DNA from: Thiemannella venezuelensis
GTDB lineage: Bacteria; Actinomycetota; Actinomycetes; Streptosporangiales; Streptosporangiaceae
Length of the DNA: 64,000 nt
Reading direction: 5' to 3'
Assembly (NCBI RefSeq): GCF_014203605.1
Contig: NZ_JACHJJ010000001.1
Span: 636,364-700,363, forward strand
Each line of letters begins with the position of its first letter. The stretch's first letter is position 1. Below the pieces are notes generated by a model. The model was not told the DNA's origin and did not search any database. It saw only the letters and a program-made list of their open reading frames with translations. Below are positions 1 to 64,000 of the stretch, piece by piece. Both the position numbers and the translations under genes were made by a program.

Positions 1-988
1 GCATGCCGACGATCCACTCGATGGCGGAGATCTCCAGCCCGATCCCGGCCAGCAGGTAGCAGGTGAAGACCCAGCCGGGGACGATCGGTTCCATCAGGGC
101 CAGGGGCACGAGTCCGTACGGCAGAAGCGCGATCATGGCGACCAGGCCGGGCCGGCGCGGGGACAGGCGGGTGGCGACGAGCGCGCCGACCAGGCCGCCG
201 AGGGAGAGCGCGGCGAGGGTGAGGCCGTACATGCCTTCCAGGGGTGATCTGTACGGCGACACGGTGGTGACCGGGAGCAGCACCTGGGCGGGGGCCACGA
301 TGAGGGTCTGGTGGAGTGCCGTGACGGAGATCATGGTGGCCATCCAGGGGCGGCGGGACACCTCGGCCACGCCCTGGCGGATCTCGGCGGAGACCGGCAG
401 CCGGTCCTCGTGGGAGGCCGCGGGCTCCTGGACGTGGCGGAGCAGCAGGGCCCCGGCGGCGAAGCCGGCGGCGGCGAGCCAGAGCGCCGTCCGGGGGCTC
501 TGGAGCATGACGGCGAGGGCGCCCGCGATGGAGCCGGTGACCGCGCCGATCCGCCAGGAGGCGCTGGTCAGGCCGATGCCCGCACGGTGCAGGCGCATCG
601 GGAGGACCGAGGCCAGGCAGGCCTGGAAGGCGGGCCGGAAGAAGGCCTCGGTGCCGCCGGCGAGGAAGACGGCCAGGCCGAGGACCACCGGTTCGGAGGA
701 GGGCCAGAGCGCGGCCACGGTGACGATCAGCAGCAGGGTGCACTGGGAGGCCGTCATCACGGCCCGGCGGGGTAATCGGTCGGCCCAGACGCCGCCGAAG
801 ACGGCGAAGGCGACGAGGGCCACCAGGCGTCCGGCGAGTACCACGCCGACCGCGGATCCGCCGTGGCCGTCCCGGAGGAGGGAGACGACCACCGCGATGG
901 GGAAGATGTGGTCGGCGGCCACCGACGCCGTCAGGCCGCACCAGAGAAGGCGGAACGGGCGCTCTTGCCATACTCCCCGGAGACCCAT
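1..988 (-). CDS. MFS transporter, EntS-like (partial, runs off left edge)
   Basis: The minus strand reads as an open frame from an ATG at 988 through base 1 with no stop, so the C-terminus lies outside the window. The product starts MGLRGVWQERPFRLLW and alternates hydrophobic segments with short basic loops. One loop reads VWADRLPRRAVM, resembling the MFS motif between helices 2 and 3 (consensus G-x3-D-R-x-G-R-R). About 329 residues are visible, roughly 9-10 membrane segments of the usual 12. The opening resembles the EntS/MFS_3 branch of small-molecule and siderophore exporters, but substrate cannot be read from sequence. It is divergent from the phosphate pair at 1196. The plus-strand open frame over the same bases is arginine-rich noise. 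Confidence 0.75.
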   Translation of the reverse strand, partial: MGLRGVWQERPFRLLWCGLTASVAADHIFPIAVVVSLLRDGHGGSAVGVVLAGRLVALVAFAVFGGVWADRLPRRAVMTASQCTLLLIVTVAALWPSSEPVVLGLAVFLAGGTEAFFRPAFQACLASVLPMRLHRAGIGLTSASWRIGAVTGSIAGALAVMLQSPRTALWLAAAGFAAGALLLRHVQEPAASHEDRLPVSAEIRQGVAEVSRRPWMATMISVTALHQTLIVAPAQVLLPVTTVSPYRSPLEGMYGLTLAALSLGGLVGALVATRLSPRRPGLVAMIALLPYGLVPLALMEPIVPGWVFTCYLLAGIGLEISAIEWIVGM

Positions 989-1195
989 ACGCGACCAGTA
1001 TTCGGCATAACATGGTCGAAAGCCAGCAAATCGGTCAGGGGAAAGATGTCGTCAAGCCCTGACCCGTCGGGTGTCGCCGGGCATACGTAGGGTAGCCAGA
1101 GAGCGAAGAACGGGCGTCTAGCGGGTGAAGTTCGCATTTCCGCTGGTAACCCTTACTCTTCTCTGCGGACCATCCCCGCACATCTGGAGATCGAC

Positions 1196-1813
1196 GTGCG
1201 CCTGCGTCTCACACCTAGTGAGGACAGCTACTACGGCTTGTTCGCCGACTCGGCGAACAACCTCGTCACAGCGTCCCGTCTGCTGGTCGAGATCATCAGC
1301 GAAGGATCGGACAGGGAAGCCCTGGCCGAGAAGATGCGTGCCTGCGAGCACGCCGGCGACGAGCGCACCCATGCGATCATGAACCGGCTGAACGAGAGCT
1401 TCATCACGCCCTTCGACCGCGAGGACATCTACCGCCTCGCGGCCAACCTCGACGACGTGATGGACTTCATGGAGGCCGCCGCCGACCTCATCGTCCTCTA
1501 CCAGATCGAGCACCTCCCCAAGGAGGTCGTCCGGCAGGTCGAGGTCCTGGAACGCGCGGCCGAGCTGACCGCCGAGGCCATGCCCCGGCTGCGCTCGATG
1601 AAGAACCTGAACGAGTACTGGATCGAGGTCAACCGCCTGGAGAACCAGGCCGACCAGGTCTACCGGCGGCTGCTGGCCCGTCTCTTCAGCGGCGAGTACG
1701 ACGCGCTCACCGTGCTGAAGATGAAAGAGGTCATCGACCAGCTCGAGGAGGCCGCGGACGCGTTCGAGCACGTGGCCAACACGATCGAGTCGATCGCGGT
1801 CAAGGAAAGCTAA
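1196..1813 (+). CDS. DUF47 (PhoU-like) Pit accessory protein
   Basis: This 205-residue all-helical protein belongs to the DUF47 family, which is distantly related to PhoU and usually sits next to Pit-type phosphate transporters. Visible hallmarks are the N-terminal DSYYGLFADSANNLV segment, the acid-rich helix CEHAGDERTHAIMNRLNESFITPFDREDI, and the C-terminal repeat of that pattern around LENQADQVYRR and LEEAADAFEHVANTIESI. These E/D/H-rich helices bind metal clusters in PhoU-like proteins. The GTG start is supported by GGAGA at 1186-1190. The stop codon abuts the GTG of the transporter at 1814, so the two are cotranscribed and probably translationally coupled. Likely role: gating or regulating low-affinity phosphate uptake at the membrane. 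Confidence 0.9.
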   Translation: MRLRLTPSEDSYYGLFADSANNLVTASRLLVEIISEGSDREALAEKMRACEHAGDERTHAIMNRLNESFITPFDREDIYRLAANLDDVMDFMEAAADLIVLYQIEHLPKEVVRQVEVLERAAELTAEAMPRLRSMKNLNEYWIEVNRLENQADQVYRRLLARLFSGEYDALTVLKMKEVIDQLEEAADAFEHVANTIESIAVKES

Positions 1814-2818
1814 GTGGATCTCACGCTCGCCCTGGTCATCGGCGTGGTGGTCGTGGCGCTGGTGTTCGACTACACCAACGGCTTCCACGACGCCGCGAAC
1901 GCGATCGCGACCTCGGTCTCGACCCGTGCGCTGACCCCGAGGGCCGCCCTGTTCATGGCCGCGGCGATGAACTTCCTGGGCGCCCACCTGGGCACCCAGG
2001 TGGCCCAGACCGTCGGCAAGGGCATCATCGACGCCCCCCAAGGATCGCACGGCCTGGTGATCGTGTGCGCCGGACTGATCGGTGCGATCACCTGGAACCT
2101 CATCACCTGGTACTTCGGGCTGCCCTCCTCCAGCAGCCACGCGCTGATCGGCGGCCTGATCGGCTCGGCGCTCGCCTCGGCCAGCGTCATCCACTGGGAC
2201 GGCGTGGTGGCGAAGGTCGTCATCCCCATGATCCTCTCTCCGCTGATCGGCTTCACGCTGGCCGCGATCATCATGATCGCGATCCTGTGGGCCTTCCGGC
2301 GGTCCAACCCGGCAAAGGCCAACCGGGGCTTCCGCCACGCGCAGACGCTCTCGGCCGCTGCCATGGCCCTCGGCCACGGCCTGCAGGACGCGCAGAAGAC
2401 CATGGGCGTCATCTTCCTGGCGCTCGTGGTCGGCGGCTACGCCCAGGAGGGCGACCCGATCCCGCAGTGGGTCATCCTGGCCGCCGCGACGGCGATCTCG
2501 CTGGGCACCTACGCGGGCGGCTGGCGGATCATGCGCACGCTCGGCCGGCGCATCATCGCGCTGGACCCCCCGCAGGGGTTCGCGGCGGAGGCCGCGGCCT
2601 CGACCGTCCTGTACGGCGCGGCCATCGGCTTCGGCGCGCCGATCTCCACCACCCACACCATCACCAGCGCGATCATGGGCGTGGGCGCCACCAAGCGCCT
2701 GTCGGCCGTGCGCTGGGGGGTCGCGGGCAACATCGTGACCGCCTGGATCCTCACGATCCCGGCCGCCGCGCTCGTCGCCGCGCTCTCCTACTACGCGCTG
2801 CACTGGATGGTCGAGTAA
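1814..2818 (+). CDS. PiT-family inorganic phosphate transporter
   Basis: A 334-residue polytopic membrane protein with both copies of the PiT signature. The N-terminal copy contains YTNGFHDAANAIATSVSTRALTP (about residues 21-43) and the C-terminal copy contains GFGAPISTTHTITSAIMGVGATKR (about 277-300). These Asn/Asp/Thr-rich motifs form the phosphate and cation path. The family catalyses proton- or Na-coupled low-affinity phosphate or metal-phosphate uptake. GTG start directly after the DUF47 stop, with a purine-rich GGAAAG just upstream. The operon ends at the strong hairpin at 2827-2873. At 334 residues it is the short PitA/PitH actinobacterial type. Confidence 0.92.
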   Translation: MDLTLALVIGVVVVALVFDYTNGFHDAANAIATSVSTRALTPRAALFMAAAMNFLGAHLGTQVAQTVGKGIIDAPQGSHGLVIVCAGLIGAITWNLITWYFGLPSSSSHALIGGLIGSALASASVIHWDGVVAKVVIPMILSPLIGFTLAAIIMIAILWAFRRSNPAKANRGFRHAQTLSAAAMALGHGLQDAQKTMGVIFLALVVGGYAQEGDPIPQWVILAAATAISLGTYAGGWRIMRTLGRRIIALDPPQGFAAEAAASTVLYGAAIGFGAPISTTHTITSAIMGVGATKRLSAVRWGVAGNIVTAWILTIPAAALVAALSYYALHWMVE

Positions 2819-2826
2819 CCGTCCGC

Positions 2827-2873
2827 GCGGAAGGCCGGGACCGGAGCACGACGCTCCGGTCCCGGCCTTCCGC
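2827..2873 (+). terminator. Intrinsic terminator-like hairpin after the phosphate operon
   Basis: A perfect inverted repeat with 21-nt arms (2827-2847 and 2853-2873) and a 5-nt loop starts 8 nt after the transporter stop. There is no U-tract, as is common for actinomycete terminators. Confidence 0.75.
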
Positions 2874-2919
2874 GTGCCGGGCGCTCCCGGGTGATCCCGA
2901 AGCCGATGGGCGCGGGGGC

Positions 2920-2951
2920 TTGCATCCTGTACCCGGGTACAGGTTTATGGT
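2920..2951 (+). promoter_or_regulatory. MerR-type promoter with 18-bp dyad
   Basis: A -35 TTGCAT (2920-2925) and a -10 TATGGT (2946-2951) are separated by a 20-bp spacer instead of 17. The spacer contains the perfect 18-bp palindrome CCTGTACCCGGGTACAGG (2926-2943). An overlong spacer holding the operator dyad is the diagnostic architecture of promoters that MerR proteins activate by DNA underwinding. It drives the merR-like gene starting at 3006, so autoactivation is expected. Confidence 0.85.
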
Positions 2952-3005
2952 CGAGCCAGGGGCCGTCCGCGCCGGAGGGGGCGGTCGTGGCACCGGGAGG
3001 GCTTC

Positions 3006-3533
3006 ATGGAACGGGCACCGGCGGAGCGCACCCCGCCGACCGGCGATCGGGGCGGCTCCGCGGGCGGCGTCGTGACCGGCGGATGGCTGCGGACCGGAGA
3101 GGTCGCCGAGGCGGCGGGCGTCAACGCCCAGACGCTGCGCTACTACCACCGGCGGGGCCTGCTGCGGGAGCCGCTGCGCAGCAACGGCGGGCACCGGTTG
3201 TACCCGCCGGAGACCGTGGTCGCCCTGCGCGTGATCAAAACCGCGCAGCGGCTGGGCTTCACCCTGGACGAGGTGGCCGACCTGGTGGAGGCGGGCGGCC
3301 ACGGCCGCGGCCGCGGCAGGACCGACGGCGGATTGCAGGCGCGGGCCGCCGCCAAGCTGGCCGAGGTGGAACAGAAGATCGCCGATCTTCGGACGATCCG
3401 GAGGACCCTGCTGCAGGCGGTGGAGGCCGGATGCGACGACCTGGAGGCCTGCGCGGCCAGCCCCTGCTGCCCGCTGCCGTTCGCCGACCTGGCCGCGGCA
3501 CGTGCCGCCCGGCCCGGACGTACGGACCGCTAG
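3006..3533 (+). CDS. MerR-family transcriptional regulator, metal/thiol-sensing type
   Basis: A 175-residue protein. The MerR DNA-binding domain starts near residue 27 (WLRTGEVAEAAGVNAQTLRYYHRRGLL, then SNGGHRLYPPE), followed by a dimerisation helix (LAEVEQKIADLRTIRRTLLQAVEAG). The C-terminal effector region has a cluster of cysteines (GCDD, EACAASPCCPLP), four Cys within about 17 residues, typical of soft-metal or thiol-sensing MerR proteins. A GGGAGGG precedes the ATG; an internal GTG at 3072 would give a protein beginning just before the HTH. Its promoter (2920-2951) is of the kind it should itself recognise. No metal efflux gene is adjacent, so the target other than itself is unknown. Its stop overlaps the convergent mshD stop within CTAG. 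Confidence 0.88.
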   Translation: MERAPAERTPPTGDRGGSAGGVVTGGWLRTGEVAEAAGVNAQTLRYYHRRGLLREPLRSNGGHRLYPPETVVALRVIKTAQRLGFTLDEVADLVEAGGHGRGRGRTDGGLQARAAAKLAEVEQKIADLRTIRRTLLQAVEAGCDDLEACAASPCCPLPFADLAAARAARPGRTDR

Positions 3534-4432
3534 AGCTTCTGGAACATCACGTCGGTGTCCCACCGGGTGAACCCCAGCCGCTCGTAGAGGCGGACCGCCG
3601 CGGTGTTGTCCTCGTCCACGTACAGCATCACCTGCGCCAGGCCGCGCGAGCGCAGGTGCTCCAGGCCCGCCAGGGTCAGCGACCTGCCCAGCCCGCCGCC
3701 CTGCTCGGCCGGGTCCACGCCGACCACGTAGACCTCCCCGATCGGCTCGTGCCCGCCGCCGGCGCCGTGCACCTTCGTCCAGTGGAAGCCCGCGAGGCGC
3801 TCCCCGCGCACCGCGAGGAAGAAGCCCGCCGGGTCGAACCACGGCTCCTGCTCGCGCCGTCTCAGGTCCTCCATCGTCCAGGCCCCCTGCTCGGGGTGGT
3901 GGGCGAACGCGCGGGCGTTCAGCGCCACCCAGGCCTCCCGGTCGGTCTCCGGGTCGAAGGCGCGCAGCCGTACGCCCTCGGGGAGCGTGAAGCCCGGCAG
4001 CGGGGCGGAGAGCGGGCGCCGCATCTGCCACAGCGACCTGACCTTCACCAGCCCCAGGGACCCCGCGAGCGCCTCGGCTCCCGGGTGCCCGCCGTGCGCC
4101 CAGATCCGGAGCCTGCCCCCCGTCCCGTCCAGCACCGACCGCAGCAGGACGCTCCCGTATCCCCTCCTGCGGAAGGCGGGATGGACCACCAGTTCGCCGC
4201 TCGGTCCCCCGGCGGGGTCGGCCGCCTCCACGTGCGCGTAGCCGGCGAGCTCCCCGCCGGCGCGGAGGAGTACGGCTTCCGCGTGCTCGCCGCCCCCGTG
4301 GCGCAGGTGCAGCATCACGTGCTCGTTGAGGGGGCGGACCCCGTCGGCCTCCGTGGCGGCCTCGACCATCGCGAGGACGGCGGCCACCTCTTGTTCGCCG
4401 AGCCGTTCCCGGCGTTCCACATGCACGTTCAT
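3530..4432 (-). CDS. mshD: Mycothiol synthase MshD
   Basis: Mycothiol synthase acetylates Cys-GlcN-Ins with acetyl-CoA, the last step of mycothiol biosynthesis, in the cytosol. The roughly 300-residue protein has the expected two tandem GNAT domains. The N-terminal one has HPAFRRRGYGSVLL as its acetyl-CoA loop. The C-terminal one has GEVYVVGVDPAEQGGGLGRSLTLAGLEHL, then LYVDEDNTAAVRLYERLGF. WVALNARAFAHHPEQG in the middle is typical of MshD. I chose ATG 4432 (MNVHVERRERL); an upstream in-frame start at 4471 would add 13 residues unlike the family. mshA lies at 57824, so two steps of the pathway are in this window. Confidence 0.93.
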   Translation of the reverse strand: MNVHVERRERLGEQEVAAVLAMVEAATEADGVRPLNEHVMLHLRHGGGEHAEAVLLRAGGELAGYAHVEAADPAGGPSGELVVHPAFRRRGYGSVLLRSVLDGTGGRLRIWAHGGHPGAEALAGSLGLVKVRSLWQMRRPLSAPLPGFTLPEGVRLRAFDPETDREAWVALNARAFAHHPEQGAWTMEDLRRREQEPWFDPAGFFLAVRGERLAGFHWTKVHGAGGGHEPIGEVYVVGVDPAEQGGGLGRSLTLAGLEHLRSRGLAQVMLYVDEDNTAAVRLYERLGFTRWDTDVMFQKL

Positions 4433-4513
4433 GGTCTGGACTCTAGGCGGGCCCCGGGCTGCGCGGATCATCGGGTACTGGCAAAAGACGCCAGCTCAGG
4501 ACAGGATGAATCG

Positions 4514-4542
4514 TTACCTTGCGGACATTCGCTGCATAGATA
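4514..4542 (+). promoter_or_regulatory. Candidate sigma-70 promoter for the 5'-nucleotidase gene
   Basis: TTACCT (4514-4519) and TAGATA (4537-4542) are spaced by 17 bp. The -10 ends 9 nt before the ATG at 4552 and no Shine-Dalgarno is present, so the transcript may be leaderless or nearly so. Confidence 0.45.
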
Positions 4543-4551
4543 GCGCCTCTA

Positions 4552-6357
4552 ATGTCGTTTTCTATGATGTCCCGTTCCTTCCAGCGGTTGGCCCTGGCCG
4601 GCGTCCTCGCCTCGGCCGGGCTCGTGATCGCGGTCGGACCGGCCGAGGCGGGCCACAAGCCCGCCAAGACGGTGCCGGTCCGCCTGCTCTCTCTCAACGA
4701 CTTCCACGGCCACCTGGAGCCCCCGACCGGCTCCTCCGGCCGCATGGTCGACGAGACCGGCGCCACGGTCGAGGCCGGCGGCGCGGCCTACGCCGCCACC
4801 CACCTCAAGCAGCTCTCCGACAAGAACACGCTGAAGGTCGCCCAGGGCGACCTGATCGGCGCCACCCCGCTGATCTCGGCGGCCTTCCACGACGAGCCCG
4901 CGGTCGAGTTCCTCGGCAAGGCCGGCGTCACCGTCTCCGCCGTGGGCAACCACGAGTTCGACGAGGGCTACGCCGAGCTCAAGCGCATCATGAACGGCGG
5001 CTGCCACCCGGTGGACGGCTGCTCGCCCGCCGGGCGGTGGAAGGGCGCCCAGTTCGACTACATCGGCGCCAACGTCCTGCTCAAGCGGGCCGACACCGCC
5101 GCCGAGAAGAACGCCCTCGCCTCCCTGGGCAAGAACGGCGACTCGCTGCGCGCGCTGCTGAAGGACTACGGCATCCCGGCGCTGCCCCCGGTCTCCATCC
5201 GCTGGATGAACGGCGTGCCGATCGGCTTCATCGGCCTGGTCACCCAGACCACCCCGAACATTGTCACCGCCGAGGGCATCAAGAACCTGGAGTTCATCGA
5301 CGAGGTCAAGGCCGCCAACGTCGCCTCCAAGCTGCTCAAGCTGGTCGGCGTCAGGGCCCAGGTCGTCCTGGTGCACGAGGGTGACCAGGTCACCCCGAAC
5401 CAGTCGCCCGACGCCTGCAGCGCCCAGCCGGGCGCGGGCAACCGCATCGCCACCCAGGTGGACGCCGAGATCGACATGATCCTCAGCGGGCACTCCCACC
5501 AGGCCTACCTGTGCACCGTGACCGACCCCAAGGGCGCCGAGCGCCTCTACAGCCAGGGCGGCTCGTTCGGCCGGGTGATCACCAAGATCGACTTCCAGGT
5601 GGACACCCGGACCCGTGACGTGGTGCGCTCCTCCGTGGTCGCCGACAACCAGGTCGTGACCCGGACCGTCACCCCGGACCCGGAGATCACCGCGTTCGTG
5701 CAGACCTGGAAGGACCGCGTCGCCACGGTCGCCAACAAGCCGATCGGTAAGATCACCGCGGACATCGTCAACACGGCCGCCCCCTCCGGCGAGTCGCCGC
5801 TGGGCAACCTGATCGCCGACGGCCAGCTCGCCGCGACCAGGACCGGCGGCAATGCCCAGATCGCCCTGATGAACCCGGGCGGCGTGCGGGCCAGTCTCAC
5901 CTACGCGGGCTCGCCCGCGGGCGAGGGCGACGGCGTGGTGACGTACGGCGAGGCCTTCTCGGTCCAGCCGTTCAACAACCTGATGCAGGTGGTCACGCTG
6001 ACCGGTGCGCAGCTCAAGACCGTCCTGGAGGAGCAGTTCACCGGCGGTCCCAACAAGCAGGCCTTCACCAAGATCCTGCAGCCGTCGTCGAACTTCACCT
6101 ACACCTACAGCGCCGGTGCGCCGTGGGGCTCGAAGGTCTCCGACATGAAGATCGACGGCGTCGCCGTGACGGACACCCAGACGATCCGGGTCGCCGCGAA
6201 CAACTTCCTCGTCGGCGGCGGTGACGCCTTCGACACCTTCGAGCTGGGCACCGACGTGTGGAGCGGCCCGCTCGACATCGACGCGTTCGCGGCCTACTTC
6301 GCCGCCAACCCGGTGCTCGCACCGCCGACTCCCGACCACATCACCGTCGTCCCGTAA
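4552..6357 (+). CDS. Secreted bifunctional 5'-nucleotidase / 2',3'-cyclic-nucleotide phosphodiesterase family
   Basis: A 601-residue exported metallophosphoesterase of the UshA/YfkN type. A signal peptide (about residues 1-33, LALAGVLASAGLVIAVGPAEA) is followed by the calcineurin-like domain. Metal-binding motifs are LLSLNDFHGHLEP, GNHEFDEGY and SGHSHQ. The 5'-nucleotidase C-terminal domain follows, with PSGESPLGNLIADGQ, MNPGGVRASL and a substrate-stacking region around QPFNNLMQVVTLTG. Expected role: hydrolysis of extracellular nucleotides to release phosphate and nucleosides. Starts at 4552 and 4564 are both possible; neither has a Shine-Dalgarno, and 4552 fits the -10 spacing. A terminator follows at 6376. 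Confidence 0.92.
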   Translation: MSFSMMSRSFQRLALAGVLASAGLVIAVGPAEAGHKPAKTVPVRLLSLNDFHGHLEPPTGSSGRMVDETGATVEAGGAAYAATHLKQLSDKNTLKVAQGDLIGATPLISAAFHDEPAVEFLGKAGVTVSAVGNHEFDEGYAELKRIMNGGCHPVDGCSPAGRWKGAQFDYIGANVLLKRADTAAEKNALASLGKNGDSLRALLKDYGIPALPPVSIRWMNGVPIGFIGLVTQTTPNIVTAEGIKNLEFIDEVKAANVASKLLKLVGVRAQVVLVHEGDQVTPNQSPDACSAQPGAGNRIATQVDAEIDMILSGHSHQAYLCTVTDPKGAERLYSQGGSFGRVITKIDFQVDTRTRDVVRSSVVADNQVVTRTVTPDPEITAFVQTWKDRVATVANKPIGKITADIVNTAAPSGESPLGNLIADGQLAATRTGGNAQIALMNPGGVRASLTYAGSPAGEGDGVVTYGEAFSVQPFNNLMQVVTLTGAQLKTVLEEQFTGGPNKQAFTKILQPSSNFTYTYSAGAPWGSKVSDMKIDGVAVTDTQTIRVAANNFLVGGGDAFDTFELGTDVWSGPLDIDAFAAYFAANPVLAPPTPDHITVVP

Positions 6358-6375
6358 GCACCCCCGGAACGACCA

Positions 6376-6405
6376 GGGCCCGCCGGATCCCCGGCGGGCC
6401 CTTTT
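6376..6405 (+). terminator. Rho-independent terminator
   Basis: An 11-bp perfect stem (6376-6386 / 6391-6401) with loop ATCC is followed by TTTT, 18 nt after the nucleotidase stop. Confidence 0.85.
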
Positions 6406-6638
6406 CCGTGCGCGCCGCGCCCGCCGTACCTGTCGGCGCCTACGGGCGTGCAACGCCCCATGACATCGCACTGCAAAAAACTTGCGTAGCAAGGCATCTA
6501 AAAAGCAGAAAAACGAAATTAGCTGACAAAGCCTTGTGGAGGGGTGTGCGGGGGTCCTACTGTCACCTCACCCTCGTGGCTCTGCTCCGCCCCGAGCGGC
6601 GTGAAGGCTTCCACCCCCCCGAGAGAAACGAGCATGCG
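6406..6638 (+). promoter_or_regulatory. AT-rich leader/promoter region of the beta-helix glycosidase gene
   Basis: No gene seen. Bases 6470-6535 are strikingly A-rich for this genome and contain the small inverted repeat CTTGC-GTA-GCAAG near 6481. The region probably holds the promoter of the secreted enzyme at 6639; I could not assign a convincing -35/-10 pair. Confidence 0.35.
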
Positions 6639-8729
6639 ATGGCACGGAGCATCACAGGCGCCACGGCGGGACGGCCCGGCGGGCCGCCGCGGACGGGCGC
6701 CGCCGCGGCGGCGGTGACGGCGATCGCCGCCGTCCTCGGCCTCGCGTCCGGCGGCCCGGCCCTCGCGGGCACGGGTACGGCCGGTCCGGCCCGCACCGGC
6801 ACGACCGGAGCCCCCGCTCCCGTCGTGACGCGCGCCGCCCTCGACCCGGCGCTCGTCGCCGGCCGGGGCGCCGACGTCGGCTTCGCCGAGCAGGAGGCGG
6901 AGAACGCCGCGACGGACGGCACGGTCATCGGCCCGGACCGCACCGCGTACACGCTCCCGGCGGAGGCGTCCGGCCGCAGGGCGGTCCGGCTGACGCCGGG
7001 GCAGCACGTCGAGTTCACGCTGCCGGAGGCGGCCAACGCGATCACCGTGCGCTACAGCATCCCGGACGCGCCCGGCGGCGGCGGCATCACCGCGCCGCTC
7101 GACGTCACGGTGAACGGCAGGGCGCGGAAGACCATGACCCTCACCTCGCAGTACGCGTGGCTGTACAACCAGTACCCGTTCACCAACGACCCCGGCGCCG
7201 ACCTGCTGCACCCCGACTGGTGGATCACCGAGTGCTCCTGCGTGCCCGGTGCCACGACGCCGGCACCCGAGATCGCCAAGCCGTTCCGCCCGATGCACTT
7301 CTACGACGAGCAGCGCCTCCTGCTCGGTCGCACCCACCGCGCGGGCGACAGGGTGCGGCTCACCGTCCCCGCCGGGAGCAACGCCGAGTGGACGGTCATC
7401 GACCTGCTCGACTCCGAGCTCGTCGGCCGGCCGCACATCGACCTCCGCGCGGCGAACGTGCTGGCGTTCGGAGCCGACCCGTCCGGCAGGCGCGACTCCG
7501 CCGGCGCGTTCGAGCGGGCCATCGCCTTCGCCAAGCGCAAGCACCTCAAGGTCTACATCCCGCCGGGCACCTTCCAGGTGAACCGCCACATCATCGTCGA
7601 CGACGTGACGATCGAGGGCGCCGGCAACTGGTACACGATCATCAAGGGCCGCGAGGTCGCCCTGGAGACCCCGGCCCCCGACGGCTCGGTGCACACCGGT
7701 GTCGGCTTCTACGGCAGGGACGCGAAGGACGGCGGGAGCAGGAACGTCCACCTGTCCGGCTTCGCGATCGAGGGCGACGTCCGCGAGCGCATCGACACCG
7801 ACCAGGTGAACGGCGTCGGCGGGGCGATGAGCGACTCGACCATCACGGGCCTGCACATCCGCCACACCAAGGTGGGCATGTGGTTCGACGGGCCGATGAC
7901 GAACGTGAGGATCACGGACAACGTCGTCGTCGACCAGATCGCCGACGCCCTCAACTTCCACACCGGCGTCACGAACTCGGTCGTGTCGAACAACTTCATC
8001 CGCAACACCGGCGACGACGGCCTCGCCATGTGGTCGGAGAAGACCGCGAACGCCGGCAACACGTTCGACCGCAACACCGTGCAGTCGCCCACGCTCGCCA
8101 ACGGCATCGCCGTCTACGGCGGCCGGGACAACACGGTCTCGAACAACCTGGTCGCCGATCCGGTCCGCGAGGGCAGCGCCATCCACGTCGGCGCCCGCTT
8201 CGGCGCCGAGCCGTTCACCGGGCGGCTGCGGATCGGGGACAACACCACGGTCCGCGCCGGCACGTTCGAGCTGAACTGGAAGATCGGCCTGGGGGCCGTC
8301 TGGTTCTACGCGCTCGACAAGGACATCGACGCGGACATCGAGGTGACCGGGGACCACTACCTCGACAGCACCTACAACGCGATCATGCTGGTGAGCGAGT
8401 GGTCGGTGAAGGACCTGTACGCCATCCCGGACGTCCGCTTCAAGGACATCAGGGTCGACGGCACCGGCACCTCGGTGGTCAGCGCCCGGGTGAAGGGGTC
8501 GGCGTCCTTCGAGAACGTGGACGCCCGCAACGTCGGCGCGGTCGGCGTCAACAACTGCGGGTCGTTCGGCTTCCCGCCCACCGGCTCGGAGTTCTCGCTG
8601 ACGGACCTCGGCGGCAACGACGGAGGCGGCGCAGGCGGGCCCTGGCTCGCCCCGTGGATGTTGCCGAACACCATCACCTGCGACGACCGGCCGCCGGTCG
8701 TCGTTCCGCCGCCGCCCTCCCCGTGGTGA
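6639..8729 (+). CDS. Secreted right-handed beta-helix glycosidase, GH87-like (alpha-1,3-glucanase / mycodextranase type)
   Basis: The open frame extends further upstream, but ATG 6639 (MARSITGATAG) starts a signal peptide with an Ala-rich core ending near GGPALAG; length from there is 696 residues. A beta-sandwich N-terminal region (EAENAATDGTVIG ... VRYSIPDAPGGGG) precedes a pectate-lyase-like beta-helix. The helix begins at NVLAFGADPSGRRDSAGAFERAI and has many Asn/Gly-rich turns (ITDNVVVDQIADALNFHTG, NNFIRNTGDDGLAMWSE). The paired Asp in NTGDDGLAMWS matches the acidic cluster expected in the GH87 active site. The protein ends with a Pro-rich tail. The alternative is a generic GH28/PL-like beta-helix protein; substrate is inferred. 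It may attack fungal alpha-glucan, fitting the polysaccharide-degrading lifestyle. Confidence 0.75.
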   Translation: MARSITGATAGRPGGPPRTGAAAAAVTAIAAVLGLASGGPALAGTGTAGPARTGTTGAPAPVVTRAALDPALVAGRGADVGFAEQEAENAATDGTVIGPDRTAYTLPAEASGRRAVRLTPGQHVEFTLPEAANAITVRYSIPDAPGGGGITAPLDVTVNGRARKTMTLTSQYAWLYNQYPFTNDPGADLLHPDWWITECSCVPGATTPAPEIAKPFRPMHFYDEQRLLLGRTHRAGDRVRLTVPAGSNAEWTVIDLLDSELVGRPHIDLRAANVLAFGADPSGRRDSAGAFERAIAFAKRKHLKVYIPPGTFQVNRHIIVDDVTIEGAGNWYTIIKGREVALETPAPDGSVHTGVGFYGRDAKDGGSRNVHLSGFAIEGDVRERIDTDQVNGVGGAMSDSTITGLHIRHTKVGMWFDGPMTNVRITDNVVVDQIADALNFHTGVTNSVVSNNFIRNTGDDGLAMWSEKTANAGNTFDRNTVQSPTLANGIAVYGGRDNTVSNNLVADPVREGSAIHVGARFGAEPFTGRLRIGDNTTVRAGTFELNWKIGLGAVWFYALDKDIDADIEVTGDHYLDSTYNAIMLVSEWSVKDLYAIPDVRFKDIRVDGTGTSVVSARVKGSASFENVDARNVGAVGVNNCGSFGFPPTGSEFSLTDLGGNDGGGAGGPWLAPWMLPNTITCDDRPPVVVPPPPSPW

Positions 8730-8762
8730 CCCACCGCCGGGGAGCGCGCTGACCCGGCCGTC

Positions 8763-8788
8763 GGCCGCCCGGGACGCCCCGGGCGGCC
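8763..8788. terminator. Bidirectional hairpin between convergent genes
   Basis: Perfect 11-bp stem (8763-8773 / 8778-8788) with loop ACGC, between the glycosidase stop (8729) and the glnR stop (8849, minus strand). Confidence 0.65.
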
Positions 8789-8848
8789 GCCGCGCGTCCG
8801 CGGCCCGCCCGGGCGGTCCGGATCCGGACAGGCCGGATCCGGGGCGGA

Positions 8849-9565
8849 TCAGCTCCGGGCGGGCTCGCGGTCCTCGGCGGGCTGCTCGCCGCCGCGCTCG
8901 GGCACGAAGCGGTAGCCGACGTTGCGGACCGTCCCGATCAGCGACTCGTACTCGGCGCCGAGCTTGGCGCGCAACCGCCGGACGTGCACGTCCACGGTCC
9001 GGGTGCCGCCGAAGTAGTCGTAGCCCCAGACCTCCTGGAGGAGCTGCGCGCGGGTGAAGACCCGGCCGGGGTGCTGCGCGAGGTACTTCAGGAGCTCGAA
9101 CTCCTTGAACGTCAGGTCCAGTGCCCGGCCGCGGAGCCGGGCGGTGTAGGTGGCCTCGTCGATGGCCAGGTCGCCGTTGCGGATCTCGTCGGGGACCTCC
9201 TCGGCGGCCGACAGGTTCAGCCGGCCCACGGCCATCCGCAGGCGGGCCTCGACCTCGGCGGGGCCGGCGCTGTCCAGGATGACGTCGTCCGCGCCCCACT
9301 CGGCGGTCATCGCGGCCAGGCCGCCCTCGGTGACGATCACCAGGAGGGGGCAGTCGAGACCGGTGGTCCGCAGCAGCCGGCACAGGCCCTTGGCCTGGAC
9401 GAGCTCGCGGCGGGCGTCGACGAGGATCGCGTCGGCGGGCGGGGCGTCGATCAGCGCGGACGCCTCGGCGGGTGCGACGCGCACCGAGTGCAGCAGCAGC
9501 CCCAGCGCCGGTAGGACCTCCGTGGAGGGCTCCAGGACGTTGGTGAGAAGCAGGAGGTTGCTCAC
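8849..9565 (-). CDS. glnR: Orphan OmpR-family response regulator GlnR
   Basis: GlnR is the global nitrogen regulator of actinomycetes. The 238-residue protein starts [32 protein letters not shown], characteristic of GlnR. Its receiver domain is atypical: the usual acidic pocket at the N-terminus (DD) is missing, consistent with a phosphorylation-independent orphan regulator. The C-terminal winged helix is canonical ([24 protein letters not shown] ... [23 protein letters not shown]). No histidine kinase is adjacent. The GTG start has GGAGCG upstream. Its 5' leader contains a terminator-like hairpin (9682-9711). Confidence 0.95.
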
Positions 9566-9681
9566 GGGCGCTCCTTCGTCGGGCTCGCTCGCAGGTCCCT
9601 GCGCGTGACGGCACGTTCGCTTCGCTCGCTCACGGTGCCTCCCCCCACGCGATGCCGGCGACGGCCGTACAAAAACACGTA

Positions 9682-9711
9682 AGGACCCGGGGGCTACGTC
9701 GCCCAGGTCCT
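9682..9711 (-). terminator. Terminator-like hairpin upstream of glnR (minus strand)
   Basis: AGGACC (9682-9687) pairs with GGTCCT (9706-9711), with an inner GGGC/GCCC pairing. On the minus strand the stem is followed within about 7 nt by a run of five T. It sits about 120-145 nt upstream of the glnR start, so it could attenuate glnR or stop antisense transcripts. Confidence 0.4.
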
Positions 9712-9790
9712 GTAGGCGAGGATATCCGAAGGGGGTGGGGCGTCCAGCGCGCGTCCACCTGGTGAACAGCCGATATCGGGTTAATTCCTC

Positions 9791-9806
9791 GTGAGCATAT
9801 GCTCAC
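9791..9806. promoter_or_regulatory. 16-bp perfect palindrome upstream of the MoaD/ThiS gene
   Basis: GTGAGCATATGCTCAC is a perfect 16-bp palindrome 30 nt before the start at 9837. It is a likely operator. The core resembles ArsR/SmtB-type sites, but no such regulator is nearby and the cognate protein is unknown. Confidence 0.55.
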
Positions 9807-9836
9807 AGCAGGCGTTCTTCGAGGAGTTGGGCAGAG

Positions 9837-10088
9837 ATGGCGACGGGCACGATCCGCTACTGGGCGGCGGCGAAGGACGCGGCCGGGACCGCGGAGGAGC
9901 CGTTCGAGGCGGCGACCCTGGAGGAGCTGCTGGCCGGTGCCACCGCCGGCCGGGAGCGGCTGGCCCGGGTGGTGGGGATGTCGTCGTTCCTGGTGGACGG
10001 CGACCCGGTGGGCAAGCGGGCGCACGGGCAGGTCGCGCTCTCCGACGGCGCGACGGTGGAGGTGCTCCCGCCCTTCGCCGGAGGCTGA
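9837..10088 (+). CDS. MoaD/ThiS-family ubiquitin-like sulfur carrier
   Basis: An 83-residue beta-grasp protein ending in the diagnostic GG (VEVLPPFAGG) that is adenylated and thiocarboxylated in sulfur-transfer pathways. The body (TIRYWAAAKDAAGTAEEPFEAATLEELL ... FLVDGDPVGKRAHGQVALSDGATVEVLPPFAGG) matches small MoaD proteins. It could serve molybdopterin synthase, thiamine or cysteine synthesis; a rhodanese-type sulfurtransferase is encoded 3.9 kb downstream. A palindromic operator candidate lies at 9791-9806. Confidence 0.88.
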   Translation: MATGTIRYWAAAKDAAGTAEEPFEAATLEELLAGATAGRERLARVVGMSSFLVDGDPVGKRAHGQVALSDGATVEVLPPFAGG

Positions 10089-10187
10089 CCGGCGGCGTTT
10101 CGGGCAAGATTGCCGGGGGATGTGCCGCGGTGGCACTCTGGCATGATCCGGAACGCGACACGACCGGAACGAACGACGGGGAGTCGG

Positions 10188-10868
10188 ATGCGCAAGCTGC
10201 TCGTTTTTCTGATCCTGCTGCTCGTTCTGGTCGGGATCCTGGACCGGGTCGCGGTCGCCGGGGTGCAGCGGGAGATCGCCACGCGGGCCACCGCCCGGTA
10301 CGACCTGGCCGCCCCGCCCGAGGTGACCATCCTCGGCATCCCGTTCCTGACCCAGGCGATCGCCGGGCGCTACGACGAGGTGAAGGTCGACGTCGGCACG
10401 ATCAACCTCGGCGGCGCCCAGGTGTCCGGGGTGGACGCCACCCTGTACGGGGTCACCGCACCCCTGTCCGACCTGGTGCTCCACCCCGAGCGGGTGGACA
10501 TCCGCGCCGAGCGGGTGGTGGGCGCGGTCGTCATCCCCGAGGCGACGCTGAACCAGCGGGCTCCCCAGGGGATCAAGGTCCAGGCGGACGAGAGCGGTCT
10601 CGGGGTCAGCGGGGAGATCACCTTCCTCGGCCAGAAGGTCCCGGCCAAGGCCAGGCTGCGGGTCGAGGTGGTCGAGGGCGGCGTGCAGTTCGTCCCCGAG
10701 AAGGTCACGCTGGGCGGCGGCATCACGGTGCCCGACCCCGAGCGGTTCATCACCTACAAGCTCCCGATCGGGAAGCTGCCGTTCAACCTCAAGATCACCG
10801 ATGTGCGGGCGGTCGCCGACGGGCTGCGGATCAGCGCCGAGGCGGCGGACGTCCCGCTGCGCGGCTGA
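10188..10868 (+). CDS. LmeA-like DUF2993 phospholipid-binding protein
   Basis: The 226-residue product starts MRKLLVFLILLLVLVGILDRVAVAG, a signal sequence or membrane anchor. The GGGGAG at 10178-10183 selects ATG 10188 over the upstream in-frame ATG at 10110. The rest is a DUF2993 domain of repeating beta-strands (VTILGIPFLTQAIAGRYDEVKVDVGTI). The mycobacterial homologue LmeA is a periplasmic phospholipid-binding protein needed for mannan elongation. The role here is presumably lipid or lipoglycan handling outside the membrane. Spacing from the MoaD/ThiS gene is 99 nt; shared transcription is possible. Confidence 0.82.
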   Translation: MRKLLVFLILLLVLVGILDRVAVAGVQREIATRATARYDLAAPPEVTILGIPFLTQAIAGRYDEVKVDVGTINLGGAQVSGVDATLYGVTAPLSDLVLHPERVDIRAERVVGAVVIPEATLNQRAPQGIKVQADESGLGVSGEITFLGQKVPAKARLRVEVVEGGVQFVPEKVTLGGGITVPDPERFITYKLPIGKLPFNLKITDVRAVADGLRISAEAADVPLRG

Positions 10869-10877
10869 GGTGCCGGG

Positions 10878-10931
10878 GTTCACCGCGCGGCTGTGCGCGC
10901 AGTCGTTCACCGCGCGGCTGTGCGCGCAGTC
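10878..10931. repeat. 27-bp tandem repeat (two copies plus partial)
   Basis: Two identical 27-bp units (10878-10904 and 10905-10931), each beginning GTTCACCGCGC, are followed by a degenerate third start (GTTCACTTCGC from 10932). It lies between the LmeA-like gene and the sigma factor gene. Each unit begins with a sequence resembling a PHO-box half unit, but the 27-nt period does not match the 11-nt PHO spacing. Confidence 0.85.
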
Positions 10932-11047
10932 GTTCACTTCGCGGCCGGGCTCTCATCGGATCGGGCGATCGGGCGGTGTGATCGGGCTCACCGTGGTTGA
11001 GTCGTGCCGTGCCTGAACCGGACCGCCCCGCCGTACGTCGTGAGGGT

Positions 11048-11560
11048 GTGAGCCACGCCGGAACCGCCGACGAGCAGCTCGTCAGAGCCCTCTTCGACGA
11101 ACACGGCGGGCCACTGTACGGCTACGCCCTGCGGCTGACGGGCGATTCGGGGAGAGCGGAGGACGTCGTGCAGGAGACGCTGCTGCGGGCCTGGCGGCAT
11201 CCTGACGCGCTTCACGGGCGTTCGATCCGCGCATGGCTGTTCACGGTGGCCCGCAACCTCGTCTTCGACCAGCACCGGGCCCGTAAGTCGCGTCCCCAGG
11301 AGACGGGCGACGAGGCGCTCGCCGTGGTGCCCGCCGACGACGAGCTGGAGCGGGCCGTGGAGTCCTGGGCGGTCGCCGAGGCGCTGGCCGCGCTCAGACC
11401 CGAGCACCGCGAGGTGCTCACTGAGGTCTACTACCAGGGCAAGTCGGTCAAGGAGGCGGCCGAGGCTCTCGGCATCCCTCCCGGAACGGTGAAATCGCGC
11501 ACGTATTACGCGCTTCGGGCGCTCAAGCTGGCGCTGGAGGAGCGGGGGCTCGCGCCATGA
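11048..11560 (+). CDS. ECF sigma factor (sigma-70 family)
   Basis: About 170 residues with sigma region 2 (RALFDEHGGPLYGYALRLTGDSGRAEDVVQETLLRAWRHPD, then RAWLFTVARNLVFDQHRARKSR) and region 4 (LAALRPEHREVLTEVYYQGKSVKEAAEALGIPPGTVKSRTYYALRALK). I prefer GTG 11048 (VSHAGTADEQLV). A TTG at 10997 would add 17 residues without conserved sequence. The next gene, a membrane anti-sigma factor, overlaps by 4 nt, so this is an ECF/anti-sigma pair released by an external signal. The region 2 and 4 sequences resemble the SigK/SigL-like ECF group of actinobacteria. Confidence 0.9.
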   Translation: MSHAGTADEQLVRALFDEHGGPLYGYALRLTGDSGRAEDVVQETLLRAWRHPDALHGRSIRAWLFTVARNLVFDQHRARKSRPQETGDEALAVVPADDELERAVESWAVAEALAALRPEHREVLTEVYYQGKSVKEAAEALGIPPGTVKSRTYYALRALKLALEERGLAP

Positions 11561-12369
11561 CGATGAACTGTGAGGACACCCGGATCTCGCTCGGGGTGTA
11601 CGTGCTCGGGGCGCTGGAGCCCGAGGAGCGCACGCTGGTGGAGGCGCACCTGGAGGGGTGCGCGGAGTGCCGGGCGGAGCTGGCGGAGCTGACCGGGGTG
11701 GCCGGGTTCCTCGGCCGAGTCTCCGAGGACGACGTGGTCCAGGTGGCCAGCCCGCCCCGGGCGGTGCTCGACCGGTTGCTCAGGGCCAAGGCGCGGCGGC
11801 GCAGGATGACCAGGGCGATGCTCTCGCTGGCCGCCTCGGTCGTGCTGGTCGGGCTCGGCGGGACCGTCTGGGTGACGGCGGACCGGTCCGAGGACCGGCC
11901 GACGGCGGCGTCCGCGCCGCAGTACGCCGCGGACTCCGGCGCGGAGGCCGGGCCCCTGAACGCCCCGGAGGGCGGCTCGGCGCTGACCGGCGAGGCCCCC
12001 GGCGCGAGCCGCAAGTCCGCGGCCAGCCCGGGGCCCGAGAGCTTCGCGCAGGGGGTCCCGGGCGAGCTGGTGATGAAGGGGCGGGACGGGGCGGTGCGGG
12101 CCACGGTGACCGCGCTGCCGGGGGAGAAGGCGACCGAGGTCAGGGTCGTGCTCTCCGGGGTCGCCGAGGGCACCCGCTTCCGGCTGGTGGTGGTCGGGGC
12201 GGACGGGAGCCGGGAGACGGCGGGGAACTGGATCGTCGACGATCCGGCCTACGACGAGTCGGGCGCCTTCCCCGGTACGACCACGATCCCTCCGGGCGGC
12301 ATCGAGAGGTTCGAGATCGTCACCGCCGGGGGGCGGGTCCTGCTCGACGTGCGCAGTCCCGGCCGCTGA
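11557..12369 (+). CDS. Membrane-anchored zinc-finger anti-sigma factor
   Basis: 270 residues. The cytosolic zf-HC2 anti-sigma domain (residues 1-50) has the H-x3-C-x2-C core in EAHLEGCAECRAEL. A basic stretch (LRAKARRRRMTRAML) leads into one transmembrane helix (about 87-107). An extracellular domain of about 150 residues starts after a low-complexity linker and contains beta-rich sequence (EVRVVLSGVAEGTRFRLVVVGADGSRE). It overlaps the sigma gene as ATGA. Expected to sequester the upstream ECF factor until an extracellular signal triggers proteolysis or release. Confidence 0.88.
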   Translation: MTMNCEDTRISLGVYVLGALEPEERTLVEAHLEGCAECRAELAELTGVAGFLGRVSEDDVVQVASPPRAVLDRLLRAKARRRRMTRAMLSLAASVVLVGLGGTVWVTADRSEDRPTAASAPQYAADSGAEAGPLNAPEGGSALTGEAPGASRKSAASPGPESFAQGVPGELVMKGRDGAVRATVTALPGEKATEVRVVLSGVAEGTRFRLVVVGADGSRETAGNWIVDDPAYDESGAFPGTTTIPPGGIERFEIVTAGGRVLLDVRSPGR

Positions 12370-12528
12370 CCGGCGGACGCGCGGGGCTCCCGGCCGGAGG
12401 CCGCGTCCCCGTCGCCGCGGTGGAGCGGGATGCGGCCCCGGGGCGGGGAGCGGTCCGGGGACTGGCATGGCCCGGGGAACGGCGCGGCCCAGGGAATGGC
12501 GCGGCGGCGCCGGGTGTTGTGGTGCCCG

Positions 12529-12954
12529 ATGGCTGGAGTGACCGGGCCGGCGGTGGTGGCCGTGACGCTCGCCGCGGCCGCGCTCGCGGGCGTGGTGATG
12601 CGGCGGCGCAGCGGCGTGCTCAGGGAGGCAGGGGGCGGCGTGCAGCGGCTGACCGCGGGCGAGCTCGGCGCGGAGCTGGGCGAGCGCGCCACCCTCGTGC
12701 AGTTCTCCACTGCGTTCTGCCAGCCCTGCCGGGCGACCCGCAGGATCCTCGCCGAGGTGGCGGAGCTGGTGCCCGGCGTCGCGCACGTGGAGGTCGACGC
12801 GGAGTCCCGGCTCGACCTGGTCCGCTCGCTGGACGTCATGCGAACCCCGACCGTGTTCGTCCTCGACTCCGCGGGACGGGTCGTGAAGCGCGCCTCGGGC
12901 CAGCCGCGGAAGGCCGACGTCATCGGCGCGCTGGGCCTGGCCGTCGGCGACTGA
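12529..12954 (+). CDS. Membrane-anchored thioredoxin-like protein
   Basis: Thioredoxin fold with active site FSTAFCQPCRATRRI (CxxC = CQPC) and the cis-proline region VMRTPTVFVLDSAGRV. From ATG 12529 (MAGVTGPAVVAVTLAAAALAGVVMRRR) the protein is 141 residues with an N-terminal membrane helix. An upstream ATG at 12430 gives a Gly/Arg-rich extension that I regard as non-coding. Its position just ahead of the DUF4395-sulfurtransferase operon suggests it reduces that system. It could face the cytosol or the outside; the positive residues after the helix favour an N-out/C-in orientation, but this is not certain. Confidence 0.8.
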   Translation: MAGVTGPAVVAVTLAAAALAGVVMRRRSGVLREAGGGVQRLTAGELGAELGERATLVQFSTAFCQPCRATRRILAEVAELVPGVAHVEVDAESRLDLVRSLDVMRTPTVFVLDSAGRVVKRASGQPRKADVIGALGLAVGD

Positions 12955-13129
12955 CGCCCGGCGGCGCGGCCTCCGGACGGGGTCCCCGGCGGCGCCGGGC
13001 ACGGCCCGGAGGCGCGCGGGGCGCGGTGCCGCAGGCGGTCCGGGCAGGGCGACACGCCGTCCGGGTCGAGGCCGGGCGGGGCACCTTACCGCCTACCGGG
13101 TGATTTCGTCTCACGAACTGGACGGGGAT

Positions 13130-13159
13130 GTGACAGATACCGGAATGCCGGGGTAATGT
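13130..13159 (+). promoter_or_regulatory. Promoter of the cysteine leader peptide and sulfurtransferase operon
   Basis: GTGACA (13130-13135) and TAATGT (13154-13159) are separated by 18 bp. The -10 ends 7 nt before the ATG at 13167, and no Shine-Dalgarno is present, so the leader peptide is probably translated from a leaderless mRNA. Confidence 0.55.
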
Positions 13160-13166
13160 CATCGGC

Positions 13167-13250
13167 ATGCATCCCACGACAGAGCTGCTGACGAAGCGGC
13201 GCGCGGTTGACTTCTGCCGCGTGGCCACCGCGCTCTGTCGCGCTTCCTAA
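13167..13250 (+). CDS. Cysteine-containing leader peptide (attenuator uORF)
   Basis: A 27-codon ORF with the actinobacterial leader-peptide pattern R-R-A-V-D-F-C-R-V ... A-L-C-R near its C-terminus (Cys at codons 17 and 24). Peptides with R-R-x-V-D-x-C-R and L-C-R blocks occur upstream of sulfur-metabolism genes in actinomycetes. The message can form a hairpin pairing GCGCGGT (13201-13207) with ACCGCGC (13227-13233), with the Cys17 codon in its loop. Ribosome stalling at Cys codons under cysteine starvation would open it. The ORF ends 59 nt before the DUF4395 start. Regulation by cysteine supply is inferred. Confidence 0.75.
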   Translation: MHPTTELLTKRRAVDFCRVATALCRAS

Positions 13251-13311
13251 GGGCGATCTCAGGCGGCCCCGTGCCGCACCGATCTGCACGACCCTTCAGG
13301 AGCATCGCGTG

Positions 13312-13710
13312 ATGCAGGCTGATCCCCGGGCTCTCCGCTTCGCCGCGGCCCTCACCACCGTCGTCCTCGCGCTCGTCCTCGTCACGGGCAGCGCGTGGCT
13401 GCTGGCGGTCCAGGCCGCGGTGTTCGCACTGAGCGCCTCCGGTGCCTCGCCGTACGGGATGGTCTTCAGGGTGATGGTGAAGAGCCCTCCCGGGGAGCCG
13501 GAAGACTCCCGGCCGCCGCGCTTCGCGCAGCTGGTCGGACTGGTCTTCGCCCTGGCGGGCCTGGCCGGTTACGCAACGCAGATCACGCCGCTGGCCCTCG
13601 GCGCCACCGCTGCGGCCCTCTTCGCCGCCTTCCTCAACGCCGCGTTCGGCTTCTGCCTCGGCTGCGAGATGTATCCGATCATTCGCCGTCTACTGCCCGC
13701 CGCAAGATAA
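13312..13710 (+). CDS. DUF4395 integral membrane protein
   Basis: 132 residues, four predicted membrane helices (FAAALTTVVLALVLVTGSAWLLAVQAAVFAL; FAQLVGLVFALAGLAGYATQI; ALGATAAALFAAFLNAAFGFCLGCEMY). The conserved FGFCLGCEMY carries a CxxC. DUF4395 proteins are habitual neighbours of thioredoxin and rhodanese genes and may move or anchor sulfur; function is not established. AGGAG at 13298-13302 supports GTG 13309 or ATG 13312. The stop is 15 nt before the sulfurtransferase start, so the two are cotranscribed. Confidence 0.85.
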   Translation: MQADPRALRFAAALTTVVLALVLVTGSAWLLAVQAAVFALSASGASPYGMVFRVMVKSPPGEPEDSRPPRFAQLVGLVFALAGLAGYATQITPLALGATAAALFAAFLNAAFGFCLGCEMYPIIRRLLPAAR

Positions 13711-13725
13711 CCCCGGAGGAATCCC

Positions 13726-14565
13726 ATGAGCCGCTCCGCCGTCCTGGTGGACGCCGACTGGGTCGAGGCCAACCTCGACACCCCTGGTGTCGTGCTCGTC
13801 GAGGTCGACGAGGACACCAGCGCCTACAGCAAGGGCCACATCCGTGGCGCCGTGAAGATCGACTGGAGGGACGACCTCCAGGACCCGGTCCGCCGCGACT
13901 TCGTGGACCGCGAGGGCTTCGCCGCCCTGCTGTCCGCCCGGGGCATCGCAGGCGACGACACCGTGGTGCTCTACGGCGGCAACAACAACTGGTTCGCCGC
14001 CTACGCCTACTGGTACTTCAAGCTCTACGGCCACGAGAACGTCAAGCTCCTCGACGGCGGCCGCAAGAAGTGGGAGCTCGACTCCCGCGAGCTGGTCACC
14101 GAGGTCCCCGAGCGCCCGGCCACCACCTACACGGCCAAGGAGCAGGACTCCTCCATCCGCGCCTTCCGCGACGACGTCGTCGCCGCGATCGGCAAGCTCA
14201 ACCTGGTCGACGTGCGCTCGCCCGACGAGTTCACCGGCAAGCTGCTCGCCCCGGCGCACCTCCCGCAGGAGCAGGCGCAGCGCGCCGGCCACGTGCCGAC
14301 CGCCCGCAACATCCCCTGGTCCAAGGCGGCCAACGACGACGGCACCTTCAAGTCCGACGAGGACCTGAAGGCGCTCTACGCCGGTGAGGGCGTGGACTTC
14401 GGCAAGGACACCATCGCCTACTGCCGCATCGGCGAGCGCTCCGCGCACACCTGGTTCGTGCTGCACGAGATCCTCGGCCAGGCCAACGTCAAGAACTACG
14501 ACGGCTCCTGGACCGAGTACGGCTCGCTCGTGGGCGTCCCGATCGAGCTGGGCGAGGCCCGCTGA
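13726..14565 (+). CDS. Thiosulfate sulfurtransferase (two-domain rhodanese)
   Basis: 279 residues with two rhodanese domains. The N-terminal, inactive domain (LVDADWVEANLDTPGVVLVEVDEDTSAYSKGHIRGAVKIDW ... VVLYGGNNNWFAAYAYWYFKLYGHENVKLLDGG) lacks the catalytic Cys (YGGNNNW). The C-terminal domain has the active loop YCRIGERSAHTWF with catalytic Cys. Transfers sulfane sulfur from thiosulfate to acceptors; the mycobacterial and Streptomyces homologues (CysA/SseA type) accompany DUF4395 and DUF1416 as here. Shine-Dalgarno GGAGG lies at 13714-13718. Likely controlled by the leader peptide at 13167. Confidence 0.93.
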   Translation: MSRSAVLVDADWVEANLDTPGVVLVEVDEDTSAYSKGHIRGAVKIDWRDDLQDPVRRDFVDREGFAALLSARGIAGDDTVVLYGGNNNWFAAYAYWYFKLYGHENVKLLDGGRKKWELDSRELVTEVPERPATTYTAKEQDSSIRAFRDDVVAAIGKLNLVDVRSPDEFTGKLLAPAHLPQEQAQRAGHVPTARNIPWSKAANDDGTFKSDEDLKALYAGEGVDFGKDTIAYCRIGERSAHTWFVLHEILGQANVKNYDGSWTEYGSLVGVPIELGEAR

Positions 14566-14623
14566 TGAGCACCCCGACCGGCAACCACACCAGCTCGGTC
14601 GTCGGACCGACGAAGGAGGCACG

Positions 14624-14929
14624 ATGACCACCACCGCTCAGGGCTGCGCCGCACCGGAGCAGACCGTCGCCCTGCCCGCCGGGGTCGACCTGTCGAACCA
14701 GGCCGTCATCCAGGGCATCGTCTCGGGTTCGGGCAGGGCCTACGCCCGCCTGCTGGACCACTCCGGTGAGTTCACCGGGGAGGTCGTGGTCTCCGAGGAG
14801 GGCGTCTTCCGCTTCTTCGCCGCCCCCGGCGACTGGACCGTCCGCATCATCGCGGGCGGCGGCGTCACCAAGGACATCCCCGCCCAGGCCCGCCTGGGCG
14901 AGGTCACCCAGCTCACCGTGGCGGTCTGA
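14624..14929 (+). CDS. DUF1416 family protein
   Basis: 101 residues (MTTTAQGCAAPEQTVALPAGVDL ... VIQGIVSGSGRAYARLLDHSGEFTGEVVVSEEGVFRFFAAPGDWTVRII). The beta-rich fold resembles carboxypeptidase regulatory-like domains. It has one Cys (residue 8), conserved in the family by my recollection. The family is found immediately downstream of the two-domain rhodanese in actinobacteria, suggesting a role as sulfur acceptor or partner, but none is proven. GGAGG precedes the ATG. It is the last gene of the leader-DUF4395-sulfurtransferase operon before the hairpin at 14941. Confidence 0.88.
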   Translation: MTTTAQGCAAPEQTVALPAGVDLSNQAVIQGIVSGSGRAYARLLDHSGEFTGEVVVSEEGVFRFFAAPGDWTVRIIAGGGVTKDIPAQARLGEVTQLTVAV

Positions 14930-14940
14930 CCCGCCTTCCA

Positions 14941-14982
14941 CCGAAGGGCCGGCGCCCCCCGCGGGGGACGCCGGCCCTTCGG
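14941..14982 (+). terminator. Terminator hairpin of the sulfurtransferase operon
   Basis: 14-bp perfect stem (14941-14954 / 14969-14982), extended by an inner CCCCC/GGGGG pairing, 11 nt after the DUF1416 stop. Confidence 0.8.
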
Positions 14983-15084
14983 CGTCCCGGGTCCCGCGGT
15001 GCTCCGGCCGGACCCGCCGCGGTGACGCGGGCGGGCCGTCATGCCCGGATGTGGGCGGGGACGCCGGATCGCTACGATTCGTCG

Positions 15085-16386
15085 GTGCCCGGAACGTCTG
15101 TCGCGCCCCCGCCGCCCGCCGCGCCCCCGCCGCCCGCCGCTCTCCGGGCGTTTCCGGTGTACGGGCTCCCGGTGCACGCACTGAGGATCCTCGGCGCCTG
15201 CGCCCTCCCGCTGGTGATCTGGTTCTCGGCCGGCCAGGCGGTCCGCGCGGCGCTGATGTGGGCGGCGACCGAGGTGGCCCACGGCGACCACCGGCAGGTG
15301 CGGCTCGTGGTCACGATGCTGGTCTTCGTCCTGATCGTGCTGACCGAGCTCGTCGTCCTGGTCGGCATGGTGCGCTCCGTGCGCGGCGCGCTCCGGGAGG
15401 TCCGGGTGCGCCGGGCGGGCGACGAGGCGGACGAGGGTATGCTCGGCGCGCTCGGACGGGTCACGCTGGTCTTCGCCACGGTCTACCTCGCCTGGGGCTT
15501 CCACGAGGAGGCCGCCAGGGAGCTGATCGCTCTCGACACCATGAAGTGGCTCGACCACGACGTCAAGGGGGCCTTCGCCGGGATCGGGGGAGAGGCCGGC
15601 ACCCTGCTCGCGGGGCTGGACGTGTGGGTCTCCGCGGTGATCGCCGGAGTGGCCTACGCGCTCAGGACGCTGTTCGGACTCCGGCACGCGGGCACCGGGG
15701 GAACGCGCAGCGGCATGCTCGCGGCCGTCTCCGAGCTGGCCTTCTCCTTCTACGGCCTCAACATGGCGTTCGCTCTCACCTCCGGATTCGCGGAGTGGCT
15801 GGGGGACCGGGTCGTCGCGGCCAGGGCCGGGGACTGGCTGGAGCAGGCGGACCGGGTGATCCCGGGCTGGAAGGCGCTGCGGGAGGGCACGGCGCAGGTC
15901 TGGCCGCTCGTGGTGGACGCGCTGGTCGCGCCGCTGGCCTGGCTGGCGATCACCGCGCTCGTCTACGGCGCGTTCGCCGAGGACACCCGGGCGGTCCTCA
16001 AGGGAACGCGCCTGGAGGCCGTGACCGGCCGGATGGACAACGCGCACAAGCTGACCCGCACCACCGCGGCCGGCACGATGATCGGGTTCAGGGAGCGCTG
16101 GCTCTCGATCCTGAACGCCTTCCGGCTCGTCGCGCGCGGCGGCGCGGTGCTGACCGGGATGTTCTGCCTGTGCCACGTCGCGATCCGGGTCGGCGCCGAC
16201 TACGCGGACCGGGGGGTCAGGACGCTGGTCGGCAGCGACTTCCCGCACTTCTGGCTGCTGTTCGGCAGCCCCCTGGACTTCGCCCGGGAGCTGGTCGTGG
16301 GGGTCCTGACGGTCTGCCTGCTGGCCGCCGCGTTCGACATCGCCGCCACCCGCGCCCGGGAGGCGGGAAAGGCGATCACCGCCTGA
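15085..16386 (+). CDS. Polytopic membrane protein of unknown function
   Basis: A 433-residue protein from GTG 15085 (VPGTSVAPPPPAAPPPP...). The -10-like TACGAT at 15073-15078 leaves 6 nt to this GTG, the leaderless pattern common in this window. The frame is open back to 15022. After a Pro-rich cytosolic N-terminus there are about eight hydrophobic segments (for example RLVVTMLVFVLIVLTELVVLVGMV, LVFATVYLAWGFHEEAARELIAL, VWPLVVDALVAPLAWLAITALVYGAF, LVVGVLTVCLLAAAFDIAAT). I do not recognise the family. It overlaps the convergent secreted-protein operon by 11 nt. Confidence 0.75.
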   Translation: MPGTSVAPPPPAAPPPPAALRAFPVYGLPVHALRILGACALPLVIWFSAGQAVRAALMWAATEVAHGDHRQVRLVVTMLVFVLIVLTELVVLVGMVRSVRGALREVRVRRAGDEADEGMLGALGRVTLVFATVYLAWGFHEEAARELIALDTMKWLDHDVKGAFAGIGGEAGTLLAGLDVWVSAVIAGVAYALRTLFGLRHAGTGGTRSGMLAAVSELAFSFYGLNMAFALTSGFAEWLGDRVVAARAGDWLEQADRVIPGWKALREGTAQVWPLVVDALVAPLAWLAITALVYGAFAEDTRAVLKGTRLEAVTGRMDNAHKLTRTTAAGTMIGFRERWLSILNAFRLVARGGAVLTGMFCLCHVAIRVGADYADRGVRTLVGSDFPHFWLLFGSPLDFARELVVGVLTVCLLAAAFDIAATRAREAGKAITA

Positions 16387-17302
16387 ACAGCAGCACCCGG
16401 TCCTGGGGCTCGACCTCCTCCGTGCCGGCCCGCTTGAGCAGCTCCGCCGTGGACTCCTCCAGCGGCATCCGGATCGTGCTGGGGATGACGCGCACCTCGA
16501 CCTGACCGGCGACGTCGCCGGGGACCACGCTGACCACGTCGTAGCGGTAGGCGGTGCCGACCTCGTGCTCGGCGGCCTCCGGCGGGAGGTCGTTCCCGGT
16601 GACCTCGGCCCGCCACGCGCGGCCGTCGGGGTGCCGGACCTCGATGACCGGCGCCCCGCGCCGGAGCACGCCCTCGGTGTCCAGCGAGGTCCTGGTGACT
16701 GTTATCTTCAGCCATTTCCGGCCGGGCTTGGCCGGGCCGAGCCCCGGCAGGCTGTCGGCCTGTTCGACCTCGGCCCGCCAGGCGACATGCATGAGCGTGC
16801 CGGTGCCGCCCGGGGCCACGGGGTGGATCCGGTAGGCCGGGTTGCCGCTCCGGTAGAAGCGGTAGTCCTCCCAGGCGGGGATCGCGACGGCCAGGGCCGT
16901 GGTCAGGAGCGCCGCGCAGGCGAGCAGGGCCGTACGGCGCCACCGCGGGGCGGCGCCCGCGGGGACCGGCGCCCGCGGTGCGCCGGCCGCGGAGGGCGTG
17001 CCCGGGAGGGGCGCCGCGGGGGCAGGAGGGACGGCGGGAACAGCGGGGGCAGGAGGGACGGCGGGAACAGCGGGGACCGCGGGGAAGGGCTGGGTCGAGG
17101 CCCCCGGCTCCTCCCGGGAAGGCCTGGGCGGGGGCGGCCAGACCTGCTCGTCGGGGAAGACCCGCCGGGGGCCGGGAGCCCACGGGGCGTCCGGGGACGG
17201 CGCCGGCCGGCCGGGGTGCGGGGCCGGGGGCGCGGGGCGGTTCCTGCGGGGGGCGAACCAGTCGCGCGGACCCTCGTGCTCCGGGGGCGGTGCGCCGGTC
17301 AT
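16376..17302 (-). CDS. Membrane-anchored secreted protein with Pro-rich cytosolic N-terminus, third gene of a three-gene operon
   Basis: 308 residues from ATG 17302. Residues 1-130 are Pro/Ala-rich (repeats of PAVPAVPPAP), followed by a basic stop-transfer and one transmembrane helix (WRRTALLACAALLTTALAVAIPAW). A 165-residue extracellular beta-rich domain follows (YRIHPVAPGGTGTLMHVAWRAEVEQADSL ... IEVRHPDGRAWRAEVTGNDLPP). The longer frame to 17500 runs into the upstream gene. The start overlaps that gene's stop as ATGA. All three genes encode one-helix proteins with similar extracellular domains, suggesting a membrane-surface complex of unknown function. Confidence 0.75.
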   Translation of the reverse strand: MTGAPPPEHEGPRDWFAPRRNRPAPPAPHPGRPAPSPDAPWAPGPRRVFPDEQVWPPPPRPSREEPGASTQPFPAVPAVPAVPPAPAVPAVPPAPAAPLPGTPSAAGAPRAPVPAGAAPRWRRTALLACAALLTTALAVAIPAWEDYRFYRSGNPAYRIHPVAPGGTGTLMHVAWRAEVEQADSLPGLGPAKPGRKWLKITVTRTSLDTEGVLRRGAPVIEVRHPDGRAWRAEVTGNDLPPEAAEHEVGTAYRYDVVSVVPGDVAGQVEVRVIPSTIRMPLEESTAELLKRAGTEEVEPQDRVLLFRR

Positions 17303-17958
17303 CTCCTGGCCTCCAGCCGGTGGACGTCCTTCGCGGCGGCGATCAGGCGCTGCGTGCCCGCGTCGTCCAGGCCCAGGTCGATCTCCGCCTCCGGCGGGTA
17401 CGCCTCCCCGATGAACCCGCCGCCGCCGGGGGCGAGCACGATCCGGGAGCCGGTCAGCGCCGTGACCGGGACGTCGAAGACCGCCACGCCCTCGGTCCAC
17501 CAGCCCGGCTGGACGTACGGATAGGCGATGTCCAGGGTGGAGTCCACCTTGTCGGTGGCGGTGTAGCGCTTTCCGTCCCCGGACAGCAGCACGGGACGGC
17601 CGAACTTCTGCGGTTCCCGGTGGGCGGTCGCCGCGGCCTCGACGACGACGAAGATCCCGGAGGTGGTGGCGGTCTCCACGGCGCCCGCCGCGTCGGCGAT
17701 CTCGACGCTCCTGGCGGCGTGCACCGCCTCGACCCGCGCGGTGAACCGGGAGGCGGCGACCTCGTCCCCCACCCGCCCGGTCGAGGTGAGCGGCGCGCCG
17801 CGCTCTCCCGGCTCCGGGGCGGCGGACTGGAGGGCCACCGCCGCGGCGGCCAGGGCGAGTCCGGCGAGCAGGGCGCCGGCCCGGCGCAGCCTGCCCGGGG
17901 GCCTCGGGGGGCGGGGCGGGGCCGCCGCCGGGGCCCGTTCGGGGGTCACGGTGCTCAT
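17299..17958 (-). CDS. Secreted/anchored protein, DUF4352-like fold, second gene of the operon
   Basis: 219 residues from ATG 17958 (MSTVTPERAPAAAPPRPPRP). One hydrophobic helix (LRRAGALLAGLALAAAAVALQSA) is followed by an extracellular domain of immunoglobulin-like pattern (VGDEVAASRFTARVEAVHAARSVEIADAAG ... GIFVVVEAAATAHREPQKFGRPVLLSGDGKRYTATDKV), reminiscent of DUF4352 proteins. GGAGAGGAA lies upstream. No catalytic motif is visible. Confidence 0.72.
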   Translation of the reverse strand: MSTVTPERAPAAAPPRPPRPPGRLRRAGALLAGLALAAAAVALQSAAPEPGERGAPLTSTGRVGDEVAASRFTARVEAVHAARSVEIADAAGAVETATTSGIFVVVEAAATAHREPQKFGRPVLLSGDGKRYTATDKVDSTLDIAYPYVQPGWWTEGVAVFDVPVTALTGSRIVLAPGGGGFIGEAYPPEAEIDLGLDDAGTQRLIAAAKDVHRLEARR

Positions 17959-17992
17959 CGGCCGTTCCTCTCCCGTGCGGGGGCCGCGGGGT

Positions 17993-18658
17993 TCACCGGC
18001 CGCTCCCCTCACGCCGGACGGGCAGGGTGACCCGGGCCACGACCTTCGGCGGGGCGCCGGCCGCCTTGCCGTCCCTCTCCAGGACCAGGCCCAGGTCGGC
18101 GCCGGTGAAGCTCTCGGGTGAGGGGTCGAACGCCCCGACGTCGAGCCGGACCTCCTGCGGCGCGCGCTGCCCCCGCGGCAGCTCGTACCTGAACACGACC
18201 GTGGAGGTCGTCCCCGGATGCAGCTGCGTGCTCGGCACGCCCTCGTCGGGGATCACGGAGACATCGGGGATCACGGAGACGGGGACGGAGCCGTCTCCCG
18301 CCACCGGGGTCACCTTCAGCAGGGATTTTCCGTAGAGCAGGCCCTTCTCGCCGGGAGAGCCCACCTCCTCGGTTCTGCGGCCCTTGCTGGTGACCTCGGC
18401 CTCGATCTCCAGGAAGCGCTTGCCCGTGCCGCCGTACGGGTCGGGCACGACCACCGTCCGGGAGGCCAGGAACCTGGTGAGGAAGAGCTTCTGGTCGACG
18501 ACGCCGCCGGGACCGAGGCGCCTGGAGGGCTCCTCCGGGGCCTCGGCGAAGCCGCCGAGCGCGGCGGTGGTCCCCAGTCCTGCGGCGATCAGCAGGGCGG
18601 CGAGGGGCACCGCGACCGCACGGCGTCTTCTGGCGCCGCCGCCGGAGGGAGACGTCAT
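17993..18658 (-). CDS. Secreted/anchored protein of unknown function, first gene of the operon
   Basis: 221 residues. A basic N-terminus (GGGARRRRAVAVPL) and a hydrophobic segment (AALLIAAGLGTTAALGGFA) act as signal anchor. The extracellular part carries a beta-rich domain (VVDQKLFLTRFLASRTVVVPDPYGGTGKRFLEIEAEVTSKGRR). A short tandem duplication SVIPDVSVIPD is encoded by a 15-bp repeat around 18252-18281. It leads the minus-strand operon and is divergent from the gene at 18825. Confidence 0.72.
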   Translation of the reverse strand: MTSPSGGGARRRRAVAVPLAALLIAAGLGTTAALGGFAEAPEEPSRRLGPGGVVDQKLFLTRFLASRTVVVPDPYGGTGKRFLEIEAEVTSKGRRTEEVGSPGEKGLLYGKSLLKVTPVAGDGSVPVSVIPDVSVIPDEGVPSTQLHPGTTSTVVFRYELPRGQRAPQEVRLDVGAFDPSPESFTGADLGLVLERDGKAAGAPPKVVARVTLPVRREGSGR

Positions 18659-18824
18659 GACAACGCATGGTAATAGCTGATCTCAATATCATCCGACTCA
18701 TACGCCCCATAAGTCGTGGTGAACGCGCGGAAAATACAGTGGATTGCCAGGAACGCCGCCCCAAGGGCGGAGACAGCTTTTACGCTGTCACGGAGGCGGA
18801 CGAGAGCCCGACGGCGGAGGTTCC

Positions 18825-20813
18825 GTGACGGACGTGCATCCCGAGCATGCGCAGCTCCAGGCGGACCGGATCTACCTGGGCTGGCAGTATGCCCTGCTGT
18901 ACCCCGACCCGGGTCCGGCGCCCAGACGGCCGTCCCCCGCCGAGGAGCCCCTGCCGGAGGTCGACCCCGAGTGGGTGCGCCGCGAGCGGCTCAACGAGGA
19001 CCTGCTGAACCGCCCAGTGAAGATCATCCGAGGGTTCATGATCGGGATGGCCCTGGTCATCCTCGCCGTCGCCGCCGTCGGGCCGATGGGCTGGCCGTTC
19101 GCCGTGGCGGGCATGGCCGTGGCGCTGGGGATCGCCGGGTTCTGCACCTACGCGCTGCACCAGGGGGACCGGGCGGTCCGCCACCGCATCCGGGAGCGGC
19201 AGGCGGCGGCGGAACGGCTGCGCAGGGAGCGCGAGAGGGAGCTCCACCGGGCCCAGGAGGAGCACGCCGCCCGCTATCGGGAGTGGGCCGAGCGCAAGGA
19301 GCGGCACGACCGCCAGCTCACCTGGTACGCCGTGGCCGTGCCCGACGAGCTCGACCGCATCGACGTCGCCGGGGGCACGCTGCCCGGGTGGTCGGCGCTG
19401 ATCACCCTGCTCGGCGCGACCCGCCTCTACAGCGGCGGCCACCTGACCGTGCTCGACCTGTCCGAGGGCGCGGTCGCCAAGGACCTCATCGAGCTGGCCC
19501 GCCGGGGCGGCGACGAGCCGCTGGTCTGGGTGCTCCCGGTGGACCTGCCCAAGCTCGACCTGGGGGCCACCCTCGCGCCGGAGGCCTTCGCCGACGTGCT
19601 CGCCCACGTGGTGAGCGTCAGCGAGGAGCACCGCACCACCCGGGACCTCTCCTTCGACAACGCGATCCTGGAGCGGGTCCTGGAGGTCCTCGGCGAGAAC
19701 GCCACGATCAACCAGGTGACCGCCGCGCTGCGCGCCCTCGCCCAGGTGGGCGACCCCCGCGACGACCTGCGCTACGGACTGATCACCGCGACCCAGCTGG
19801 AGCGGATCGGCACGCTGTTCGGCCGCGGGGTCAGCGACCGGGTGGTGATCGAGCGGGCCTGGGCGCTGGAGTCGCAGCTGCGCAAGCTGGAGACCCTCGG
19901 CTCGCAGGCCGTACGGCTCCCGCCCGCGCGCCTGCGGGTGGTCTCCATGGACCGCCAGGCCGGTGTGCTCGGCAACCGCGTCCTCGGCACCTACGTGGCC
20001 ACCGCGCTCACCCACATCCTGCGCCAGTCGCCCGCCGCCGACCGGCCCTGGTACCACACGATCATTGTCGCGGGGGCGGACAAGCTCCGCGGCGACGTGC
20101 TCGACCGGCTGATGGACGCCTGCGAGACCTCCCGGACCGGGCTGGTGCTGACCTACCGGGCGCTCACCCCGACCGTGCGGGAGCGGCTGGGCCGCGGGCA
20201 CGCCGCGGTGGCGTTCATGCGGCTGGGCAACGCCGAGGACGCCCGGGTGGCCAGCGAGCACGTCGGCACCGAGCACCGGCTGGAGCTGGCCCAGCTCACC
20301 GAGACGATCAGCGCCGCCGGGGCCGGGCTCGACGGCGGCTACACCTCCACGATCGGGCGGGCCGAGGAGGACGAGGACGGGCGCGACGTGGGCCACGCCG
20401 ACCTGAAGGAGGACATCACCTCCTCGACCGAGTGGGGCCGGCGGGCGAGCAAGGCCCTGGGGGAGACCGAGCGGGTCCTGCACCGCTCCCGGGAGTTCCT
20501 CGTCGAGCCGCACCAGCTCCAGCAGCTCCCCACCACCTCGGTGATCATCTCTGACGCCACCGCCCAGGGCCGCCGGATACGGCTGGCCGACGCCAACCCG
20601 GCGATCCTGACCTTCCCCAGGACCACGCTGGGGGAGTTCGACGAGATCCGCCAGGCGGCGCAGGGCTCCCCGGACGTGCCCGCCGAGGAGCGGGAGCCGG
20701 AGCCGCACGACCCGGGCTCGTTCACGAGCCCCTTCACCGAGGCGGCCCCGCCCAACCTCGGGCCGCCGCAGCCCCGCCTCGACTGGCGGAGGCACCGCGA
20801 GACGCCTGGATAG
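18825..20813 (+). CDS. Membrane protein with coiled coil and degenerate coupling-protein-like domain
   Basis: 662 residues from GTG 18825, preceded by GGAGG (18816-18820). Two transmembrane helices (about residues 66-107: VKIIRGFMIGMALVILAVAAVG and FAVAGMAVALGIAGFCTYAL) are followed by a highly charged coiled coil (about 115-165). The large cytosolic region resembles the lower half of VirD4/TraG coupling ATPases: IIVAGADKLRGDVLDRLMDACETSRTGLVLTYRALTPTV, then VAFMRLGNAEDARVASEHVGTEHR. I see no Walker A. The HerA-type ATPase gene follows 152 nt later, and I read the two as partners. Function unknown. Confidence 0.72.
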   Translation: MTDVHPEHAQLQADRIYLGWQYALLYPDPGPAPRRPSPAEEPLPEVDPEWVRRERLNEDLLNRPVKIIRGFMIGMALVILAVAAVGPMGWPFAVAGMAVALGIAGFCTYALHQGDRAVRHRIRERQAAAERLRRERERELHRAQEEHAARYREWAERKERHDRQLTWYAVAVPDELDRIDVAGGTLPGWSALITLLGATRLYSGGHLTVLDLSEGAVAKDLIELARRGGDEPLVWVLPVDLPKLDLGATLAPEAFADVLAHVVSVSEEHRTTRDLSFDNAILERVLEVLGENATINQVTAALRALAQVGDPRDDLRYGLITATQLERIGTLFGRGVSDRVVIERAWALESQLRKLETLGSQAVRLPPARLRVVSMDRQAGVLGNRVLGTYVATALTHILRQSPAADRPWYHTIIVAGADKLRGDVLDRLMDACETSRTGLVLTYRALTPTVRERLGRGHAAVAFMRLGNAEDARVASEHVGTEHRLELAQLTETISAAGAGLDGGYTSTIGRAEEDEDGRDVGHADLKEDITSSTEWGRRASKALGETERVLHRSREFLVEPHQLQQLPTTSVIISDATAQGRRIRLADANPAILTFPRTTLGEFDEIRQAAQGSPDVPAEEREPEPHDPGSFTSPFTEAAPPNLGPPQPRLDWRRHRETPG

Positions 20814-20965
20814 CGCATGGATCTGGTAATGGCCTCGTCAATGCGGGGGTGCCGCCCCGAGTGAGGTTCGACCGTAGTCGTGCCGCCCCGCCCCACCGGC
20901 CCCGGTGGGACGTCCGGTGAAGCGTCAACTCCCCGGCCTGGAGCCGGCCCCCTGGTGGAGGCCAG

Positions 20966-23956
20966 ATGCAGCAGAGCGTGTCCCGTCTTCCGTACAGCCT
21001 GACCGGTCCCTGGTACCGGATCCAGGCGATCACGGCGCCCTCGCGCAGCTCGTCGGCCGAGTGGGACTTCGTCACGGTCCTGCCGGCCGCCCTGTCCGCT
21101 GCCCAGCACGGCCGGCCCTTCGTGATCGGCTGGCTCTCCCGGGGCTCCGGTGCGCCGCTGGAACTGATCACGAACGCCGGTCCGCTGACCCCGCCGCGCC
21201 CGGCCCGCCGCGCCGCGGCGGCCGCCGAGAGCGAGCCGCCGCCGGCCGGTCCCGAGCCGCTGCTGTTCCCCGGCGGGGCGCGGGGCGTGCGGGTCGGCGA
21301 CGAGTGGCTCCGGGACCTGTCCGACCTGGCCTGGACGACCTGTCCGGGACGGCAGGCGCCGCCGCTGGGCGGCCGGCGCGAGCCGGATCCCGAGGAGGTC
21401 AGGCGGCCGACCCTGTTCGAGTCCACGCTGGTCACGCTCATGTCCCGGCCGTTCGCCTGGCTGGTGGTTGCCGAGCCGACCGACCTGCTGGACGCCGAGG
21501 TCGCGCACCTGCGGACCCAGCTCAACGTGCTGCGGCAGTACGGCGACGCCTCCGAGCGCTCCCGCTACGACGCCGAGCGGGCCGAGCGGCGCATGCAGGA
21601 GCTCGACGCCTTCCGCGAGGCCGGGCTCTGGAACGTGCGGGTGCTGGCCGGGGCCGCGGGGCCGGAGGAGCTGCGGCAGATCGCCCCGGTGCTGGTCGGA
21701 TCGGTCGAGATGAGCCACCACCCCTACCGCCTGCGCAGCGCCCTGTACGGCCCGGCGCTCTCCTTCGGGGACGCGCTCGCCACCGCCTTCCAGGACCCGG
21801 CCGACGCCACCGCCACGCCCTTCGCGGCCACCGCCGGGACGCTCGCCGCCCTGGCCGGGCTGCCGCGCAGGGAGGTGCCCGGAGTCCGGGTGCTCGACGC
21901 GGGCTTCTTCGACGTGACCAGCGAGGCCGAAACGGCCCCCGGCGAGCCCGCGCTCGACCTCGGCGCGATCCTGGACGGCCAGGACCGCGCGGTCGGGTCG
22001 TTCAAGGTCCCCCTCGCGACCCTGAACCGGCACGCGTTCGTCACCGGCGCGACCGGCTCCGGCAAGTCGCAGACGGTCCGCCACCTGCTGGAGCAGCTCA
22101 CCGGGGCGGGCATCCCCTGGCTGGCCATCGAGCCGGCCAAGTCCGAGTACGCCGCGATGGGCGGCCGGATCGAGCACCTGGCCCCGGTCACCGTGATCAA
22201 CCCCTCGGCCCCGGGCGACGTGCCGTTCAGCGTCAACCCGCTCGCCCCCGAGCCCGGCTACCCGGTCCAGGCCCACATCGACATGGTCCGGGCGCTGTTC
22301 ATGGCCGCCTTCGACGCCGAGGAGCCGTTCCCGCAGATCATGTCGCTGGCCCTGCAGCGGGTGTACGAGGCCAACGGCTGGGACGTGGTCACCGGCGGCG
22401 CGGCCCCGGGGGCGGCGGTGCCGCCCGCCGTACCGACCCTGGAGCAGCTCCAGCAGCACGCCATGGACGTGATCAAGGAGATCGGCTACGGCCGGGAGGT
22501 CCAGGCGGACGTCGAGGGCTTCATCTCGCTCCGGCTGCGCTCGCTCCGGGTCGGCTCGGCCGGGCGGTTCTTCGAGGGCGGCCACCCCGCCGACATCGGC
22601 GACCTGCTCCAGCGCAACGTGGTCCTGGCCATCGAGGACGTCGCCAACGACGAGGACAAGGCGTTCCTGATGGGCACGCTGATCATCCGGATCGTGGAGC
22701 ACCTGCGGATGCGGGCCAGGACGGCGAAGACCTCCGGGCTCCGGCACGTCATCGTCATCGAGGAGGCGCACCGGCTCCTGCGCGACCGGGGCGCGGGCCG
22801 GGCCAGCACGCACGCGGTCGAGCTGCTCGCCGGGATGCTCGCCGAGATCCGCGCGTACGGGGAGGGCCTCGTGGTGGCCGAGCAGATCCCCACCAAGCTC
22901 GTCTCGGACGTGGTGAAGAACACCGCGCTGAAGGTCGTGCACCGGCTCCCCGCCGAGGACGACCGCCAGCTCGTCGGCGCCGCGATGAACCTGAGCGAGG
23001 AGCAGTCCCGGCAGGTCGTCTCGCTCCAGCCCGGCACGGCCGCCGTCTTCGCCGACGGCATGGACAGGCCGCTGCGCGTGCTGGTGCCGCTGGGCGAGAC
23101 CCGCGAGCGCACGGTCCCCGGCCAGACGCCGCCGATCTGCGGGCGCCGCTCGGCGGCGTGCGGCCAGGAGTGCCGCGACGGCCGGGCGTGCACGCTGGTC
23201 GAGCTCCGCGAGGCCGACCTGCTCGCCGAGGCCCCGGAGTGGGCCTGGCTGCGCATCTGGGCCGACACGCTGGTGCTGGCGTTCTGCGTCGACCGCCCGC
23301 TCCCCGGCGCGCCCCGGGCGCTGGCCGACCGGTGGGCGGAGCAGCCCGCACGGCTGCGCGAGTGCCTGCTGGCCACGGCCGTGGAGCGCGCCGTCGCCCG
23401 CCGGGCCTGGGCGCTGCGGACCGTCGCGGACCCCGCCGCCCTCACCGGGCAGGTCGCCGCGGCCGCCGCCCGGCTGCTGGGCCCCGAGCGCACGCCCGGC
23501 GAGCGGCCCGGGCCCGCCTGGGTGATCCCCCAGGTCCGCTGGCTGCACGAGGTGGACAGGCTCTTCCCGTACGGCCGGCCGGCCCCCGACCCGCACGCCC
23601 CCGCGCCGGCCGTGGAGTACCCGCTGCTGGACCAGCCGGCGGGCGCCGAACTGCTCGGTCACCGGGCCAGGGCGCTCCGGCACCACCCGCTCTCCATGGA
23701 GGTGGACCGGAACCGCACGCTGGCCTGGCGGGTCCTGCTCGGCGACGACGAGCACGCGAGCGTGGAGCGGGACGTCTTCACGGTCACGATCGGGGCCGAC
23801 CCCGGCGAGCGGATCCGGTACGTCGCCCAGGCGATGGGCGCGGGCTGGCTGGAGGGCGTGCTGTCCTGGCCGCACCGGTTCGTCCTGCCGTTCGACACGG
23901 AGTCCACCGGGTCCGCCGGGTCCCCGGGGTCCGCGGAGCTGGCCTTCGCCGAGTGA
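20966..23956 (+). CDS. HerA/DUF87-type ATPase
   Basis: 996 residues. The P-loop is VTGATGSGKSQTVRHLLEQL (about residue 353 on). IPWLAIEPAKSEYAAM follows, and Walker B is HVIVIEEAHRLLRDRGAGRAS, then GLVVAEQIPTKLVSDVVKNTALKVVHRLPAEDDRQLVG. This is the HerA/VirB4/DUF87 hexameric translocase pattern. A Cys cluster (CGRRSAACGQECRDGRACT) after the ATPase core may bind zinc. The N-terminal about 350 residues have no family I recognise. ATG start with GTGGAGG upstream. It could pump DNA or polypeptide; with its membrane-bound, coupling-protein-like neighbour it looks like a two-component machine. Confidence 0.85.
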   Translation: MQQSVSRLPYSLTGPWYRIQAITAPSRSSSAEWDFVTVLPAALSAAQHGRPFVIGWLSRGSGAPLELITNAGPLTPPRPARRAAAAAESEPPPAGPEPLLFPGGARGVRVGDEWLRDLSDLAWTTCPGRQAPPLGGRREPDPEEVRRPTLFESTLVTLMSRPFAWLVVAEPTDLLDAEVAHLRTQLNVLRQYGDASERSRYDAERAERRMQELDAFREAGLWNVRVLAGAAGPEELRQIAPVLVGSVEMSHHPYRLRSALYGPALSFGDALATAFQDPADATATPFAATAGTLAALAGLPRREVPGVRVLDAGFFDVTSEAETAPGEPALDLGAILDGQDRAVGSFKVPLATLNRHAFVTGATGSGKSQTVRHLLEQLTGAGIPWLAIEPAKSEYAAMGGRIEHLAPVTVINPSAPGDVPFSVNPLAPEPGYPVQAHIDMVRALFMAAFDAEEPFPQIMSLALQRVYEANGWDVVTGGAAPGAAVPPAVPTLEQLQQHAMDVIKEIGYGREVQADVEGFISLRLRSLRVGSAGRFFEGGHPADIGDLLQRNVVLAIEDVANDEDKAFLMGTLIIRIVEHLRMRARTAKTSGLRHVIVIEEAHRLLRDRGAGRASTHAVELLAGMLAEIRAYGEGLVVAEQIPTKLVSDVVKNTALKVVHRLPAEDDRQLVGAAMNLSEEQSRQVVSLQPGTAAVFADGMDRPLRVLVPLGETRERTVPGQTPPICGRRSAACGQECRDGRACTLVELREADLLAEAPEWAWLRIWADTLVLAFCVDRPLPGAPRALADRWAEQPARLRECLLATAVERAVARRAWALRTVADPAALTGQVAAAAARLLGPERTPGERPGPAWVIPQVRWLHEVDRLFPYGRPAPDPHAPAPAVEYPLLDQPAGAELLGHRARALRHHPLSMEVDRNRTLAWRVLLGDDEHASVERDVFTVTIGADPGERIRYVAQAMGAGWLEGVLSWPHRFVLPFDTESTGSAGSPGSAELAFAE

Positions 23957-24068
23957 CCGGGGTCTCGCCGCCCCGTACCGTGACGCCGGAGAGTGGTGGA
24001 TATGTCACGGTACGGGGTGGTCGTGCTCGCGGGGGCGGTCGCCGTACCGGCACGGCTAGGATCGGCGC

Positions 24069-25361
24069 ATGAGTCAGCTACCGCTGCGGGCGCAGCTCGC
24101 GAGTGCTCTCGGCCGGACGGCCGCGACGCTGTCCCGGGCGACCGGACGCGGCGACGGATCGGTGATCGGCGGCCGGGTCGGCCTGGCGCTCGAGCCCGAC
24201 CTCCTGCGCCAGCTCGCGCAGGACCGCAAGCTCGCGCTGGTGAGCGCGACCAACGGCAAGACCACCACGACCCGGCTGATCACCTCCGCCCTGCAGGACC
24301 TGGGTGACGTCGCCACCAACGCCTTCGGCGCCAACATGCCCGCCGGCCACGTCTCGGCGCTCTCCTCGGCCAAGGACGCCCCGTACGGCGTGCTGGAGGT
24401 CGACGAGAAGTACCTCCCCGAGGTCGTCGACACCACCGGCGCGGGCGTGATCGTCCTGATGAACCTCAGCCGCGACCAGATGGACCGGGCCGCCGAGATC
24501 TGGCTGCTGGCCCAGAAGTGGCGGCGCGCGCTGGCCGGGCGGAACGTCCACGTGATCGCCAACGCCGACGACCCGCTGGTGACCTGGGGAGCCTCCACGG
24601 CCGCCCGGGTGACCTGGGTCTCCGCCGGGCAGCCGTGGAAGGAGGACTCCTGGTGCTGCCCCGAGTGCGGCGGCCCGCTCGACCGCAAGGGGCTCGACTA
24701 CGTCCCGCCCGGCGGTCACGTCTCCGGAGTCCCCGGCCAGAGCACCCAGGCCGAGAACGACTGGGCCTGCCGCGAGTGCTCCTTCCGGCGGCCCGCGCCG
24801 TCCTGGATCCTCGACGGCGAGGCGGCGATCGACCCGCAGGGGCGGCGCTGGACGCTGGACATCCAGCTCCCCGGCCGGGCCAACCGCGCCAACGCGGTGA
24901 TCGCGCTGGCCACCGCCGAGGCGTTCGGCCTGCCGGTCGAGCGGGCGCTGCCCCGGCTGCGCGAGGTCAGGTCGGTCGCCGGCCGCTACACCACGGTGGA
25001 GCGCGACGGCCGCCAGGCCCGCCTGCTGCTGGCCAAGAACCCGGCGGGCTGGCTGGAGGCCTTCGACGTGCTCGACCCCGCGCTGCCGGTGATCCTCTCG
25101 GTGAACGCGCAGGGGCCCGACGGGCGCGACACCTCCTGGCTCTGGGACGTCGACTACCGGGTGCTGCGCGGCAGGCCGGTCTACGTCACCGGGGAGCGCC
25201 GGCTCGACCTCGCGCTCCGGCTCGACGTGGCGGACGTGCCGTTCCAGCTCATGGGCTCCTTCGGGCAGGCGCTCGCCGCCCAGCCGCCGGGCAAGGTCGA
25301 CGTGATCGCCAACTACACCGCCTTCCAGCAGATCCGATCGGAGTTCGGTCGTGCCGTCTGA
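24069..25361 (+). CDS. murT: Lipid II isoglutaminyl synthase, glutamate-activating subunit MurT
   Basis: MurT with GatD amidates the alpha-carboxyl of D-Glu in lipid II stem peptides. The 430-residue protein has the Mur ligase core with P-loop SATNGKTTTTRLI, the ATPase region NLSRDQMDR, and the MurT-specific zinc ribbon (CCPECGGPL ... WACREC). The C-terminal DUF1727 domain ends GKVDVIANYTAFQQIR. A TAGGAT at 24057-24062 stands 6 nt before the ATG with no Shine-Dalgarno, indicating a leaderless message. It overlaps gatD by 11 nt. Confidence 0.94.
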   Translation: MSQLPLRAQLASALGRTAATLSRATGRGDGSVIGGRVGLALEPDLLRQLAQDRKLALVSATNGKTTTTRLITSALQDLGDVATNAFGANMPAGHVSALSSAKDAPYGVLEVDEKYLPEVVDTTGAGVIVLMNLSRDQMDRAAEIWLLAQKWRRALAGRNVHVIANADDPLVTWGASTAARVTWVSAGQPWKEDSWCCPECGGPLDRKGLDYVPPGGHVSGVPGQSTQAENDWACRECSFRRPAPSWILDGEAAIDPQGRRWTLDIQLPGRANRANAVIALATAEAFGLPVERALPRLREVRSVAGRYTTVERDGRQARLLLAKNPAGWLEAFDVLDPALPVILSVNAQGPDGRDTSWLWDVDYRVLRGRPVYVTGERRLDLALRLDVADVPFQLMGSFGQALAAQPPGKVDVIANYTAFQQIRSEFGRAV

Positions 25362-26070
25362 CAGCGTCCTGCGCCTCGTCTGGATCTACCCGGACCTGCT
25401 GAGCACCTACGGCGACCAGGGCAACGTCCTGGTCCTGGAGCAGCGCGCCCGGCGCCGCGGCATCCCGGTCGAGACCGTGCACGTGCGCTCGGCCGACCCG
25501 GTCCCGGAGAGCGGTGACATCTACCTGATCGGCGGCGGCGAGGACCGGCCGCAGATCCTCGCGGCCGAGCGGCTCCGCCGCGACGGCGGGCTGCACCGGG
25601 CCGTCGCGCGGGGCGCGGCGATGCTGGCGGTCTGCGCGGGCTACCAGATCATGGGCAGCACGTTCGGCGGCGAGGAGGGCCAGCCGGTGGACGGCATCGG
25701 GCTGCTCGACATCGCCAGCGGACGCGGCGGCGCCCGCGCCGTCGGCGAGCTGGTGGCCGAGACCGACCCGGCGCTCGGCGTGCCGACCCTGACCGGCTTC
25801 GAGAACCACATGGGCGTCACCCGGCTCGGACCGGGCGTGCGCCCGCTCTCGCGCACGGTGGTCGGCACCGGCAACGGCGACGGCACCGAGGGCTGCTACG
25901 CGGGCAAGGTCGTCGGCACCTACCTGCACGGCCCGGCCCTGGCCCGCAACCCCGGCCTGGCCGACCTGCTGCTGACCTGGGCGACGGGCGCGCAGCTCCC
26001 GCCGGCCGACGACACCTGGTTCACGCGCCTGCGCGAGGAGCGGCTGGCCGCGGTCCTGCCCCGCCAGTAG
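25351..26070 (+). CDS. gatD: Lipid II isoglutaminyl synthase, glutaminase subunit GatD
   Basis: 239 residues, class I (CobB/CobQ-like) glutamine amidotransferase. The nucleophile sits in AMLAVCAGYQIMG, and the downstream His in GTYLHGPALARNP. It starts LRLVWIYPDLLSTYGDQGNVLVLEQRARRRG, characteristic of GatD. Supplies ammonia to MurT; the genes overlap (GTG 25351 lies inside murT). An imperfect hairpin at 26087-26123 follows before the convergent DsrE gene. Confidence 0.94.
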   Translation: MPSDSVLRLVWIYPDLLSTYGDQGNVLVLEQRARRRGIPVETVHVRSADPVPESGDIYLIGGGEDRPQILAAERLRRDGGLHRAVARGAAMLAVCAGYQIMGSTFGGEEGQPVDGIGLLDIASGRGGARAVGELVAETDPALGVPTLTGFENHMGVTRLGPGVRPLSRTVVGTGNGDGTEGCYAGKVVGTYLHGPALARNPGLADLLLTWATGAQLPPADDTWFTRLREERLAAVLPRQ

Positions 26071-26086
26071 GCGGGCTCCCGCCGGT

Positions 26087-26123
26087 GAAGGCGGCCCGCT
26101 CCGCCGCGGGGCGGGCGGCCTTC
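26087..26123. terminator. Hairpin between gatD and the DsrE-family gene
   Basis: 13-nt arms (26087-26099 / 26111-26123) with one mismatch, located between convergent stops at 26070 and 26143. Confidence 0.5.
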
Positions 26124-26142
26124 CGGCGGCCGGGGGCGCGCC

Positions 26143-26505
26143 CTAGTAGACGAGCGCCTGGACGCCGTCGCCGAGGACCTCCTCGACGAACGTGGGGGCC
26201 CCCGCGATGCGGACGCCCTCGATCACGTCGTCGACCGTGATGTCCCGCCGGGCCGCGCACTGCGTGCACAGCGTCACCCGCCCGCCCGCGAGCACCGCGT
26301 CGAGCAGGTCGCCGAGCTGGGCGGCGTGCGGCAGGGCGAACTCCTTGGCCCGGCCGGGCAGGGCGAACCACGAGGACTCGCCGGTCAGCCAGAGCGAGAC
26401 GTGGACCCCGCTCGCCAGCGCCGCCGCCGCGACCGTGAACGCCTGGTTGCAGCGCTCCGGGGCGTCCGCGCCGGCGGTCACCTTGATTACCAGTGATCGT
26501 GCCAT
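26143..26505 (-). CDS. DsrE-family protein
   Basis: 120 residues (MARSLVIKVTAGADAPERCNQAFTVAAAALASGVHVSLWLTGESSWFALPG ... GRVTLCTQCAARRDITVDD). Fold and length match the DsrE/DsrF/TusD sulfur-relay family. The CTQCAARR motif gives two cysteines at the place where DsrE-like proteins carry persulfides. A partner is not adjacent, so the role in sulfur transfer is inferred. Confidence 0.85.
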   Translation of the reverse strand: MARSLVIKVTAGADAPERCNQAFTVAAAALASGVHVSLWLTGESSWFALPGRAKEFALPHAAQLGDLLDAVLAGGRVTLCTQCAARRDITVDDVIEGVRIAGAPTFVEEVLGDGVQALVY

Positions 26506-26618
26506 GACTGAAGACTATTCGTGTCCGCCGGGGCGGTGCGAGACGGGACGCGGTGGCGGTCCCCCCGGTGACGCGCCGGGCCCTGCACACCCCGTCCCCT
26601 TGGATACGCTGTGGTCCC

Positions 26619-27128
26619 ATGGACGTTCCTGAGCTGCATCCCGATCTTGAGCCGATCTCCTTCCTCGTGGGCCGGTGGGAAGGGGCCGGGGTCGGCGGAT
26701 ATCCGACGATCGAGAGCTTCAACTTCGGCCAGGAGATCGTCTTCGGGCACAACGGCAAGCCGTTCCTGACCTACACCAGCCGCACGTGGCTGCTGGACGA
26801 GGCGGGCAACCGGGTGCGCCCGCTGGGCACGGAGACCGGGTTCTGGCGGCAGTTGCCCGAGCGCCGGCTGGAGGTGTGCCTCTCGCACCCGACCGGTGTG
26901 GTGGAGATCTACGTCGGCGAGGTGGTCTTCCACAAGATCGAGCTCCACACGGACGTGGTGGCCCGCACCGCCACCGCGAAGGAGTACACCGGCGGTCACC
27001 GCCTCTACGGCCTGGTCAACGGGAACCTGATGTGGGCCTACGACATGGCCGCCATGGGCCGGCCGATCCAGTCGCACATCTCCGCCGAGCTCAAGCGGGT
27101 GGGCGACTTCACGCCCGGGATCCTCTGA
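26619..27128 (+). CDS. Nitrobindin-like heme-binding beta-barrel (FABP/THAP4 family)
   Basis: 169 residues from ATG 26619 (MDVPELHPDLEPISFLVGRWEGAGVGGYPTI). The GRWEGAG motif near the N-terminus and the C-terminal PIQSHISAELKRV, whose His would be the proximal heme ligand, are hallmarks of nitrobindins. They bind ferric heme and can isomerise peroxynitrite. TACGCT at 26605-26610 lies 8 nt before the ATG with no Shine-Dalgarno. An upstream in-frame ATG at 26553 is not supported by family length. Confidence 0.85.
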   Translation: MDVPELHPDLEPISFLVGRWEGAGVGGYPTIESFNFGQEIVFGHNGKPFLTYTSRTWLLDEAGNRVRPLGTETGFWRQLPERRLEVCLSHPTGVVEIYVGEVVFHKIELHTDVVARTATAKEYTGGHRLYGLVNGNLMWAYDMAAMGRPIQSHISAELKRVGDFTPGIL

Positions 27129-27135
27129 GGCCGCG

Positions 27136-27168
27136 CCGGCGGTCCGGCCGGATCGTCGGGACCGCCGG
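27136..27168. terminator. Hairpin between convergent nitrobindin-like and monooxygenase genes
   Basis: 10-bp perfect stem CCGGCGGTCC (27136-27145) / GGACCGCCGG (27159-27168), loop 13 nt. Confidence 0.5.
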
Positions 27169-27179
27169 GCCGGCCGGGG

Positions 27180-28376
27180 TCACTGCGGGAGGGTGATGGC
27201 GTTCGCCGCCCTGCCGAGGGGCTCCATGATCTTGGCCAGCAGGCGGTCCCTGCCGGGAACGCGCGCCATCAGCCCCAGCATCGCCATCGAGAAGCGCACC
27301 TGGCCCCTGCTGCGCAGCACCATCCGCTTGATGTTCGCCGGCCCGAGCTTCTGGTTCTCGTGGACGAACGGCCGCATGCGCCGCTCGTAGGCGTCGAACG
27401 CGGCCGCGTGGTCGCCGCCGGCGGCGGCCAGCTCCGCCGCCAGCACGTAGGCGCCGACGAGGGCGAGGCTGGTGCCCTGCCCGGAGGCGGGTGAGGCGCA
27501 GTGCGCCGCGTCACCGATCAGCACCGCCCGCCCGGCGGACCAGCGGTTCATGTGGACCTGGCCGAGGGAGTCGAACAGGAAGTCGGGGGAGTCGCCGACG
27601 CCCCGCAGCAGCCGGGGGACCTCCCAGCCCTCTCCGGCGTACGCGGCGGCCAGGAGCCGCTCCTGCTCGGCGCGGTCGCGGTGGTCGTACGACAGCGGCT
27701 CGGAGGCGAACAGGAACATGGCCTTGGCCCCGGCCTCCCGCGCGGTGCTGTAGGTCAGCGCCGTACGGCCGGGGCCGACGTAGGTGAGCTCCTCGCGGTC
27801 CAGGCCGAGGTGGTTGGGCACGGTGAAGACCGAGACGTAGTAGCCCATGTCGCGGACGAACCGCTCGTCGGGTCCGAAGGCCAGGGCCCGGGTGGCGGAA
27901 CGCATGCCGTCCGCCCCCACCACCAGGTCGAAGACCTCGGTCCTGCCGCTGCCGAAGGTCGCCCTCACCCCCTCGGAGGTGTCGTCGAGGGAGGTGACGG
28001 AGTCGCCGAAGCGGTACTCGACGCCGTCCTGGGTCCTGCCGTACAGGAGCCGGTGCAGGTCGCCGCGGAGGACCTCGGCGTCGCCGTGCTCGCGCCCGCC
28101 GAAGGTGTCGCCGTCCATACTGGCCACCCGCCTGCCCGCGGCGTTCACGACCGAGCCGGACCGCACCTCGGTGCGCATCGCGCGCACCTCCTCCAGCACG
28201 CCCATCCGCTCGATCACCTGCAGTGCCGCGCCCCGAATGTCGATCTTGTAGCCGCCTGCCCGGATCTCCGGGGCGCGCTCCACCACGGTGACGGTGAAAC
28301 CGCTGCGCCGCAGCCAGAAGGCCAGGGAGACGCCCGCGATGCCGGCGCCGGAGACGAGGACGTTGGTGTTCTTCAT
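27180..28376 (-). CDS. FAD-dependent monooxygenase (class A aromatic hydroxylase type)
   Basis: 398 residues from ATG 28376, with GGAG 6 nt upstream. The dinucleotide-binding motif VSGAGIAGVSLAFWLRRSGFTVTVVER opens the protein. A DG region (LVVGADGMRSATR) and the flavin-binding GDAAHCASPASGQGTSLALVGA follow. The family hydroxylates aromatic or polyketide compounds, or inactivates drugs such as tetracycline or rifamycin; substrate unknown. Divergent from a TetR regulator at 28489 with operator-like repeats between, so probably repressed by it and induced by its ligand. Confidence 0.88.
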   Translation of the reverse strand: MKNTNVLVSGAGIAGVSLAFWLRRSGFTVTVVERAPEIRAGGYKIDIRGAALQVIERMGVLEEVRAMRTEVRSGSVVNAAGRRVASMDGDTFGGREHGDAEVLRGDLHRLLYGRTQDGVEYRFGDSVTSLDDTSEGVRATFGSGRTEVFDLVVGADGMRSATRALAFGPDERFVRDMGYYVSVFTVPNHLGLDREELTYVGPGRTALTYSTAREAGAKAMFLFASEPLSYDHRDRAEQERLLAAAYAGEGWEVPRLLRGVGDSPDFLFDSLGQVHMNRWSAGRAVLIGDAAHCASPASGQGTSLALVGAYVLAAELAAAGGDHAAAFDAYERRMRPFVHENQKLGPANIKRMVLRSRGQVRFSMAMLGLMARVPGRDRLLAKIMEPLGRAANAITLPQ

Positions 28377-28421
28377 GGAGGGCTCCCTGGGTTCTTGTGG
28401 GGACACCCTGAACGTACATCC

Positions 28422-28464
28422 GTCTTAGACAGATGTGCAAGATGTTCGTGTAAGACAATCGTCT
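28422..28464. promoter_or_regulatory. Operator candidates in the TetR/monooxygenase divergent promoter
   Basis: Two small palindromes, GTCT-T-AGAC (28422-28430) and AGAC-AATC-GTCT (28453-28464), lie between the divergent starts. The segments GTCTTA and TAAGAC are also inverted relative to each other. Likely binding sites of the TetR protein at 28489. Confidence 0.55.
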
Positions 28465-28488
28465 CACCCATGCGGTAGCCTCACCGTC

Positions 28489-29052
28489 ATGAGCAACCGC
28501 GACGACCTGCTGGCCGGAGCCAGGCGCTGTCTGCTGGAGAAGGGCTACGCCCGTACGACCGCCCGGGACATCGCCCTCGCCGCGGGGGTCAGCCTGGCGG
28601 CGATCGGCTACCACTTCGGGACGAAGGAGGCGCTGCTGAACGAGGCGCTCACGCAGGCGCTGGAAGAGTGGGGCGACAGCGTGGAGCAGGCCCCGGCCGC
28701 CGGTTCCGACGCCGATCCGGCGGAACGGTTCGAGGCGACATGGGACGGGGTGGTCAGGTCGTTCGCCGACGACAGGTCGTTGTGGGCCGTGCAGTTCGAG
28801 CTCCTGGCCCACATCCACGGAAATCCCGGACTCCGCCACACGTTCGCCGAAGCCAACCGGGCCGCCCGGCTCGGGCTGGTCGAGCTGTTCGGCCTCTCCG
28901 TCCCGCGGGATCAGGAAGAGAGGCTGGGCGCGCACCTCCAGATGCTGGTCGCCGGTGCGGCGGCGCAGTGGCTGATGGATCCGGAATCCGTGCCCTCCGG
29001 TTCCGACCTGCGCCGGTCCGCCCTGGCGCTCGTCGCCGCGCTCGGCCGCTAG
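28489..29052 (+). CDS. TetR-family transcriptional regulator
   Basis: 187 residues. N-terminal TetR HTH (RDDLLAGARRCLLEKGYARTTARDIALAAGVSLAAIGYHFGTKEALLNEAL) and an all-helical ligand domain with an aromatic-rich helix (DRSLWAVQFELLAHIHGNPGLRHTF). TAGCCT at 28476-28481 is 7 nt before ATG 28489, with no Shine-Dalgarno: leaderless. Local repressor of the divergent monooxygenase is the simplest reading. Confidence 0.9.
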   Translation: MSNRDDLLAGARRCLLEKGYARTTARDIALAAGVSLAAIGYHFGTKEALLNEALTQALEEWGDSVEQAPAAGSDADPAERFEATWDGVVRSFADDRSLWAVQFELLAHIHGNPGLRHTFAEANRAARLGLVELFGLSVPRDQEERLGAHLQMLVAGAAAQWLMDPESVPSGSDLRRSALALVAALGR

Positions 29053-29117
29053 GCCTGTTCCGAGTCCGGATCGGGGGGCGACCGGTTCGGACGGGGAAGC
29101 GTGTCAAGATGTCGGGC

Positions 29118-29423
29118 ATGAGCACCCCTTTCACGCCTGACGTGGTCGAGGCGATCAAGCGCCACATGAACGACGACCACGGAGACGACTCGCTGCTGAT
29201 CGTCAAGGGCCTCGGCGGGCAGCCGGAGGCCACCGCCGCGACGACGTCGGGCGTGGACGCCGAGGCGATCGAGTTCACCGCGACGGTCGGCGGGAAGGAC
29301 GTCACGGTCCGCGTCCCGTGGAGCACGACCCTCACCGAGCGCGCCCAGGTCCGCTGGGAGGTGGTGCGCCTCTACCGGGAGGCCTGCGCCGCGCTCGGGG
29401 TGCCCGCCCGCGGCGAGCACTGA
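29118..29423 (+). CDS. DUF2470 domain protein (heme-utilisation HugZ C-terminal type)
   Basis: 101 residues (MSTPFTPDVVEAIKRHMNDDHGDDSLLIVKGLGG ... GVDAEAIEFTATVGGKDVTVRVPW). HMNDDHGDD is the signature of the DUF2470 domain, which is the C-terminal domain of HugZ-like heme oxygenases. Here it stands alone without the split-barrel domain. ATG 29109 is an alternative start three codons upstream. Confidence 0.85.
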   Translation: MSTPFTPDVVEAIKRHMNDDHGDDSLLIVKGLGGQPEATAATTSGVDAEAIEFTATVGGKDVTVRVPWSTTLTERAQVRWEVVRLYREACAALGVPARGEH

Positions 29424-29504
29424 GGACGGCCGGGCGGGATCGTGGGACGGGGGCCGGAACGACCCGGAGCGCGGGGAGATCCGGAAAGGGGGGATCCGGA
29501 GAAA

Positions 29505-29730
29505 AGAAAAGAACCCCGGGCCGGTTCCTCCCGCGTGAGCGGAAGGGCCGGATGGACCAGAGGCGGGGGATTCCCGCCCTCCGGCAGCCCGGGGTTCCGG
29601 TGATTGTCGTGGATTCGCCGAACGTCGCAGGACGTCCGGACAGAGTCCGGAGCTGCGGCGTCCTAGCGGACAGCCACCTCGCTAGCCCAACTATGATCAA
29701 CCATTGTTCGGACCACCTCCTTTCGGCGTG
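29505..29730 (-). ncRNA. Candidate small transcript encoding a 13-residue peptide, with its own promoter and terminator
   Basis: On the minus strand, TTGCCC (29765-29760) and TAACGT (29742-29737) form a promoter with a 17-bp spacer. A start near 29730 would give a transcript of about 225 nt with a 13-codon ORF (29704-29663). It ends in a stem between GCCCGGGGTTC and GAACCCCGGGC (plus coordinates 29587-29597 and 29511-29521), followed on the minus strand by TTTTCTTTTC. The loop carries further hairpins. Downstream on this strand there is only antisense to other genes, so the unit stands alone. Whether RNA or peptide is the product is open. Confidence 0.55.
29663..29704 (-). CDS. 13-residue small ORF with a near-perfect Shine-Dalgarno
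   Basis: Encodes MVDHSWASEVAVR. Upstream on the minus strand AAAGGAGGTGGTCC matches the anti-Shine-Dalgarno of 16S rRNA over almost its full length with about 8 nt to the ATG, far stronger than any other start in the window. I do not recognise the peptide. Confidence 0.5.
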   Translation of the reverse strand: MVDHSWASEVAVR

Positions 29731-29869
29731 ATCCGTACGTTATGCGACCGGATCCGCGCGGGCAAGTAAATATTCGGCAAGCGGATCTCCGCAGGTGGGC
29801 CGGGTTTCCCCCGCGCCGGGCCGCGGTGTCCAGCCACCGCCGGGGCGTGCTCCTCATAGACTTCCGGAC

Positions 29870-30283
29870 ATGACCGAGACGTCGTGGCATGAGGAACTGC
29901 GGGCTCGCGGTTACCGGGTCACCCCCCAGCGCCAGCTGGTGCTCGAGGCGGTCAAGGCGCTGGAGCACGCCACCCCCGAGGAGATCTGCAACCGGGTCCG
30001 CGAGACCGCCCGCGGAGTGAACATCTCGACCGTCTACCGGACCCTCGAACTGCTCGAGGAGCTCGGCATGGTCGCCCACAACCACCTCGGGCACGGCGCG
30101 CCCACCTACCACCTGGCCGCCGACGCCGACCACGTGCACCTGGTCTGCCGGGGCTGCGGGGAGATCAGCGAGGTCCGGCCGGAGCTGGTGCAGGCCCTGG
30201 TGAGCGGGCTCGACTCCGAGCTCGGGTTCGCCACCGACGTGCACCACCTGACGGTCTTCGGCCGCTGCCGCAACTGCCGCTGA
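29870..30283 (+). CDS. nur: Nickel-responsive Fur-family regulator Nur
   Basis: 137 residues. The sequence RARGYRVTPQRQLVLEAVKALEHATPEEICNRVRETARGVNISTVYRTLELLEELGMVAHNHLGHGAPTYHLA closely follows the Streptomyces Nur protein as I recall it. Metal ligands appear in the HLGHGAPTYH segment, and a structural zinc site in CRGCGEI and CRNC at the end. Nur represses nickel uptake genes and Fe-SOD when nickel is present. TAGACT (29857-29862) is 7 nt before the ATG with no Shine-Dalgarno: leaderless. Confidence 0.88.
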   Translation: MTETSWHEELRARGYRVTPQRQLVLEAVKALEHATPEEICNRVRETARGVNISTVYRTLELLEELGMVAHNHLGHGAPTYHLAADADHVHLVCRGCGEISEVRPELVQALVSGLDSELGFATDVHHLTVFGRCRNCR

Positions 30284-30403
30284 GGCGGCGCCCCGCCCGC
30301 GCCCGCACCGGCGCTCCCGGGCCCGCCCGGGGACGGCCGTCCGCCCGGCCGGACGGCCGCCTCCGGGCAGGAGGCGACGCCGGGAACCGCATAGGCTTGG
30401 GGC

Positions 30404-31396
30404 ATGCGAAGCCCTCTGCTGGACACCCCCGGCGCGGTCGCCGCCGACGCCCCCGACTCCGGCGTCGCCGGGCACTACGGCGACCCGTTCGCCGAGCAGC
30501 GCGCGCTGCTCGCCGGTGAGGCCGTGGTCGACCGGAGCAACCGGGAGGTCGTGAAGATCTCCGGACCCGACCGCCTGAGCTGGCTCAACAGCCTGAGCTC
30601 GCAGAAACTCGACGACCTGCGGCCCGGCGAGGCGACCGAGACGCTGCTGCTGGACGCCCAGGGCAGGGTGGAGCACCACCTCGCCCTGGTCGACGACGGC
30701 GAGGCCGTCTGGGCGCACGTGGAGCCGGGCACCTCGGCCGGACTGGTCGCGTTCCTGGACACAATGCGGTTCATGCTCCGGGTCGAGGTCGCCGACGTGA
30801 CGGACGCCTACGCGGTGGTCACCGCGCTGCCCGCGGCCGGCGGGACGCGCCCGGACCTGCCGTCCGGGGCGGTCGCCGTGGGCGACGACGTGCTGCTCCC
30901 CCGCGAGCTGCTCCCCGCCCGCCTCGGCCTGGGGCTCGCCGGCCTCTGGGCCTACGAGGCGCTGCGGATCGAGAACCACCGCCCGCGCCTGGGCTTCGAG
31001 ACCGACCACAAGACGATCCCGCACGAGGTGGGCTGGATCGGTACGGCCCTGCACCTGAACAAGGGCTGCTACAAGGGCCAGGAGACCGTGGCGCGGGTGC
31101 ACAACCTCGGCCACCCGCCGCGCCGCCTGGTCTTCCTGCACCTGGACGGCAGCGCGGACCGGCTGCCCAAGCACGGCGCGGCCGTGACCGACGGCGAGGC
31201 CGAGGTCGGCTTCGTCGGCAGCGCCGCCCGCCACCACGAGCTCGGGCCGATCGCGCTGGCACTGGTCAAGCGGACCGTGCCGGTGGACGCCCCGCTCCAG
31301 GCCGACGGGGTGGCGGCCGGCCAGGAGGTCGTCGTGCCCCCGGACGCCGGCCGCAACGTCCAGATCGACCCCGCCCTGCGCCGCCGCATCCGCTGA
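30404..31396 (+). CDS. YgfZ/GcvT-domain folate-binding protein
   Basis: 330 residues. The YgfZ signature LNKGCYKGQETVARVHNLG with its conserved Cys is present. GcvT-like sequence precedes it (VDRSNREVVKISGPDRLSWLNSLSSQKLDDLRPGEATETLLLDAQGRVEHHL). The family supports Fe-S cluster assembly through tetrahydrofolate. TAGGCT (30392-30397) lies 6 nt before the ATG: leaderless. It sits directly after nur, and its stop is 10 nt from the convergent NmrA-like gene. Confidence 0.92.
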   Translation: MRSPLLDTPGAVAADAPDSGVAGHYGDPFAEQRALLAGEAVVDRSNREVVKISGPDRLSWLNSLSSQKLDDLRPGEATETLLLDAQGRVEHHLALVDDGEAVWAHVEPGTSAGLVAFLDTMRFMLRVEVADVTDAYAVVTALPAAGGTRPDLPSGAVAVGDDVLLPRELLPARLGLGLAGLWAYEALRIENHRPRLGFETDHKTIPHEVGWIGTALHLNKGCYKGQETVARVHNLGHPPRRLVFLHLDGSADRLPKHGAAVTDGEAEVGFVGSAARHHELGPIALALVKRTVPVDAPLQADGVAAGQEVVVPPDAGRNVQIDPALRRRIR

Positions 31397-31406
31397 CCTC
31401 CGCGGA

Positions 31407-32231
31407 TCAGGCGGTCCAGTCCTGCCGCGCCGCCCACCGCTCCACGGTGGTGGGGGCCGGCCGCAGGATCCCGGCGGGCGGCGGAGGCGGGGGAGGGGCC
31501 GCGGCGGCCTGCCGGTAGACCTCCGCGACCCCGGCCGCGGCGTCGCCGCCGAGGACCGGTTCCAGCAGCCGCCGGTACTCCTCGGGGGTCACCTCATTCC
31601 AGCGCGTCTGGCGGCCTGCCGCCGCGCCGACCGCCGCCGCGACCCGCTCACCGGTGATCGGCGGCCCGGCCAGCACGCTGACGGCCGCCGGGTGGTCTTC
31701 GCCGAGGGCGGCGGCCACGGCGTCGCCGACGTCGTCGAGGGTGACCCAGGGCATGGGCGCCCCCGCGGGCAGCGGGTAGGCCACTTCGCCCTCCTCCCGG
31801 ACCCTCCGCACCGACCAGGGCATCAGGAGGTTCTCCAGGTAGGTGCCCGCCGGGCCGATCACCGACGCCTTCCCGACCGCGTCCGGCAGCCGCCGCGCGA
31901 GCATGATCCGCGCGTCGACGTACGGCACCCCGACCGGTTCCGGCGGCAGGGCCATGCCGGGGTTGAACACCGCGCGCGCGATGCCGGCCTTGGCCAGGGC
32001 CGTCAGCAGCGTCTCGGCGTAGGCGACGGCGACCGGGGCGAACACCAGTGGCAGGTGGACCACCACGGCGCCGGCGGAGCCGTACGCGCGCACCAGCGAG
32101 TGGGGGTCGGTCAGGTCGGCCGAGCGGGTGTCCAGCGGCCGGACCTCGTATCCGGCGGCGCGCAGACGGCGGGCGATGTGCGAGCCCTGGACGCCCGTGG
32201 CGCCGTGGACCGCGACGGTTTTCGATGTCAT
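31407..32231 (-). CDS. NmrA-like NAD(P)-binding oxidoreductase
   Basis: 274 residues. Rossmann motif VAVHGATGVQGSHIARRLRAAGYEVRPLDTR at the N-terminus, then an atypical short-chain dehydrogenase fold (GIARAVFNPGMALPPEPVGVPYVDARIMLARRL; TYLENLLMPW). No Tyr-x3-Lys catalytic pair is evident, as expected for NmrA/NmrA-like quinone reductases or redox sensors. Divergent from an HxlR regulator with an inverted-repeat operator between, a common redox-responsive pairing. Confidence 0.85.
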   Translation of the reverse strand: MTSKTVAVHGATGVQGSHIARRLRAAGYEVRPLDTRSADLTDPHSLVRAYGSAGAVVVHLPLVFAPVAVAYAETLLTALAKAGIARAVFNPGMALPPEPVGVPYVDARIMLARRLPDAVGKASVIGPAGTYLENLLMPWSVRRVREEGEVAYPLPAGAPMPWVTLDDVGDAVAAALGEDHPAAVSVLAGPPITGERVAAAVGAAAGRQTRWNEVTPEEYRRLLEPVLGGDAAAGVAEVYRQAAAAPPPPPPPAGILRPAPTTVERWAARQDWTA

Positions 32232-32250
32232 GCCGGTGACGTTAGGGAAG

Positions 32251-32278
32251 GTGCTTCATATTGTGAAGTAGGCACTTC
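32251..32278. promoter_or_regulatory. HxlR operator candidates
   Basis: Two overlapping inverted repeats: CTTCA-TATTG-TGAAG (32254-32268) and GAAGT-AGGC-ACTTC (32265-32278). They lie between the divergent oxidoreductase and HxlR starts. Confidence 0.6.
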
Positions 32279-32297
32279 TGCTGTAGTAGCTTCAGGT

Positions 32298-32648
32298 ATG
32301 GAAAGTTTCCAGGAAGCCCACCTTCTCGCCGGTGAAACCTGCTCGGGGAGGCTTACCCCCGAGACCTGCTCGGTGACGCGGACGCTCGCCTTCGTCGGCA
32401 GCAAGTGGACCCCGCTGGTGATCTTCCGTCTGAGGTCCGGCCCGCGACGGTACGGCGAGCTGCTGCAGCTGCTGCCGGGCATCAGCCCCAAGACGCTCGC
32501 CGACCGGCTCCAGACCCTCGAAGCCGAGGGGCTGCTCACCCGCACCGTGCACCCCGACAAGCCGCCGCGGGTGGAGTACGCGCTGACCGGGCGCGGCCGG
32601 GGACTGAGCGACATCCTCGACGCGATCGCCGACTGGGCCGTCGCCTGA
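32298..32648 (+). CDS. HxlR-family winged-helix regulator
   Basis: 116 residues. CSVTRTLAFVGSKWTPLVIFRLRSGPRRYGELLQLLPGISPKTLADRLQTLEAEGLLTRTVHPDKPPRVEYALTGRG is a canonical HxlR domain. Two cysteines (CSGR, TCSV) just before the helix at the place used as redox switch in HypR/QorR-type members suggest sensing of quinones or electrophiles. Likely controls the divergent NmrA-like gene. Confidence 0.9.
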   Translation: MESFQEAHLLAGETCSGRLTPETCSVTRTLAFVGSKWTPLVIFRLRSGPRRYGELLQLLPGISPKTLADRLQTLEAEGLLTRTVHPDKPPRVEYALTGRGRGLSDILDAIADWAVA

Positions 32649-32663
32649 CGCCTCCCGGAGGGA

Positions 32664-32699
32664 GGTCCGCGCCGACGCGGCGGGCCGTTCCCGCGGACC
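32664..32699. terminator. Hairpin between convergent hxlR-like and dtd genes
   Basis: 8-bp perfect stem GGTCCGCG (32664-32671) / CGCGGACC (32692-32699), loop 20 nt. Confidence 0.4.
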
Positions 32700-32702
32700 C
32701 CG

Positions 32703-33128
32703 TCAGATCTCCAGGATCAGGGTGATGGGGCCGTCGTTGGTCAGGGAGACCTTCATGTCGGCGCCGAAGACGCCCGTCTCCACGTGCGCGCCGAGCGCGC
32801 GCAGCTCCGCGCAGACGGCCTCGACCAGCGGCTCGGCGACCGGCCCGGGGGCCGCGGCCTGCCAGGTGGGACGGCGGCCCTTGCGGGCGTCGCCGTACAG
32901 GGTGAACTGGCTGACCACGAGCAGCGGCGCGCCGACGTCGGAGCAGGACTTCTCGCCGGAGAGGATCCGCAGGCCCCAGAGCTTGGCGGCCAGCTTCGCC
33001 GCCTCGGCCGGCGTGTCGGTGTGCGTCACCCCGACGAGCACGAGCAGCCCGGGTTCGTCGATCGCCCCGACCGTCGCACCGTCCACTACCACCGACGCGG
33101 AACCCACCCGCTGAACGACCGCACGCAT
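32703..33128 (-). CDS. dtd: D-aminoacyl-tRNA deacylase
   Basis: 141 residues ([39 protein letters not shown]). The cross-subunit active-site motifs of Dtd are present as [17 protein letters not shown] and [11 protein letters not shown]; the latter is normally NxGPVT, so Asp/Ile are mild variants. Removes D-amino acids from mischarged tRNAs in the cytosol. Full length. Confidence 0.95.
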
Positions 33129-33185
33129 GCCTCCATCATCCCGTCTTCCGCCGCCTCCATAGACTCTGGGCGAAAGGAGACAAAG

Positions 33186-34127
33186 GTGTCTAACGGGTCA
33201 TTGCTTGTCGAGGTCGTGCGGTCGGGGTTCGTGGAGTCCACGCACCGGGCGCGGATGCTGGCGGTGGGGGCGGACGGCTCCCTGGTGCGGGTGCACGGCG
33301 CGGTGGACGCGCTGGTCTCGCCGCGCTCGTCGATGAAGCCGCTGCAGGCGCTGGGCATGGTGCGCGCCGGGCTCGCGCTGGAGGGGGAGCTGCTCGCGCT
33401 GGCCTGCGCGAGCCACGCGGGGGAGTCCTTCCACGTGGACGGCGCCCGCAAGATCCTCTCCGGGGCGGGGGTGGAGGAGGACGCGCTTCGTTGCCCGGAG
33501 GACCTGCCCGAGGACACGGCCTCCCGCGACGAGGTGCTGCGCTCGGGCGGCGGCAGGGCCCGGATCTACATGAACTGCTCGGGCAAGCACGCCGCGATGC
33601 TCGCGACCTGCGCGGCCAACGACTGGCCGCTGGAGACCTACCTCGACCCGGCGCACCCGCTGCAGCGGGCCATCCGCGACACGGTCGAGGAGCTGACCTG
33701 CGAGCGGGTCGCCGCCGCCGGCGTGGACGGCTGCGGCGCTCCGCTGTTCTTCGTCTCGATGCGCGGGGTGGCCCGGGCCTTCCGCGCCCTGGTCCTGGCC
33801 GAGCCGGGCACCCCCGAGCGCCGCGTCGCCGACGCCTTCCGCGCCCACCCCGAGTGGACCTCCGGCACGAGCCGTCCCGAGGCCCTGCTGATGCGCGCGA
33901 TCCCGGGACTCATGGTCAAGGCCGGAGCGGAGGCGTTCGACGCTTTCGCGTTCGAGGACGGCCGGGCGGGCACGGTCAAGATCGAGGACGGCGGCCAGCG
34001 CGCCCGGGTCCCGGTCACCGTCGCCGCCCTGCGGGCGCTCGGCCTCGACGCCCCCGGGCTGGACGGGCTCGCCACCGGCGTCCTGTACGGCGGCGGCCGC
34101 CCGGTGGGGGAGATCCGCCTGGGCTAG
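33186..34127 (+). CDS. Asparaginase (thermolabile, Rhizobium-type/PF06089 family)
   Basis: 313 residues from GTG 33186, supported by AAAGGAGA at 33173-33180; promoter-like TAGACT at 33160-33165. Family motifs are [64 protein letters not shown] and [34 protein letters not shown]. Hydrolyses L-asparagine to aspartate and ammonia. The frame is open further upstream but the extension overlaps dtd and is not family-like. Confidence 0.92.
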
Positions 34128-34249
34128 GCGTTCTGTTCCGTGAGGACGTGTCCGGCCGGGCTCCGCGGGTCACCGGGAAGGCGGGTCCCGGTCGTGGGAA
34201 GCGGGCCCGGGGCGCCGGGAGACGGGTCCGGGGACGTCCGTGCGGCGGT

Positions 34250-34663
34250 CTACACCCCCGTGCCGACCCGCACCCCGGCGCCGCCGGTGCGTTCGGGACC
34301 CGCGTCCGGTCCGCCGGCCAGGGTGCCGAGGGCGGTGAGGAGGACGATCGCGGCCCAGATCACGGCGGCTCCGACGGCCAGCTCCGCGACGAGCCCCGGC
34401 CAGCCGCGGCCCCGGGCCCCGGCGCGTCTGGGGCGGTGCTCCGCTCTGCCGAGGGCGGCGAAGCCGAGGGCGACGGAGGCGAGCGTGACGAGGGCCGAGG
34501 CCCAGGACGCGAGGGAGGTGAAGGCGGTGGCGAGGACGGCGACGCCGCCCGCGGTGAGGGAGGCCAGGCCGAGCCCGTTCCTCAGCCGTGGACGCCGGGC
34601 CGCGTAGCGGTGGCGGGCGGTGTAGGGCTGAGGGTCTGACGGCAGGCCGTACGCGTAGGTCAT
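34250..34663 (-). CDS. Small membrane protein, DUF4190-like
   Basis: 137 residues. A Tyr/Arg-rich N-terminus (MTYAYGLPSDPQPYTARHRYAARRPRLRNGLGLASLTAG) leads to two to three hydrophobic segments (VLATAFTSLASWASALVTLASVALGFAALGR; LVAELAVGAAVIWAAIVLLTALGTLAGG), typical of DUF4190. Function unknown. The ATG overlaps the stop of a low-GC upstream frame that I do not believe is coding. Confidence 0.65.
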   Translation of the reverse strand: MTYAYGLPSDPQPYTARHRYAARRPRLRNGLGLASLTAGGVAVLATAFTSLASWASALVTLASVALGFAALGRAEHRPRRAGARGRGWPGLVAELAVGAAVIWAAIVLLTALGTLAGGPDAGPERTGGAGVRVGTGV

Positions 34664-35007
34664 GGCCGCTCCCGGTCGAGGGGTGAAGTACAGAGTGTTG
34701 ACGGCTTGATACCCGCATTGGTTGCCGTTCCCCTACAAAGAAATTGGCGTTCACGGAGCAAGCGTGATGATTCTGCGTTGATATAGGGTGATATTGGCGG
34801 ATCATCGCCGGAGAAGTTTTTCCATTCTGTGATTTCTCCGACCACTCGCCCCCGCCCGGATAGAATCGCAACTGCTCAAGACGGTCTCTCCGGTCCCTCC
34901 GGGCGCGGGTGAGGGGGCTCCGCCCCGGGGGCCGTGCGGGTCCGCGTCGTCACGCGGGTCCGGGAGCCCGCCGTTCATGCCGACGACTCAGAGCTCTCCG
35001 GGGTGTC
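34664..35007. promoter_or_regulatory. AT-richer intergenic region, divergent promoters expected
   Basis: No gene seen in about 340 bases. The stretch 34690-34870 has markedly lower GC than its surroundings. It contains a small hairpin GGAGAA (34811-34816) / TTCTCC (34835-34840) and a -10-like TAGAAT (34862-34867). It separates divergent genes and probably holds both promoters. Confidence 0.4.
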
Positions 35008-35733
35008 ATGCGCGAGCCTTTGGGAAAACGGGGCAGAAAGCCCGTTGTCGCCGCTTTGATGGTGATTTCCTGGCTTATTTCAGGATGCGGCCAGGCGGTG
35101 GACGGGACCGTGCCGCGAAGCGAGCCCATGGCCCATCCGGCTCCGGTGAGCCCGGTCCCCGTGGCCGGACCGCAGACGGTCATGGTCATCGGCGACAGTT
35201 TCACCGTCGGGTCGGGCCCGGTCGCGCGCTGGGAGAGCTACGCCGCGCTGACCGCCCGCGAGCTGGACTGGCAGCTGATCACCGCGGGGGCGGCCGGCAC
35301 CGGGTTCGTCAACCCCGGCCGGGTGGGCCGGACCTTCCAGGACTCCTTCGACCGGGAGCTCGCCTGGCGCCCCGCCCCCGACCTGCTGGTCGTCTCCGGC
35401 GGCCACAACGACCGCCGCACCCCGCCGAGCCAGGTCTACGGGGCCGCGGCACGGCTGCTGGAGTCGGTCCGGGAGCGCTGGCCCGGCACCGGGATCGTGG
35501 TGGTCGGCCCCCTGTGGATGGGGACCGCCCCCGGCTGGGCCTTCCAGGTCAGGGACGCCGTCGCGCTCGCCGCCGGGGAGGCGGGCGCGGTCTTCCTCGA
35601 CCCGCTCGGCCGGCGCTGGGACGGCGCGATGATCCTCCCCGACGGCGTCCACCCCACCCTGGAGGGGCATGTGGGCATCGCCCGCTGGCTGGTCGCCGCG
35701 CTGCGCGAGAACGGGTTCGAGCGGGCCTCCTGA
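35008..35733 (+). CDS. SGNH/GDSL-family lipoprotein hydrolase
   Basis: 241 residues. A lipoprotein signal (KPVVAALMVISWLISGCGQ, lipobox LISGC) is followed by an SGNH hydrolase. Block I is VMVIGDSFTVGSG (nucleophile Ser), block III is VVSGGHNDRRTP, and block V is LPDGVHPTLEGH with catalytic Asp/His. Acts at the cell surface as esterase or lipase. It lies at the edge of the polysaccharide-degradation island and may deacetylate hemicellulose, which is inference from context only. Confidence 0.85.
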   Translation: MREPLGKRGRKPVVAALMVISWLISGCGQAVDGTVPRSEPMAHPAPVSPVPVAGPQTVMVIGDSFTVGSGPVARWESYAALTARELDWQLITAGAAGTGFVNPGRVGRTFQDSFDRELAWRPAPDLLVVSGGHNDRRTPPSQVYGAAARLLESVRERWPGTGIVVVGPLWMGTAPGWAFQVRDAVALAAGEAGAVFLDPLGRRWDGAMILPDGVHPTLEGHVGIARWLVAALRENGFERAS

Positions 35734-35756
35734 CCGTCGCGCACCCCGGTCCCCGC

Positions 35757-35796
35757 CGTACGGCGGGCGGCGGGCCGGGCCGCCGCCCGCCGTACG
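35757..35796. terminator. Bidirectional terminator between SGNH hydrolase and xylanase genes
   Basis: 16-bp perfect stem (35757-35772 / 35781-35796), loop 8 nt, between stops at 35733 (+) and 35799 (-). Confidence 0.8.
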
Positions 35797-35798
35797 CG

Positions 35799-37424
35799 TC
35801 AGGAGATGACGGGCGCGGGCGGGGCGCCGGTGCCGGTCCAGGAGCCGATGAAGCCGAAGGTGGTCGAGCCGCCGGCCGGGAGGTTGCCGTTCCAGGGGGC
35901 GTTGGTGAAGGTGGAGGCGGTGCCGGAGGTGCTCAGAGCGGAGCTCCAGTTCTGGGTGACCTTCACGCCGGCCGGGTAGGTGAGGGTGGTCTTCCAGGAG
36001 GTGACGGCGGCGGTGCACGTGACGGTGACCTCGCCCTGGAAGCCGCCCTGCCAGGAGTTGACCAGCCTGTAGGCCGCCGAGCAGCCGTCCGCCGGACCGG
36101 ATCCCGTGGTGAAGGCGGTGGTCGCGGAGGGGTCGGAGACGTTGCCGGCGGCGTCGCGGGCCACGACGTGCACGGTGTAGGCGGTCTCCGGGGTCAGGCC
36201 GGTCAGGGTGAGGGAGGTGGCGGCCGAGGAGCCGAGCCTGGTGGTGCCGCGGTAGACGTCGTAGCCGGTGACCCGGACGTTGTCGGTGGAGGCGGCCCAG
36301 GTCAGTGTCGCCCCCGAGGCGGTGACGTTCGAGGCGGCGGGTGTGCCCGGCCTGGACGGCGCGGTGGTGTCGTCGGGCGTCTCGTCGCCCGCCAGGGCGT
36401 CGTGCACCGCCGTGTAGGCCGGCTTCTTCCCGTAGTTCTCGTCGTAGATCAGCGCCGCGCCCTGGCCGGGGAAGGTGTCCGGCACCCAGGAGTACTTGTC
36501 GGTGAAGCCCCAGACGGTGACGCCGGAGCAGCGGCTCACCGCCACGCAGGCCTTGACCACGTCGGAGTAGTAGGTGGCCTGGGTGGCGTCCTTGGCCGCG
36601 TCCCGGGGGGTTTGCATCCGGACGTCGATCTCGGTGACCCGCACCTCGACGCCCAGGTCGGCGAAGCGCTGCATGTTCTCCCGGATGTTCGGGAAGCCGT
36701 ACTGGATCGCCAGGTGGCTCTGCAGGCCGACGCAGTCGACCGGCACGTTCTGCGCCCGCAGCGACTTGACCAGGTTGTACATGGCCGTGCTCTTGGCGTT
36801 GACGCCCTCGACGTTGTAGTCGTTGATGCAGAGCGTGGCGTCGGGGTCGGCCGCGCGGGCGTACCGGAAGGCGTCGGCGATGTAGCTCTCGCCCAGCTTC
36901 TGGTACCAGAACGAGGTACGCAGGTTGCCGTTGTCGTCGAAGACCTCGTTCACCACGTCCCAGGACGTCAGGACGGGGTTGCCCGCGTAGCGGCCGGCGA
37001 CCCTGCTGATGTGGTTCTGCATCGCCTCGCGCATCTCGGTGGCGCCGAGGTTCTGCACCCAGCTCGGCGTCTGGCTGTGCCAGACGAGCGTGTGGCCGTG
37101 CACCTGCTGGTCGTTCTGCTCGGCGAAGGCCATGATCTGGTCCGCGCCGGTGAAGTTGAACTGGTTCCGGCTGGGCTCGGTGGCGTCCCACTTCATCGCG
37201 TTCTCGGCGGTGACCTGGTTGAACTCCGAGGCCGCGATGCTCCGGTAGGCGGTCTCGTTCGCCAGGGGGGAGGTGGCGAGCGCGGCGCCGACGAACTTGC
37301 CGCGCGCCTCGGCGTGCGCGCGCAGCGGGGCCGAGGCGTGGGCCGGTACGGCGGGCAGCACGGCCGCGGCGACGGGGAGGGCGGCGAGCACTCCGCTCAG
37401 GAGCGCCCTGCGCAGTCGGGACAT
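35799..37424 (-). CDS. Secreted GH10 endo-1,4-beta-xylanase with FN3 and CBM2-like module
   Basis: 541 residues. Signal peptide (LLSGVLAALPVAAAVLPAVPAHA), then a GH10 catalytic domain (about 40-345). KWDATEPSRNQFNF and HGHTLVWHSQTPSW mark the substrate cleft, WDVVNEVFDDNG holds the acid/base Glu, and VRVTEIDVRM the nucleophile Glu. A fibronectin-III domain and a CBM2-like module follow. In that module the second Cys sits in VTVTCTAAV rather than at the C-terminus. The FN3-CBM2 half is nearly identical to that of the neighbouring mannanase, indicating duplication. A CCGAAACTTTCGG palindrome lies upstream (37464-37476). Confidence 0.95.
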   Translation of the reverse strand: MSRLRRALLSGVLAALPVAAAVLPAVPAHASAPLRAHAEARGKFVGAALATSPLANETAYRSIAASEFNQVTAENAMKWDATEPSRNQFNFTGADQIMAFAEQNDQQVHGHTLVWHSQTPSWVQNLGATEMREAMQNHISRVAGRYAGNPVLTSWDVVNEVFDDNGNLRTSFWYQKLGESYIADAFRYARAADPDATLCINDYNVEGVNAKSTAMYNLVKSLRAQNVPVDCVGLQSHLAIQYGFPNIRENMQRFADLGVEVRVTEIDVRMQTPRDAAKDATQATYYSDVVKACVAVSRCSGVTVWGFTDKYSWVPDTFPGQGAALIYDENYGKKPAYTAVHDALAGDETPDDTTAPSRPGTPAASNVTASGATLTWAASTDNVRVTGYDVYRGTTRLGSSAATSLTLTGLTPETAYTVHVVARDAAGNVSDPSATTAFTTGSGPADGCSAAYRLVNSWQGGFQGEVTVTCTAAVTSWKTTLTYPAGVKVTQNWSSALSTSGTASTFTNAPWNGNLPAGGSTTFGFIGSWTGTGAPPAPVIS

Positions 37425-37463
37425 GGGGGGTTCCTCTCTGGATTGGAAATTTCCGGCCGCTTG

Positions 37464-37476
37464 CCGAAACTTTCGG
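37464..37476. promoter_or_regulatory. Palindromic operator candidate upstream of the xylanase gene
   Basis: CCGAAACTTTCGG (6-bp arms around a central C), 40 nt before the GH10 start. GAAA/TTTC palindromes have been associated with actinomycete xylanase promoters. A related TGAAACTTTCA occurs at 45097-45107. A 10-bp palindrome GGAAATTTCC lies just beside it at 37445-37454. Confidence 0.55.
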
Positions 37477-37491
37477 AGACAGGGCTGAGGG

Positions 37492-37520
37492 AGGGGGTAC
37501 GGCGGGGTGCCGTACCCCCT
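37492..37520 (-). terminator. Terminator of the mannanase gene
   Basis: 12-bp perfect stem (37492-37503 / 37509-37520), loop GGGGT, directly downstream of the minus-strand stop at 37530. Confidence 0.7.
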
Positions 37521-37529
37521 CGGGGCGGG

Positions 37530-39095
37530 TCAGGAGATGACGGGCGCGGGCGGGGTGCCCGTGCCGGTCCAGGAGGCGATGAAGCCGAAGGTGGTCGAGC
37601 CGCCGGCCGGGATGGAGCCGTTCCAGGCGGCGTTGGAGAAGGTGAAGGCGGTACCGGAGGCCGACAGGGTCGAGCTCCAGTTCTGGGTGACCTTCACTCC
37701 GGCCGGGTAGGTCAGTGTGGTCTTCCACGAGTTCACGGCGGCGGCGCACGTGACCGTGACCTCGCCCTGGAAGCCGCCCGGCCAGGAGTTGACCGGCTTG
37801 TAGGTGGCCGCGCAGTCGCTCGGCGGGGTCGAGGTGGTCGTGAACGACGTGGTCTCGGAGGCCTCGGAGACGTTCCCGGCGGCGTCGCGGGCGACGACGT
37901 GCACGGTGTAGGCGGTCTCCGGCGTCAGACCGGTCAGGGCGAGGGAGTTCGTGGCCGAGGAACCGAGCTTGGTGGTGCCCCGGTAGACGTCGTAGCCGGT
38001 GACCCGGACGTTGTCGGTGGAGGCGGCCCAGGTCAGTGCGGCACCGGTCGAGGTGACGCCCGAGGCGGCGGGCTTGCCGGGCCGGGTGGGCGCCTCGGTG
38101 TCGGGGCCGCCGCCCCCGCCGTAGATCTTCGCCTCGACGGCGGTCTGCGCGATGCCGTTCGCACCGTTGAACAGGCGCTGGCCCCAGGGGGTCAGCTTGT
38201 TCACGTCGAAGCCGGTGACCTGGTCGAGATACTCGACGCCGCCGCCGTTGCCGCTCCAGGACCAGCCGAAGTAGCCCAGGCCGCGCGCCTGGGCCTGGGC
38301 CATGATCGTGTCCTCGTCGGGGTTGCCGTCGGAGTGGTCGTGGCCGAACTCGCCGACCACCAGCGGCAGCCCGGCCGTCCGGAAGGCGTCCATGTAGGCG
38401 ATGACCTCGGCGGAGGTGTCGAACACGCCGTACATGTGGATCGAGAAGATCGTGTTCTTGTCGGGGTCCGCGGCGGCGACGGTCTTGGCGTTGTCGCGCA
38501 TGGTGAAGGACCAGTCCTGGCCCCAGTTGGGGGCGTCGACCATGAGCGCGTGGTCGAACCCGGCCGTGCGCATGCGCTTGATCGCGTTCGAGGTGGCCTC
38601 GGTCCAGCCCGGGGTGACGGCGTTGTTGCCGATCGGCTCGTTGCCGATGTTGATGATGACGTAGTCCTCCTGGCCGTCCAGCGCGCTCTTCACGCTGGTC
38701 CAGTAGTCCACGGCCGCGTCCAGGGTGTAGGCGCCGCCCTGCTCGCCGTACCCGGTGGTGTCGTGGTTCTCCAGGACGCAGATGAGCTTGTTCTGCTTGC
38801 AGAGCGAGACGACGTTGGCCACGTCGGCGGTGGTGTTGGGCGTCCACCGGCCGCCGCTCAGCACCACGCGCACGGCGTTGGCGCCCAGCGACTTGATGCC
38901 GGCGAAGGAGGCCGTCTGGCTCGTGTACCAGGTGTGCGCGTGGGAGGTGCCGCGCAGGACGAGGTTGCTCCCGTCCGCCTCGACGATCTTCGTACCGCTC
39001 ACGTGGATGCCGGTGTCGGCCTGCGCGGGCGGGGCCGCGACCAGGAACGAGGTGAGTGCCGCGGCGAGCGCCGCGATGGTGAGCCGTGCTCTCAT
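37530..39095 (-). CDS. Secreted GH5 subfamily 8 beta-mannanase with FN3 and CBM2-like module
   Basis: 521 residues. Signal peptide ends near PAQADTGIHVSG. The catalytic domain (about 27-325) has the GH5_8 pattern known from Streptomyces and Thermobifida mannanases. Markers are TSHAHTWYTSQTASFAGIKSLGANAVRVVLSGG, LENHDTTGYGEQGGAYTLDAAVDYW, INIGNEPIGN (acid/base Glu), VVGEFGHDHSDGNPDEDTIM (nucleophile Glu) and GYFGWSWSGNGGGVEYLD. FN3 and an atypical CBM2-like module follow (second Cys in VTVTCAAAV, no C-terminal Cys). Cleaves beta-1,4-mannans outside the cell. Confidence 0.95.
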   Translation of the reverse strand: MRARLTIAALAAALTSFLVAAPPAQADTGIHVSGTKIVEADGSNLVLRGTSHAHTWYTSQTASFAGIKSLGANAVRVVLSGGRWTPNTTADVANVVSLCKQNKLICVLENHDTTGYGEQGGAYTLDAAVDYWTSVKSALDGQEDYVIINIGNEPIGNNAVTPGWTEATSNAIKRMRTAGFDHALMVDAPNWGQDWSFTMRDNAKTVAAADPDKNTIFSIHMYGVFDTSAEVIAYMDAFRTAGLPLVVGEFGHDHSDGNPDEDTIMAQAQARGLGYFGWSWSGNGGGVEYLDQVTGFDVNKLTPWGQRLFNGANGIAQTAVEAKIYGGGGGPDTEAPTRPGKPAASGVTSTGAALTWAASTDNVRVTGYDVYRGTTKLGSSATNSLALTGLTPETAYTVHVVARDAAGNVSEASETTSFTTTSTPPSDCAATYKPVNSWPGGFQGEVTVTCAAAVNSWKTTLTYPAGVKVTQNWSSTLSASGTAFTFSNAAWNGSIPAGGSTTFGFIASWTGTGTPPAPVIS

Positions 39096-39211
39096 GACCT
39101 GCCTCGGGGAGAAGGGTGGACCGGCCGGGCGGGAGGGGTCCGTCGCGCCCGGCCGGGGCTTTCACGGGGAGGTGTCCGGGGCGGCGGGCCGGCTCCGGGC
39201 ACCGGGGAGGG

Positions 39212-39243
39212 CCGGCTCGCGGTGCGGGGGCACCGCGAGCCGG
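39212..39243 (-). terminator. Terminator of the GH9 gene
   Basis: 14-bp perfect stem (39212-39225 / 39230-39243), loop GGGG, immediately after the minus-strand stop at 39251. Confidence 0.75.
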
Positions 39244-39250
39244 GACGCGG

Positions 39251-41887
<2,637 letters not shown>

Positions 41888-41941
41888 TCAGAGAGGGGGA
41901 GAGGACCCGTCCGGGGTCCGTCCGGGGACCGGCCGGGCCGG

Positions 41942-44884
41942 TCAGGGGAAGAGCCGGCCGTACTCGGCCAGGGCCACGGCCACGTCGACCTGGGCCCAGA
42001 ACCGGTGGAAGGTGAAGGTCGGCGCGGGGCCGGTGCCCTTCAGGTAGGCGTCCACCTTCGGCCAGTCCGGGTCGTTCTTGTAGAAGGACCGGATGGACAG
42101 GAAGGTGGAGTTGCTGTCGATCACGTCGCCGTTGGGCATCTTGCCGGTCCAGCCGGCCGGGACGTAGACCGGGTCGTCGAGGCGGTTGTAGTCGGCCTTG
42201 GTCTCGGTGGTCGAGACGCCCTTGGCGTCCTGGTTGTTCTTCCACATGCCGTCGAGCAGGCCCTTGGCGACGTCCCGCGCCTTGGTGTCGCCGGACTTGG
42301 CCGCGTAGTACATCAGGACCTTGGCGTAGGAGCCCGCCACGCCGACATCGGTCGTGTAGTCGCGGATGCTGACGTGCAGGCCCGCGTTGGAGCCGGGGCT
42401 GGACGGGTTCCAGGTGTCGGGCTGGCCGGTCCACACCAGCGTCGAGGGGATCTGGTAGGTCCCGTCGGCGTTGATCGTGGTGTTGTCGGTGGCCCACTTG
42501 ACCCACTTGTCCAGCACGACCTTGGCGTCGGCGTTGCCGGTGGCGTAGTACAGCTCCGCCACGCGCTCCATCGACCAGGCCTGGAAGCCGAACCACTGGT
42601 TCGACGGCGGGTCGTGGTAGACCGGCTGCCAGTCGTAGGCCATGCCGTAGAAGGTCGGCAGGTTCGACGGCGGCGCGGCGTAGTGGCCCTGCCAGCTGTT
42701 GGTCGCGCCGCCCGCGATCGCGCCCTCGCTCGACTGCAGCCAGCGGTAGAACTCCAGCTGCCGGTCCAGGCTCTTGTCCCAGTCCTGTACGGCGGTCGCG
42801 CCCTTGGGCTTGAGCGCGTCCACGCTGGACAGCACCCAGGCGGCCATCGGGTTCTGGTAGCCGGAGTGGTTGTGGCTGGAGCCGATCCGCCAGGCCCAGC
42901 CCGCGGAGGTGTCGATCGCGCCGCCCCAGGCGTAGTACCAGCTCAGCAGGTAGGCCGAGCTGTCCTTGCCGGTGCCCGCGGGGCACGAGGTGCTGGTGCA
43001 GCCCTGCTTCTTGAAGTACTTGTCGTACATCGCGTAGCGCAGGTAGTCGCCCATCTTCGCGGCCTTGGCGACCGAGGAGGCGACCTGCGACTCCTTGCCC
43101 TGCTCCTTGGCCCAGGTGTGCGCCCAGTAGGCGACCTGGACGGCGCGGGCGTCGGCGTCGGGGGCGTTGGTGTACTTCCACTGCTTGGCGTAGGAGGAGT
43201 CACCGGTGAACAGGTCCAGGTACCCGTTCTTGCCGCCGTGCTTGAAGGTGTCGCAGGACGGCTGCGGGACGGTCTCGAAGACCGACTCCTCCGGGCCGCG
43301 CTGGTAGGTGTTGATGTAGGCGGGCCTGGTCGTGCCGTCGCCGCAGCGGCCGAAGCCGTAGGTGTTGTCGACGTCGAGCAGCCAGTGCATGCCGTACACG
43401 TCGCTGGTGCCGTAGGCGGTCTTCAGCTCGTTCGCGATCGGGTCCACGCCGACGCTCACGCCGCCGTCCAGCTTGGACGGGTACTGCTTGATGTCGTCCC
43501 ACTCACCGGCGTAGGTCGCGGGCTTGGAGGGGTTGTAGAACGAGTTCGTCGGCTGGTCGGCGGTGGCCGGGATGATGTACTTCTCCATCGACGCCCAGGC
43601 CGCGTTGAACTTGCTCCAGTCGCCGGTCACCTTGCCGTAGGCGGCCTCCAGCCACAGGTAGTAGCTGTAGGCCTCGGAGGTGGTCTCGTGCCCGTGGTCG
43701 GGCGCCTCGACGAGGAAGGTCTCGACCGAGTGGTACGGCACGCCCTCGGGCGAGAAGTAGCCGTTGGCCGGGTCCTTGAGCTTGTTGTACATCGTGGTGA
43801 AGCGCTTGATGTACTCGTTGTCGCCGCCGGGGGTGTCGTTGTCCACCTCGGTGGCGGAGGCCTTCCCGGCGGTGTGGCCGGTGGCGGTGGCGGTGAACTC
43901 GGCGCTGCCGGAGGTCGTGTCGGCGTCCTCGGCGGCCTTGATCTGCACCGTCTGGGCGGTGTCCCAGTTCGCCGGGGTGAACGTCAGCGAGGCCCCGGTG
44001 CCGACCGTGAGGTCGGCGTCCCCGCTGGTCCTGGCGGTCGCCACGGTGACGTTCGCCGCCGGGGCCTTGGATAGCTTGACCGACAGGGTCGCGGCGTCCC
44101 CCTCGGGCACGGCGAGCGTGGCGGGGGTGACGACCACGGCGGGCGCGGCGTCGGCCTTCACGCTGATCCCGACCGGGTCGGAGGTCTTCGTCAGGCCCTT
44201 GTCGTCGGTGGCCTTGGCGGTGATGGAGTAGTCGCCGGCCGGCACGCCGGTCCAGTCGTGGGAGTACGGCGCGCTGGTGTCGGCGCCCAGCAGCGTGGTG
44301 CCGTTGTAGAACTCGACCTTGGCCACCGTGCCGTCGGAGTCGGAGGCGTCGGCGGCGATCTCCACCGTGGCGGGCGCGGTGAAGCTCGCCCCGGCGACCG
44401 GCTTGGTGAGTTTCACGGCGGGGGCCTGGTTGCCCGGCCCGCCCCCGCAGGTGACGCCGTTGATCGTGAAGGAGGTCGGCTTGGGGTTGCTCCCGGACCA
44501 GCTGCCGTTGAAGCCGATGCTCGTCGAGGCGCCGGTGGCGAGCTTGCCGTTCCAGTCCATGCTCTTGGCGGTGACCGCGGTGCCGCTCTGCGACCAGGTC
44601 GCACTCCAGCCCTGGACGAGCTTCTGCGTGGCGGTCGGGAAGTCGAAGCCCAGGGTCCAGCCGTCCAGCGGGTCGCCCAGGTTCTTGATCGTGACACTGG
44701 CGGTGAAACCGCCCTGCCAGTCGTTGGTCGAGTAGGCGACGTCACACGAGACGGCCGCGTGAGCGGGCGAGGCCGTCAGCGCGGTCGTCATCCCGGCCGT
44801 CAGGCTGAGCAGAGCCAGCGCCGCGACGCGTCTCCGCCTCCTGGGGTGTGGGAGCGCTCCCGCTCTCGTGGGGTTCAGATGCAT
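41942..44884 (-). CDS. Secreted GH48 reducing-end cellobiohydrolase with N-terminal CBM2 and Ig-like modules
   Basis: About 980 residues from ATG 44884 ([13 protein letters not shown]), with GGAGG 10 nt upstream; a start at 44935 is less likely. Modules: signal peptide, CBM2 ([22 protein letters not shown] ... INGVTCGG), bacterial Ig-like ([46 protein letters not shown]), and a Calx-beta-like domain. The GH48 domain then runs to the end ([60 protein letters not shown]). The Glu in GHETTSEA is the catalytic acid. GH48 enzymes are the key exocellulases of bacterial systems. A perfect CelR/CebR operator lies upstream (44966-44979) and a near-perfect one inside codons 8-12. Confidence 0.96.
44849..44862. 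promoter_or_regulatory. CelR/CebR box, intragenic in the GH48 5' end
   Basis: TGGGAGCGCTCCCG, 13 of 14 matches to the CebR/CelR operator, begins 22 nt inside the GH48 coding sequence. Confidence 0.7.
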
Positions 44885-44965
44885 GGGAAAAGGTCCTCCA
44901 GGGGTGATTCGCCGCAATTTCGCTGGTAGAGGCATCGCGTCGGATCAGGCAGGGGTGAGAATCTG

Positions 44966-44979
44966 TGGGAGCGCTCCCA
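44966..44979. promoter_or_regulatory. CelR/CebR operator upstream of GH48
   Basis: TGGGAGCGCTCCCA, the exact 14-bp palindrome known as the operator of the LacI-family cellulose regulators CelR (Thermobifida) and CebR (Streptomyces), 82 nt before the GH48 start. Confidence 0.93.
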
Positions 44980-45096
44980 AAGAGGATTCTGGAGAGCGCC
45001 GGAGGGATGTCAATGGCGTGTGTTCCGGGTTGCGCCGGGGTTTCCCTCCGGTGCCGGTCAGGCCCCTGAGATCGGGCGGAACGGCTTTCCGGAACG

Positions 45097-45107
45097 TGAA
45101 ACTTTCA
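45097..45107. promoter_or_regulatory. TGAAACTTTCA palindrome
   Basis: 11-bp palindrome around a central C, related to the CCGAAACTTTCGG site upstream of the xylanase gene (37464-37476). Possibly the same regulator binds both. Confidence 0.4.
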
Positions 45108-45205
45108 GATGGGATCCGCCCGCTCGGCCCCGGCGGTCCGCCGCGACCCGCCGGCCGTCCGTCATCCGCCCGCCGTACGGGACGGTGCGGCCCCGGCGGC
45201 GGGCA

Positions 45206-45271
45206 GTGCCGAACTGGTGCCGAACCCGTGCCGAACCTGTGGCGAACCGGTGCCGGGCCGGTGGCGGGTCG
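45206..45271. repeat. Six 11-bp direct repeats
   Basis: Uninterrupted units GTGCCGAACTG, GTGCCGAACCC, GTGCCGAACCT, GTGGCGAACCG, GTGCCGGGCCG, GTGGCGGGTCG (consensus GTGCCGAACCG). The 11-nt period equals one helical turn, so the same face is presented six times. Reading the other strand, units have a GTTCGGCAC core, reminiscent of but not matching the 11-bp PHO-box repeat (GTTCA...). Confidence 0.85.
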
Positions 45272-45364
45272 CGGACGGAGCCGACGGATTCCGTTGAAGA
45301 TACCGTGGTCGGTCAGGGCAGGAGCCAGGCTCCACCGGGGAGGCGCTCACCCGCATCCTCACTG

Positions 45365-47548
45365 TCAGGGCAGGGGCGGGCTGGCCAGCCGGGCGCGCTC
45401 CAGGGCGAGTTCCGGCCAGAACGTCCCCGGGGGCGGGGTCTCCGCACGGTAGACGGGGTCCTCGGGACCGTCGGTGCCGCGCGTGCAGGGCCCGTTGGCG
45501 TGGCCGGGCACGGAGATCCACAGGTAGGCGTCGACCAGTTCGCCGCTCGTCGCCGTCGTCGGCCGGAAGCCGACGCCTCGGCCGGGAGGGTTGCACCAGG
45601 TCTGCGGCTTCGGATAGGCCGTCTCGGGAACCCACTCGCCCCGGCCGTTGCGGCTGGTGTCGATCACGAAGTGCGGCAGCGCGGCCGGGTCGTCCGGCGC
45701 CGCCGCGATCTCCGCGTCGAGGCAGTCGTCCGTTCCCGCCGTCACCTGGACGTACACGCATCTGGCGAGCCGGGCGCCGTAGGCGGCGAGTCCTTCCGTC
45801 CGCTGGTACCCGCTCGCGTTGAGGAAGAAGCCGTCGGCCTCGGTGATCTTCGCCTTGACGAGCCGCCGGCCCATTTCGCTCAGCGCGGGCCACTTCTCGA
45901 AGCTGCCGTCGAGGTAGACGGCGGTGCGGGGCAGCTCGCCGAGCCGTTCGACCGCGTAGGAGAGGTCGCCGAAGCGGCGCTCGGTGGCCGCGTCGTCACC
46001 CAGCCCGCACTCCTCCGTACCGGGGATCTTCACGAGGCTCTCCGGTTCCAGGATCACCACGGCCCGCGCGTCGCCGATCTCCTCGGCGACCTGGTCGATC
46101 CAGGACCGGTAGGCGGAGGCGTCCGCCGCGCCGCCGGCCGGACGGCAGTTCCTGAGCGGCACGTTGTAGCCGACGAAGACCGGGACGGAGCCGGCCTTCC
46201 CGGCCGCGCGCAGGGTCGCGGCGACGGTACGGCGGGCCTTGTCCGCAGGGCCCTTCAACCAGACGGCCTGGGGGACCGCGGCCAGCGCCTCCATCAGCTC
46301 CGCGTCCCGCGCCCGGCCGGCCGCGGCCCAGAGCCTCGCCTGCCCGGCGGCCTCGTTCTCCGGCGCGAACAGGCGGACGCCCTCTTCGTCGAGGGGGTTG
46401 GGGCCGGTGGCGCCGAGCGGAGGGGCGGAGGAGGACGGGGCGGCGGGCCCGCTCGCCGGCCCCCGCTCCACCGCGCCCGACGCGGCGGGGGAGGACACCG
46501 CGGAGGACGGCCCAGCGGGAGACGACGCGGACGGGACGGCTTCCCCCGCGGAGCCCGCCTGCGGCACGACGAAGGCCGCGGCCACCGCGGCCGCGACGGC
46601 CGCCAGGGCTCCCGCACCCGTCCACGGGCGGCGGCCGAACGCCGTCAGGGCGCCCCTGAGGGCCGGTCCGCGGCCCTCCTCCCCGCCCGGAGCCCCTCGC
46701 GTGCCGCGGGCCCGGCCCGCGGTTGCGCCGGGGTCCACGGGCAGCACCCCCGAACCCGTGCTGAGCGCGTCCAGCAGGTCCTGCGGGGTCGGGCGGGCGG
46801 CGGGATCCTTGGCGAGGGCGGCCGTGACGAGCGGGAGGAGGCGATCGGGCAGCCCGGACAGGTCGGGCTCGCCGTGCGCCACCCGGTACAGGAGGGCGGG
46901 GACGGCTCCGGTGCCGAAGGGCCCGTGCCCGGTGGCGGCGTAGACGAGCACCCCGCCCCAGGCGAAGACGTCCGATGCCGGGGTGGCCGGGTCTCCCTTC
47001 ACCTGCTCCGGCGACATGAACGCGGGGGTGCCGACCAGCACGCTGCTGGTCTTGCCGGAGCCCTCGGCCAGCCGGGCGATGCCGAAGTCGATGACCCTGG
47101 GCCCGACCGGGGAGAGCAGCACGTTCGAGGGTTTGAGGTCACGGTGGACGACCTGGGCCCCGTGGATGGCCCGCAGGGCGACCGCGATGCTGGCGGCCAG
47201 GCCGTCGAGGCTGGAGCCGGTGAGCGGGCCGCCGGTCCGGACGGCCTGCTCCAGGCTGGGGCCGGGCACGAACTCCGTCGCCAGGTAGGCCAGGGCGCCG
47301 TCCACGTCGGCGGCGAGCACCGGGGCGGTGCAGAACCGGGCGACCCGCTGGGCGGCGGTCACCTCCTGCCGGAACCGGCCGCGGAAGCCGGGATCGTCGG
47401 CGAGGTGCGCGTGGATCACCTTGACCGCCACCTGGGCGCCCGCCTCGTCACGGGCGAGGTAGACCAGGCCCATCCCGCCCTGGCCGAGGCGGCCGAGCAG
47501 GGTGTAGGGGCCGATCCGGCGCGGATCGCCGTCCCTCAGCTCGTCCAT
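45365..47548 (-). CDS. Transmembrane Ser/Thr protein kinase fused to an extracellular GH6-like pseudoenzyme domain
   Basis: 727 residues. The kinase domain (about 13-263) is complete: GQGGMG, K43, HRDLKPSN (135-142), DFG (154-156), MSPEQ. A juxtamembrane linker, one helix (about 311-329) and a Ser/Ala/Pro linker follow. Residues 390-727 are a glycoside hydrolase family 6 fold (VPVFVGYNVPLRNC; YRSWIDQVAEEIGDARAVVILEPESL; YLDGSFEKW; HFVIDTSRNGRGEW; WCNPPGRGVG; VDAYLWISVPGHANG). GH6 catalytic positions are replaced. The Asp of RDC is N467 and the acid Asp of EPDSL is E503. The Lys, Glu and Asp of the K-P-G-E-x-D motif are S679, H683 and N685. So an active kinase probably reads cello-oligosaccharides through a dead cellulase. 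It follows the GH48 control region. Confidence 0.9.
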   Translation of the reverse strand: MDELRDGDPRRIGPYTLLGRLGQGGMGLVYLARDEAGAQVAVKVIHAHLADDPGFRGRFRQEVTAAQRVARFCTAPVLAADVDGALAYLATEFVPGPSLEQAVRTGGPLTGSSLDGLAASIAVALRAIHGAQVVHRDLKPSNVLLSPVGPRVIDFGIARLAEGSGKTSSVLVGTPAFMSPEQVKGDPATPASDVFAWGGVLVYAATGHGPFGTGAVPALLYRVAHGEPDLSGLPDRLLPLVTAALAKDPAARPTPQDLLDALSTGSGVLPVDPGATAGRARGTRGAPGGEEGRGPALRGALTAFGRRPWTGAGALAAVAAAVAAAFVVPQAGSAGEAVPSASSPAGPSSAVSSPAASGAVERGPASGPAAPSSSAPPLGATGPNPLDEEGVRLFAPENEAAGQARLWAAAGRARDAELMEALAAVPQAVWLKGPADKARRTVAATLRAAGKAGSVPVFVGYNVPLRNCRPAGGAADASAYRSWIDQVAEEIGDARAVVILEPESLVKIPGTEECGLGDDAATERRFGDLSYAVERLGELPRTAVYLDGSFEKWPALSEMGRRLVKAKITEADGFFLNASGYQRTEGLAAYGARLARCVYVQVTAGTDDCLDAEIAAAPDDPAALPHFVIDTSRNGRGEWVPETAYPKPQTWCNPPGRGVGFRPTTATSGELVDAYLWISVPGHANGPCTRGTDGPEDPVYRAETPPPGTFWPELALERARLASPPLP

Positions 47549-47834
47549 CGGCCCCCCGTCGGAACTCGGCCCTAGGATGATAAAGGAACGGCCGGGCCGT
47601 CACGGGTCCGGGCTTTCTGATTTCAATGAATTTTGTGGCTTCTTAGGATTTCTGCTGCTTCATCCCGCGAAAATCTGACAAGTGGGGCGAAGGTGAGTGT
47701 CCGTCGGCGGTGAACGCGCCCGCGAATGGCAAGTATCCTCGTATTGCCGGGGCCCGAGGGCTGTGCACTCTTGATCGTCCCTGTACGTTGACCTTAACTG
47801 GCCATCGTGCCTGTCGCATCATCACGCCACTCCC

Positions 47835-48245
47835 ATGGCCAGGCTCATAGGCAGGCAAAACGTGACGAAGCTGTCCATCCAGGTCACTCAGTATCGCGCT
47901 TGCGCTGTCATCTCGGTCGCGGGAGATCTGGACAAGGTTTCGGCTCCGCAACTGGAGCAGACGCTGACGGACCTGCTCGCGGACGGGCACGTCCACCTCA
48001 TCGCCGACGTGTCCGGGCTGGATTTCTGCGACTCCACCGGGGTCTGGCTGCTCCTGTCCGGCCTGCGCCGGACCTTCGAGGCGGGCGGGTGGCTCCGCCT
48101 GGCGGGGGTCAGGGGGTTCCTCCAGCGCCTGCTGGAGCTCACCCGGCTCAGCGACGCGTTTCCCACGGACCTGACCGTCGCCGACTCCCTGCGCCACGCC
48201 CCCACCCGGCGCTCCGGCCCGGCGTCGCCTCCCACGGCCGTGTAG
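47835..48245 (+). CDS. STAS-domain anti-sigma factor antagonist
   Basis: 136 residues from ATG 47835; GTG 47862 is an alternative start. The STAS core is VISVAGDLDKVSAPQLEQTLTDLLADGHVHLIADVSGLDFCDSTGVWLLLSGLR, with the phosphorylatable Ser in CDSTG. Such proteins release sigma factors by binding RsbW-type kinases and are inactivated by Ser phosphorylation. No RsbW or SigB-type gene is adjacent. It lies between two Ser/Thr kinase genes, so regulation by them is conceivable but only inferred. Confidence 0.88.
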   Translation: MARLIGRQNVTKLSIQVTQYRACAVISVAGDLDKVSAPQLEQTLTDLLADGHVHLIADVSGLDFCDSTGVWLLLSGLRRTFEAGGWLRLAGVRGFLQRLLELTRLSDAFPTDLTVADSLRHAPTRRSGPASPPTAV

Positions 48246-48308
48246 GGCCGCCCGGACCCGCCCCCGCCGGGCCCGCGGCGCGGAGCCCGGCGCCGCCCTC
48301 CCGCGGCG

Positions 48309-48340
48309 GGACCGGGCACGGCCTCCGCCGTACCCGGTCC
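48309..48340. terminator. Hairpin between STAS and kinase genes
   Basis: 13-nt arms (48309-48321 / 48328-48340) with one mismatch, located between convergent stops at 48245 and 48365. Confidence 0.5.
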
Positions 48341-48364
48341 GCCCCTGCGCGGCCGGGACCGGGC

Positions 48365-49913
<1,549 letters not shown>

Positions 49914-49927
<14 letters not shown>

Positions 49928-50918
49928 GGACCACCAGCTCCGTCGGTAGGACGGGGTTGTTCCTGGACGGCTCGCCCGTGCTCATCGTGCGCAGCAGCAG
50001 CCGGGTGGCCAGCGCGGCGTACTCCTCCACGGGCTGGCGCACGGTGGTCAGCGTGGGAGAGGTGCGCCGGGCGATGGGGGCGTCGTCGAAGCCGATCACG
50101 GCCACGTCGTCGGGGACCCGGCGGCCGGCCCGGCGCAGGGTCTGCACGGCGGCCGCGGCCATCACGTCGGAGGCGGCGAAGATCGCGTCCAGGCGCGGCA
50201 TCCTGCGCAGCAGCCACTGCGCGGCGTGCACCCCCGAGGAGTGGGTGAAGTCGCCGTAGGCCACCGGGATCCCGGCCATCCCGGCCATGGAGAGCGTCCG
50301 GGTGAAGCCGTCGAGCCGGTCGCGGGCGGCGGGCAGTCCCGGCGGTCCGGCGATGGCGGCGATGGCCCGCCGCCCGCCCAGGAGCAGGTGCTCGGCGGCC
50401 TGCCTGCCCCCGTCGTGGTTGTCCATGTCCACGTAGGGCAGGTCGATGCCGTCGGGCAGGCGGCCAGCGCTCCGCACCGGGATGCCGGAGGCGGCCAGTG
50501 TCACCACGAGCGGGTGCCGCTCCCGCGCGCCGATCAGCAGGACGCCGTCGACGCCTCCGGCGACGAGCTGGGGGGTGGCGATGGTGGAACCGGCCGAGGG
50601 GACCGTCATCACCGTGAGCGGGATGCCGTGGCCGGCGAGCACCTCCTCCGCCGCGGTGATCATCCTGGCGTAGAAGGGCTCGGTGAACAGGCGCTGTGCG
50701 GGCTCGCAGACCACCACGGTCACCGTCTGATCGCAGCGCCGCCCTGCGCCGCCCCGGGGAGCGCGGTGCCGTACGTAACCGAGCCTGGAGATGGCGTCGT
50801 GCACCTGTCGCCGGGTCGAGGTGGCGACCCTGACAGAACCGGTAAGGACCCTGGATGCCGTCGCGGGGGACACTCCGGCTTCGGCGGCGACCTGGGCGAG
50901 GGTGGGCACGTCGGTCAT
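49914..50918 (-). CDS. celR: LacI-family regulator of cellulose utilisation (CelR/CebR type)
   Basis: 334 residues from ATG 50918, preceded by GGAGGAAG. The N-terminal LacI HTH (PTLAQVAAEAGVSPATASRVLTGSVRVATSTRRQVHDAISRLGYVRH) is followed by a periplasmic-binding-protein-like ligand domain (DQTVTVVVCEPAQRLFTEPFYARMITAAEEVL ... VIGFDDAPIARRTSPTLTTVRQPVEEY). A perfect TGGGAGCGCTCCCA lies 31 nt upstream, and the same site controls GH48, so this is very likely the cognate CelR/CebR repressor released by cellobiose or cellotriose, autoregulated. No cebEFG transporter is in the window. Confidence 0.85.
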
Positions 50919-50948
50919 AACTTCCTCCACACCTAAATGTCGTGCAGG

Positions 50949-50962
50949 TGGGAGCGCTCCCA
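50949..50962. promoter_or_regulatory. CelR/CebR operator upstream of the lacI-type gene
   Basis: Perfect TGGGAGCGCTCCCA, 31 nt before the regulator's start: autoregulation, extending to the overlapping kinase gene. Confidence 0.93.
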
Positions 50963-51232
50963 GAAAACGTAGCATTGTTTCGGAGGAGTCAACAGATGTT
51001 TCCGAAAAATCACCTGATGTCTGTCAAACTCGCTTGACCCCCCAGTCAGGGCGGACGCCGTCGCCATCCCGCATGTCTACCGGTCGGGACCGAGTGAGGG
51101 CAACGTGACCCAATGTGTCGGGAAGGACGAACTATCCGGAAGGTGCCATGGAGGGGGCTCTCCCGCCGGCCGGGAGACGAGCCTGGCCGGACGGCCGCGG
51201 GGCGCGGTCGTCGTGTCCTTGCTCCGCGGGTC

Positions 51233-51571
51233 CTACCAGGGGCCGTAGGGCCCCGAGTTGCCGCCCTTGCCGGTCTGGCTCACGGCGGGCTTCACGTCGG
51301 CCAGGTAGATTCCGGCGGCGATGACCGCGGCGATGGCGAAGATGTTGAGCTGGCCGAGGCCGATCCCGAAGTAGCCCACGGCCGAGGCGAACGAGAACAG
51401 CGTCGCGAAGCCCAGGATGATCGTCCACAGCTTCTTGGTCTGCTTGCCGGCGACCGCGAACGCCCGCGCGGGGGTCCGGAGGGCGTGGACCAGCGCCCAG
51501 ATGGACATGCCGAACGCGATGATGGCCAGGATCCAGAAGATCAGGTCCAGCACGCCGTGGATCTGGAACAT
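51233..51571 (-). CDS. DUF2516 small membrane protein
   Basis: 112 residues from ATG 51571 (MFQIHGVLDLIFWILAIIAFGMSIWALVHALRTPARAFAVAGKQTKKLWTIILGF). Three hydrophobic helices and a Gly/Pro-rich tail. GGAGTGACC precedes the ATG; a GTG at 51577 would add two residues. In mycobacteria a DUF2516 protein is encoded beside hbhA and its XRE neighbour; here two genes intervene. Function unknown. Confidence 0.88.
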   Translation of the reverse strand: MFQIHGVLDLIFWILAIIAFGMSIWALVHALRTPARAFAVAGKQTKKLWTIILGFATLFSFASAVGYFGIGLGQLNIFAIAAVIAAGIYLADVKPAVSQTGKGGNSGPYGPW

Positions 51572-51734
51572 GGTCACTCCAACGCGTTCGCCCTACCGAC
51601 ATCCACCAGCCTAGGTGATATCGCCCGCCCGCCGGTAAGGGATCACCGTACGTCCGGAACCCCGGGCGGCGGGGCTCGCGCGGGGCGGATCCGCCGGTAC
51701 CGGTGCCGCAGGCGGAACCCCTCCGGCGGGATCC

Positions 51735-52568
51735 CTAGCAGGCGGCCGGCTCGGCGCGGATGCGGTCCCGGGGGACCCCGGCCAGGCGCAGCGCCTCGAC
51801 CGAGGCGGCGGCCGTCTCGGGGGAGCCGCACAGGTAGACGTCGTGCTCGGCGATGTCGGGGACGAGCTCCAGCAGGCGGGCCGGGCTGAGCGGATCGCCG
51901 GGGCCGCCCGCGGGGCCGAGCAGGTAGTGCAGGTAGCGCCGCCGCCGCCGGGCGATGGCCTCCAGCTCGTGGGTGAGGACGAGGTCTCCGGCCGAGCGCG
52001 CCCGGTACAGCAGGGTGACGTCCCCGGGGCCGCCGGGCATCGTCTCGAACAGCGCCCGCATCGGGGCGACGCCCATCCCCCAGGCCAGCAGCAGGACCTT
52101 CCGCCGGGTACGGCTCCGCCCGGTCAGCGTGCCGAACGGCCCGCGGGCCAGGACCCTGGTGCCCGGACGGAGACGGCGCATCATCCGGGTACGGCCGCCG
52201 CGCGTGCTGACCGTGATCCGCACGGTGTCCTCCCAGATCGGGGCGGAGAGCGCGAACGGCAGCGAGACCGGCCAGAGCCGCCGGGTCAGGAAGCGCCAGC
52301 GGAAGGACTGGCCGGGCTCGAACCGGAGGGAGCCGAGGTCCTCGCCGACCATGTAGACCGAGACCACGCCCGGCCGCTCGACGAAGACCCCCGCCACGCG
52401 CAGCCGGGAGATCCCGGCCGCGCGGAGGAAGGAGACCCCGGCCGCGCGGAGGCGGGGAAGCATGACCGCGCGGAGGAGGGAGACTCCGGCCGCACGCAGG
52501 CGGGAGAACGCGGAGCGGCGCCCCACCGGAATCCGGCCCCGGATCGAGGGGCCCGCAATGCTCGACAC
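51735..52568 (-). CDS. FAD/NAD(P)-binding flavoreductase domain protein with repetitive, probably truncated N-terminus
   Basis: 277 residues. From about residue 60 (VFVERPGVVSVYMVGEDLGSLRFEPGQSFRWRFL) it is a ferredoxin-reductase-type domain. The flavin-binding segment is LPFALSAP and the NAD-binding motif is LLAWGMGVAPMRAL, ending YLCGSPETAAASVEAL, as in ferric reductase-like proteins. The usual N-terminal membrane domain is absent. Residues 22-60 instead consist of imperfect repeats of R-L-R-A-A-G-V-S. The reductase part is intact; the repeats suggest deletion and slippage. Possible start sites further in exist. Confidence 0.7.
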   Translation of the reverse strand: MSSIAGPSIRGRIPVGRRSAFSRLRAAGVSLLRAVMLPRLRAAGVSFLRAAGISRLRVAGVFVERPGVVSVYMVGEDLGSLRFEPGQSFRWRFLTRRLWPVSLPFALSAPIWEDTVRITVSTRGGRTRMMRRLRPGTRVLARGPFGTLTGRSRTRRKVLLLAWGMGVAPMRALFETMPGGPGDVTLLYRARSAGDLVLTHELEAIARRRRRYLHYLLGPAGGPGDPLSPARLLELVPDIAEHDVYLCGSPETAAASVEALRLAGVPRDRIRAEPAAC

Positions 52569-52747
52569 GGCAGTACGTTATGGGAAGTCTGCCCCGCTCA
52601 GCGGCCCCTTATGGCTCCGTTAAGGAGCACTTGCGCGAGCGTTGAAGGAGGGCCGTTCCGGCGGGCCGGGCCGCCTCCCGGCGAGGCCCGCAGCGCCGGT
52701 CGAGGGCCCGGCCCGGCCGGCGACCGGGCCCTCCGGGAGGCGCGGGT

Positions 52748-52866
52748 TCACGCCGTCGCGGCGGCGGTGGTGGTGCGGGAGATCTCGTTGATCGAGGCCC
52801 CCATCTCCTCCGAACCGGAGGCCACGCTCTCCAGGTGGTGGGAGACGTCCCCCGCGGCGGAGGCGA
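52748..52866 (-). pseudogene. Remnant of a methyl-accepting chemotaxis-type protein
   Basis: On the minus strand the frame ending at TGA 52748-52750 reads SAAGDVSHHLESVASGSEEM then GASINEISRTTTAATA, which looks like the C-terminal signalling region of actinobacterial MCP-like proteins. No N-terminal part precedes it; upstream the frame enters the terminator hairpin at 52875. Likely a decayed gene fragment. Confidence 0.5.
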
Positions 52867-52874
52867 CGACGCCG

Positions 52875-52917
52875 CCGCCCGCCCGGGACCCGATCGTTGC
52901 GGGTCCCGGGCGGGCGG
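52875..52917 (-). terminator. Terminator of the HbhA-like gene
   Basis: 18-bp perfect stem (52875-52892 / 52900-52917), loop ATCGTTG, downstream of the minus-strand stop at 52962. Confidence 0.8.
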
Positions 52918-52961
52918 TCTCATGCCTGCGGCGGGCCCCGGGAGCCGGCCGGACGCGGGGG

Positions 52962-53438
52962 TCAGGCCTTCGCGGAGGTCTTGGCCGGGGTCCTGGGGGC
53001 GCGGGCGTTCTTCCGGGGGGCGGGGGCGGCGGCGATCGCGGGCTCGGCGGCCTCGGAGACCTCCTCCAGCTCCAGGGCGGCCTCGCCGCTCACCTGGGAG
53101 ACGACCTTGCGGCCGCGGAGGGCGAACTCCTCGTAGAGCTCGGTGGCCCTGGCGGTCAGCTGGTCGGCGTAGCCGCGGGCCTTCTCGGGGAGGTCCCTGG
53201 CGTACTCCTCGGCGCGGTCGCCGAACTGCCGGGCGTAGCCCTCGGCCCGGCCCGCGAACTCCTTCGCCTTCCCGGGCAGCTCCCGGGCGACCTCGCGGAC
53301 CTCCTCGCGGCGGCCCTGGAGCCTCTGGATCTGCTCGGGCAGCTCGCGGAGCTTCTCCACGGCGAAGTCGCCCGCACCGGCGACGGCGTAGAACGGCTTG
53401 GAGTCGGTCAGCTTCTTGACCTCGGTGGCCAGAGTCAT
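52962..53438 (-). CDS. HbhA-like helical protein (heparin-binding haemagglutinin family)
   Basis: 158 residues. The N-terminus (LATEVKKLTDSKPFYAVAGAGDFAVEKLRELPEQIQRLQGRREEVREVARELPGKAKEFAGRAEGYARQF) is a long coiled coil. The C-terminus is rich in Ala, Pro and Lys (PAPRKNARAPRTPAKTSAKA), as in mycobacterial HbhA, though shorter. In mycobacteria HbhA binds glycans and membranes; here a surface or cell-shape role is inferred. It follows the XRE gene with a 3-nt gap, the same order as in mycobacteria. AGGAAGG precedes the start. Confidence 0.82.
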   Translation of the reverse strand: MTLATEVKKLTDSKPFYAVAGAGDFAVEKLRELPEQIQRLQGRREEVREVARELPGKAKEFAGRAEGYARQFGDRAEEYARDLPEKARGYADQLTARATELYEEFALRGRKVVSQVSGEAALELEEVSEAAEPAIAAAPAPRKNARAPRTPAKTSAKA

Positions 53439-53441
53439 GGG

Positions 53442-53987
53442 TTAACCTTCCTTCGTTTCCGGTGTGACGTGGCCGTTGACCTTGGGGGTCGAGGGCGCCT
53501 GGGCCTCCGTGAAAGGCTTCGGCGCGGCGAAGGGCTCCTCGGGCAGCGGCGCCTCGTCGTCCGGCGGGGAGCCGGCGTCATGCCTCCGGGGCTCCGGCTC
53601 GGAACGCGCGTTCTCAGTGGTCTGCGCGTCCGCGTCCGGGGTCCCGGACCGGTTCTCCTTGCGGAACGACTCGTAGATGTCGATCAGCACCTGGCGTTGC
53701 CGCTCGGTGATGAGGGTGTCGGCCCTGATCGCGGTCAGCACGTCGCTGTCCGGCTCGCGGTCCTCGATGAGGCCGGCCTGGACGTAGAGCGCCTGCGCGG
53801 AGATGTGCAGACCCTTGGCGATCTGGTTCAGGATCTCCGCGCTGGGTTTGCGCAGCCCGCGCTCGATCTGGCTGAGGTAGGGGTTGGAGACCCCCGCCGC
53901 GGCGGCGAGCTGGCGCAGTGAGATCTTCGCCTGCGTGCGCTGCTCGCGGATGTACTCGCCGATCGAGCCGACCTTCGGTAGTGCCAT
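53442..53987 (-). CDS. XRE-family regulator upstream of the hbhA-like gene
   Basis: 181 residues from ATG 53987. HTH_3 domain: IGEYIREQRTQAKISLRQLAAAAGVSNPYLSQIERGLRKPSAEILNQIAKGLHISAQALYVQAGLI. A helical middle (AIRADTLITERQRQVLIDIYESFRKE) and a disordered acidic Pro-rich tail follow. Same context as the mycobacterial XRE gene preceding hbhA. TTGCAATTGCAA at 54011-54022, 24 nt upstream of the start, is its probable autoregulatory site. Confidence 0.9.
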   Translation of the reverse strand: MALPKVGSIGEYIREQRTQAKISLRQLAAAAGVSNPYLSQIERGLRKPSAEILNQIAKGLHISAQALYVQAGLIEDREPDSDVLTAIRADTLITERQRQVLIDIYESFRKENRSGTPDADAQTTENARSEPEPRRHDAGSPPDDEAPLPEEPFAAPKPFTEAQAPSTPKVNGHVTPETKEG

Positions 53988-54010
53988 GCGTCCAGTCTGC
54001 CCCACACTGC

Positions 54011-54022
54011 TTGCAATTGCAA
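54011..54022. promoter_or_regulatory. TTGCAATTGCAA palindrome upstream of the XRE gene
   Basis: 12-bp perfect AT-rich palindrome, conspicuous in this GC-rich region; probable operator for the XRE protein. Confidence 0.65.
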
Positions 54023-54055
54023 ACACACTGGTTAACACCCGCTAGCGCCGAGCCG

Positions 54056-54982
54056 TCAGTGGGGCATCACCCAGAGCAGCGGGGCGGAGGCGGTCAGCGT
54101 GAGGGAGAAGGCCACGATGCCGTAGCGGACCGGGCCGGGCAGGAGCGGGCCGGGGGTGATCAGGCGCTCGACCCGGGCCATCACCGCGGAGGCCGGGGTG
54201 GCGGCGCCCAGGGCCCCGTGCGGGGTGGGGATGGCGCCGGCGGCGCCGAAGCGGAGCAGGGCGGTGGCCAGCCGGCGCGGCGAGCAGTAGCGCCGCGCGA
54301 CGTCGTCGGCGGCCATCTCCACCAGCAGGCCGACCTCCCGCTGGGCGTCCTCGACCGTGCGGGACCAGGGAAGCGCCCTGCGCAGCGCGGCGAACGGCAG
54401 CAGGACCAGGTCGTGCCGCTCGCGGACGTGGGCCGCCTCGTGGGCCAGCACCGCGGTCAGCTCGGCGGAGGAGAGCAGTTGCAGGGTCCCCTTGCTGACC
54501 ACGACCTGGGAGCGGAGCCCGGGCACGCAGTAGGCGGCGGCGGCGGGGTGGTCGACCACCCGCACTCCGGGCACCTCGGGGTCCTCGCGGGCGACGAGCG
54601 CCAGCAGCGTGCGGTGCCGTCGGCGGGCCCGCAGGGTCTGCGCGCCCGCGGTGAGGAGCACCACGACCAGGACGGAGAGCGTGGTCAGCCCGGCGATGAG
54701 AGCGAAGATCCTCGGCAGGTCGTACGGCTCGGGCGTGCCGTACCCCCCTTCGACGGCCGAGACGGCGAAGGCGTGCAGGCCGTACAGCACGCCCCGGCCG
54801 TAGGGCTCCAGGGCGTAGGCGAGCAGGGCCCCGGTCCCGGCCAGGCCCCAGGTCACCCCCAGTGCCTGCCACAGGACGATGGCCACGTGGGGGGCGCGGT
54901 AGGTCCACCGCGCCCTGGCCAGCCGCCAGGCTCCGACCGCGCAGACCAGGGCGAGGGACGCCATGGCCGCCGCGGTGATCAC
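54056..54982 (-). CDS. M56-family (BlaR1-like) membrane metalloprotease
   Basis: 308 residues, four membrane helices. The zinc-protease motif is LAHEAAHVRERHDL (HExxH) with a downstream Glu-rich helix (EVGLLVEMAADDVARRY). It lacks the penicillin-binding sensor domain of true BlaR1. Its start overlaps the BlaI-type gene's stop as ATGA. The pair forms the actinobacterial BlaI-M56 type of regulatory proteolysis module, responding to cell-wall stress or an unknown signal. Confidence 0.88.
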   Translation of the reverse strand: MITAAAMASLALVCAVGAWRLARARWTYRAPHVAIVLWQALGVTWGLAGTGALLAYALEPYGRGVLYGLHAFAVSAVEGGYGTPEPYDLPRIFALIAGLTTLSVLVVVLLTAGAQTLRARRRHRTLLALVAREDPEVPGVRVVDHPAAAAYCVPGLRSQVVVSKGTLQLLSSAELTAVLAHEAAHVRERHDLVLLPFAALRRALPWSRTVEDAQREVGLLVEMAADDVARRYCSPRRLATALLRFGAAGAIPTPHGALGAATPASAVMARVERLITPGPLLPGPVRYGIVAFSLTLTASAPLLWVMPH

Positions 54983-55335
54983 TCGTCCTCCAGCTCCGTC
55001 AACGCTCTCCGCAGGATCTCGGCCTCGGGGCCGGAGACGGCCTGGGCGAAGCGAGTCAGGGCGGCCGACCGGTCGCCGGTCAGGTCGAGCGCCTCAAGCA
55101 TAAGCTCGGCGACGTAGCCGTCGCGGCTCTCCGCGGGTTCGTACCGCCACGCGCGACCGTCGCGGGTGCGCTTCAGGAACCCCTTGCGGGTCAGCCGGTC
55201 GAGAACGGTCATCACCGTCGTGGGCGCGAGATCCCGCTCCGCGATGAGCCGTCCCACCTCGCGGGCCGTCACCGCCGAGGACTGCGCCCAGATGACGTCC
55301 ATGATGCCGCGCTCAAGTTCACCGAGACCCTTCAC
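54979..55335 (-). CDS. BlaI/MecI/CopY-family repressor
   Basis: 118 residues from GTG 55335. Winged helix: LGELERGIMDVIWAQSSAVTAREVGRLIAERDLAPTTVMTVLDRLTRKGFLKRTRDGRAWRYEPAESRDGYVAELMLEALDLTGDRSAALTRFAQAV. The family represses its own operon and is cleaved by the M56 partner. A GTAGTACTAC operator lies 30 nt upstream. No beta-lactamase gene is in the window, so distant targets are expected. Confidence 0.92.
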   Translation of the reverse strand: MKGLGELERGIMDVIWAQSSAVTAREVGRLIAERDLAPTTVMTVLDRLTRKGFLKRTRDGRAWRYEPAESRDGYVAELMLEALDLTGDRSAALTRFAQAVSGPEAEILRRALTELEDE

Positions 55336-55364
55336 ACTGTAAGACTAACTCCCCACCACGACGG

Positions 55365-55374
55365 GTAGTACTAC
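55365..55374. promoter_or_regulatory. BlaI-type operator
   Basis: GTAGTACTAC, a perfect 10-bp palindrome containing the TACTAC/GTAGTA half sites typical of BlaI/MecI boxes, 30 nt before the blaI-type start. Confidence 0.75.
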
Positions 55375-55432
55375 GGGCTGTCGAGTTTCGTTCTCCCGGT
55401 GCGGCCGGGCCCGCCGTACGGCCGCGGCCCCG

Positions 55433-55969
55433 TCAGAGGAGTTTCACCATGTAGATCTCGTCGCGGTCGTCGCCGGGCGCCACCCGGATGGCCCGGGGGA
55501 CGCGGCCGACCTCGGTGTAGCCCAGGCCCGCGTAGAAGCGGTCGGTGCCGGTGCCGCCCCGGACGGTCAGGTGGAGCGCCTCCAGGCCGAGGCCGCGGGC
55601 GGCGTCGTCGGCGGCGCGCAGGAGCCGGGCGCCGTAGCCCCGCCCCTGGTGCTTGGGGTGGACCATCACCCGCAGGAGCCAGCGCCAGTGGGACCGGAGC
55701 GGGGACCCGGTGTCGCCGATGATCAGCCAGCAGGCGACCCGGCCGTCCTCGCCGAAGCCGGCCAGCAGGTGGTCGGGGCCGCCGCCGCAGCGGGCGAACG
55801 CGCGCTCGGCGGTCGGGCGGACGTCGTCGGGGGTCACCGGCGGCACGAACCCGACGGCGCCGCCCGCGTTGCTCACGTCGGTCCAGACCTCGACGAGCTC
55901 GTCGACGAGCTCGGGGGTCAGCTCGGGGTCCGTCACGAAGCGCAGCTGGGACATGGGCAGGTGGGACAT
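55433..55969 (-). CDS. GNAT-family N-acetyltransferase
   Basis: 178 residues from ATG 55969 (MSHLPMSQLRFVTDPELTPELVDELVEVWTDVSNAGGAVGFVPPVTPDDV). The acetyl-CoA loop is VMVHPKHQGRGYGARLLRAADDAARGLGLEALHLTVRGGTGTDRFYAGLGYTEVGR. Substrate unknown. The frame could start at GTG 55990. Confidence 0.88.
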   Translation of the reverse strand: MSHLPMSQLRFVTDPELTPELVDELVEVWTDVSNAGGAVGFVPPVTPDDVRPTAERAFARCGGGPDHLLAGFGEDGRVACWLIIGDTGSPLRSHWRWLLRVMVHPKHQGRGYGARLLRAADDAARGLGLEALHLTVRGGTGTDRFYAGLGYTEVGRVPRAIRVAPGDDRDEIYMVKLL

Positions 55970-56083
55970 GGTTGGAGACCTTAGCGGCACGCCCGGGCGC
56001 GGACGGGAGCGGCCGGTGCCGTCACCCCGTCACCTGGCCGAACCCCGGGTGAACACGACCGCCGGGCGGGTGCCGTTCCGCGG

Positions 56084-56890
56084 TCATTCCCCGCGGGCGG
56101 GGGCCACCGCGTCCCACGCGACGGTCACCTCGCCCAGCCGCCACCGCCCCCGCCCGCCCAGCGGAGGGCGGCGGTGGACCGGCCAGGCCGCGGCGAGCGC
56201 CTCCACCGCGGCGATCCAGCGCTGCCGCGCGCCGTGGGGGGCCAGCGGGGCGCTGACCGCCCAGGCGCGGTCGAAGTCGCGGAGGAAGGCGTGGACCGGC
56301 TCGCCGGGGACGTTGCGGTGGATGAGCGTCTTGGGCAGCCGCTCGGCCAGGTCGGAGGGGCGCTCGAAGGCGCCGAAGCGGGCCGAGAGGGTCAGGGTCC
56401 GCGGCCCGGAGGCGTCCAGCCCGGCCCAGGCGGCGCGGTGCCCCACCTCCGAGCAGGTCCCCTCCACGACCACCCCGCCGGGGGCGAGCCGGGACCTGAG
56501 CAGATCCCAGTAGTCCCACGCCTGCGCCTCGCCGTACTGCCGCAGCACGTTGAAGGCCCGCACGAGCAGCGGCGGCCGGTCCACCGGCAGCTCGAAGCCG
56601 CCCAGCCGGAACGTCAGGCCCTCGGTCTCGTACGGCTTGGCGGCGGCCACCCGGGCCGGGTCGATCTCGATCCCGACGACCTCGGCCCCGGGGCAGACGC
56701 GGCGCAGCCGCAGGAACAGCTCCAGCGTCGTGGTGTGCGAGGCCCCGTAGCCGAGGTCCACCACCAGCGGCCGGCCCGCCGAGCGCAGCAGCGGCCCGTG
56801 CACGGCGGTGATCCAGCGGTCGGAGCGGCGCAGCCGGTTGTGGCCGGTCGTCCCCCTGGTGATCTCGCCGACCGGCCTCCTGGAGCGCAT
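56084..56890 (-). CDS. Class I SAM-dependent methyltransferase
   Basis: 268 residues. Motif I is VVDLGYGASHTTTLELFLRLR, the SAM ribose acidic residue is in VVGIEIDPARVAAAKP, and motif IV is around LLVRAFNVLRQYGEAQAWDYWDLL, then LAPGGVVVEGTCSEVG. Substrate unknown. Located between the GNAT gene and the SDR-mshA pair. Confidence 0.85.
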   Translation of the reverse strand: MRSRRPVGEITRGTTGHNRLRRSDRWITAVHGPLLRSAGRPLVVDLGYGASHTTTLELFLRLRRVCPGAEVVGIEIDPARVAAAKPYETEGLTFRLGGFELPVDRPPLLVRAFNVLRQYGEAQAWDYWDLLRSRLAPGGVVVEGTCSEVGHRAAWAGLDASGPRTLTLSARFGAFERPSDLAERLPKTLIHRNVPGEPVHAFLRDFDRAWAVSAPLAPHGARQRWIAAVEALAAAWPVHRRPPLGGRGRWRLGEVTVAWDAVAPARGE

Positions 56891-56975
56891 CCCCCCATTG
56901 TCGGGCGGTCGCGGCCGTCCCCGGACCGGGCGGCCGGTCCCGCGGCGGATACGGGGACCGGCCGGGCCCGCGCGG

Positions 56976-57719
56976 TCAGGGGGTGACGCGGTGGATCTTG
57001 TGCTGGGCGGCCTGGGCGCGGGGGCGGATGACCAGGCGGTCGATGTTCACGTGCGCGGGGCGGGTGACGCACCAGGCGATGGCGTCGGCCACGTCGTCGG
57101 CGGAGAGCGGGTCGGGGACGCCCTGGTAGATCTTCCCGGCCCGGTCCGCGTCGCCGCGGAAGCGGTTCAGTGAGAACTCCTCGGTGTGCACCATGCCGGG
57201 CGCGACCTCGACGACGCGGACCGGCTGCCCGCACAGCTCCAGCCGGAGCACCTCGGTCATCGAGGTCTGCGCGTGCTTGGCGGCGTTGTAGCCGCCGCCG
57301 CCCTCGTAGGAGACGAGCCCGGCCACCGAGGTCAGCATCAGCAGCACCCCGTCCCCGGAGGCGACGAGCTTGGGCAGCAGCGCCTGGGTGACCCGGAGCG
57401 AGCCGATCACGTTGGTCTCGTACATCCGCCGCCAGTCGGCCGCGTCCCCGGTGGCCACCGGCTCCAGGCCGATCGCGCCGCCGGCGTTGTTGACCAGCAC
57501 GTCGCAGCGGTCCAGTGAGGCGGCCAGCTCCGCCACCGACGCGTCGGAGGTCACGTCCAGGGTCACCGGGCGGACGCCGGGCACCTCGGCGGCCAGCTCG
57601 TCCAGCCGCTCCCTGCGGCGCGCGGCGGCGACCACGTCGAAGCCCTCGGAGGCCAGGCGGCGCGCCGTCGCCCGGCCGATGCCGCTGCTGGCTCCCGTCA
57701 CCACTGCTGTCTTCGTCAT
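56976..57719 (-). CDS. Short-chain dehydrogenase/reductase
   Basis: 247 residues from ATG 57719. Classical SDR motifs are [37 protein letters not shown], and the catalytic Ser (LTSVAGLVS) with Tyr-x3-Lys (YNAAKHA). NADP preference is suggested by the Arg residues after beta-2. An SDR gene is also divergent from mshA in mycobacteria, so the neighbourhood is conserved; substrate unknown. Confidence 0.92.
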
Positions 57720-57823
57720 GGCTCGCCATCCTGCCAGGGAGGCGCGCCCCGCCTCTCTGGGGGTCATATGTCGGGAATGTCGGCACGGGGCGGGTAGTTG
57801 TATCCGTCTCGGAGGTGGTGTCG

Positions 57824-59101
57824 GTGAAGCGACGACGGGTCGGCCGAGTCGCGACGATCAGCATGCACACGTCTCCCCTGGACCAGCCGGGGACCGGGGA
57901 CGCGGGCGGGATGAACGTCTACATCGTGGAGGCGGCCAAGCGCCTGGCCCAGCTGGGGATCGAGGTGGAGATCTTCACCCGGCAGACGGCCAGGGACCTG
58001 CCGCCGGTCGCCGAGATCGCCCCGGGGGTCTCGGTCAGGCACGTCACGGCGGGGCCGTACGAGGAACTGGACAAGGGCGACCTGCCCGGCCAGCTCTGCG
58101 CCTTCCTCTCCGGCGTGCTGCGCACCGAGGCCACGTACGACCCGGGCCGCTACGACGTCATCCACTCCCACTACTGGCTCTCCGGGCAGGTGGGCTGGCT
58201 GGCCAAGGAGCGCTGGGGCGTCCCGCTGGTGCACACCATGCACACCATGGCCAAGGTCAAGAACCTCCTGCTCGCCGAGGACGACAGGCCCGAGCCCGCC
58301 GCCCGCGTGTGCGGCGAGGAGCAGGTCGTCGAGATCGCCGACCGGCTGGTGGCCAACACGCCGACCGAGGCGCGGGAACTCGTCGACCTGTACGGCGCCG
58401 CCCCCGGCCGCGTCGAGGTCGTCAACCCCGGAGTGAACCTCACGGTCTTCCAGCCCGGCTCCAAGGAGACCTCCCGGCACCGGCTGGGCCTCCCGCGGGA
58501 CGCCCGCGTCCTGCTGTTCGTGGGCCGGGTGCAGCCGCTCAAGGGCCCGGACGTGCTGCTGCGCGCCGCCGCCCGGCTGCTCGTCGAGGACCCCTCCCTG
58601 CGGGGGAGGCTGGTCGTCGCCTGCGTCGGCGGGCCCAGCGGGAACGGCCTGGCCCGGCCCTCCTACCTGACCGACCTGGCCGTGCACCTGGGCATCTCCG
58701 ACGTGGTCAGGATCGTGCCCCCGGCCCCGCAGCACGAGCTGGCCGACTGGTACCGCGCGGCCGACGTGACCGTCGTCCCCTCGCACAGCGAGTCGTTCGG
58801 CCTGGTCGCCCTGGAGTCCCAGGCCTGCGGCACCCCGGTCGCCGCGGCGTCCGTGGGCGGCCTGCGCACCGCCGTACGGGACGGGGTGTCGGGGGTGCTC
58901 GTCGACGGGCACGACCCGCACGACTGGGCGCAGGTGCTCCGCAGGTTCGTGCGGGAGCACGCCTGGTGCGACACGCTGTCGGCCGGGGCGGTCACCCAGG
59001 CCGCCGCCTTCGGCTGGTCGGCCACCGCGGCCCGGCTCGCGGAGGTCTACGCGGGGGCCATGGCCAACCTGCACCGCTCCCCGATCGCGGTGAACTCCTG
59101 A
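57824..59101 (+). CDS. mshA: D-inositol-3-phosphate glycosyltransferase MshA
   Basis: First committed step of mycothiol biosynthesis: transfers GlcNAc from UDP-GlcNAc to 1D-myo-inositol 3-phosphate. 425 residues from GTG 57824, with GGAGG 8 nt upstream. GT4 family GT-B fold: [37 protein letters not shown] at the N-terminus, [14 protein letters not shown], the phosphate site [15 protein letters not shown], and the E-x7-E motif [17 protein letters not shown]. The frame is open far upstream, but only this start has a Shine-Dalgarno. Confidence 0.96.
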
Positions 59102-59179
59102 GGGCCCGCGGCGCGGTCCACGGCGGGTCCCCGCGGGATCGCCGTGAACCGCGCCGCGGTGAGCTCGTAGGGTGAGGCC

Positions 59180-59668
59180 ATGCGCGAAGTGATCGAGGCG
59201 GCGCTCAAGGGCGCAGAGGTCTCCTTCGAGGAGCCGCGTCCGGGGGCCTTCCTGGTGAAGCTCCCCGGCCAGCACAAGCTCGCCACCATGACCTGGCTGA
59301 TCATCGGGGACCAGGCGCTGCACGTGGAGGCGTTCTTCTGCCGCCAGCCCGACGAGAACCACGAGGCCTTCTACCGCTGGCTGCTCACCAAGAACGGCTC
59401 CATGTACGGCGTGCACTTCGCCCTGGACCCGACCGGTGACGTCTACCTGGTGGGGCGCGTCCCGCTGGCGGCGGTCTCGGAGGAGGAGGTCGACCGGTTG
59501 CTCGGCTGCGTGCTGACCTACTCCGACGAGGGCTTCGACCGGGCGCTGGAGCTGGGCTTCGCCTCCTCCATCCGCAAGGAGTGGGCCTGGCGGGCCAGGC
59601 GCGGCGAGTCCCTCGCCAACCTCCGGGCCTTCGCCCGCTTCGCCGACCCCGACGCGGAGCGCGGCTGA
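59180..59668 (+). CDS. YbjN-domain protein
   Basis: 162 residues (REVIEAALKGAEVSFEEPRPGAFLVKLPGQHKLATMTWLIIGDQALHVEAFFCRQPDENHEAFYRWLLTKNGSMYGVHFALDPTGDVYLVGRVPL), YbjN/type III chaperone-like fold. The homologue in mycobacteria also lies between mshA and gpm. TAGGGT (59168-59173) is 6 nt before the ATG: leaderless. Function unknown, possibly a chaperone. Confidence 0.9.
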   Translation: MREVIEAALKGAEVSFEEPRPGAFLVKLPGQHKLATMTWLIIGDQALHVEAFFCRQPDENHEAFYRWLLTKNGSMYGVHFALDPTGDVYLVGRVPLAAVSEEEVDRLLGCVLTYSDEGFDRALELGFASSIRKEWAWRARRGESLANLRAFARFADPDAERG

Positions 59669-59695
59669 TCCACGGCGCTCGCTAGGCTTGGGCGC

Positions 59696-60439
59696 ATGGC
59701 GACTTTGGTGCTGCTGCGGCACGGTGAGAGCGAGTGGAACGCCAAGGGTCTGTTCACCGGGTGGGTGGACGCGGGGCTCTCGGCCAAGGGCGAGGAGGAG
59801 GCGCGGCGCGGCGGGCGGCTGATGCTGGAGGCCGGGGTGCGCCCGGACGTGGTGCACACCTCGCTGATGACCCGGGCGATCCAGACGGCGAACCTCGCAC
59901 TGGGCGCGGCCGACCTGCTCTGGCTCCCGGTCAAGCGCTCCTGGCGGCTCAACGAGCGCCACTACGGCGCCCTGCAGGGCAAGAACAAGGCGCAGACGCG
60001 CGAGCAGTTCGGCGACGAGCAGTTCATGCTCTGGCGCCGCTCCTACGACGTCCCGCCGCCGCCGATCGACGACGACGACGAGTTCTCCCAGGTCGGCGAC
60101 GCGCGCTACGCGCTGCTGCCCAAGGACCTGATGCCGAGGACGGAGTGCCTCAAGGACGTCGTCGAGCGCATGCTGCCGTACTGGTACGACAGCATCGTCC
60201 CCGACCTGTCGGCGGGCCGGACCGTCCTGGTCGCCGCGCACGGCAACTCGCTGCGCGCCCTGGTCAAGCACCTGGACGGGATCGGCGACGAGGAGATCGC
60301 CGGGCTGAACATCCCCACCGGCATCCCGCTCCGCTACGAGCTGGACGCCGACTTCCGCCCCGTCACCAAGGGCGGGCTGTACCTCGACCCCGAGGCCGCC
60401 GCGGCCGCCATCGAGGCCGTGGCCAACCAGGGCAGGTGA
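59696..60439 (+). CDS. gpmA: 2,3-bisphosphoglycerate-dependent phosphoglycerate mutase
   Basis: 247 residues. Catalytic [18 protein letters not shown] (phospho-His), [55 protein letters not shown] and [20 protein letters not shown]. Interconverts 3- and 2-phosphoglycerate in glycolysis. TAGGCT (59683-59688) is 7 nt before the ATG: leaderless. Terminator at 60460. Confidence 0.97.
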
Positions 60440-60459
60440 CGTCCGCGCCGCGCGACGCG

Positions 60460-60495
60460 GAGAAGGGGCCCGCTCGGACGAGCGGGCCCCTTCTC
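60460..60495 (+). terminator. Intrinsic terminator after gpmA
   Basis: 16-bp perfect stem (60460-60475 / 60480-60495), loop GGAC, 20 nt after the stop. Confidence 0.85.
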
Positions 60496-60586
60496 GTATC
60501 CATGCGACCGGGTGGCGGCGGCGCCGCGGGCGGCGAGGGGGCGCCGGTGCCTGAACCGGCGAGCGGACGGGCGACGGCGGCGCTCG

Positions 60587-61261
60587 TCAGCGCGCGAGCC
60601 GCGACGCGTCAGCGTCGCCGTGAGGACGTGAGCCGGTCACCAGGTAGACCACGTCGCGGGCGACGCGGACCGCGTGGTCGGCGTAGCGCTCGTAGTAGCG
60701 GCCGATCAGCGTCACGTCGATGGCCGGCTCGACGCCGTGCCTCCAGTCGGGCGCCATCAGGACCCGGAACAGCCTGCGGTGCAGCTTGTCCATCGCGTCG
60801 TCGTCGTGCTCCAGCTCCAGCGCCGACTCCACGTCCCGCGAGGCGATGCAGCTGCCGGTCTTGGTGACCAGGCGCTCGGCGATCTGGCCCATCTCCAGGA
60901 TCGTCGCGCGCAGCTCCGGCGGGATCGCCGAGTCGGGGTGGCGCAGCCGGGCGACCTTGGCCACGTGCTGGGCCAGGTCGCCCATCCGCTCCAGGTCGGT
61001 GCCCATCCGCAGAGCCGTGATGATCATTCTGAGGTCCACGGCCACCGGCTGCTGCCGGGCCATCAGATCGAAGATCGACGCTTCGATCTCCGCGAAGAGC
61101 CGGTCCACCTCCGCGTCCCGGGAGATGACGCTCTCCGCCAGTTCGAGGTCGGAGTCCAGCAGGGCGGTGGTGGCACGGGCGATCGCCGACCTCACCAGCC
61201 GGGTCATCTCGACCAGCTTGACGGTGAGGGCGTCGAGGTCTTCGTGGTAGGCGTCACGCAT
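60587..61261 (-). CDS. phoU: Phosphate-signalling regulator PhoU
   Basis: 224 residues from ATG 61261 (MRDAYHEDLDALTVKLVEMTRLVRSAIARATTALL). Two PhoU repeats carry the E/D-x3-D metal-binding helices (VISRDAEVDRLFAEIEASIFDLMARQQPVAVDLRMIITALRMGTDLERMGDLAQHVAK; ERYADHAVRVARDVVYLVTG). Negative modulator of the phosphate two-component system, encoded divergently here. A PHO-box array (61281-61313) lies in its promoter. Confidence 0.96.
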   Translation of the reverse strand: MRDAYHEDLDALTVKLVEMTRLVRSAIARATTALLDSDLELAESVISRDAEVDRLFAEIEASIFDLMARQQPVAVDLRMIITALRMGTDLERMGDLAQHVAKVARLRHPDSAIPPELRATILEMGQIAERLVTKTGSCIASRDVESALELEHDDDAMDKLHRRLFRVLMAPDWRHGVEPAIDVTLIGRYYERYADHAVRVARDVVYLVTGSRPHGDADASRLAR

Positions 61262-61280
61262 GGGTCTCACCGTACGTGCG

Positions 61281-61313
61281 CGTCAGTGAACGAACCCCGA
61301 CCGTAAAATGAAC
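61281..61313 (-). promoter_or_regulatory. PHO box between phoU and senX3
   Basis: On the minus strand three contiguous 11-mers read GTTCATTTTAC, GGTCGGGGTTC and GTTCACTGACG. Two of the three fit the PHO-box unit (GTTCA followed by six bases) at the exact 11-bp phase. Expected target of the RegX3/PhoP protein encoded next door, giving autoregulation and control of phoU. Confidence 0.75.
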
Positions 61314-61408
61314 TTTGCGGGAAAGGCCATGGTCATACCCCTCTGAGCCGTCTCGAAAGGGCAAAGCCCCGCCTACCATCGAGGCGTGAATCCGACGGGG
61401 AGGACCAT

Positions 61409-62593
61409 GTGAGTGAGCTGATGGCGAGCCTGGCCGCGCTGGCCGGCTTCGTCGTGGGAGCACTGGCCGTGATGGTCGTCCGCCAGAACGCGGGACAGCA
61501 GCGGGCGATGACCCCGGTCGACGACGTCGAACCGGGCGCGTTGCCGCAGGGGGTCGCCTCCGTGCTGGCCGTCCTGCCGTCCTCGGCGGTCGTGCTCGAC
61601 AAGGAGGACCGGGTGCTGCGGGCCAGCTCGGCCGCGCGGGCCTTCGGCCTGGTCAAGGGCGACCACATGATGGCGGCCGAGCTGCTCGCGCTGGCCAGGC
61701 AGGTGCGCAGGGACGGCGAGATCCGGGAGAGCGAGATCGAGGTGGCCGGGCACAAGTTCGGCCAGGAGTCGACCAACTTCGCGGTCCGCGTCGCTCCGCT
61801 GGGTTCCCACGGGCAGGTGCTCGTGCTCGCCGAGGACCAGACCGAGTACCACCGGGTGGAGGCGGTCCGCCGGGACTTCGTGGCCAACGTGAGCCACGAG
61901 CTCAAGACGCCCGTCGGCGCGCTGAGCCTGCTGGCCGAGACCATCCAGGACGCCGCCGACGACCCGGAGGCGGTCACCCGCTTCGCCGGGCGCATGCAGC
62001 ACGAGGCCGCCCGCCTGACCTACCTGGTCCAGGACCTCATCACGCTCTCCCGGATCCAGGGAGCCGAGCCGGTCCCCACCCCCGGCCCGGTCCCGGTCGA
62101 CGAGGCCGTGCACGACGCGATCGACCGCTGCAACACCACGGCGGCGTCCAAGGACATCACCCTGGCCGCGGGTGGCGCGGAGGGCCTGCAGATCTGGGGT
62201 GACGAGGAGCTCCTCGTCACCGCGCTGCGCAACCTCATCGACAACGCGGTCGCCTACAGCCCCGAGCACACCCGGGTCGTGGTCAGCGCCCGGCCCGCGG
62301 GCGACGCCGTCGAGGTCAGCGTGAGCGACCAGGGCATCGGCATCCCGGAGAGCGCCCAGGAGCGGATCTTCGAGCGGTTCTTCCGCGTCGACACCGCCCG
62401 CTCCCGCGCCACCGGCGGCACCGGCCTCGGCCTGGCCATCGTCAAGCACGTCGCCGCCGCCCACAACGGCACGGTGACGGTGTGGAGCAAGGAAGGCTCC
62501 GGCTCCACCTTCACGCTCCGCCTGCCCGCCTTCGGCGGCACGGCGGTCCCGGTAACACCCAGCACCACGACCCCTCTGGAGGCCGCGCAGTGA
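61409..62593 (+). CDS. senX3: Phosphate-sensing histidine kinase SenX3/PhoR
   Basis: 394 residues from GTG 61409, with GGGGAGG upstream. One membrane helix at the N-terminus (LMASLAALAGFVVGALAVMVV), a PAS-like domain (LAVLPSSAVVLDKEDRVLRASSAARAFGL), then HisKA with SHELKTPVGALSLLAETI (phospho-His). The HATPase_c domain carries ALRNLIDNAVAYSP, VSDQGIGIPESAQERIFERFFRVDTARSRATGGTGLGLAIVKH. Its stop overlaps the regX3 start as GTGA. Senses phosphate status with PhoU. Confidence 0.96.
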   Translation: MSELMASLAALAGFVVGALAVMVVRQNAGQQRAMTPVDDVEPGALPQGVASVLAVLPSSAVVLDKEDRVLRASSAARAFGLVKGDHMMAAELLALARQVRRDGEIRESEIEVAGHKFGQESTNFAVRVAPLGSHGQVLVLAEDQTEYHRVEAVRRDFVANVSHELKTPVGALSLLAETIQDAADDPEAVTRFAGRMQHEAARLTYLVQDLITLSRIQGAEPVPTPGPVPVDEAVHDAIDRCNTTAASKDITLAAGGAEGLQIWGDEELLVTALRNLIDNAVAYSPEHTRVVVSARPAGDAVEVSVSDQGIGIPESAQERIFERFFRVDTARSRATGGTGLGLAIVKHVAAAHNGTVTVWSKEGSGSTFTLRLPAFGGTAVPVTPSTTTPLEAAQ

Positions 62594-63279
62594 CCCGCGT
62601 GCTCGTTGTCGAGGACGAGGAATCGTTCTCCGACGCCCTGTCGTACATGCTGCGCAAGGAGGGCTTCGAGGTCGCGGTGGCGACCACCGGGCCCGAGGCG
62701 CTGGAGGCCTTCGACCGCAACGGCGCCGACCTGGTGCTGCTGGACCTGATGCTGCCGGGCCTGCCCGGCACCGAGGTCTGCCGCTCCCTGCGCCAGCGCT
62801 CCAACGTGCCCGTCATCATGCTGACCGCCAAGGACAGCGAGATCGACAAGGTCGTGGGGCTGGAGCTCGGCGCCGACGACTACGTGACCAAGCCGTTCTC
62901 CTCCCGCGAGCTGGTGGCCCGCATGCGCGCGGTGCTGCGCCGCCAGGGCGACGTGGAGGAACTGGAGTCGGCCGTGCTGGCCGCCGGGCCGGTCCGGATG
63001 GACGTCGACCGGCACATCGTCGCCGTCCGGGGCGATCAGGTGCAGCTCCCGCTGAAGGAGTTCGAGCTGCTGGAGGTGCTGCTGCGCAACGCCGGCCGGG
63101 TGCTCACCCGGGGACAGCTCATCGACCGCGTCTGGGGCGCCGACTACGTGGGCGACACCAAGACCCTGGACGTCCACGTCAAGCGGCTCCGCGCCAAGGT
63201 GGAGGCCGACCCCTCCAACCCGCGCTGCATCCTCACGGTCCGCGGTCTGGGCTACAAGTTCGACCCCGCCGACGAGTAG
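62590..63279 (+). CDS. regX3: Phosphate response regulator RegX3/PhoP
   Basis: 229 residues from GTG 62590. Receiver with acidic pocket VVEDEESF, phospho-acceptor VLLDLMLPG, and LTAKDSEIDKVVGLELGADDYVTKPFS. OmpR-type winged helix: LPLKEFELLEVLLRNAGRVLTRGQLIDRVWGADYVGDTKTLDVHVKRLRAKVEADPSNPRCILTVRGLGYKF. Activates phosphate-starvation genes through PHO boxes. Terminator at 63300. Confidence 0.97.
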   Translation: MTRVLVVEDEESFSDALSYMLRKEGFEVAVATTGPEALEAFDRNGADLVLLDLMLPGLPGTEVCRSLRQRSNVPVIMLTAKDSEIDKVVGLELGADDYVTKPFSSRELVARMRAVLRRQGDVEELESAVLAAGPVRMDVDRHIVAVRGDQVQLPLKEFELLEVLLRNAGRVLTRGQLIDRVWGADYVGDTKTLDVHVKRLRAKVEADPSNPRCILTVRGLGYKFDPADE

Positions 63280-63299
63280 GCCCCGCCGGGCGCGGCGCA

Positions 63300-63333
63300 G
63301 GGGGTGTACGGCTCGCGCGAGCCGTACACCCCC
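63300..63333 (+). terminator. Intrinsic terminator after regX3
   Basis: 15-bp perfect stem (63300-63314 / 63319-63333), loop GCGC, 20 nt after the stop. Confidence 0.85.
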
Positions 63334-63563
63334 TGCGCGTGTCGCGGCGCCTTCGGGGCCGCCGGGCCGCCGGGCCGTCCTGGGCCTAGACGAGTAAGTC
63401 CTAAAGCTGAGAGCGGGTACGGCGACGCCTACCAGCTGAGGAGCCCACCCGTGAGGCGCGTCCGTGGTGGGACGGGTGTCGCCCACCCGGGCCGTGCCCC
63501 AGGACAGCTGAACCTGTCCTCCACGCCAGGACACCGACGACGAAGGGTGTTGAGGATCGATGT

Positions 63564-64000
63564 GTGACCAACGACCTCAACACCCTTCTGACCGCACTCT
63601 ACGTCAGGATCGATGACTGGCTCACCACCACGGGCCGCCCGGCCCGCCTGGGCCGCCCACCACGCCTGACCGACGCCGAACTGCTCACCGTGGCCATCGC
63701 CCAAGCCCTGCTCGGCATCCGCTCCGAAGCCCGCTGGCTGCGCTTCCTTCCCCGCCACCTGCCCGGCGCCTTCCCCTACCTGCCCGGCCAGTCCGGCTAC
63801 AACAAGCGCCTGCGCCACGCGCTGCCCCTGCTCCAGCGCACCATCATCGCCCTGGCCCGCGACAGCGACCTGTGGGCCGACCCGATCTGGGTCGTCGACT
63901 CCACCCCCGTCGAATGCGGCCGCTCGCGTCCCACCGCGCAGCGCTCGCACCTGGCCGGCTGGGCCGGCTACGGCTACTGCCGCTCCCACTCGCGCTACTT
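63564..64000 (+). mobile_element. IS982-family transposase gene, truncated by the right edge
   Basis: From GTG 63564 the frame stays open to the end of the window (145 codons): TNDLNTLLTALYVRIDDWL, then LTDAELLTVAIAQALLGIRSEARWLRFLPRHL and WVVDSTPVECGRSRPT. The first catalytic Asp of the DDE triad is in VVDSTPVEC, as in IS982 elements. The left inverted repeat and target duplication should lie between 63334 and 63560, but I cannot define them without the right end. Confidence 0.88.

Follow-up and report, generated by a model that had tools for sequence, protein, structure and literature searches.

Gene organization of the locus

The stretch of DNA analysed here (the window, 64,000 nucleotides from Thiemannella venezuelensis) carries a gene whose product joins a Ser/Thr protein kinase to a domain with the fold of glycoside hydrolase family 6 (GH6). 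On one side of it lie genes for a LacI-family regulator, a second Ser/Thr kinase, and a STAS-domain protein, and on the other side lie genes for GH48, GH9, GH5, and GH10 proteins (Table 1).

Table 1 Features of the receptor locus. Positions are those of the window; residue equivalents follow T. fusca Cel6A numbering
Feature	Positions	Strand	Evidence or remark
GH10 protein with CBM2	35799..37424	-	
GH5 cellulase with CBM2	37530..39095	-	
GH9 cellulase with CBM3 and CBM2	39251..41776	-	
GH48 cellulase with CBM2	41942..44935	-	
CebR-like box, one mismatch, start of GH48 ORF	44849..44862	.	
Perfect CebR/CelR box, shortly after the -10-like hexamer of the promoter before GH48	44966..44979	.	
Sigma-70-like promoter TTGACA-16-CAGAAT before GH48	44986..45013	-	consensus match only
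Kinase-pseudoGH6 receptor gene, 727 aa	45365..47548	-	ORF from ATG
Predicted extracellular GH6-fold domain, residues 385-727	45368..46396	-	
N685, replaces Asp265	45494..45496	-	
H683, replaces Glu263	45500..45502	-	
S679, replaces Lys259	45512..45514	-	
W651, kept equivalent of Trp231	45596..45598	-	
W553, kept equivalent of Trp162	45890..45892	-	
D547, kept equivalent of Asp156	45908..45910	-	
E503, replaces catalytic acid Asp117	46040..46042	-	
N467, replaces Asp79	46148..46150	-	
Y461, kept equivalent of Tyr73	46166..46168	-	kept in this lineage only
W430, kept equivalent of cleft Trp41	46259..46261	-	
Predicted membrane helix, residues 310-328	46565..46621	-	Kyte-Doolittle 2.1
Ser/Thr protein kinase domain, residues 15-260	46769..47506	-	Pfam PF00069, E 1e-35
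STAS-domain protein with CDSTG motif	47835..48245	+	PF01740
Second Ser/Thr kinase, overlaps LacI end	48365..49927	-	PF00069, E 2.2e-39; gene order kept in L005-L007
LacI-family regulator	49914..50975	-	PF00356, PF13377
Perfect CebR/CelR box at LacI start region	50949..50962	.	

An earlier sequence-only reading of this DNA had described the protein as a complete kinase followed by one membrane helix and a C-terminal GH6 fold, and both Pfam and the one predicted hydrophobic stretch agree with this description. The Glyco_hydro_6 model (PF01341) matched residues 410-691 above its cut-off (E 2.8e-51), which assigns the domain to the GH6 fold. The kinase residues had been called intact, and all those expected of a Hanks-type Ser/Thr kinase were found: the G-loop, Lys43, the HRD Asp137, Asn142, and the DFG Asp154. 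These motif residues were likewise kept in all 121 rows of fused proteins that had a letter at the position (119/119 for the first G-loop glycine). The best hydrophobic window of the receptor starts at residue 310, and a hydrophobic segment of at least 1.6 on the Kyte-Doolittle scale was detected in 119 of the 120 scored fused relatives, with two more left unscored. Since the kinase lies ahead of the only helix and the N-terminus displays no apparent signal peptide, we infer that the GH6-like domain faces the outside of the cell.

Close relatives in other species displayed 74-76% identity over the GH6 part, and pairwise dN/dS for the receptor gene was below 1, indicating that this ORF is not a chance open frame. 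Across the 10 pairs formed by the five genomes of the Planomonospora/Planobispora lineage, dN/dS ranged from 0.29 to 0.71 for the ectodomain, from 0.24 to 0.56 for the kinase, and from 0.50 to 0.94 for the linker, values that are rough owing to strong codon bias.

Catalytic residues of the GH6 domain

Residues were mapped by counting along the alignment to Cel6A of T. fusca (chain 1tml). The five substitutions that had been proposed from the letters alone (N467, E503, S679, H683, and N685) proved exact in this alignment, meaning that Asp117 and the set formed by Asp79, Lys259, Glu263, and Asp265, which a working GH6 enzyme would be expected to hold, are all changed. Absent from the earlier description was D547, the retained equivalent of Asp156 and the sole one of six catalytic-site residues left. 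We take Lys259, Glu263, and Asp265 of Cel6A to have catalytic-site roles, and Lys259, Glu263, and Asn190 are presumably sugar contacts. The latter three are lost even within this lineage, so that affinity for a ligand could be weak. Z scores were higher to bacterial endoglucanases, and the fungal endoglucanase 1dys (32.5) scored like the cellobiohydrolases; kinship among bacterial proteins, instead of an open cleft, may thus account for the higher values.

The equivalent of Asp117 is described as the catalytic acid in two reports (T. reesei D221, PMC6091422; Asp117, PMC5968413), and the equivalent of Asp79 is the putative base, the D175A variant of T. reesei Cel6A still having 2-3% activity according to the former (PMC6091422). 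This residual activity, together with the retention of Asp156, would fit a slow membrane-anchored cellulase in which Glu503 or a water molecule replaces Asp117. We consider such an enzyme very improbable, as Lys259, Glu263, and Asp265 are gone too and Glu503 occurs in this sequence only among 122 fused domains, its nearest relatives displaying Gln or Asn instead.

A family of kinase-GH6 fusions

The search with residues 395-727 returned 706 matches, and a kinase was present in the precomputed Pfam domains of 91 of the best 120, which were those listed. Kinase-bearing proteins among the matches listed came from Planobispora, Nonomuraea, Microbispora, Microtetraspora, Streptosporangium, Thermopolyspora, Planotetraspora, and '[Actinomadura] parvosata', to which a second search added, again among the matches listed, Rhizohabitans, Sphaerimonospora, Sphaerisporangium, and a Thermobispora MAG. 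Look-up placed Rhizohabitans, Thermobispora, Thermopolyspora, Thermocatellispora, and Planomonospora in the Streptosporangiaceae, and we assume that the remaining kinase-GH6 genera belong there as well. Many of these proteins are labelled 'glycoside hydrolase family 6 protein' in the sources, a name that is misleading.

When 200 genomes were drawn from the GTDB family of the window, 39 had a match at E <= 1e-40. Frames of at least 650 aa held 42 of the 47 matches (34 genomes, 12 genus groups), and those of the other five measured 409-469 aa. We fetched 30 of these loci: kinase and GH6 shared one frame in 29 of them and occupied separate frames in L104. Fusions beyond this family were not supported, as the 6 matches at E <= 1e-60 outside it in 394 genomes of the class all lay in short frames of 399-526 aa. 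The protein is a member of a family rather than a singleton: members were fetched and checked in 12 genus groups, all from a single GTDB family, within which the design is general as far as searched.

Listed proteins and fetched loci together supplied 218 distinct GH6 domains. Of these, 122 lie behind a kinase; the protein list contributed 92, and the other 30 came solely from loci. This number includes near-copies (111 groups at 98% identity, 83 at 90%) and two domains truncated where their locus ends (L091 and L094).

Loss of catalytic residues across the family

None of the 122 distinct fused domains kept more than three of the six catalytic-site residues. Leaving aside the two rows cut by the locus end, Lys259 was kept in 0/120 domains, Asp117 in 3/120 (P0013, P0082, and L025), Glu263 in 5/120, Asp265 in 20/120, and Asp156 in 118/120, while position 79 is still Asp in 64/122. 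Among the 96 unfused domains, 82 had all six residues and seven had all but Glu263. The last seven (P0005, P0021, P0046, P0059, P0064, P0088, and L016) had lost most of them, and these odd domains fell on the fused side of the tree described below.

Because these seven relatives have no kinase in the same frame, with kinase and GH6 in separate frames at one of them, the Microbispora locus L016, and also at L104, one might see in the fusion a decaying or mis-assembled product without function. This is hardly credible given the 122 distinct fused domains, the kinase motifs kept throughout, the dN/dS below 1, and the linkage to GH48 in 5 genomes. Moreover, P0005, one of the seven, is a truncated annotation, as the fetched genome displays a kinase in frame upstream. 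Decay or annotation artefact was rejected on family size, kinase motif conservation, and dN/dS.

Whether homologues conserve the exact five substitutions had been posed as a check on the sequence-only reading. They do not; the conserved feature is the catalytic loss itself. A fusion retaining all catalytic residues would have counted against that reading, and none was found among the 122 distinct fused domains, nor among 11 more fusions. The latter were outside the first list and came from a chimeric query designed to favour a kinase with an active GH6 domain (best 120 of 7706 matches listed); Lys259 and Asp117 were changed in 11/11. Four of the 11 were identical in this domain to counted loci and two were 98.8% alike, and they were not added to the 122. 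No kinase fused to an intact, active GH6 domain was thus present among the matches listed (best 120 of 7706 and best 120 of 706), and rare active fusions beyond these matches are possible.

The loss was concentrated in particular positions. In the 89 unfused enzymes, 75 positions hold one residue in at least 90% of the sequences, and 58 of these are kept by at least 60% of the fused domains. The 17 kept by less than 60% are W41, Y73, R78, D79, D117, S189, N190, S220, K259, P261, E263, and D265, plus five that correspond to residues 472, 490, 704, 707, and 718 of the window's protein; D79 and S220 are still present in just over half of the fused domains. Of 13 catalytic or sugar-contact positions, 10 were lost, compared with 7 of the 62 remaining ones (Fisher p 5e-6); the list of 13 was drawn up after the loss pattern had been seen. 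The pattern looks as if an active site had been lost within a fold that stayed conserved.

It had also been claimed that the carbohydrate cleft was kept. This holds for the lineage of the window, where the fetched loci all retain Trp41, Trp162, and Trp231 and which alone retains Tyr73, but not for the family, in which Tyr73 is kept by 5/122 domains (P0001-P0004 and L006) and Trp41 by 49/122. The replacement of Trp41 by Arg in 64/122 domains, along with the loss in most fused domains of Tyr73, Asn190, Lys259, and Glu263 (probable contacts), is compatible with a GH6 fold that binds no sugar and acts as a protein-protein or dimerisation module. We deem this unlikely, since Trp231, Arg221, Asn187, Arg237, and Trp257 are kept in 120/120 fused domains and Asn222 in 119, next to the retained Asp156, although some of these residues may be structural. 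In addition, position 162 is Trp or Tyr in 118/120, and Trp231 was kept in 10/11 of the second set of fusions.

A tree was built from 93 domains, namely 58 fused ones (of 122), 28 enzymes (of 89), and the 7 odd ones. A branch with an SH-aLRT of 100 separated the enzymes from the rest, and this split held with 13 columns of the catalytic region masked. Because the enzymes separate with or without masking, a single origin of the pseudo-GH6 domains is the simplest reading. On the sampled tree, the ancestral states of Tyr73 and of Asp117 each required two changes; for Tyr73, parsimony would favour a loss followed by a regain in this lineage.

Genomic context

The GH48, GH9, GH5, and GH10 neighbours, from which the sensing of cello-oligosaccharides had been suggested, are present and on the same strand as the receptor gene, but this linkage was seen only in the Planomonospora/Planobispora lineage. 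The order LacI regulator, second kinase, STAS protein, kinase-GH6, GH48, GH9, and GH5 was the same in Planomonospora sp. ID67723, Planobispora longispora, and Planobispora takensis, with the STAS gene on the opposite strand and GH10 next in two of the three genomes. In a fourth related genome (L086), the part read extended as far as GH48. A genome of the same genus as the window's (G058) contains a stretch identical to the ID67723 locus, from which we infer that the window's genome is Planomonospora too. Hence, GH48 accompanies the fusion in 5 genomes, which count as one event since they are confined to one lineage. The STAS protein carries a CDSTG motif, at which anti-anti-sigma factors are usually phosphorylated, and the conservation of this motif in 4/4 loci read makes the protein a good first candidate for a kinase target.

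At 19 named loci from other genera (L008-L025 and L027, with L016 split), there were no relatives of the window's GH48, GH9, GH5, and GH10 proteins; some of these loci are cut by contig ends, and as they were compared only with the window's own glycoside hydrolases, other glycosidases could be missed. The absence of cellulases was judged on these loci instead of the 30 family-sample loci, which span about 4 kb each. This absence suggests that, as far as the loci were read, the cellulase link is specific to the Planomonospora/Planobispora lineage. Recurrent neighbours in other genera were leuA-like (6 loci), era-like (4), GNAT-type (7), and MFS plus response-regulator genes (4); the names come from Pfam matches of a single member per group.

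The CebR/CelR consensus is given as TGGGAGCGCTCCCA in PMC5332605. Allowing up to 2 mismatches, we detected 3 sites vs 0.71 expected, a number reached in 1/100 shuffles, and the whole genome held 11 exact sites vs 0 for the reversed control. The exact box before GH48 also occurs in L005, L006, L007, and L086, and the one at the LacI gene in L005, L006, and L007. Upstream of the receptor gene there was no box with up to 2 mismatches, so the gene itself did not qualify as a member of the CebR/CelR regulon. Among the 19 loci of other genera, the sole box with at most 1 mismatch was an exact one in Nonomuraea (L019), at a distance of 8.8 kb to the match. In a 2012 survey, the genes reported with CelR sites include the Ser/Thr kinases Sros_0943 and Tbis_0860 of Streptosporangium roseum and Thermobispora bispora, which lie beside LacI genes like the second kinase of the window, and the accessible part of this survey mentions no GH6 domain (PMC3377646). 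They probably correspond to that second kinase (48365-49927), not to the GH6 kinase.

Among the GH6 domains encoded elsewhere in this genome, two had all ten scored residues intact, and a third displayed RDC and WIKPPGESDG, its acid motif being missed by the pattern. No other glycoside hydrolase ectodomain was found on kinases of this genome among the 20 longest-tailed proteins scanned (63 kinase matches, 30 of them fetched), three of which were cut by the locus end; 3 of the 20 tails had PASTA and 1 had WD40 domains.

An alternative that we regard as rather unlikely, given that the gene is embedded here between a LacI gene and cellulases that both have CebR boxes and that only this lineage keeps Tyr73 together with Trp41, is that the receptor senses a glycan of its own envelope, such as a CslA-type cellulose-like polymer, instead of plant cellulose. 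The cellulase linkage would then be secondary, which agrees with the loci of Nonomuraea, Microtetraspora, and Microbispora lying elsewhere, beside the recurrent neighbours named above. In the window's genome, moreover, a GT2 synthase is encoded close to a GH6 gene (L116) with a lipoprotein-like start and with RDC, EPD, and KxPGESDG intact, a pair that resembles cslA-cslZ of Streptomyces (PMC9040799). In view of this pair, an envelope glycan is a reasonable competing candidate for the ligand in the rest of the family.

Proposed function

The best reading of the disarmed GH6 domain is that of a sensor. We find it moderately likely that the protein is a receptor Ser/Thr kinase whose extracellular GH6-fold sensor binds, in this lineage, beta-1,4-glucan chains or cello-oligosaccharides. 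The former active-site cleft would hold a glucan chain without cutting it, and several receptors on one chain, or a change of shape on binding, could bring the kinase domains together. Once together, these would phosphorylate one another in the manner of PknB-type kinases. The neighbouring genes might then receive the signal, the candidate targets being the STAS protein, the LacI regulator, and the second kinase. The cell would thereby gain an outside signal (of polymer being present) beside the inside signal of CebR-type repressors, which is imported cello-oligosaccharide.

The family as a whole may not serve to sense cellulose, because most members have lost Tyr73, and often Trp41, and none of these cellulases was seen at the 19 loci of other genera. 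Tentatively, one may imagine that the whole Streptosporangiaceae family stems from one captured and disarmed cellulase, which forms here, as a cellulose sensor, a two-input switch with a CebR-type repressor and has been re-tuned elsewhere to other glycans, possibly the cell's own.

To our knowledge, the signal of most bacterial receptor Ser/Thr kinases is unknown. The sensor fold of this receptor has a well-understood ligand chemistry, so the stimulus is directly testable. If our proposal is true, it would mean kinase-based sensing of plant polymers in aerobic actinomycetes, where the import of cello-oligosaccharides and CebR/CelR are taken to explain induction. The family also offers a natural series for an enzyme becoming a receptor, in which the kinase motifs are kept and at most three of the six GH6 residues remain.

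Comparison with known systems

PASTA kinases such as PknB and Stk1 have a single helix and an extracellular C-terminal sensor. The receptor shares with them the kinase family, the helix, and the placement of the sensor, but their sensor consists of PASTA repeats, for which the receptor gave no Pfam match at E 0.1; the NF033483 model scored 170.7 vs a cut-off of 450. The best-scoring NCBIfam model was AfsK (NF053615), with 262.8 bits over residues 1-418, far below its cut-off of 1300. AfsK-type kinases of Streptomyces display a beta-propeller sensor where the receptor has GH6. GH6 endoglucanases, such as T. fusca Cel6A and M. tuberculosis Cel6, resemble the receptor in fold, cysteines, and several cleft Trp residues, whereas in the receptor the catalytic acid, the base candidate, and the Lys/Glu/Asp loop are changed and the domain is tethered to a kinase.

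The sequence-only reading knew of no described kinase with this architecture, and the open-licence literature searched describes no kinase-GH6 protein either; glycosidase-derived sensors as such are nonetheless known, as in RsgI6 (GH10) and CHRK1. RsgI6 of C. thermocellum is a membrane anti-sigma factor whose C-terminal GH10 domain is reported to bind polysaccharide with very low catalysis (PMC4711584). Like the receptor, it combines an intracellular output with a C-terminal glycoside hydrolase domain and is tied to genes of plant-polysaccharide enzymes. Unlike the receptor, it belongs to the Firmicutes, carries GH10, and has as its output, in place of phosphorylation, an anti-sigma factor that is freed by proteolysis (PMC12203970). 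The N-terminus of the receptor is a kinase and gave no RsgI anti-sigma Pfam match at E 0.1. By analogy, the receptor may work like RsgI-type sensors, though it is not a member of that group.

The chitinase-related receptor-like kinase CHRK1 of tobacco has a GH18 ectodomain, is one of 91 plant sequences so built, and is expected to be an active enzyme in one review (PMC5485988). It is also a receptor kinase with a glycosidase-fold ectodomain, but of GH18 and from a plant, and the ectodomain of the receptor described here is GH6. The original work on CHRK1 reportedly found that a catalytic residue had been lost. RsgI6 is functionally the nearest known system and CHRK1 the nearest in architecture, and the receptor belongs to neither family.

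Relatives of the kinase-GH6 gene

Three kinase-fused proteins carried an Asp at the catalytic-acid position, namely the database matches P0013 and P0082 and the protein encoded at 8927-10981 of the fetched genome locus L025. Despite this residue, all three lacked Lys259 and Glu263 (T. fusca Cel6A numbering), and the pattern may reflect a reversion or a late loss. Microtetraspora niveoalba and Microbispora siamensis each displayed two closely spaced copies of the kinase-GH6 gene. The kinase and pseudo-GH6 domains were encoded in separate frames at L016 (Microbispora) and L104, which may be due to a gene split or a sequencing error. The metagenome protein P0021, annotated as MMPL plus pseudo-GH6, was placed next to the kinase-fused rows in the tree and may be an assembly join.

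Genomic context

Features of the window and of L116, another locus of the same genome
Feature	Position	Strand	Context
STAS-domain protein, CDSTG motif	window 47835-48245	+	antisense, between two kinase genes
Second Ser/Thr kinase	window 48365-49927	-	14-base overlap with LacI gene
CebR/CelR boxes	window 44849-44862, 44966-44979, 50949-50962		at GH48 and LacI
GT2 synthase	L116 323-2056		near GH6 gene
Intact lipoprotein-like GH6 gene	L116 4059-5033		near GT2 synthase

The STAS-domain protein, with its CDSTG motif, was kept in all four related loci read. The C-terminal part of the second kinase gave a weak TetR_C_43 match, under the cut-off; this protein is probably the kind of CelR-site kinase described in PMC3377646. 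Exact CebR/CelR box copies numbered 11 across the whole genome. At L116, the neighbour gene at 6067-8097 had no galactose-oxidase Pfam match, and the pair of GT2 synthase and lipoprotein-like GH6 gene resembles cslA-cslZ.
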